Origin: a virus
IMG/VR virus record: IMGVR_UViG_3300020578_000513
Location: 1-20,783 of that record
Length of the DNA: 20,783 nt
Direction: 5' to 3' (one strand)
Shown here: piece by piece, positions 1 through 20,783 of the stretch
Layout: the number at the start of each line of letters is the position of its first letter
How positions within the stretch are numbered: position 1 is the first letter of the stretch
Program-made: the position numbers and the translations under genes
Notes under the pieces: model-generated
Databases searched by the model: none
What the model was told of the DNA's origin: nothing
The model's input: only the letters and a program-made list of their open reading frames with translations

Positions 1-510
1 TCCGTACATTGTGATATTGAGGTTCTGCTGACTCACATTTATGCCAATGCCATTGCTAACCTGTAGTGAGTTGTCTCCGATGTTAATTTCAGAGGGAGCA
101 ACGATATTTAATTGCTGCGCGTCGTTGCCGTTCACCACGCCCATGACATGAGTGGCAGAGATATCGGTGTAGTCGGAGATCAATCCAAGACGATTTCCAA
201 ACACAAACTTATGTTGATCATTGTACTCCCCATCGCCGGGCCCCAAGTAGTATGCCGCGCTTGTGTTACCAGTGAGATATCCATTGTCGTCTGTGTATTG
301 TAATGGCCTAAGTGTGTCGTTAAAGGACTCCACTGCCGCGCTTGCAGCACGCCGGGTGAGTTCAATATAAGAAGTGCCTGCGGTATCTCCGCAAAACAGT
401 TTCTTGTCTGTCAGATTAATTGCAAGTTCTCCTGCCGCCAATGCATTGGCATCAGGAACCGCCTCTGCGGTGGAAGTTCTGAATTGTTTAATGGTGGTAT
501 CTTTGGGCAT
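1..510 (-). CDS. Tail fibre-like structural protein, N-terminal part (3' end outside window)
   Basis: The open frame runs from an ATG at 510 to the window edge without a stop, giving 170 residues of a longer protein. The start follows a GGAGA Shine-Dalgarno site 5 bases upstream. The N-terminus reads MPKDTTIKQFRTSTAEAVPD and continues with GELAINLTDKKLFCGD (about residues 27-42), the pattern common at the virion-proximal end of phage tail fibre or tropism-determinant proteins. The rest is rich in Asn, Gly, Ser and Thr, as in fibrous beta-structured phage proteins. It is probably a late virion protein; a TAAATA-type late promoter motif lies just upstream. The exact protein (fibre, hinge or capsid decoration) cannot be decided from this fragment. 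Confidence 0.7.
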   Translation of the reverse strand, partial: MPKDTTIKQFRTSTAEAVPDANALAAGELAINLTDKKLFCGDTAGTSYIELTRRAASAAVESFNDTLRPLQYTDDNGYLTGNTSAAYYLGPGDGEYNDQHKFVFGNRLGLISDYTDISATHVMGVVNGNDAQQLNIVAPSEINIGDNSLQVSNGIGINVSQQNLNITMYG

Positions 511-527
511 ACTGTCTCCATGTATTT

Positions 528-1016
528 CTATTTAGCATTAAAATGAGAGGTCTTGGTTTCCCACCAAAAGTGAACCATGTCATTGTCTCCATTGAACCAT
601 AGCGGGCAAATATCAGGCTTAAACCATGAGTTCAAATCGGCAGCCAAACAGCAAAAACACAAATGACTACGAGCGAACCCGTAGTCAAGCAGTATGCGTT
701 CCACATTGGCAAAGTTTTTGCCGCTCAGGCATCCTGAGTCCACCACAATGAACCGCTCATAAGGATCCAGTTGATCAGGATGAATGCGTACAGGAAACTC
801 ACCTGCATACGGGATATTTACTGGCTCTATATCAAGTGGCCCATTTACTTGACTCAGTTTGTGAGCCATGAGTTGCGCCAGCAGACCCGAATACTCGTAA
901 CTGAGTTGCAGAATGGCACAGCGTTCTGTGCTGAAAGTGGAGCGTATGTCATTGCATACTTTGTCCACCAAGCGCAGTTCCCAATCACGGTCAATCAAGA
1001 GATTGTGTTTTTTCAT
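528..1016 (-). CDS. Phosphoribosyltransferase-like protein
   Basis: 162 residues. Around residues 89-101, RFIVVDSGCLSGKNF resembles the PRPP-binding loop of type I phosphoribosyltransferases (hydrophobic strand, VVD, then a small-residue S/T-G-K/R-T/N turn). The C-terminal VHFWWE resembles the FWWE ending I recall from phage phosphoribosyltransferase-like proteins. The substrate is unknown; nucleotide salvage or regulation is possible. The second acidic residue of the usual DD pair is replaced (DSG), so catalysis is uncertain. I chose the ATG at 1016 over an in-frame TTG at 1019. The start lies 4 bases after tRNA-Thr, and the only Shine-Dalgarno-like sequence (AGGTG) is inside the tRNA acceptor stem. 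The family assignment rests on one motif and the ending. Confidence 0.5.
   Translation of the reverse strand: MKKHNLLIDRDWELRLVDKVCNDIRSTFSTERCAILQLSYEYSGLLAQLMAHKLSQVNGPLDIEPVNIPYAGEFPVRIHPDQLDPYERFIVVDSGCLSGKNFANVERILLDYGFARSHLCFCCLAADLNSWFKPDICPLWFNGDNDMVHFWWETKTSHFNAK
529..536 (-). promoter_or_regulatory. T4-like late promoter motif GCTAAATA
   Basis: On the minus strand GCTAAATA is followed by GAAAT, and then a leader of about 16 bases containing GGAGA before the ATG at 510. T4 late promoters are a TATAAATA box with initiation about 6 bases further on, so the spacing fits. The motif overlaps the stop codon of the upstream phosphoribosyltransferase-like gene. A near-identical element precedes the gene at 16930. 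Confidence 0.45.
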
Positions 1017-1020
1017 CAAA

Positions 1021-1092
1021 AGCCACCTATCGGATTTGAACCGATGACCTGTTGATTACAAATCAACTGCACTACCGCTGTGCTAAAGTGGC
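1021..1092 (-). tRNA. tRNA-Thr (anticodon TGT)
   Basis: The minus strand folds as a cloverleaf: acceptor GCCACTT/AGGTGGC, D stem GCAC/GTGC, anticodon stem GTTGA/TCAAC with loop TTTGTAA, variable loop AGGTC, T stem ATCGG/CCGAT with loop TTCAAAT. The anticodon TGT reads ACA. The position after the acceptor stem is T, and CCA is not encoded, so host CCA addition would be required. Its 3' acceptor strand doubles as the only visible ribosome-binding sequence for the next gene. Confidence 0.93.
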
Positions 1093-1115
1093 TTGCACCA
1101 TGCCATCTACCCAAA

Positions 1116-1188
1116 TACTCCCTGTAGGGATCGAACCTACGACTTCTTCCATGTAAAGAAAGCACTCTAGCCTCTGAGTTAAGGGAGC
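1116..1188 (-). tRNA. tRNA-Val (anticodon TAC)
   Basis: Cloverleaf on the minus strand: acceptor GCTCCCT/AGGGAGT (terminal G-U), D stem ACTC/GAGT, anticodon stem CTTTC/GGAAG with loop TTTACAT, variable loop AAGTC, T stem GTAGG/CCTAC with loop TTCGATC. The anticodon TAC reads GTA. The discriminator is A and CCA is not encoded. It sits 4 bases downstream of tRNA-Leu and 23 bases upstream of tRNA-Thr in one minus-strand cluster. Confidence 0.93.
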
Positions 1189-1192
1189 GTTA

Positions 1193-1266
1193 TGAAAGCG
1201 GTGGGAGTCGAACCCACACTAACTAGAACCTAAATCTAGCGCCTCTGCCAGTTGGGCTACGCTTTC
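1193..1266 (-). tRNA. tRNA-Leu (anticodon TAG), short variable loop
   Basis: Cloverleaf on the minus strand: perfect 7-bp acceptor GAAAGCG/CGCTTTC, anticodon stem CTAGA/TCTAG with loop TTTAGGT, T stem GTGGG/CCCAC with loop TTCGACT, discriminator A, no encoded CCA. The anticodon loop is identical to that of bacterial tRNA-Leu(UAG). The variable region, however, is only TTAGT (5 bases), whereas bacterial leucine tRNAs are class II with a long variable arm. The D stem has one mismatch. The structure is clear; the charged amino acid is inferred from the anticodon. Confidence 0.88.
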
Positions 1267-1275
1267 AGGTTTGGT

Positions 1276-1710
1276 TTATGCCTTCTTTTTGAAATTCTTA
1301 CTGCCGCTAACACTTGCACCACAGAAACGGGCGTCATCAATCCCAGCGTTGCTCATTAAGAATTCGTTATCAAAACGAGTATGAATCGCTTCAACTTCAT
1401 TGTCCATGCGATTATGGCACTGGCGCTCGCACCCGTCGATCCGATCTTCAATCTCACGGCGTTGATCGCGCAACTCTCTCCAAATTTGATCAAAGCGAGC
1501 ATCCATGTCACGATCAGCAGCGCAGGCTTCTGCCTTACGAAGTTCACCAAACACAGTCACCACACTGGTGATGCCAAGTGCAACGGTGCCGATGGTGAGT
1601 GAAGTCGCCAAAGAATTGGTGTAATCGCTGAAGAACTTGGTGGCAATTATTGAAGCACCGAAAGATGCGAATGTAAGGGTGTAAATAATGGTACTAAACT
1701 TGTTGTTCAT
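1276..1710 (-). CDS. Small membrane protein with coiled-coil tail, inside the tRNA cluster
   Basis: 144 residues, start ATG at 1710 behind AAAGGA. Two hydrophobic stretches (about residues 7-26 and 35-57) are followed by a long charged helix with heptad-like spacing (about 58-115) rich in Arg, Glu and Asp, including DARFDQIWRELRDQRREIED, and a Lys-rich C-terminus. I do not recognise a family. The likely topology is a two-helix membrane hairpin with a cytoplasmic coiled coil. It ends 9 bases before tRNA-Leu and begins 60 bases after tRNA-Lys, so it is probably co-transcribed with the tRNAs. A TCAAATAG sequence upstream resembles the late promoter motif but is weaker. Confidence 0.75.
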   Translation of the reverse strand: MNNKFSTIIYTLTFASFGASIIATKFFSDYTNSLATSLTIGTVALGITSVVTVFGELRKAEACAADRDMDARFDQIWRELRDQRREIEDRIDGCERQCHNRMDNEVEAIHTRFDNEFLMSNAGIDDARFCGASVSGSKNFKKKA

Positions 1711-1762
1711 GCTGTATCCTTTCTATTTGATGCATGATGAAGAAACAAAGAAACAAACGAAA

Positions 1763-1770
1763 CTATTTAG
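1763..1770 (-). promoter_or_regulatory. Late promoter-like motif CTAAATAG after tRNA-Lys
   Basis: CTAAATAG starts immediately after the tRNA-Lys discriminator base on the minus strand and matches the late motif upstream of the genes at 510 and 16930. It could drive the membrane protein gene at 1710, with a leader of about 50 bases. The match may also be chance in an AT-rich gap. Confidence 0.3.
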
Positions 1771-1843
1771 TGCCCCCAACAGGACTCGAACCTGTAACTT
1801 ACCGATTAAAAGCCGGCTACTCTACCAATTGAGTTACGGAGGC
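1771..1843 (-). tRNA. tRNA-Lys (anticodon TTT)
   Basis: Cloverleaf on the minus strand: acceptor GCCTCCG/TGGGGGC (two wobble pairs), D stem ACTC/GAGT, anticodon stem GCCGG/TCGGT with loop CTTTTAA, variable loop AAGTT, T stem ACAGG/CCTGT with loop TTCGAGT. The anticodon TTT reads AAA and AAG. The discriminator is A and CCA is not encoded. It is the first tRNA of the cluster in transcription order. Confidence 0.93.
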
Positions 1844-1860
1844 AGGGTCGGTTAGATTTG

Positions 1861-1948
1861 ACTGGACCGAAAACCAGTTAGTCGGTTTGGTGCCGTCACT
1901 TGGTGGAACCCGAAACCCCCAAGTGGATGTTGGTTTTGGCAACCAACA
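1861..1948. other. Three consecutive stem-loops upstream of the tRNA cluster
   Basis: The non-coding gap between the tRNA-Lys gene and the gene at 1998 holds three inverted repeats: ACTGG/CCAGT (1861-1865 with 1874-1878), CACTTGG/CCAAGTG (1897-1903 with 1919-1925) and TGTTGGTT/AACCAACA (1928-1935 with 1941-1948, loop TTGGC). GTCGGTT also occurs twice in direct orientation (1848-1854, 1881-1887). None is followed by a clear T tract. They may be processing or protection elements in the tRNA leader transcript, or a small structured RNA. The remaining gap to 1997 is very AT-rich. Confidence 0.4.
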
Positions 1949-1997
1949 GAACCATATAATATAAAATATTAATTACCTAGTATATTTGGATAACTTT

Positions 1998-2264
1998 TCA
2001 TAAGTCTCCTGTGATATTTTCAAAGAGCGTTCCTTGTTGAAGTCGATCTCGTTTGGCCTTGCCAATGATCTTGGCTTCTTCAAGCATTGCAATCAATTCG
2101 TCCAGTTGCTCCATGGTGTAGTAACCAAGAAACTCAACATTCACGATGATTTTACCTGTGTCTGTATTGTTGTGTACTTCTACAGTTTCGTAGGTGTTTG
2201 GTACAAGAACGCTTCCGAGCATAGTGTTTCCGCCGATGGTTGATTTAATAGTGGTCATGGTCAT
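1998..2264 (-). CDS. Small unknown protein, 88 aa
   Basis: Start ATG at 2264 behind AAGGAA with good spacing. The N-terminal half is beta-like and rich in Thr, Val and Asn; the C-terminal half has an amphipathic helix (TMEQLDELIAMLEEAKIIGK, about 49-68). No known motif is recognised. It has its own convincing sigma70-type promoter at 2292-2319. Its product could be a small regulatory or binding protein, but nothing in the sequence fixes a role. Confidence 0.7.
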   Translation of the reverse strand: MTMTTIKSTIGGNTMLGSVLVPNTYETVEVHNNTDTGKIIVNVEFLGYYTMEQLDELIAMLEEAKIIGKAKRDRLQQGTLFENITGDL

Positions 2265-2291
2265 GTGTTTCCTTGAATGAGTTGCTCAACA

Positions 2292-2319
2292 AGTATAAGT
2301 GTAAATCACAATGATGCAA
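2292..2319 (-). promoter_or_regulatory. Sigma70-type promoter TTGCAT-16-TATACT
   Basis: On the minus strand -35 TTGCAT (2319-2314) and -10 TATACT (2297-2292) are separated by 16 bases. Initiation would be around 2285, giving a leader of about 20 bases that carries the AAGGAA site of the gene starting at 2264. It lies just past the stop of the preceding gene (2323). Confidence 0.55.
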
Positions 2320-2322
2320 GTC

Positions 2323-2625
2323 TCAGTATGAGATTTCATCTTCATCATCGTTAAAATCTTCGTCACCTGTTCCGAGATACTCGTCAGGATCAGGTGCTGA
2401 AGTTGGTTCAGGCGCAGTTGCAGAGGCTACACCAATCTTTGCAAGCAGTTCTGTTTCCAGTTCTTTGCGATAAGTCTTGAGTCGGTCAATCAGACCAGTC
2501 CAGTCAATGAAGTGATTGGTGCCTTGGAAAGCCGCCATCTCTTCCATGATTTTACTGATGCTGTGATTGCATTTCTGAATGCGCCGACGAAGTTCGTTGG
2601 GAGTGTCAATGGGTGTTCTTGCCAT
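2323..2625 (-). CDS. Small unknown protein with acidic C-terminal tail, 100 aa
   Basis: Start ATG at 2625 behind AGAAAGG. Residues 8-65 look helical and basic to mixed in charge. Residues 66-80 are Ala/Pro/Thr-rich, and the last 20 residues are strongly acidic (EDFNDDEDEISY). Acidic tails of this kind occur in DNA mimics, chaperone-like and single-strand-binding proteins, but no domain is recognisable. It begins 12 bases after the gene at 2638-2835, so the two are probably co-transcribed. Confidence 0.72.
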   Translation of the reverse strand: MARTPIDTPNELRRRIQKCNHSISKIMEEMAAFQGTNHFIDWTGLIDRLKTYRKELETELLAKIGVASATAPEPTSAPDPDEYLGTGDEDFNDDEDEISY

Positions 2626-2637
2626 GTGATGCCTTTC

Positions 2638-2835
2638 TTAGATCAAGCGACCAGTTGCCCACTCACGGTGCAGAAAATCATAAGCAGCATCAGTCAGGCT
2701 GCCATCTGCGTTCAAGTACTCTGTACAAGGATCTTCCTGATCGGTGTCCATGTCCATGTTCCATGCAGGATGCGAAGTAAGAAAATGTCCCACATTCAAT
2801 GTGGGCGGTACGGTATCTGTGATGGGGGTTTCCAT
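2638..2835 (-). CDS. Small unknown acidic protein, 65 aa
   Basis: The ATG at 2835 is preferred over an upstream in-frame TTG (2871), because a TTGACG-17-TATCTT promoter ends only 7 bases before this ATG and its -35 box overlaps that TTG. There is no Shine-Dalgarno site. The protein is acidic and Pro/Thr-rich at first, and ends in a helix-like DAAYDFLHREWATGRLI. I do not recognise it. It leads a two-gene unit with the acidic-tail protein downstream. Confidence 0.55.
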   Translation of the reverse strand: METPITDTVPPTLNVGHFLTSHPAWNMDMDTDQEDPCTEYLNADGSLTDAAYDFLHREWATGRLI

Positions 2836-2871
2836 GCTCTTAAAGATACACCAATCCCCCACGCTCGTCAA
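2836..2871 (-). promoter_or_regulatory. Promoter TTGACG-17-TATCTT placed 7 bases before ATG (leaderless type)
   Basis: The -35 is TTGACG (2871-2866), the spacer is 17 bases, the -10 is TATCTT (2848-2843), and the discriminator TAAGAGC leads directly into the ATG at 2835. A normal start site 6-8 bases after the -10 would fall on or next to the A of ATG. It is one of five promoters in the window with this geometry. Confidence 0.5.
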
Positions 2872-2889
2872 GCCAGATTAGCAAAATAA

Positions 2890-3111
2890 TCAAGAATTCA
2901 TTGCTCGACCCACAGCAGTTTCGATGCCAGCAACGGCAACTCGGAGTGCTTCAGGATCAACTTTGCCACCTTTGGATTTGGCATCATGCCCATCGGCAAT
3001 TGCCTGTATATGTTTGGCAAATACCAGTATTTCTTTCAGCGCGTCTTCGCGGGCATACGCACCTTCTAACGCAAGATTTTGATACAGCAGGTCAACTCGT
3101 TGTTTTCTCAT
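2890..3111 (-). CDS. Small helical unknown protein, 73 aa
   Basis: Start ATG at 3111 with AAGGA about 10 bases upstream. The predicted product is almost wholly helical: a basic N-terminus (MRKQRVDLLYQ), a central helix with EDALKEILVFAKHIQ, and a C-terminal helix EALRVAVAGIETAVGRAM. No motif is recognised. It is the first gene after the strong terminator at 3144-3180, so it must have its own promoter; a TATAGA/TAGTAT-rich stretch lies between the terminator and the ATG, without a clear -35. Confidence 0.65.
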   Translation of the reverse strand: MRKQRVDLLYQNLALEGAYAREDALKEILVFAKHIQAIADGHDAKSKGGKVDPEALRVAVAGIETAVGRAMNS

Positions 3112-3143
3112 AGCGAACCCATCCTTTCATACTATCTATATCG

Positions 3144-3180
3144 GCCAAAAGAAAGGGGAGTGTCGCTAGGACACTCCCCT
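3144..3180 (-). terminator. Intrinsic terminator after the 99-aa gene
   Basis: A perfect 11-bp stem (3154-3164 with 3170-3180) with loop of 5 is followed on the minus strand by TTTCTTTT. It lies 43 bases past the stop of the gene at 3223-3522. A second hairpin GTGCGC-TAAC-GCGCAC (3190-3205) sits just before it in transcription order. It should stop minus-strand transcription coming from the 3522 promoter. Confidence 0.85.
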
Positions 3181-3222
3181 GTCTCACTTGTGCGCTAACG
3201 CGCACCCATCACAAAATGTGAA

Positions 3223-3522
3223 TTACCACGCGATGTGGAATTCGCCACCGTTCGGTGCAACCGTAAAGGTCGCATTGCGAACAGACACAGAGGAATCGTC
3301 ACCGAGATAATCGGAAAGATCAGACTCCATGTTCAGAACATTCACAGACTTGCAGCGATACTGGCTCGCAGGAGTGATCGAAGCGTTCAGGCTTCGGCCG
3401 TTTCCTGTGAACTTGGGTGATACACCGAAGTACTGCTTCGACAGGCGCGTGATGATATCACGAACAGTCGAAGTGTTCTTAAGATTGCGGGCGTTAACAA
3501 CGATAGTAGGATAGGTCTTCAT
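3223..3522 (-). CDS. Small unknown protein, 99 aa, own transcription unit
   Basis: Start ATG at 3522 behind AAAGGAAACCAA, a strong Shine-Dalgarno site. The product has a beta-strand start (MKTYPTIVVNARN), a helix with TSTVRDIITRLSKQYFGV, then Ser/Asn-rich strands and a beta-like end (ATFTVAPNGGEFHIAW). No family is recognised. It is bounded by its own promoter with a palindromic operator-like element (3581-3620) and by a terminator, which suggests individually controlled and possibly high expression. Confidence 0.72.
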   Translation of the reverse strand: MKTYPTIVVNARNLKNTSTVRDIITRLSKQYFGVSPKFTGNGRSLNASITPASQYRCKSVNVLNMESDLSDYLGDDSSVSVRNATFTVAPNGGEFHIAW

Positions 3523-3580
3523 TTGGTTTCCTTTGTATAGAAGACTTGCGAATCAGACTCCCCGTGTTGGGGACTCATAT

Positions 3581-3620
3581 ACTATACCACAGAATTTGAT
3601 TAGCACAAGTCCTGTGGTAT
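3581..3620 (-). promoter_or_regulatory. Promoter TTGTGC-16-TATAGT with overlapping 9-bp inverted repeat
   Basis: On the minus strand -35 TTGTGC (3608-3603) and -10 TATAGT (3586-3581) are 16 bases apart. A perfect inverted repeat ATACCACAG (3584-3592) / CTGTGGTAT (3612-3620) brackets the -35 and covers the start of the -10 box, as expected for a repressor operator. The leader also contains a CCCC/GGGG hairpin near 3558-3572. Confidence 0.5.
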
Positions 3621-3626
3621 AATTTG

Positions 3627-4034
3627 TCAAACATTCTTAGTGCCGTTCCCGGCGTCAGACTGCTTGGAATTCTTGTACTGAGCCAGAACGGCCTCTGTGA
3701 GGCCGCCGGCGCGCAGAGCAGACAGAAACAAAATTTCAATTTCATCAATTTCATCTGCTGTTAGTTCGTTCTTTTTGTCGGCAAAATAAGCCATGAAAGA
3801 TCGCGCCAATCGGAACGCAAACTCTGGCTTGTTCAGATCAATGGCAGAATAGCCAAGTGCCAGCACAAGCGCGAGCGAATCACTAGTCATGGTTTTGCTG
3901 CCAGGCGCGCAACCAATCACAAGCGAAAGCAAATGTTTGCGGCCGCCCGCGTAGTGACACGCTGTGTCCACAAGATCTGCAAAGTCTTGGCTTAAGGGAT
4001 CAATTCCGAACGATGAAAAGTCATTGTTTTGCAT
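3627..4034 (-). CDS. Unknown helical protein, 135 aa
   Basis: Start ATG at 4034 behind AAAGGAA. The product looks mainly helical: residues about 12-60 include DFADLVDTACHYAGGRKHLL, and a second half has LARSFMAYFADKKNELTADE and EIEILFLSALRAGGL. No catalytic motif is visible. It follows the gene at 4046-4435 by 11 bases and probably belongs to the ligase operon. The inverted repeat at 3584-3620 begins 7 bases after its stop and could also form a hairpin in the RNA. Confidence 0.7.
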   Translation of the reverse strand: MQNNDFSSFGIDPLSQDFADLVDTACHYAGGRKHLLSLVIGCAPGSKTMTSDSLALVLALGYSAIDLNKPEFAFRLARSFMAYFADKKNELTADEIDEIEILFLSALRAGGLTEAVLAQYKNSKQSDAGNGTKNV

Positions 4035-4045
4035 GGTATGTTCCT

Positions 4046-4435
4046 TTACGCTTCTAGCGCGTAGTTAATGTTGGTGCGCGATGATTTTATTTCATGTGGC
4101 CCACCGCTTAATTCGTTTAAAAGACCAAGCCCGTTCATGTTACAAGTGGGATCTTCTTCCCAAATGTTGTGGCTGCACGGGGTGATGTTGTATGGAAATC
4201 CATCTATGGCTCCAAGAATATGACCGTTGCTTAAATCCACAAACCACAGAACTTGCACATGATCAAGAGTGGACACAGCACAGTATTTGTTGCCTGGATC
4301 ATTCACGACAAGAGGCGGCGCATCAACAAGGCGCCGTTTTTGATTAATGGTGTCCACAATGTCGTACATACGCGCCAGCACAACTCCAAATGTTTTGTAG
4401 TTGTTTTCTATGTCATTGTTGATCAGAAGCATCAT
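4046..4435 (-). CDS. Unknown protein, 129 aa, overlapping the DNA ligase gene
   Basis: The ATG at 4435 overlaps the ligase stop in an ATGA arrangement, so translation is probably coupled. A second ATG follows at once, and an in-frame GTG exists at 4453. The product has an N-terminal helix, a central strand-rich segment (STLDHVQVLWFVDLSNGHIL) and a Cys- and Trp-containing segment (CSHNIWEEDPTCNMNG). No family is recognised. Its position suggests a function accompanying the ligase, but there is no direct evidence for that. Confidence 0.65.
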   Translation of the reverse strand: MMLLINNDIENNYKTFGVVLARMYDIVDTINQKRRLVDAPPLVVNDPGNKYCAVSTLDHVQVLWFVDLSNGHILGAIDGFPYNITPCSHNIWEEDPTCNMNGLGLLNELSGGPHEIKSSRTNINYALEA

Positions 4436-5553
4436 TCGTAGTCTCTCACACATACACCCACAGGAAATCGTGGAAGTTTGCCGTTTGTTAGGCCTTGGTA
4501 TCGAACCGTGAGCAATTTGCCAATCACGGTTTTGGGTTTGTCAAGGTACTGCTTCAGCGTGTCAAGAGCGCCTTCCATTTTGCAACGAAACTCGCCGCCC
4601 TGGCCCTGGCACACAAATACTGCACACTCTGCCATGCGACCGCGACCAGGCTCAACGCCAATAATCTTAAACTCAGCGTCATCAAATTCTTTGATTTTCT
4701 GAATGTTGTAGGATCGCTTGTGTTCGTATGAAGCATCATTGCGAATCATGGCGCCTTCGTATCCTGCTGTGCGCCAATCAGTGAAATACTGAATCACCTC
4801 TTCAGGAGCCGCCACAGTCACCGTGGGCACAAGCACCACAGTATTGTTGAATCGATCAGCAGCCTGCTGCAACCACTCCAAGCGACTGGAAAAGGAGCCG
4901 GATCGAATGGTGTCGTACACATGGTATTGCACCATGTCACACCGAGCATCAGGCTTGTCTTTGCGAACAAGCGATACAATCTCTTCAAATTGATCTCGGT
5001 ACTTGTGATTGTACAGTTCGCCGTCAAGCACCACAGATTCTGTGGGAAATGCCTGTTCCAGTGCTGCGGCAATGTGCGGCACACTTTTGATTTGTTTGCG
5101 AGTGCGCGTCCACAGCGTACACTTGCCGCTTTTCAGGATGGCGATACATCGAATGCCATCTAGTTTCGGTTGCATGAATGCAGGATACACAATTTTGTGT
5201 GAGTGTTCGCTCCACTTGTGCGCCAGCATGGGATCCATGCCGCCAGCAATGTGAGCCTTGCTTACTTGGCCCGCGGCCGCTGCTTTGGGATCAGAGTTAT
5301 ATCCGCTTCGCTGCTTTTTTTGCCAGGCGCTTTGCGCTTCTGCCACTGCCTGCTGTTCAGGAGTGGTGGCGTTGGCACGGCCGATATTTTTGCCGTGATG
5401 AATCACATCTTCGGTGCGTTGTTCGGCTCCGCCCTGGCGGCCAAACACACGAATGATCTTGTTGCCGATCACAGTGATTTGCCACACCTGAATGGAGCCA
5501 TCAGAGTTCTGAGCGTACAGCGTAGGAAAAACAACGGTGTGAATCAAGTTCAT
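4432..5553 (-). CDS. ATP-dependent DNA ligase with N-terminal WGR-like domain
   Basis: Seals DNA nicks using ATP. Counting from the ATG at 5553 (373 residues), a WGR-like DNA-binding domain occupies about residues 1-85 (IQVWQITV, VFGRQGG). The nucleotidyltransferase motifs follow in order: motif I KLDGIR with adenylated Lys at 130, motif III LDGELY near 176-181, motif IV EGAMIR near 266-271, motif V IQKIKEF near 284-290, then an OB-fold domain with GKLLTVRYQGLTNGKLPRFP. The enzyme appears complete. A longer form from a TTG at 5595 is possible: that codon overlaps the upstream stop and has GGAGAA at suitable spacing. I prefer the ATG because the WGR-like domain starts there. Phage ligases of this type act in replication and repair. 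Confidence 0.93.
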   Translation of the reverse strand: MNLIHTVVFPTLYAQNSDGSIQVWQITVIGNKIIRVFGRQGGAEQRTEDVIHHGKNIGRANATTPEQQAVAEAQSAWQKKQRSGYNSDPKAAAAGQVSKAHIAGGMDPMLAHKWSEHSHKIVYPAFMQPKLDGIRCIAILKSGKCTLWTRTRKQIKSVPHIAAALEQAFPTESVVLDGELYNHKYRDQFEEIVSLVRKDKPDARCDMVQYHVYDTIRSGSFSSRLEWLQQAADRFNNTVVLVPTVTVAAPEEVIQYFTDWRTAGYEGAMIRNDASYEHKRSYNIQKIKEFDDAEFKIIGVEPGRGRMAECAVFVCQGQGGEFRCKMEGALDTLKQYLDKPKTVIGKLLTVRYQGLTNGKLPRFPVGVCVRDYE

Positions 5554-5591
5554 GTGAGTGGAAGGCCTGCTGAAAGCGGTTTGGTGTTGGT

Positions 5592-5819
5592 TCAAAGCAT
5601 TTCTCCAATGGAGTCAAGGCTAATCTCAACCACCGGCTCGAAATCCCTGGCATCGCCGCAAATGCCTGTGATCATGGCATCATCGTACTGCTTGCGTGGG
5701 ATGACGCAAATGCTGCATCCTGCGATATCGGTGAAGGTTTCCCCGTCATTAAGAACAACCACAGTAACGAAATCACTCTTGTTCATGGTATCTGGCAACG
5801 GTATTGGGTTTTTGTGCAT
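5592..5819 (-). CDS. Small unknown protein, 75 aa, upstream of ligase
   Basis: The start is set at ATG 5819 because a TTGACT-16-TAAACT promoter ends 6 bases before it; an internal ATG (5786) and an upstream TTG (5825) are less likely. There is no Shine-Dalgarno site. The product has a strand-rich core (DFVTVVVLNDGETFTDIAG, CSICVIPRKQYDD) and an acidic C-terminus. No family is recognised. It opens the ligase operon, and its stop overlaps a possible TTG start of the ligase. Confidence 0.6.
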   Translation of the reverse strand: MHKNPIPLPDTMNKSDFVTVVVLNDGETFTDIAGCSICVIPRKQYDDAMITGICGDARDFEPVVEISLDSIGEML

Positions 5820-5853
5820 GAACAAAGTTTACTGTGTTTTGCGGAGAAGTCAA
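5820..5853 (-). promoter_or_regulatory. Promoter TTGACT-16-TAAACT placed 6 bases before ATG (leaderless type)
   Basis: The -35 is TTGACT (5853-5848), the spacer is 16 bases, the -10 is TAAACT (5831-5826), and the discriminator TTGTTC leads into the ATG at 5819. The geometry is the same as at 2836, 6890, 9676 and 9899. TTGCAGGCA, the sequence that forms the -35 region of the two CobS/CobT promoters, also occurs about 20 bases upstream. Confidence 0.5.
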
Positions 5854-5961
5854 GTGAAACATGAGATTGCCTGCAAGATTTGTAAGATTCTTTGCCTGGT
5901 TTGGCCTGCCGACTTCAGCAACCCATTTTTGGCCCCGCGTGTCAGAGCGTTCTGGCATCAA

Positions 5962-5983
5962 CCCCCCACCCCCCCCCCGCCCC
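5962..5983 (-). other. Potential G-quadruplex: G4-C-G10-T-G6 on minus strand
   Basis: The plus strand has runs of 6, 10 and 4 cytosines separated by single A and G bases. The minus strand therefore carries GGGG-C-G(10)-T-G(6), enough for four tracts of three or more guanines. It lies about 110 bases upstream of the ligase operon promoter, in the non-template strand for that operon. The exact run lengths may be affected by sequencing error. Confidence 0.5.
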
Positions 5984-6075
5984 TGTTTTTATCGCAGGCC
6001 CCTGAATCCATTCTGGCATATAACAGCACATCACAGTGCAGCAGATGCTCACCTGACATATAAGCAGCACAGCAA

Positions 6076-6266
6076 GGCCTAGGCCCTTGAAGGGCCTTGG
6101 ATGCAAGGGCACGCACGGTCTGGGAGATATACCTTGGTATACCTTGGGAGATCTACGCGAGTGGCGCCCATGAACGCCTAGGCGTCGGCGCGGATCGGAA
6201 AATATTAACTTAACAACTTAACACTAGTGGGAAACTAGTGCGGGCCGCTGTCAACGCCCATGGGCG
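6076..6266. repeat. Cluster of perfect palindromes
   Basis: Within 191 bases lie GGCCTAGGCC (6076-6085), GGTATACC (6136-6143), AGATCT (6149-6154), GGCGCC (6163-6168), ACGCCTAGGCGT (6174-6185), CACTAGTG (6222-6229), ACTAGT again (6234-6239) and CGCCCATGGGCG (6255-6266). Four contain CTAG. The arms touch without a loop, which favours dimeric protein binding to DNA over RNA hairpins. Confidence 0.6.
6207..6222. repeat. Tandem 8-bp repeat AACTTAAC x2 beside AT-rich patch
   Basis: AACTTAAC occurs at 6207-6214 and again at 6215-6222, directly after AAAATATT. It sits between the ACGCCTAGGCGT and CACTAGTG palindromes. The combination of a small iteron, an AT-rich patch and palindromes is origin-like, but two copies are few. 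Confidence 0.4.
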
Positions 6267-6328
6267 ATGGGCAACGGCGGCGCGTGGAGCGCAGAGATCG
6301 AGCGACTGCACCGAACACAGCGATGCGT

Positions 6329-6368
6329 TAAAAGAAAACCGCCCCCGTGCTAGGCACACAGGGGCGGT
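6329..6368 (-). terminator. Intrinsic terminator after the Ser-tract gene
   Basis: A 12-bp stem (6338-6349 with 6357-6368, one G-T pair, loop of 7) is followed on the minus strand by TTTTCTTTT. It lies 80 bases past the stop of the gene at 6449-6889 and ends the transcription unit that includes the CobS-like gene. Confidence 0.88.
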
Positions 6369-6448
6369 GAAGGGACTACTGGCGAGCGGTATTGCCTAGA
6401 GGGCTGAGCGAATCAGCCACGCGCCGAAGCGCCGCGTTACGCGGAGGC

Positions 6449-6889
6449 TCAAGCCGTAGTTGTGGGAAGACCAGCAGCAATCATGCAGCCGGGGTGGTTG
6501 GGATCAGGCACAAACCCCTTGGGCAAGGTGCCCAGTGCAGCGCGTTCCAGTACTCGCTCTGCAAGTTCTGGCACATAAAACACGCCACGAGCAGTGCGGC
6601 GATCAAGATCAGCCGTGAGCCATGATGGCCACGGAAACGAGTCAGGGTAGCCCAGGCTGGCAGCGGTAGCCACCACAGCGCGGCGAGTAGTACTGCCGCC
6701 CGAGTAACCGGCGCTGATGAGCCCGTCAATGAACAGGGCTTGGCGCTTGCGAAGATCTGCGAACTTGTAGGTGCGGGAGGGGGAAACTGTGTTGGTTGTG
6801 TTCATGGTGTTGGAAACCTTGTTGGAGGAAGAGGAGGAAGAGGAAGAGGAGGAAGAGGAAGAGGAGGAAATGGTTGCTGGAGAACTCAT
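6449..6889 (-). CDS. Free-standing copy of the CobS-like N-terminal domain with poly-Ser leader
   Basis: 146 residues from the ATG at 6889. Residues 8-22 are 15 consecutive serines, then a Thr/Asn/Ser linker. Residues about 47-108 match the N-terminal domain of the neighbouring AAA+ ATPase: RKRQALFIDGLISAGY, then FPWPSWLTADLDRR and GVFYVPEL, against RKRSAFITACRKAGL, FSWPSWITADPSRR and GLFYVPEI. I infer a small winged-helix-like or adaptor domain. The product may compete with or bridge to the ATPase's partner. It has no Shine-Dalgarno site; the start is fixed by a promoter 6 bases upstream. An in-frame ATG at 6904 overlaps the -10 region and is unlikely. Confidence 0.75.
   Translation of the reverse strand: MSSPATISSSSSSSSSSSSSSSNKVSNTMNTTNTVSPSRTYKFADLRKRQALFIDGLISAGYSGGSTTRRAVVATAASLGYPDSFPWPSWLTADLDRRTARGVFYVPELAERVLERAALGTLPKGFVPDPNHPGCMIAAGLPTTTA
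6824..6868 (-). repeat. 15-bp tandem repeat encoding the serine tract
   Basis: In coding orientation the unit TCCTCCTCTTCCTCT is repeated three times, the last copy ending in TCC, and encodes all 15 serines. Loss or gain of one unit would remove or add five serines without changing frame. Confidence 0.85.
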
Positions 6890-6923
6890 GGTATTAATGT
6901 ACATCAGAATTGGTTGAAGTCAA
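6890..6923 (-). promoter_or_regulatory. Promoter TTGACT-16-TACATT placed 6 bases before ATG (leaderless type)
   Basis: The -35 is TTGACT (6923-6918), the spacer is 16 bases, the -10 is TACATT (6901-6896), and the discriminator AATACC leads into the ATG at 6889. There is no purine-rich ribosome site between promoter and ATG. Confidence 0.55.
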
Positions 6924-7031
6924 GAAAAGGCTAGAAGAAATGCAAAGATTTTATGCCTGATCAGGCGGTATATGCCTGTGATGGTTTGTCGGTCGCCGTG
7001 TGTAGGTGTTGACCATTCATCACATTGCAGA

Positions 7032-8330
7032 TCAGGCATCTACATCAGCCGCTGAGGTGATGGATGAGACATCTACATCAGCCAAGCGAGTCGGCGGGCA
7101 CGGCACTGCCTCGTGAACGCAAATCATTGGAACAGAAACCTGTCGGAATCCAAAAGAGTTTGCCAGAGTCTCGTACAACTCCGTGGCGTCCTCATGGAGA
7201 ATTACCCCTTGCAAACCAACTTCGTTGTTTTGCACAAGAGTCAAAGGATTGTACTCTTGGATGTTGGCTTCCAAATCTGCGGAGCGGCGGATGCCGGTAA
7301 TCACAGCAACGGCCCGGCCAAACGAATCACTGGCATGAGCGCGGCGCCGAGTTAGTTCAGACGGCACAGGCACTTCAACAAAGCAAACAAATGCAGAGGT
7401 GGGATCTGAGACACCTGTTTTCGGGCAAATGGAGCCCACATGATGTGCGGAAACTTTAGGTTGCAATCCACTGGCTTTGGCCAGACCGATTCGTTCCGAG
7501 GTCAGCAAATTGTCATTTTGCCACTTTCGCACAAGCCAATGAGCGGTTCGCACGAATGCGTGTGGCTGGAAAGCGGAATCCTTGAACGGTGCTTCTGCGC
7601 CTGCACGGATGCCGTAGTCCACGGCCGCAGCAGAGAGCGCATCAAGTGTGTTCACAGGCAAGCCCTTCTTTTCAATCAATTCGAATGCCACACGGATTTG
7701 ACCGTAGATGTTGCTTTCAGGAGCGGTGGTGGGTTGCTGCGCGGCCACGGTGGCCGGGCTGGGTGGAGTCGTTGGCCGAGGCGGAGGTGGAGTAACCGCA
7801 CCCACACCGTTAATCTCGCCACTAATGGCTTCTGCTGCATTCAACTCGTCAATTGCGTTCTGTGTCACGCGCTGTGCAGGCAAGTACCAACGGCTTTCAA
7901 CTGGGTCCCACTTGGCGCCGTGCTGCTTGGCGATGGCGCGATCCTCGAACGAAATATCAAGCGCAATGTCTGTGGGATTCCATGCCCACACAGCACGATC
8001 CCACACCCACGGCACATACTCGCGGGTCTTGAAGCCTGAGATCAGGCCGTTGGCGCGAAACCACTCCACGGCTTGTGAGCCGGAAGTGAACTTGGCGGCC
8101 GGCAAAGTCCATTCTTTGCCGTCCCAACGGGCACCGTGTCCCTTGGCGGTGCAACGGATACCCGTAGAACCACGCTTACCGAATGGAATGTTCAGCACCA
8201 GGCTGGCCAACTTGAATTGGCGGCCGCGATGTGAATGCCGTTGAGTTACGGTTGTGATGGCCGCACCAATATCGTTAACTGATGCGAGAGCCGAGGCAGG
8301 GAAAGTGTGATTTTGAAAGATGACAGGCAT
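7032..8330 (-). CDS. DUF5710-type protein with two repeats and a unique C-terminal domain
   Basis: 432 residues. Two copies of a DUF5710-like motif are visible: residues about 46-78 (KGHGARWDGKEWTLPA) and 125-152 (AKQHGAKWDPVESRWYLPA). DUF5710 is a small domain often found in plasmid and phage primase-like or DNA-processing proteins. A Pro/Thr-rich linker (about 180-205) leads to a C-terminal domain of about 220 residues that I do not recognise; it contains CPKTG and VPVPSELTRRR. The protein ends with two near-identical ADVD segments. The start ATG at 8330 has an A/C-rich leader and no Shine-Dalgarno site. It lies 40 bases downstream of the CobS-like gene and is probably co-transcribed with it. 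Confidence 0.78.
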   Translation of the reverse strand: MPVIFQNHTFPASALASVNDIGAAITTVTQRHSHRGRQFKLASLVLNIPFGKRGSTGIRCTAKGHGARWDGKEWTLPAAKFTSGSQAVEWFRANGLISGFKTREYVPWVWDRAVWAWNPTDIALDISFEDRAIAKQHGAKWDPVESRWYLPAQRVTQNAIDELNAAEAISGEINGVGAVTPPPPRPTTPPSPATVAAQQPTTAPESNIYGQIRVAFELIEKKGLPVNTLDALSAAAVDYGIRAGAEAPFKDSAFQPHAFVRTAHWLVRKWQNDNLLTSERIGLAKASGLQPKVSAHHVGSICPKTGVSDPTSAFVCFVEVPVPSELTRRRAHASDSFGRAVAVITGIRRSADLEANIQEYNPLTLVQNNEVGLQGVILHEDATELYETLANSFGFRQVSVPMICVHEAVPCPPTRLADVDVSSITSAADVDA

Positions 8331-8370
8331 TGTGTGTTTGTTTCTTGTGTTTGAGTTGACAGCGGCCGAA

Positions 8371-9675
8371 TCAAGCGTTCACGGCCTGCTGTGTGCGCCA
8401 AGGCGCTTGAACAGTTGCACCGTCTGTACCCGCAGTAGCGGCAGAGGCATTGTTGTTTGTTGTGGAATCAGCCGCAATAGCAGACGCATCCAGTTTGGTG
8501 TACAGATTCACGAACGACTTGCGATTCGCGTCATCGAAACGCGCACAAACCAGTTCCACGGCCTTGAGGCGCTCACCGAACACCGCGAACGCGGTCACGG
8601 TGTCGATCAAACGGCGCGTGGTCACGATTTCATCGCAACCACCCTCGTAGAAGGTTTTGCGGATGGCATCCGCCCACTTCACAAGCAGATCAGCGAACGG
8701 CTCGTCTGTGCAGCCCTTCTCGGCCATGTTCTTGCAGAGAATCTTGCGTTCCTGCGCCGCAGTGGGGTACGCCTGCTCAAAGGTGAACGCAAGGCGGTCA
8801 AGCATGGCGCTGTTCAGCACCTGCGCGCCGGCGAATCGACCTTCAGGATCGCCGCTGCCCTTCGTGTTTGCGGTGCAAACAATGGTGAAGCCCTTCTCGG
8901 GCCTGACCCAAGTGTTGATCTTTTTGATGAACACCGGCTTGCCTTCAAGCGCAGCCTGAAGACACATGATCTTGGGCGTGCCTTGATCCACTTCGTCAAG
9001 CAGCAGAACGCCGCCACGCTTCATGGCGAGAATGACAGGGCCATCTTGCCACACCATGTCGCCGTTCACCAGGCGGAATCCACCGATGAGGTCTTCCTCA
9101 TCCGTGAGCGCGGTGATGTTGCAGCGGAAAAACTCACGCTTCAAGTTCGCGCAAATCTGCTCCACCATCGTGGTCTTGCCGTTACCAGGCAGGCCGGTGA
9201 TGAAGATGGGAGCAAAGACGCCCTTACGGAACACCGCTTCCACATCCTTGTAGTGTCCGAACGGCACATAGGTGGACAACTTCTCAGGGATCATGGAGCC
9301 GAGTTCGTTGTTGAACACACACCCTGATTCGGCCGTGGCGTGCAGGTGATTCAGTACCGCAACCGTGGTAGACACGGTGGGCAAGGTGCTGATGGTTTTG
9401 ATAGCAGCCCGCGGCGCAGGCGCGGCGGGAGTCAAATCCTCGGGACCGAGAATCTGAGCAGAGGAATTGTTGTCGATCTCAGGCACATAGAACAAACCAC
9501 GACCTGCACGGCGAGAAGGATCAGCCGTGATCCACGACGGCCATGAGAAGCCGTCGGCTGCACCGTACTGGTTAACAACTGCAACCACATCGGCGCGAGA
9601 AATAGGAGTGCGAAGGCCGGCCTTGCGGCAGGCGGTGATGAACGCGGAACGCTTACGAGAGAGAGTAGTAGCCAT
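8371..9675 (-). CDS. cobS-like: CobS/MoxR-like AAA+ ATPase
   Basis: 434 residues. An N-terminal 60-residue domain (FSWPSWITADPSRR, GLFYVPEI) precedes an AAA+ module: Walker A GLPGNGKTT (161-169), GG-containing loop EEDLIGGFRL (193-202), Walker B VLLLDEVD (223-230), sensor TANT (268-271) and DRL arginine region near 293. This matches the CobS/MoxR group known from T4-like phages, where a cobalt-chelatase role has been proposed but not established. Its partner is almost certainly the divergent VWA protein, since MoxR-type ATPases usually work with VWA proteins to remodel a client. It is expressed from an exact inverted copy of the partner's promoter. No cobalamin genes are in the window, so the name describes homology only. 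Confidence 0.9.
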   Translation of the reverse strand: MATTLSRKRSAFITACRKAGLRTPISRADVVAVVNQYGAADGFSWPSWITADPSRRAGRGLFYVPEIDNNSSAQILGPEDLTPAAPAPRAAIKTISTLPTVSTTVAVLNHLHATAESGCVFNNELGSMIPEKLSTYVPFGHYKDVEAVFRKGVFAPIFITGLPGNGKTTMVEQICANLKREFFRCNITALTDEEDLIGGFRLVNGDMVWQDGPVILAMKRGGVLLLDEVDQGTPKIMCLQAALEGKPVFIKKINTWVRPEKGFTIVCTANTKGSGDPEGRFAGAQVLNSAMLDRLAFTFEQAYPTAAQERKILCKNMAEKGCTDEPFADLLVKWADAIRKTFYEGGCDEIVTTRRLIDTVTAFAVFGERLKAVELVCARFDDANRKSFVNLYTKLDASAIAADSTTNNNASAATAGTDGATVQAPWRTQQAVNA

Positions 9676-9710
9676 GGGTTAAGTCTACACCATAACTCCA
9701 ATGCCTGCAA
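9676..9710 (-). promoter_or_regulatory. CobS-like gene promoter TTGCAG-17-TAGACT (leaderless type)
   Basis: The -35 is TTGCAG (9710-9705), the spacer is 17 bases, the -10 is TAGACT (9687-9682), and the discriminator TAACCC leads into the ATG at 9675. It lies within the left arm of the 35-bp inverted repeat, so it is identical to the promoter of the divergent gene. Confidence 0.6.
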
Positions 9711-9930
9711 GGGCTTCCGTCACTTTTTTGACAAAATTCTTCAGATTTTTGTAAGTCATTGTCCGATAAGCACTTATGTTGACAGCGCGGTTATCGGACG
9801 GTCTGATAATCCACACTGGTAGCACCCTGTTAGGATTTTGTTAGGTTACAGCGTGTTATCGGACTACAAAAAAACTTGGGATTTTTGCACACAACCCCTT
9901 GCAGGCATTGGAGTTATGGTGTAGACTTAA
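9679..9930. repeat. 35-bp perfect inverted repeat forming two divergent promoters
   Basis: Bases 9679-9713 and 9896-9930 are exact reverse complements over 35 bases, 182 bases apart. Each arm holds the complete -35, spacer and -10 of one divergent gene and stops within the discriminator, so the similarity covers the promoter but not the coding sequence. Exact identity suggests recent copying or ongoing gene conversion. Confidence 0.92.
9761..9864. promoter_or_regulatory. Three copies of TTATCGGAC in the divergent control region
   Basis: TTATCGGAC occurs at 9791-9799 and 9856-9864 on the plus strand and at 9761-9769 on the minus strand. The two plus-strand copies share a wider context beginning ACAGCG. 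The second copy lies just downstream of a TTGACA hexamer (9779-9784). Further short repeats (TGTTAGG twice at about 9828-9846) and A/T runs fill the rest. These look like binding sites for one regulator or initiator. Confidence 0.5.
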
Positions 9931-9934
9931 GCAT
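9899..9934 (+). promoter_or_regulatory. CobT-like gene promoter TTGCAG-17-TAGACT (leaderless type)
   Basis: The -35 is TTGCAG (9899-9904), the spacer is 17 bases, the -10 is TAGACT (9922-9927), and the discriminator TAAGCAT leads into the ATG at 9935. No ribosome site fits between them. It lies within the right arm of the 35-bp inverted repeat. Confidence 0.6.
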
Positions 9935-12415
9935 ATGGCTACGCTCTCTCTTGTCGCTCCAAACCCGTCCGCACTTACCCGCAACGCGCAGGCCGCTACG
10001 AATTCGCTGGCGCGTTTGCTTGCCACCGAAAACATTCGCGTGGAACACCAGCCCGTGCCCACCGCGATGTTTGATACCGTGTCCCGTACTCTTGTGCTGC
10101 CTGTGTGGCATGGCATGAGCCAGGACCTGTACGATATGCTTGTGGGTCACGAAGTGGGTCACGCGCTGTGGACCCCGGCCACTGTCAACATCGTTGACGA
10201 GGCCATTCAGCGCATTCGCGCGGCTGGAGCGCCGAGCGATGCATGGGCAAAGTCCATTCTGAACATTGTGGAAGACGCTCGTATTGAGCGCCTCATCAAG
10301 GAGAAGTTTCCTGGCCTGCGCCGCAACTTCACCATTGCATACAAGGAACTCATCGACCGCGACATCTTTGGCCTTGCTGAAGTGAACGGTGATCCAAACG
10401 CCAAGGGATTTGTGGATCGCTTTAACCTGTACCACAAGTGCGGCGCCCTGGGTCTGATGCAGATTGCATTCACGACCAAAGAGTCGCCCATCGTGGATGC
10501 GGGCCAGCACACCAAGTCGTTTGAAGATGTGGTTGTGTTGTGCGAGCGTATTTGCGATATGCTCCGCCAGAACTGCTCCATGCCTGAGCCTCAGCACAGT
10601 GAAAACGGCGCCCCTTCTGCCAGTGGCGGCAACCAAGAGCAAGGCGAACAAGGCGAGCAAGGCGAACAATCGGCTTCTGATGACGCGAACGCTCAAGGTG
10701 AACAAGGTGAACAAGGTGAACAGCCTACGGCGTCACAAACCTCAGCAGGCGATAATGCGTCTGACGATACTGACGAAACACAGCAAGACGAAAAGTCCAA
10801 GCAACCTGGCAAGTCCTCTGGCCTCGACGACGGCAAAGGCCGCTCGGCCAAGGACGGTGCTGCCATCGGAGAGAACATCTCAACTGATGAGCGCATGGCC
10901 AAAGGCCTTGGTCGAATGGCTGACACCAATCTGAACGGCTACTACAACCGATACGCGGACGCGCCTGCGTTTGAATGGAATCGCTTGATTGTCACGGCTG
11001 AAGAAGTGATTGCCTTGTGGCGCAACCAATTCGTTTTGGCGCCCAAGGCTCAACCACTCATCGACTCGCTGTACGATGCATGGAAGCGCGACAACCTGCC
11101 CACTGTGATGAACATGGTGAAGCGGTTTGAACAGCGCAAGGCGGCTGATGATGCTCGCCGCACCATGACTGCCAAGAGCGGTCGTATTGATCCCTCGCGT
11201 CTGGCGTACTACAAGGTGAGCGATGATCTGTTTCTCAGCATGACCACCACCACGGATGGCAAGTCGCACGGACTTGTGATGCTTGTGGACTGGTCAGGCT
11301 CCATGAACGATGTGTTGGGTTCTGTGTTGAGCCAGGTGCTGTGTCTTGTGGAGTTCTGTCGCAAGGCCGGAGTGCCGTACGAAGTGTATGCGTTCTCTGA
11401 CTGTGTTCACGGTTGGAAGCCTGGTGAGGCTGCTTACGGAGAAGTGCCAGACGCAGACAAAGACGAGAACGGCTACTACAGAGTGTGCCGTGCAGAAACT
11501 GGCCGATTAATGCCGGCTGGATTCAAAATGGTTCAATTCCTGCGTAGCGGTATGTCTCGCGCTGATCACACCGATGCTGTGCGTGGCTTGGTGAGCGTGA
11601 TGTGCTTGCACCAGTACGAGCCTTTCGTTAACATTGTGAAAACAAAGTTTGCTGCGGAAGGCCACGGCACCGGCAGTTACTACAATCACCGTGCTGCGGT
11701 TTCTTATTTTGCACCCAAGTTTGCCGCTCCTGACGCCTTGAGCCTGAACGGCACTCCGCTGAACGAAGGCCTGCTTGCCAGTGCTGAAATCATTGAAGCG
11801 TTTCGCCAGCGTACCGGCGCACAGATCGTGAATCTGGCAGTGCTGACTGACGGCGATTCCACTCGCACTCTTACAGTGCATGAGGGTGCCCAGGCTCGCG
11901 CTGAGTATCACCGCGACCGCACAGGGCATGCTCGTCACCCGGCCATTGTGTTGCGTTGGGGCACCAAGCAATACACATTCGTGGACACCACGGGCCGCAA
12001 TTACTCGCGTCACAATGAAACCAATGCCATTGTTCGCTACCTGCGTGATCGCACTGGCGCTCGCGTGTACGGGTTCTACCTGATGAACGAGCGTAGCGCC
12101 AACCGCTCAGTGCGTGGTGGATACTTTCGTTTTCCAACCCACGAAGCGCAGCAGGCTGCTGCTGCACAGTTGGATGCTGATGGCTCGTGCATTGTGCCAC
12201 ACGAGGCATATGACGAGTACTATCTTGTGAGCATTGCTCCGCGTACTGAAACAGAAGACTTCATGGATCGCCTGGATGCTTCTTCGTTGTCTGCGCGTAA
12301 AATCGCAAACTCGTTTGCGAAGGGTATGCAAAATCGTTCCACTTCTCGCACCATCATGGTGCGCTTCACCGACTGCTTTGCCACTGGCAAGCCGTCACAA
12401 CACAAAATGCGTTAA
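9935..12415 (+). CDS. cobT-like: CobT-like VWA protein with N-terminal HExxH metallopeptidase-type motif
   Basis: 826 residues. The N-terminal domain has HEVGH (72-76) followed by IVEDARIERL (111-120), which could supply a third zinc ligand as in gluzincin-type peptidases. A low-complexity acidic linker (about 233-300) is made of EQG repeats and Asp/Gln-rich sequence, as is typical between the two halves of CobT-type proteins. The C-terminal VWA domain has the MIDAS motif DWSGS (452-456) and later TDGDS. I infer that it works with the CobS-like ATPase, either as a chelatase-like complex or as an ATPase-driven protease or remodeller. The start ATG is fixed by the promoter; an upstream in-frame ATG (9899 frame) would lie within the promoter. 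It is large, intact and of higher GC content than the region after 15044. Confidence 0.88.
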   Translation: MATLSLVAPNPSALTRNAQAATNSLARLLATENIRVEHQPVPTAMFDTVSRTLVLPVWHGMSQDLYDMLVGHEVGHALWTPATVNIVDEAIQRIRAAGAPSDAWAKSILNIVEDARIERLIKEKFPGLRRNFTIAYKELIDRDIFGLAEVNGDPNAKGFVDRFNLYHKCGALGLMQIAFTTKESPIVDAGQHTKSFEDVVVLCERICDMLRQNCSMPEPQHSENGAPSASGGNQEQGEQGEQGEQSASDDANAQGEQGEQGEQPTASQTSAGDNASDDTDETQQDEKSKQPGKSSGLDDGKGRSAKDGAAIGENISTDERMAKGLGRMADTNLNGYYNRYADAPAFEWNRLIVTAEEVIALWRNQFVLAPKAQPLIDSLYDAWKRDNLPTVMNMVKRFEQRKAADDARRTMTAKSGRIDPSRLAYYKVSDDLFLSMTTTTDGKSHGLVMLVDWSGSMNDVLGSVLSQVLCLVEFCRKAGVPYEVYAFSDCVHGWKPGEAAYGEVPDADKDENGYYRVCRAETGRLMPAGFKMVQFLRSGMSRADHTDAVRGLVSVMCLHQYEPFVNIVKTKFAAEGHGTGSYYNHRAAVSYFAPKFAAPDALSLNGTPLNEGLLASAEIIEAFRQRTGAQIVNLAVLTDGDSTRTLTVHEGAQARAEYHRDRTGHARHPAIVLRWGTKQYTFVDTTGRNYSRHNETNAIVRYLRDRTGARVYGFYLMNERSANRSVRGGYFRFPTHEAQQAAAAQLDADGSCIVPHEAYDEYYLVSIAPRTETEDFMDRLDASSLSARKIANSFAKGMQNRSTSRTIMVRFTDCFATGKPSQHKMR

Positions 12416-12434
12416 TCCATAAGGCCTCACTACC

Positions 12435-12938
12435 ATGAACCACACACCCATTCAACCTTCCGCTCCTGCCATCAGCGATTTTCTTGCTGGCTTTCAAGAG
12501 CGATTTCTGGCGTTTATTGAACGCACCCAACAACTAGGTCAAAATGATGACCAAGGCTTCTTTGCGTTGCAGCAAGGCCTGCTTGCTTTCTCTCGCGCAC
12601 AGGTGCCACCTGATATGTTGTCTTGCGAAGAACACGAACAGTTTAAATCTTGGACTGCTGCCATGGACGCATATGATTTGCCAAAAATGCAGGAATTGCG
12701 TACCGCGATCCTGCGCGACCGCGAGCAAGAGTGCATTGACAACCTACATAGGTTACGCGCTCTGCAAGCCGATCAGCACTTTCTTGTGTCTCATCAGGAC
12801 TTGCTCTCGCGGCAGGTCGCCGAGGAACAGAAGCGACTTGAAGGGTTGCAAACCAAGATTCGCACCCAACTAAGCGACAAGATTGCGGACAACATTGTGG
12901 ACAAGGTTCGCAAGCACAAGCAAACTGATCCTGAATGA
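12435..12938 (+). CDS. Coiled-coil protein, 167 aa, in the CobT-like operon
   Basis: Starts 19 bases after the CobT-like stop, with only a weak AAGG site. The product is almost entirely helical. Residues about 14-60 are Gln/Phe-rich, and residues about 95-160 form a long heptad-like helix (EEQKRLEGLQTKIRTQLSDK) ending in a Lys-rich tail. No enzyme motif is visible. Its place directly behind the VWA gene suggests a structural or adaptor subunit for that complex, which is inference from position only. Confidence 0.75.
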   Translation: MNHTPIQPSAPAISDFLAGFQERFLAFIERTQQLGQNDDQGFFALQQGLLAFSRAQVPPDMLSCEEHEQFKSWTAAMDAYDLPKMQELRTAILRDREQECIDNLHRLRALQADQHFLVSHQDLLSRQVAEEQKRLEGLQTKIRTQLSDKIADNIVDKVRKHKQTDPE

Positions 12939-13162
12939 AGCAACCAACCATTGACAGCGCCACGGCGCCACCCAGGCCCCTGCTACCGTCCACGCAGCAT
13001 CCAACGCCGCCTCCGCCGCGCACTGTGATGGAATTGTGTCCTGCGTGTGGGGCCATGACTCACCGGCAACTGAACGAAAAAGAATTTCGTGTTTGGTGGC
13101 TAAACGGCCGCTACCCTGAAGCAGTGCGCCGATGCCGCCGCTGCCAAACTGATCCCCGATAA
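12935..13162 (+). CDS. Small zinc-ribbon protein, 75 aa
   Basis: The start ATG overlaps the previous stop (ATGA), so translation is coupled; no Shine-Dalgarno site is present. The first 30 residues are Pro/Thr-rich and probably disordered. CPAC (35-38) and CRRC (67-70) form a CxxC-x28-CxxC zinc ribbon with a basic patch (AVRRCRRCQTDPR). It could bind nucleic acid or act as a protein adaptor. It is the last gene of the plus-strand CobT-like operon, which is convergent with the next block. Confidence 0.72.
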   Translation: MKQPTIDSATAPPRPLLPSTQHPTPPPPRTVMELCPACGAMTHRQLNEKEFRVWWLNGRYPEAVRRCRRCQTDPR

Positions 13163-13193
13163 CGGTGCCTGAGAGCCACCGCCATGCCTGCGA

Positions 13194-13227
13194 CCCTGCG
13201 CTGCCTGCGCGGGGTTGCGGTGTTTTT
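13194..13227 (+). terminator. Possible terminator at the end of the CobT-like operon
   Basis: An 8-bp stem CCCTGCGC/GCGCGGGG (one T-G pair, loop TGCCT) is followed after 8 bases by TTTTT. The T run is further from the stem than usual, so the call is weak. The 214-bp convergent gap 13163-13376 is otherwise GC-rich and without a credible gene. Confidence 0.3.
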
Positions 13228-13376
13228 AGCCGGCCTTTTTGGGCGGCCTGCGCGGCCCCTCTACCCCGACTCCTAGCCCAGGCGCTGAACAATGCATTTA
13301 ATGGGTTTCTACACGCTCCAACACACAAGTTTTCTGGCAATTTGTGGGTTGCGCTGGTATGAGATGCGTTCTGACA

Positions 13377-14117
13377 CTACGAGAATCGAATCACAATGGC
13401 ATTGCCAGGCGTTTGATCTGTAACCACAATGCGTCCTGCCGAGTCTCCTCGTGAGGGTGACTTGCTGTAAACCTTTGGTGTGCCTGTGCTGTCCATGGCA
13501 GCAGGATCAAAGCGTTGATCTTCTCGGCGCGCTCTCAAACGAAAGTACAGCGAGTGTGTTTTGGCATACTGCACAGCAGGAATCAAGTCACCGTTCACGG
13601 TCAGCGTGTTTTTGTTAGCCGCGTACTTGCCCACCACATTCATGGGGCCGATATACATGAAGTCAATGGGGCCTCCCATGTCAGCATTGCCCACCACAAT
13701 GGTGCGCTTCACGCTCTCAGAGATGGCACCGTACACATCCGGCACCTTGTCGCCGGGTCTGAGGCTTTCGCGTTCAATGAGATGACGCAGCACTGCTTTC
13801 ATGTACCGTTTAGCCAACCCCGGCACCACTGATTCCAGGCCGCGCATTCCTCCGCCTGCCAAAGACGGTGCGCTTTCGCCTTTCAACGAACAATTAATGA
13901 TTTGTTGCTTTTTGCCTCTCTGTGTGATGATCTGCACATCAGTATACGGTTCTGATCCGCTTTTCTGGCGACCCGTGTACTTGCGAGCGTCAATCACTCC
14001 TGTCACCGTGGTTTTACCGGCAATCAGCGTGACAGGATTGCCTGCGTTTCGCTTCACTGCTGCGCGAATCGCTCGCACAAATCCGCTCTCTTGTCGTTCT
14101 GCTGCTGCACCTGCCAT
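13377..14117 (-). CDS. Unknown phage protein, 246 aa
   Basis: Start ATG at 14117 behind GAGGAGG, the strongest ribosome site in the window. The N-terminal third is basic with beta-like segments (VTLIAGKTTVTGVIDARKY). A Gly-rich turn SAPSLAGGG (82-90) precedes a helix (GLAKRYMKAVLRHLIERESL). The C-terminal part contains GGPIDFMYIGPMNV and a basic segment (YFRLRARREDQRFDP). I faintly recall similar SAPSLAGGG proteins in marine T4-like phages but cannot name a family or function. It is the last gene of a three-gene minus operon with two membrane proteins. Confidence 0.75.
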   Translation of the reverse strand: MAGAAAERQESGFVRAIRAAVKRNAGNPVTLIAGKTTVTGVIDARKYTGRQKSGSEPYTDVQIITQRGKKQQIINCSLKGESAPSLAGGGMRGLESVVPGLAKRYMKAVLRHLIERESLRPGDKVPDVYGAISESVKRTIVVGNADMGGPIDFMYIGPMNVVGKYAANKNTLTVNGDLIPAVQYAKTHSLYFRLRARREDQRFDPAAMDSTGTPKVYSKSPSRGDSAGRIVVTDQTPGNAIVIRFS

Positions 14118-14151
14118 AACAAACCTCCTCGGTCATTTAATGTTCCTGTGG

Positions 14152-14559
14152 TTACTTCACAGATTTGTTTGTGGATTTGCGCTTCAGTTGTTTTGTGTGT
14201 GTTCCGCTGGCGCCAATGGCAGCATTTAATTTCTCGGCAGCAGATTGTTCAGCGCGCCACGGCTTCACACATTGCCCGTAGTTAAACCCAGCAGCCAGTC
14301 CAAACAAAGTTGCTAACCCTGTGTGCAAAATCACTTCTCCCCAAGTGGGCACAGCAGAAGTTAAAGCGTTTGCCAATGCACCCGCAGCGCACAAAGACAT
14401 CACTGCTTTCAACGCCAGAGTTTTGCACCTTGGCAAGTTGTACACAAACGAGTTGTCACGGCCAAACACACAAATCATGTACAGCATCATCAGAGCAGTG
14501 AGACTCATGTTGGCCACCAAATCAATCCATGTTTTTATGGTTTCCAAGTCAGCAGTCAT
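14152..14559 (-). CDS. Small membrane protein, possible holin partner
   Basis: 135 residues with three hydrophobic segments (about 12-33, 46-66 and 72-92) and a basic C-terminal tail (KQLKRKSTNKSVK). The start ATG at 14559 overlaps the stop of the preceding gene (ATGA), so the two are translationally coupled. Small three-helix proteins with charged tails, in pairs, are typical of phage holin/antiholin sets, but no lysis enzyme is in the window. The function is therefore only suggested. Confidence 0.6.
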   Translation of the reverse strand: MTADLETIKTWIDLVANMSLTALMMLYMICVFGRDNSFVYNLPRCKTLALKAVMSLCAAGALANALTSAVPTWGEVILHTGLATLFGLAAGFNYGQCVKPWRAEQSAAEKLNAAIGASGTHTKQLKRKSTNKSVK

Positions 14560-14945
14560 TCGGATTTGCTCTTTCTGGCTTTGACCGGCTTGGATTTTTT
14601 GTCTTCAGCAACGGCGCTCACTGCTTTGCCCACAGCAATCGGCGCTTCAAACCATTTGTTCACAATGAGTTCCAGGCCTTTCAGGCCGATGAATCCCATC
14701 ACGAACGCAGCAGCGTACTTGCCGCGGCTTTCTTGAATGGCAGCAGGAGCAAAATGCAACACCACGGGTGTGAGATAGTTGGCACACGCGGTGCCTGCCA
14801 GAATGCTGGCAACTGTGGGCCAGATGCGTTGTGCGCCTCGGCGACTCACCATCATTAGCGCACCAAAGAAGCCAGACACTAGTAGTCCCACTTCAATGCC
14901 GTATCCGATGAGAGTTTGTTCCCAATTGCTTGGAGGTTGTTCCAT
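14556..14945 (-). CDS. Small membrane protein, holin-like
   Basis: 129 residues, start ATG at 14945 with GAGGA upstream. Hydrophobic segments lie at about 12-33, 41-62 and 76-97; the last (AAAFVMGFIGLKGLELIVNK) resembles the final helix of some phage holins. The C-terminal tail is strongly basic (KKSKPVKARKSKSE), similar to the tail of the protein encoded just downstream. It is the first gene of the operon. The divergent gap to 15044 holds a palindromic ACTATAGT (14989-14996) that could serve as a -10 box in both directions. Confidence 0.62.
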   Translation of the reverse strand: MEQPPSNWEQTLIGYGIEVGLLVSGFFGALMMVSRRGAQRIWPTVASILAGTACANYLTPVVLHFAPAAIQESRGKYAAAFVMGFIGLKGLELIVNKWFEAPIAVGKAVSAVAEDKKSKPVKARKSKSE

Positions 14946-15043
14946 TAAATGTGTCCTCGTTTCAGGTGTACTGCATTCTGAAAAGTGAACTATAGTATCT
15001 ATGCCTGCAAAGCACTACATATGGTAAAGGAGAATCAGTAAGT

Positions 15044-15811
15044 ATGACACACCCCAAGCCTTACTTGGTTTCCTCTCATTTTAAAGAAGATCTTGCTTGG
15101 TTCAACACTTGTCCATACGAGTATGTGGTGTACTCCAAACAACCTGAAGTAGCCAAACAACAAATACCAGAGAATCGAATAATTGAGTGTGCTAATGTTG
15201 GCATGGAAACTGGATCGTATCTATCGTATATCCTTGAACACTACCATGACTTGCCTGAACACATTGCATTCATTCACGGACACGAAACAGCATACCATCA
15301 AGCAGGAACCATTGTGCAGGCCATCCAGTACTGGCAAGAAAACCACAGTGATCTCAGATTCATGTCATTGAATTTTCCGCAAGAACGCTACTTCAGTATC
15401 GCAAATTGGTATTTACTTTCCGAGCGGTGTCCTGTGGTGAACGACGGCCATGGAAATTGTGTTGAAAGTATTTGGAATGCGCGAGATCATTCAACTATCG
15501 GCTTAAACTTGGGCCAGCATTGTGGAGCAAAGATATGGAGAGATATGCAAGTGGGTACTGATATGCCAATGGAGTGGGCGTACACAGCACATTGTCAGTT
15601 TGTTACACACCGAGATAACATTCTTCGCATCCCGCTTCGCTCGTGGCAGCGTGCATGGAACTTGCTTAACGATGAGACATATGTAAACTCCTTCGGTGGC
15701 CATTGGTGGATTGGATATGGTTGGGAGCATCTTTGGTCAACCATTCTGAATCTTGGCACAGATTGCGCCATCGAACCCGCGCACCTTGATCGGTGGAAGA
15801 GGCTGCGCTAA
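15044..15811 (+). CDS. DUF3431-family protein (glycosyltransferase-like)
   Basis: 255 residues, start ATG at 15044 behind AAAGGAGAA. Family-type segments are VSSHFKEDLAWF (9-20), ANVGMETGSYLSYIL (50-64), HIAFIHGH (73-80) and AHCQFVTHRDNI (182-193), which match the layout of DUF3431: an N-terminal strand, a GR/ME-x-TYL helix, an F-x-Q/H-G-H motif and an AQF-V-R element. DUF3431 members often sit beside glycosyltransferases. Its pairing with UDP-galactopyranose mutase, 2 bases downstream, supports a role in glycan synthesis or modification, perhaps of host O-antigen or of a virion glycan. The gene is more AT-rich than the CobT region. Confidence 0.75.
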   Translation: MTHPKPYLVSSHFKEDLAWFNTCPYEYVVYSKQPEVAKQQIPENRIIECANVGMETGSYLSYILEHYHDLPEHIAFIHGHETAYHQAGTIVQAIQYWQENHSDLRFMSLNFPQERYFSIANWYLLSERCPVVNDGHGNCVESIWNARDHSTIGLNLGQHCGAKIWRDMQVGTDMPMEWAYTAHCQFVTHRDNILRIPLRSWQRAWNLLNDETYVNSFGGHWWIGYGWEHLWSTILNLGTDCAIEPAHLDRWKRLR

Positions 15812-15813
15812 CA

Positions 15814-16914
15814 GTGGTATACGACTATCTCATAGTTGGTTGTGGATTTTACGGCAGCGTATGGGCCCGGCAAATGACAGATGCAGGCGCCAAGTGCTTG
15901 ATTATTGACAAGCGTAAACACATTGGTGGTAACGCTTACACCGAAAAGCGAGATGGTGTTCCCATACATTGTTACGGCGCTCACATATTTCATACCAATA
16001 GTAAATTGGTGTGGAACTACATGAATCGCTACACAGATTTCAATGGCTATGTACATCGTGTATGCACTATGCATCATGGAAAAGTCTATCAAATGCCTAT
16101 CAACATGAGCGTATTTCATGCTCTGTGGGGTGTTGTAACACCTGAGCAAGCGCAAGAAAAATTGGAGCAAGTACGAGTAAAAATTGACAACCCATCCAAT
16201 GCAGAAGAGTGGTTGCTATGTAATGTGGGAGAACAATTATACTCCATGTTCTTTAAGGAATATACCACGAAGCAATGGGGCAAATCTCCGCGAGACTTAC
16301 CATCAAACATTGTCCAGCGTCTTCCTTTACGATTTACTTATGATGGAAACTACTTCTCTGACAAGTATCAAGGTATACCTGTTGATGGTTACACCCCCAT
16401 ATTTGAAAAACTGCTGCATGATATTCCTATAGAACTTGATGTTGACTTTCTGAAAGACCGCGAGCATTTAGAAACTCTCGCCAAAAAAATCGTCTATACG
16501 GGAGGAATAGATGCATTGCACGACTACAAATATGGCGCTCTAGAATGGCGCAGCCTAGATTTCAAGCACGAGCAAGTAGCAACGAGCAATCATCAGGGTG
16601 TGGCAGTGATGAACTATCCTGAGTTGTCGGTTCCATACACTAGAATAATCGAGCATCAACATTTCCATTTACATTCCGGCAGTAGCAACACCACGATAAC
16701 CAAAGAGTATCCTAAAACATGGAAGATTGGAGAAGAACCATACTACCCAATCAATGATGAAAAAAATGCTGCATTACACGCCAAATACAGACAGGAATCT
16801 GATTCAAGATATTTGTTTGGTGGAAGACTAGCAGATTACAAATATTACGATATGCACCATGTCATTGGTTCTGCACTAGCACGAAGCGATAAGGAAATAG
16901 AAGTGTCTAAATAG
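15814..16914 (+). CDS. glf: UDP-galactopyranose mutase
   Basis: Flavoenzyme that interconverts UDP-galactopyranose and UDP-galactofuranose, supplying galactofuranose for surface glycans. From the GTG at 15814 (366 residues) the family layout is complete: FAD-binding GCGFYG (9-14), IIDKRKHIGGNAY, YGAHIFHT, KQWGKSP, an R-x-P-x-R-F region, and the C-terminal GGRLADYKYYDMHHVIGSAL. The GTG at 15814 matches the usual start just before the first strand and has GGAAGAGG about 12 bases upstream; a GTG at 15793 would overlap the DUF3431 gene and lacks a ribosome site. The coding sequence is clearly AT-richer than the CobT-like gene, which suggests acquisition from another source. Confidence 0.95.
   Translation: MVYDYLIVGCGFYGSVWARQMTDAGAKCLIIDKRKHIGGNAYTEKRDGVPIHCYGAHIFHTNSKLVWNYMNRYTDFNGYVHRVCTMHHGKVYQMPINMSVFHALWGVVTPEQAQEKLEQVRVKIDNPSNAEEWLLCNVGEQLYSMFFKEYTTKQWGKSPRDLPSNIVQRLPLRFTYDGNYFSDKYQGIPVDGYTPIFEKLLHDIPIELDVDFLKDREHLETLAKKIVYTGGIDALHDYKYGALEWRSLDFKHEQVATSNHQGVAVMNYPELSVPYTRIIEHQHFHLHSGSSNTTITKEYPKTWKIGEEPYYPINDEKNAALHAKYRQESDSRYLFGGRLADYKYYDMHHVIGSALARSDKEIEVSK
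16906..16913 (+). promoter_or_regulatory. T4-like late promoter motif TCTAAATA
   Basis: TCTAAATA then GAACT precede GGAGAACATAC and the ATG at 16930. By T4 late promoter spacing the transcript would start at the GGAG itself, leaving a leader of about 11 bases that begins with the ribosome site. The motif overlaps the stop codon of the mutase gene, as the copy at 529-536 overlaps the stop of its upstream gene. Confidence 0.45.
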
Positions 16915-16929
16915 AACTGGAGAACATAC

Positions 16930-17352
16930 ATGAGCAATTCAAACCCTTTCGGATTCTCGTATCTGCTTGATATGTTTGGTTGCTTGCCAGGCACAGCAGA
17001 CAACATGGAACTCACCTATCGTTTTTTGGAAACGCTAGTGGATCAGTTGGGCATGACCCAAATGAGCGCACCTGTGGTGATTCGCGCACCGCGCATACAA
17101 GGGGTGACACAGTACACCGACAAAGCAAGCGTGAGTGGATGGGTGCCTCTCATTGAAAGTGGTATTCAGATTCAATCGGTGGAACCCACCCATTTCATCA
17201 CATTGGATGTGTATTCGTGTCGCCGGTTTGAACCCACCATGGTGTTTAATCTGGCGCAAGAAACTTTTGGTTTCATGGATCACACACACTTTTTCACTGC
17301 CCGAGGCAAACAGTACGGCTCACGATTGGATGCAGGAAAGTCAAGTGCATGA
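16930..17352 (+). CDS. S-adenosylmethionine decarboxylase-like protein lacking the pyruvoyl serine
   Basis: 140 residues, start ATG at 16930 behind GGAGA. The arrangement follows prokaryotic SpeD: an N-terminal FGCLPGTADN segment (16-25), VSGWVPLIESGIQIQSVEP (68-86) in place of VSG-(V)3-IAES-LAIHTWPE, and THFITLDVYSC (87-97) in place of AAVDVFTC. The cysteine (97) that acts as the proton donor is kept. The SSFH self-cleavage site that makes the pyruvoyl cofactor is absent (PVVIRAPRIQGV stands there), and the His of HTWPE is lost. If the assignment is right, this is a non-decarboxylating member that may bind S-adenosylmethionine or act structurally. Cyanophages are known to carry active speD genes. 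Confidence 0.55.
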   Translation: MSNSNPFGFSYLLDMFGCLPGTADNMELTYRFLETLVDQLGMTQMSAPVVIRAPRIQGVTQYTDKASVSGWVPLIESGIQIQSVEPTHFITLDVYSCRRFEPTMVFNLAQETFGFMDHTHFFTARGKQYGSRLDAGKSSA

Positions 17353-17822
17353 TCTCTCGCTTCTCTACATTTCTTGCTGAACTGTTTGAGCAGCCTTTAC
17401 CTGTACGCGAATTAAAGCGTATTGGTCACGGCCCCACCACCATTGAAGTCACCTATCAAGCACAAACCGAAAACGGAAAATATCTGAACATTGATATTAC
17501 CAAAGTAAAAATCAGTGGATGGGAAATAAACTTTACGCTTGACGGTTCGCATGATCTTACTCACTACGGCAAACCGTATCGCATACTGGCAACTGTGGTG
17601 CAAGCGGTTCGCTTGTTTCTGAAAGACCACATGAACGCATGGGATGAACTGCCAAAGGAACTGATCATGGTGTCCAAAAGCATTGAAAGCAAGCGTGATG
17701 CGGTGTACTCAGGAATGATGAGGAGATTCGGCAAAGAGTTTGGTTACATCATTACCGACCGCTACACCACGGGCGCGCCTGAAAATAGGCGCACGGTGAC
17801 TACTGCTAAATTACTTAACTGA
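17349..17822 (+). CDS. Unknown phage protein, 157 aa
   Basis: The ATG at 17349 overlaps the stop of the SpeD-like gene (ATGA). The product combines a strand-rich N-terminal half ([20 protein letters not shown]) with a helix [18 protein letters not shown] (about 77-94) and a conserved-looking [19 protein letters not shown] segment near 109-127. This PYRI-x-ATV-plus-SK(E/S)-R-x-x-Y pattern is one I recall from unannotated proteins of many T4-like phages; no activity is known to me. Tight coupling suggests it acts with the SpeD-like product. Confidence 0.7.
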
Positions 17823-17836
17823 AAGACTTTTTTACT

Positions 17837-18763
17837 ATGATACCTGATGAACATAACCGTAACCCTCAAGGTCCTCTGTGGACAGGAAAAAAATCACCTG
17901 TTGTTGGTGTCAGTACTGCATATGTGGATGCTAACGGTGATCTCATTGTTGTGTTGAGTGACGAAACACTACTCAATGCTGGTTCTGTGATTGGAGAGCA
18001 AGGCATACACGGTTCAATGGGCCCTCGTGGTTTTCAAGGCGAGCGTGGTTCTCAAGGACTTGCAGGGCCTGCGGGAGTAAATGGCGAACAAGGTCCTCAA
18101 GGACCTCAGGGCGAACAAGGTCTTCGAGGACCTCAAGGCGAACAAGGTCTTCGAGGACCTCAAGGCGAACAAGGTCTTCGAGGACCTCAAGGCGAACAAG
18201 GTCCTCAAGGACTTCAGGGCGAACAAGGTCCTCAAGGACTTCAGGGCGAACAAGGTCCTCAAGGACCTCAAGGTGAACGCGGAAAACAAGGAGCAGAGGG
18301 AAAGCGTGGAAACGATGGTAATCGTGGAGAGACAGGAACAGGAGTCAGAACAGTAACCATCAATGACGAGGGAGAGTTGCTTGTGACTCTTACCGATGAT
18401 AGAGTAGTAAATGCAGGCAAGGTGGTTCGATCCTTGAGAGACTTGATCGATCCGAAAGAGGCTGGATCTGATGCTGATGATGGGTTGAAAGAAGATCATC
18501 CAGGTCCGCAAGGCCCTCCAGGTCCGCAAGGCCCTCCAGGTCCGCAAGGCCCTCCAGGTCCGCAAGGCCCTCAAGGCGAAACGGGTGCAACAGGTGCAAC
18601 AGGTGCAACAGGTGCAACCGGCGCAACAGGTGCAACGGGGGTTGGTATTGGATCTATTGAGATAAACGCGCAAAACAATCTCATCATTACTTACACAGAC
18701 TACAGTACACAAAATGCAGGATCGGTTTGCTGTCCCGTCATTGACGGTGGTACATACTCTTAA
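17837..18763 (+). CDS. Collagen-like fibre protein with three repeated beta modules
   Basis: 308 residues. Two Gly-X-Y domains (about 53-168 and 221-268) alternate with three copies of a module of about 28 residues at 24-52, 169-197 and 269-297, each ending D-x-x-x-x-N-A-G-x-V. The first collagen domain uses [18 protein letters not shown] units. The second uses GPQGPP units and then GAT units. The product should form trimeric triple-helical rods, probably on the phage surface or in tail fibres, where such repeats help bind surfaces or set length. The C-terminus contains a CC pair that could crosslink trimers. The start ATG at 17837 has only a weak GAAAG site. The surrounding genes suggest late expression. 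Confidence 0.85.
18083..18271 (+). repeat. 27-bp tandem repeat, seven units (Gly-X-Y coding)
   Basis: Seven 27-bp units begin at 18083, 18110, 18137, 18164, 18191, 18218 and 18245. Units 2-4 are identical to one another and units 5-6 are identical to each other. Each codes nine residues starting GEQG. High unit identity suggests recent expansion, and copy number changes would alter rod length in frame. Confidence 0.9.
18503..18574 (+). repeat. 18-bp tandem repeat, four units (GPQGPP coding)
   Basis: Units start at 18503, 18521, 18539 and 18557. The first three are identical; the last ends CAA instead of CCA. Each codes for six collagen-like residues. Confidence 0.9.
18584..18637 (+). repeat. 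9-bp tandem repeat, six units (GAT coding)
   Basis: GGTGCAACA-type units run from 18584 to 18637 with single-base variants in the later copies. They code for Gly-Ala-Thr repeats at the end of the second collagen domain. Confidence 0.9.
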
Positions 18764-18805
18764 ATAAAATAGCCAAGAATAATTGTAGATATGGCATCTG
18801 CCAGA

Positions 18806-18813
18806 CATAAATA
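18806..18813 (+). promoter_or_regulatory. T4-like late promoter motif CATAAATA directly before ATG
   Basis: CATAAATA is followed by CTGGC and then the ATG at 18819. T4 late promoters initiate about 6 bases after the TATAAATA box, which would place the start at the A of ATG and give a leaderless late mRNA. A weaker CTTAAATA overlaps the collagen gene stop at about 18761-18768. Confidence 0.45.
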
Positions 18814-18818
18814 CTGGC

Positions 18819-19547
18819 ATGAAGAGAACTGTTGTTCAATCTCTTCTCGCGCTCGCGGCACTCCTGCTTGCAGCCTGTGTCGGAACTACAAGTGTCGGTG
18901 GTGCGGCTCCACCTTCACGAATTCAATCCGGCTACTTTGCACCATATCTCAAAGGCTTCACCATTATCAGCGACTCCGAAGAGAGCGCAGTTGGTCGTAT
19001 TCTAAAGTACGATGGTACGCTTATTGCCAGCGGAGTCCTGATTTCTCAAACCCATGTGTTGACGGCTGCCCATGTAGTAGATGAGACAGAAGCATATTGG
19101 TTTGAAGTTAAGGGAATCAAGTACTGCATCGAACAAACACATATGAATCCACTATACAAGATCGAAGGCAAATATGTGGTTGATGCTGCCTTACTTGTGC
19201 TGTGGGAACCATGTCCCGAAAAACCAGTTTGTCTTGCGAGCAGCAAAATGCTGCGGGGCGAATCTCTCACCGCCGTTGGTCATGGTGGTGGCTTCAGAAA
19301 GCGTAGTAATCCAGGCGTGTTTTGGTACTACGGAACCCTGATGGAAGATCCGTTCAATCTGAAGATGTTGTGCTATGAGGGAACCGTGTGGTTTGGTGAC
19401 TCAGGTGGTGCAATACTTGATTCCCAAGGCAAATTGGTAGGAATCATATCTTCTCTTAGCGGCAGACGGTCGTACATCTACGAGAACACTTCTGTACGAG
19501 TAGACTTGTTACTGCCGTGGATCAAAGATATCATGGAGGACAAGTAA
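18819..19547 (+). CDS. Trypsin-fold serine protease with lipoprotein signal peptide
   Basis: 242 residues. An N-terminal MKR, a hydrophobic stretch and lipobox LLAAC with Cys20 indicate a lipoprotein exported and anchored to the host envelope. The protease domain has the full catalytic triad: His85 in LTAAHV, Asp122 in VVDAALL, and Ser195 in GDSGGA. Several cysteines (103, 132, 138, 185) could form disulfides, which fits a periplasmic location. A phage gene of this kind could block superinfection, process envelope or virion proteins, or change the host surface. The start ATG at 18819 sits directly after a late-type promoter box and lacks a ribosome site. The 28-aa gene downstream is coupled by a TAATG overlap. 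Confidence 0.88.
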   Translation: MKRTVVQSLLALAALLLAACVGTTSVGGAAPPSRIQSGYFAPYLKGFTIISDSEESAVGRILKYDGTLIASGVLISQTHVLTAAHVVDETEAYWFEVKGIKYCIEQTHMNPLYKIEGKYVVDAALLVLWEPCPEKPVCLASSKMLRGESLTAVGHGGGFRKRSNPGVFWYYGTLMEDPFNLKMLCYEGTVWFGDSGGAILDSQGKLVGIISSLSGRRSYIYENTSVRVDLLLPWIKDIMEDK

Positions 19548-19633
19548 TGCAAATCACACGCATTCAACGGTTTCTTGTTGGCGTCATAGCATTCTGTTTT
19601 GGAATTCTATTTGCTCGCTGGCTAGGCTTCTAG
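19547..19633 (+). CDS. 28-residue single-pass membrane peptide
   Basis: A very short gene: the ATG at 19547 overlaps the protease stop as TAATG, and a near-perfect ribosome site GGAGGA lies 6 bases upstream. The peptide MQITRIQRFLVGVIAFCFGI plus LFARWLGF has a basic N-terminus, one hydrophobic helix and an aromatic end, as in small phage membrane peptides. Coupling to the protease suggests it helps anchor, regulate or localise that protein, or that it acts in the same envelope process. Its stop lies in a CTAG shared with the convergent gene. Confidence 0.7.
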   Translation: MQITRIQRFLVGVIAFCFGILFARWLGF

Positions 19634-19962
19634 TCGATCCTGTAGCCTAATTGGTTCAGGGCGCGTTCAAGGATATCAGCAATCTCCGTAACCGCTTCCT
19701 TGCCCATTTCTGGGCGAGCAGCATGAAGCACTTCACACAACAGCGTGTTCACCAAGTTTCGCTTGGTCTGACAACGGTACACGAATATCTTTGGATTCTC
19801 TGCCTTAGGTAGATCGCTTATGATTTCATCTGTGTCAACAAATCGCACCTTCCAAGTCTTCTGATCTATCTTCAGATCGAAGTCTTTACGGTGTTTTTCT
19901 TTTTTTGGATTGTGTCTTGGGCCTGGGGATACTCCGCGCTTGTTCGAGTTTCTTGAATCCAT
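19630..19962 (-). CDS. Degenerate HExxH-type phage protein (CExxH)
   Basis: 110 residues from the ATG at 19962, chosen because AAGGAGA stands just upstream; a longer frame to 20049 lacks support. The N-terminus is Lys/Arg-rich and probably disordered. The C-terminal half, KRNLVNTLLCEVLHAARPEM then AVTEIADILERALNQLGYRI, follows the pattern I recall from small phage metallopeptidase-like proteins (HEALHA-x-P, then a helix ending WRLGYR). The first zinc ligand is Cys instead of His. Its first 77 bases overlap the end of the upstream gene in another frame. Confidence 0.65.
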   Translation of the reverse strand: MDSRNSNKRGVSPGPRHNPKKEKHRKDFDLKIDQKTWKVRFVDTDEIISDLPKAENPKIFVYRCQTKRNLVNTLLCEVLHAARPEMGKEAVTEIADILERALNQLGYRID

Positions 19963-20783
19963 TTTTCTCCTTGATCTTGGCGATGAGTTCTTTAGTGAAC
20001 TCACTCTGCACATTGGCTGCAATCCCTTTCTCTCCAAAGATACGCTCACGCTCGTCTTCCGTTATGGTTTCCTTGAGAATCTCAATCATCTCTATGATCT
20101 CACGCATTGCCGTTGCATTTCGGTTGGACTGATACATTCCCCACAACAGAACACCTACGCCTGTTAGTACCATGCCTCCAAGCAGAACTCCACCAATCAA
20201 TGCAACCTCTTTCAAGTAATACTGGCTGGCACTAGCGAATGCAAGCATGAGTCCACCAGTAAACATTGCAAGCAGTCCAATGCGTTTGTTTGCAAAGAAT
20301 GCAAACGCTACTCCTCCCGCAATCAGTATGAATCCGATCACCCAAAACAGAGTGATGTACCCATACAGTTTCTGCATGGCTGCCGCGCGACCTTCTTTCT
20401 CAATGTTCTCTAGTTCAATGACCCGCGATTCTAGATTTTGAATTCTTTGAGACACAATCGTCATCTTGGTTGTCTCGGCTTCAATACGCCCACCTGCTTC
20501 GATCACCTGATCGCTGTGACTCTTGATCTGATTGATCGAGTCGATGGCAACATCGAGGTCTTCCTTTGCCTTGGGACTTGTTGTGGGATCGGAGTAGGCG
20601 TTGTCTATGCTCTCGTCTGCTTGCTGTGCTTCTTTCTTGATGCTGTTTGCATCATCGATGATACTGGCTGCATCTCGCTTGATGTCTTGTGCAGCATCTG
20701 CGAGTTTGGCAACTGCTCCGCTATCTGTCTGAGGAGTAGTCTTATGCTGTGCAGAGCAACCGCCTGGTTGAGTCGCTGCAAGA
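19886..20783 (-). CDS. Coiled-coil membrane protein, possible lipoprotein (5' end outside window)
   Basis: The frame is open from the window edge (first full codon at 20782) to the stop at 19886, 298 full codons. The visible N-terminal part contains LAATQPGGCSAQ, which may be the end of a lipoprotein signal, then a long coiled coil rich in Ala, Asp, Ser and Ile. After QNLESRVIELENIEKEG come three hydrophobic helices (KLYGYITLFWVIGFILIAGG, RIGLLAMFTGGLMLAFASAS, VALIGGVLLGGMVLTGVGVL). A second charged helix and a very basic tail (PRPKTQSKKRKTP) end the protein. No family is recognised. An internal GTG at 20506 is not needed, since the frame continues upstream. Confidence 0.75.
   Translation of the reverse strand, partial: LAATQPGGCSAQHKTTPQTDSGAVAKLADAAQDIKRDAASIIDDANSIKKEAQQADESIDNAYSDPTTSPKAKEDLDVAIDSINQIKSHSDQVIEAGGRIEAETTKMTIVSQRIQNLESRVIELENIEKEGRAAAMQKLYGYITLFWVIGFILIAGGVAFAFFANKRIGLLAMFTGGLMLAFASASQYYLKEVALIGGVLLGGMVLTGVGVLLWGMYQSNRNATAMREIIEMIEILKETITEDERERIFGEKGIAANVQSEFTKELIAKIKEKNGFKKLEQARSIPRPKTQSKKRKTP

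Follow-up and report, generated by a model that had tools for sequence, protein, structure and literature searches.

Leaderless mRNAs are already known in phages, namely in lambda and in Thermus phage phiYS40, and the case presented here is a variant on these. According to the account in PMC3594737, phiYS40 has leaderless middle and late mRNAs (Sevostyanova et al. 2007), and genes of a phiYS40-like leaderless class would be expressed at a common time, along with a change of initiation factors. Leaderless mRNA in lambda is noted in PMC3160421. In bacteria, leaderless genes have a TANNNT box some 12 bp 5′ of the start codon (Zheng et al. 2011, PMC3160421; for Deinococcus-Thermus, PMC12340547).

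The DNA analysed is a 20,783-nucleotide stretch of an uncultured phage (the window), in which TTGnnn-N16/17-TAnnnT ends 6–7 nt 5′ of an ATG at five genes. Its likeness to phiYS40, as far as PMC3594737 describes that phage, would be a set of phage genes expressed from leaderless mRNAs; the difference is that the phiYS40 transcripts are middle/late, are made in a Thermus host and were examined at the RNA level, whereas the window phage is probably related to T4-like phages, has mostly good −35 boxes and is known here from sequence alone. With bacterial TA-led genes it shares the −10-to-start geometry and the lack of a Shine-Dalgarno (SD) site (PMC3160421, PMC12340547); however, there the arrangement is a host-wide habit, while here most phage genes lack it and the −35 box is as a rule well preserved. 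The T4-related phages HTVC008M, Mosig and Syn1 have homologous CobS and CobT encoded by adjacent genes, but on one strand and with cobT first, whereas in the window phage and in L001, L153 and L175 the two genes are divergent and have twin promoters. The resemblance to lambda, where the leaderless example is reportedly cI transcribed from PRM, would be a sigma70 promoter that starts transcription on the AUG; lambda has a single such gene, in contrast to at least four independent promoters in the window.

Candidate promoters and gene classes

An earlier note had proposed promoters at the genes starting at 2835, 5819, 6889, 9675 and 9935, and each was found exactly at that position and with the geometry described:

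2843..2871, minus strand: candidate leaderless promoter, TTGACG-17-TATCTT-7-ATG at 2835; consensus score 9/12
2638..2835, minus strand: 65-aa ORF downstream of the TTGACG-17-TATCTT promoter; no family match and no ortholog found
5826..5853, minus strand: candidate leaderless promoter, TTGACT-16-TAAACT-6-ATG at 5819
5592..5819, minus strand: 75-aa ORF immediately upstream of an ATP-dependent DNA ligase gene (4432-5595)
6896..6923, minus strand: candidate leaderless promoter, TTGACT-16-TACATT-6-ATG at 6889
6449..6889, minus strand: 146-aa protein with an N-terminal domain common to CobS
9682..9710, minus strand: candidate leaderless cobS promoter, TTGCAG-17-TAGACT-6-ATG at 9675; inverted-repeat arm 9679-9716
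8371..9675, minus strand: CobS-like AAA ATPase (AAA_5, E 8e-17), as CobS of T4-related phages
9899..9927, plus strand: candidate leaderless cobT promoter, TTGCAG-17-TAGACT-7-ATG at 9935; inverted-repeat arm 9893-9930
9935..12415, plus strand: CobT-like protein ("peptidase", phrog_459; E 1e-151), starting MATLS as in L001

The start codon is ATG in all five cases, and the first T of the −10 box lies 12–13 bp 5′ of it, in keeping with the spacing of about 12 bp in TA-led genes. Leaderless transcription is very likely the right reading of these sites, with the RNA start placed by geometry. The sites are best explained as real promoters of sigma70 type (TTGACn/TTGCAn, TAnnnT) in a probably T4-related bacteriophage. 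With the −10 box 6–7 nt from the start codon, a host-type RNA polymerase would begin on the A of the ATG, and ribosomes would bind the 5′-terminal AUG without an SD site; other genes of the phage have ordinary leaders with SD sites.

Predicted anti-SD energies are consistent with this arrangement. They range from +0.7 to −2.8 kcal/mol at the five candidates, for which the absence of an SD site had been claimed, and from −3.3 to −12.5 kcal/mol at the ten genes named as SD-led, with no overlap. The further claim that the window is split into two classes is supported only in part: genes 8330, 12935, 17837, 18819, 4453 and 14559 lack both a good SD site and a sigma70 promoter at leaderless distance, and the two classes therefore do not cover the window. 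Among these genes, 18819 has a box of another type:

18807..18813, plus strand: T4-late-like box ATAAATA, 5 nt 5′ of ATG 18819, at a gene without an SD site; candidate leaderless late promoter

It is conceivable that the leaderless set is an early class read by the host RNA polymerase and that the SD-led genes are middle or late, although we lean slightly against this. The content of the leaderless set, with cobS, cobT and the first gene of the ligase operon, fits early expression, and among the genes with SD sites are one resembling tail-fibre genes (1-510), one resembling holin genes (14556-14945) and gene 16930, with CTAAATA 16 nt upstream. On the other hand, no function is known for most of the small genes led by SD sites, gene 2264 combines an SD site with a sigma70-like promoter at a leadered distance (TTGCAT-16-TATACT, about 28 nt upstream), and the late-like box of gene 18819 stands at leaderless distance and is conserved, ATAAATACTGGC-ATG being identical at L001:1328. 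Promoter types are thus mixed among the leaderless candidates (sigma70-like and T4-late-like), and from genes 2264 and 18819 it follows that leaderless is not equivalent to one temporal class.

Excess over chance, conservation and distance geometry

A search against shuffled sequence with the −10-to-ATG distance fixed at 6–7 nt, as suggested in the earlier note, was carried out with a neutral motif (TTGNNN-N16/17-TANNNT-N6/7-ATG) and 300 dinucleotide shuffles of the window. There are six matches, compared to 0.76 ± 0.93 in the shuffles (maximum 5); five are at gene starts and the sixth (5675) is inside a gene. TANNNT at this distance is not enriched by itself (18 versus 14.8), and the excess appears once a −35 box is required. 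Promoters were also scored out of 12 against the E. coli consensus, the promoter and translation preferences of the phage's host being assumed. Scores of at least 9/12 at 6–7 nt occur at 3/27 chosen gene starts and at 0/769 other ATGs, and the three TTGAC sites therefore stand on their own. Scores of at least 7/12 occur at 5/27 and 22/769, respectively; the cobS and cobT promoters score 7/12 each, so that this pair depends on comparative evidence. The statement that five matches are hard to explain by chance is borne out as regards the excess, but the cases number four rather than five, because the promoters at 9675 and 9935 are the arms of one 38-bp inverted repeat (9679-9716, 9893-9930).

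Comparative evidence comes from L001, an independent colinear relative (CobS 78% identical, CobT about 60%) whose sequence had no part in defining the motif; no other close relative turned up when the CobS alignment and the protein of gene 6889 served as queries. The motif has four matches in L001, compared to 0.21 expected, all at gene starts:

L001:15089: positional counterpart of 5819 (pre-ligase gene), TTGACT-16-TATACT-6-ATG
L001:12301: ortholog of 6889, TTGACT-17-TATACT-6-ATG
L001:9962: cobS, TTGCAC-17-TAGACT-6-ATG
L001:9725: cobT, TTGTGC-17-TAGACT-6-ATG

Since all four comparable starts have the same placement, the pattern is real. A further case, at L001:13916, precedes a GTG gene, and thus four of the five L001 cases are at ATG. 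Between the window and L001 the hexamers are conserved more than the spacers (41/48 versus 27/66 identities), as for sigma70 promoters, and the −10-to-ATG distance stays at 6–7 nt while spacer lengths change. The idea that such promoters fix gene starts survives for four of the five genes, the exception being 2835, for which no ortholog was found: the cobS and pre-ligase gene starts agree between the two phages, CobT is conserved from residue 1, and the L001 ATG sits at the position of 6889 rather than at the upstream in-frame ATG 6904.

In 2.58 Mb of other phage loci, chosen without the motif and with distances deduplicated, the −10-to-ATG distances are bimodal, with a sharp mode at 6–7 nt without SD sites (39 cases; SD fraction 0.18) and a broad, SD-rich mode at 21–40 nt (SD fraction 0.69). 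Controls with scrambled −35 boxes have 0–2 matches at 6–7 nt and no short-distance mode. The same geometry is found at the cobT start of the distant phages L153 (TTGACT-17-TATAAT-6-ATG), L172 (TTGACT-17-TATAGT-6-ATG) and L179 (TTGACT-16-CATACT-6-ATG); in many other phages of the cobT set, TTGAC promoters are mainly at least 13 nt from the start. The geometry is not clearly in excess in six cultured phages that carry related cobS, cobT or ligase genes, and it is therefore not a general trait of T4-related phages. Searching by pattern for strong promoters of the leaderless kind yielded 81 phage stretches, which were left out of the distance statistics as motif-picked; some have many sites (41 versus 0 in the control for G004, 13–14 versus 0–1 for G006 and G010).

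The promoters could be real and leaderlessness incidental, if transcription started 1–4 nt 5′ of the ATG or if a second, upstream promoter gave a leadered, SD-independent mRNA. This is unlikely. The distance is 9 nt at L177 cobT and L153 cobS, which would give a 2–3 nt leader, and the pooled set has a further, likewise SD-poor excess at 8–12 nt, mainly at 9; yet the pooled mode is sharp at 6 nt (31/218, with 8 at 7 and 4 at 5), and every site in the window and L001 is at 6 or 7 nt. Chance, through a motif fitted to AT-rich stretches 5′ of genes, is extremely improbable: the earlier note's exact motif (5 matches versus 0.03 expected) had been defined on its own five matches, two of them copies of one sequence, and TANNNT alone shows no excess, but the recurrence in L001 already contradicts chance, and the retention of hexamers over spacers and the almost empty scrambled controls speak against it. 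The statistics, the conserved spacing in L001 and the two-peaked distances in other phages together give good support to leaderless placement.

The divergent cobS/cobT intergenic region

The −35 boxes of cobS and cobT are weak (TTGCAG in the window, TTGTGC at L001 cobT), and between the twin promoters lie three copies of a repeat, compared to 0.08 expected:

9761-9769, minus strand: TTATCGGAC
9791-9799, plus strand: TTATCGGAC
9856-9864, plus strand: TTATCGGAC

The repeat recurs in this intergenic region in L001, L153 and L175; in L179 it lies 5′ of cobT. Divergent cobS/cobT promoters, twinned within each of four phages (the window phage, L001, L153 and L175) around TTATCGGAC, are new here. A literature search for the repeat gave nothing pertinent by title among the matches listed. 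A TTGACA inside the repeat region was considered as the true cobT promoter and rejected on inspection of the sequence, there being no TANNNT at 16–18 nt. In L175 the region contains a DnaA-box-like TTATCCACA, and a role as a replication origin was considered.

The near-identical promoter copies facing outward from the repeat region probably serve matched, jointly controlled expression. We tentatively propose, while leaning against the full scheme, that an uncultured T4-related clade may have rebuilt cobS/cobT control: a divergent leaderless pair would be kept identical within each phage by concerted evolution, around a TTATCGGAC array to which one shared regulator or initiator binds, in a phage with both early-type and late-type leaderless promoters. 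If so, synthesis of the CobS and CobT subunits from the concerted pair would be leader-free and strictly matched.

Affiliation and implications

CobS and CobT match Kyanoviridae phages, but among the genes of the 20.8-kb fragment none was recognisable as a T4 capsid or terminase gene. The window DNA has no near match in the phage collection; protein relatives of several of its genes are in cyanophages, pelagiphages, rhizobial phages and gut phages. Among cellular genomes, the sole match is L175, a contig from a Phycisphaerae MAG; this MAG has no excess of the geometry (5 versus 7 in the control), and the match is therefore hardly informative on the host.

Gene expression in uncultured phages is rarely accessible. 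In this case, two modes of initiation can be told apart by spacing alone, one at 6 nt without SD sites and the other leadered and SD-rich at 21–40 nt, and leaderless expression in environmental phages thereby becomes countable. Promoter spacing also puts right gene starts liable to be missed by SD-based gene finders, and the twin cobS/cobT promoters with their TTATCGGAC arrays point to a testable control region. Finally, leaderless use may restrict the candidate hosts to bacteria with efficient translation of leaderless mRNAs.

Promoters at gene starts in the window and in a relative

The earlier note had claimed that five genes of the window, named by start coordinate as 2835, 5819, 6889, 9675 (cobS) and 9935 (cobT), have promoters in leaderless geometry, with the -10 element ending 6-7 nt before the ATG. 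All five are present as described, but the independent cases number four, because the cobS and cobT promoters form a single 38-bp inverted repeat (97%, 9679-9716/9893-9930). The original motif was degenerate and fitted to its own matches, and it was therefore replaced by the neutral form TTGNNN-N16/17-TANNNT-N6/7-ATG. The claimed excess over chance holds for this form, which occurs six times in the window versus a mean of 0.76 +/- 0.93, with a maximum of 5, over 300 dinucleotide shuffles; five of the six matches are gene starts. Taken by itself, the -10 part shows no enrichment (18 versus 14.8). Measured against the E. coli consensus, which may not be that of the host, scores of at least 9/12 at 6-7 nt occur at 3 of 27 gene starts versus 0 of 769 other ATGs, and the cobS and cobT promoters reach only 7/12.

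The 20,783 bases of the window make up one whole virus record of IMG/VR (50% G+C, four tRNA genes), and none of 50,697 phage records matches it closely at the DNA level. Its assigned genes include:

1-510, tail-fibre-like fragment
4432-5595, ATP-dependent DNA ligase
8371-9675, minus strand, CobS-like AAA ATPase
9935-12415, plus strand, CobT-like protein (phrog_459, E 1e-151)
14556-14945, holin-like protein

In database searches, CobS and CobT match best to T4-related phages of Pelagibacter, Synechococcus and Prochlorococcus. The N-terminal domain of CobS recurs in the 6889 protein (6449-6889; 43-49% identical over 63-64 aa), and the same pair with its common domain is found in L001, a relative contig whose copy of the 6889 protein is without the poly-serine run of the window protein.

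L001 (17 kb, 56% G+C), which runs opposite to the window but is colinear with it, had no part in defining the motif; identities are 78% for CobS, 59-62% for CobT, 69% for the ligase and 79% over the conserved part of the 6889 protein. The neutral motif matches four times, versus 0.21 expected, and all four matches are at gene starts: cobS (9962), cobT (9725), the 6889 ortholog (12301) and a pre-ligase gene (15089). A fifth site, before the GTG gene 13916, is without counterpart in the window. Across the four promoter pairs, identity is 41/48 in the hexamers versus 27/66 in the spacers, and the -10-to-ATG distance is constant at 6-7 though spacer lengths differ. The pre-ligase genes are paired mainly by their position before the ligase, since their proteins (L001 15089-15298, window 5592-5819) align weakly (30%). 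The gene start is indeed fixed for CobT, which begins with MATLS in both phages.

Shine-Dalgarno sites and other signals

The window had also been proposed to be split into leaderless and Shine-Dalgarno classes. Calculated anti-Shine-Dalgarno pairing separates the five starts (+0.7 to -2.8 kcal/mol) from the ten genes with strong sites listed in the note (-3.3 to -12.5 kcal/mol) without overlap, but the division is incomplete: genes 8330, 12935, 17837, 4453 and 14559 have neither a leaderless promoter nor a good Shine-Dalgarno site. Gene 2264 is preceded, at about 28 nt, by TTGCAT-16-TATACT and also has a Shine-Dalgarno site; the two modes thus share one sigma70-like promoter type.

At gene 18819 (protease-like, no Shine-Dalgarno site), ATAAATACTGGC-ATG (ATAAATA-CTGGC-ATG, 18807-18821) places a box 5 nt before the start. 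The box-to-ATG sequence is identical at the L001 ortholog (1328), a single site per phage, and its resemblance to a T4-type late promoter at leaderless distance is suggestive only. CTAAATA also lies 16-18 nt before two Shine-Dalgarno-led genes (510-535 and 16905-16930), possibly as leadered T4-type late promoters.

Elsewhere in the window (15044-16914), a DUF3431 protein adjoins a phrog_9677 protein with relatives in gut, rhizobial and Aeromonas phages. We take the latter to be probably a UDP-galactopyranose mutase, so that the two genes are a possible surface-sugar module. The region 17837-18763 encodes a collagen-like protein of Gly-X-Y type and carries tandem repeats of 9 and 27 bp.

The cobS/cobT control region

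cobS and cobT are divergent in the window, L001 and two further phage loci, L153 (38% G+C; CobT 28% identical) and L175, whereas in the cultured relatives HTVC008M, Mosig and Syn1 they lie on one strand. Local scores of the cobS versus the cobT promoter are 36, 27, 18 and 14 within the window, L001, L153 and L175 (L175 anchored on the -10, its cobS start being uncertain), with means of about 6-8 for shuffles preserving base composition only. Scores between phages are lower (window versus L001, 14-16; L153 versus L175, 9-13). The greater likeness within a phage than between phages points to concerted evolution or to a constraint common to both promoters.

The intergenic region contains TTATCGGAC repeats, three in the window (9761-9864), three in L001 and two each in L153 and L175; locus L179 has three upstream of cobT. 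Our guess is that they are putative operator or initiator sites. TTATCGGAC recurs in many phage contigs: a close-pair scan yielded 78 stretches (loci L214-L290), some holding 15-38 copies within 2-14 kb; the copies occur in either orientation, often between genes, and are preferably preceded by G or A. In L175 (1620-1760), whose contig was binned with a Phycisphaerae MAG, a DnaA-box-like TTATCCACA adjoins TTATCGGAC between the divergent genes.

Leaderless geometry in other phages

Distances from TTGAC-N17/18-TANNNT (N17/18 takes in the last base of the -35 hexamer, for a true spacer of 16 or 17) to the ATG of ORFs of at least 40 codons were measured, with duplicates removed, in 2.58 Mb of phage loci retrieved by protein or repeat searches, with L001 and all motif-fetched loci set aside. 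They peak sharply at 6 nt (31 of 218; 39 at 6-7) and form a second, broad mode at 21-40 nt, with Shine-Dalgarno fractions of 0.18 at 6-7 nt versus 0.69 at 21-40 nt. At 6-7 nt, three scrambled -35 boxes gave 0-2 matches and the reversed pattern 1. Several source sets contribute to the 6-7 nt mode, mainly low-G+C ligase-found phages and phages that carry TTATCGGAC repeats. In six cultured phages whose cobS, cobT or ligase genes are related, there is no clear excess, the counts being near control. Leaderless geometry is therefore a real and recurrent mode in environmental phages, not a universal one.

The 51.7-kb contig G004 (behind locus L031) has 41 leaderless-geometry promoters versus 0 in the control. 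It was picked by motif search, and the excess goes far beyond the seed site; judged by its sequence, this phage appears to rely on leaderless expression for nearly all of its genes. Four contigs of low-G+C phages (G017-G020, behind L188, L192, L200 and L202) have 7-26 versus 0-1, and in L188, L192 and L202 such a promoter directly precedes the DNA ligase gene.

Leaderless phage mRNA is already known from lambda. It is also described for middle and late genes of phiYS40 (PMC3594737), phage transcripts are "often leaderless" according to the AR9 paper (PMC5312081), and TANNNT geometry is the feature by which leaderless genes of bacteria are usually recognized (PMC3160421). For T4-related phages, no description of such a pattern was found in the open-access literature.

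A -10 that ends 6 nt before the ATG normally puts the start nucleotide on the A of ATG; a gap of 7 nt puts it on the preceding base or on the A, which is favoured as a purine. Given this choice, a host-type polymerase would make mRNAs beginning with AUG at these genes. The 5'-terminal AUG of leaderless mRNAs is bound by 70S ribosomes (PMC9031893). By analogy with such mRNAs, 70S ribosomes would bind the 5'-terminal AUG in the window phage as well.
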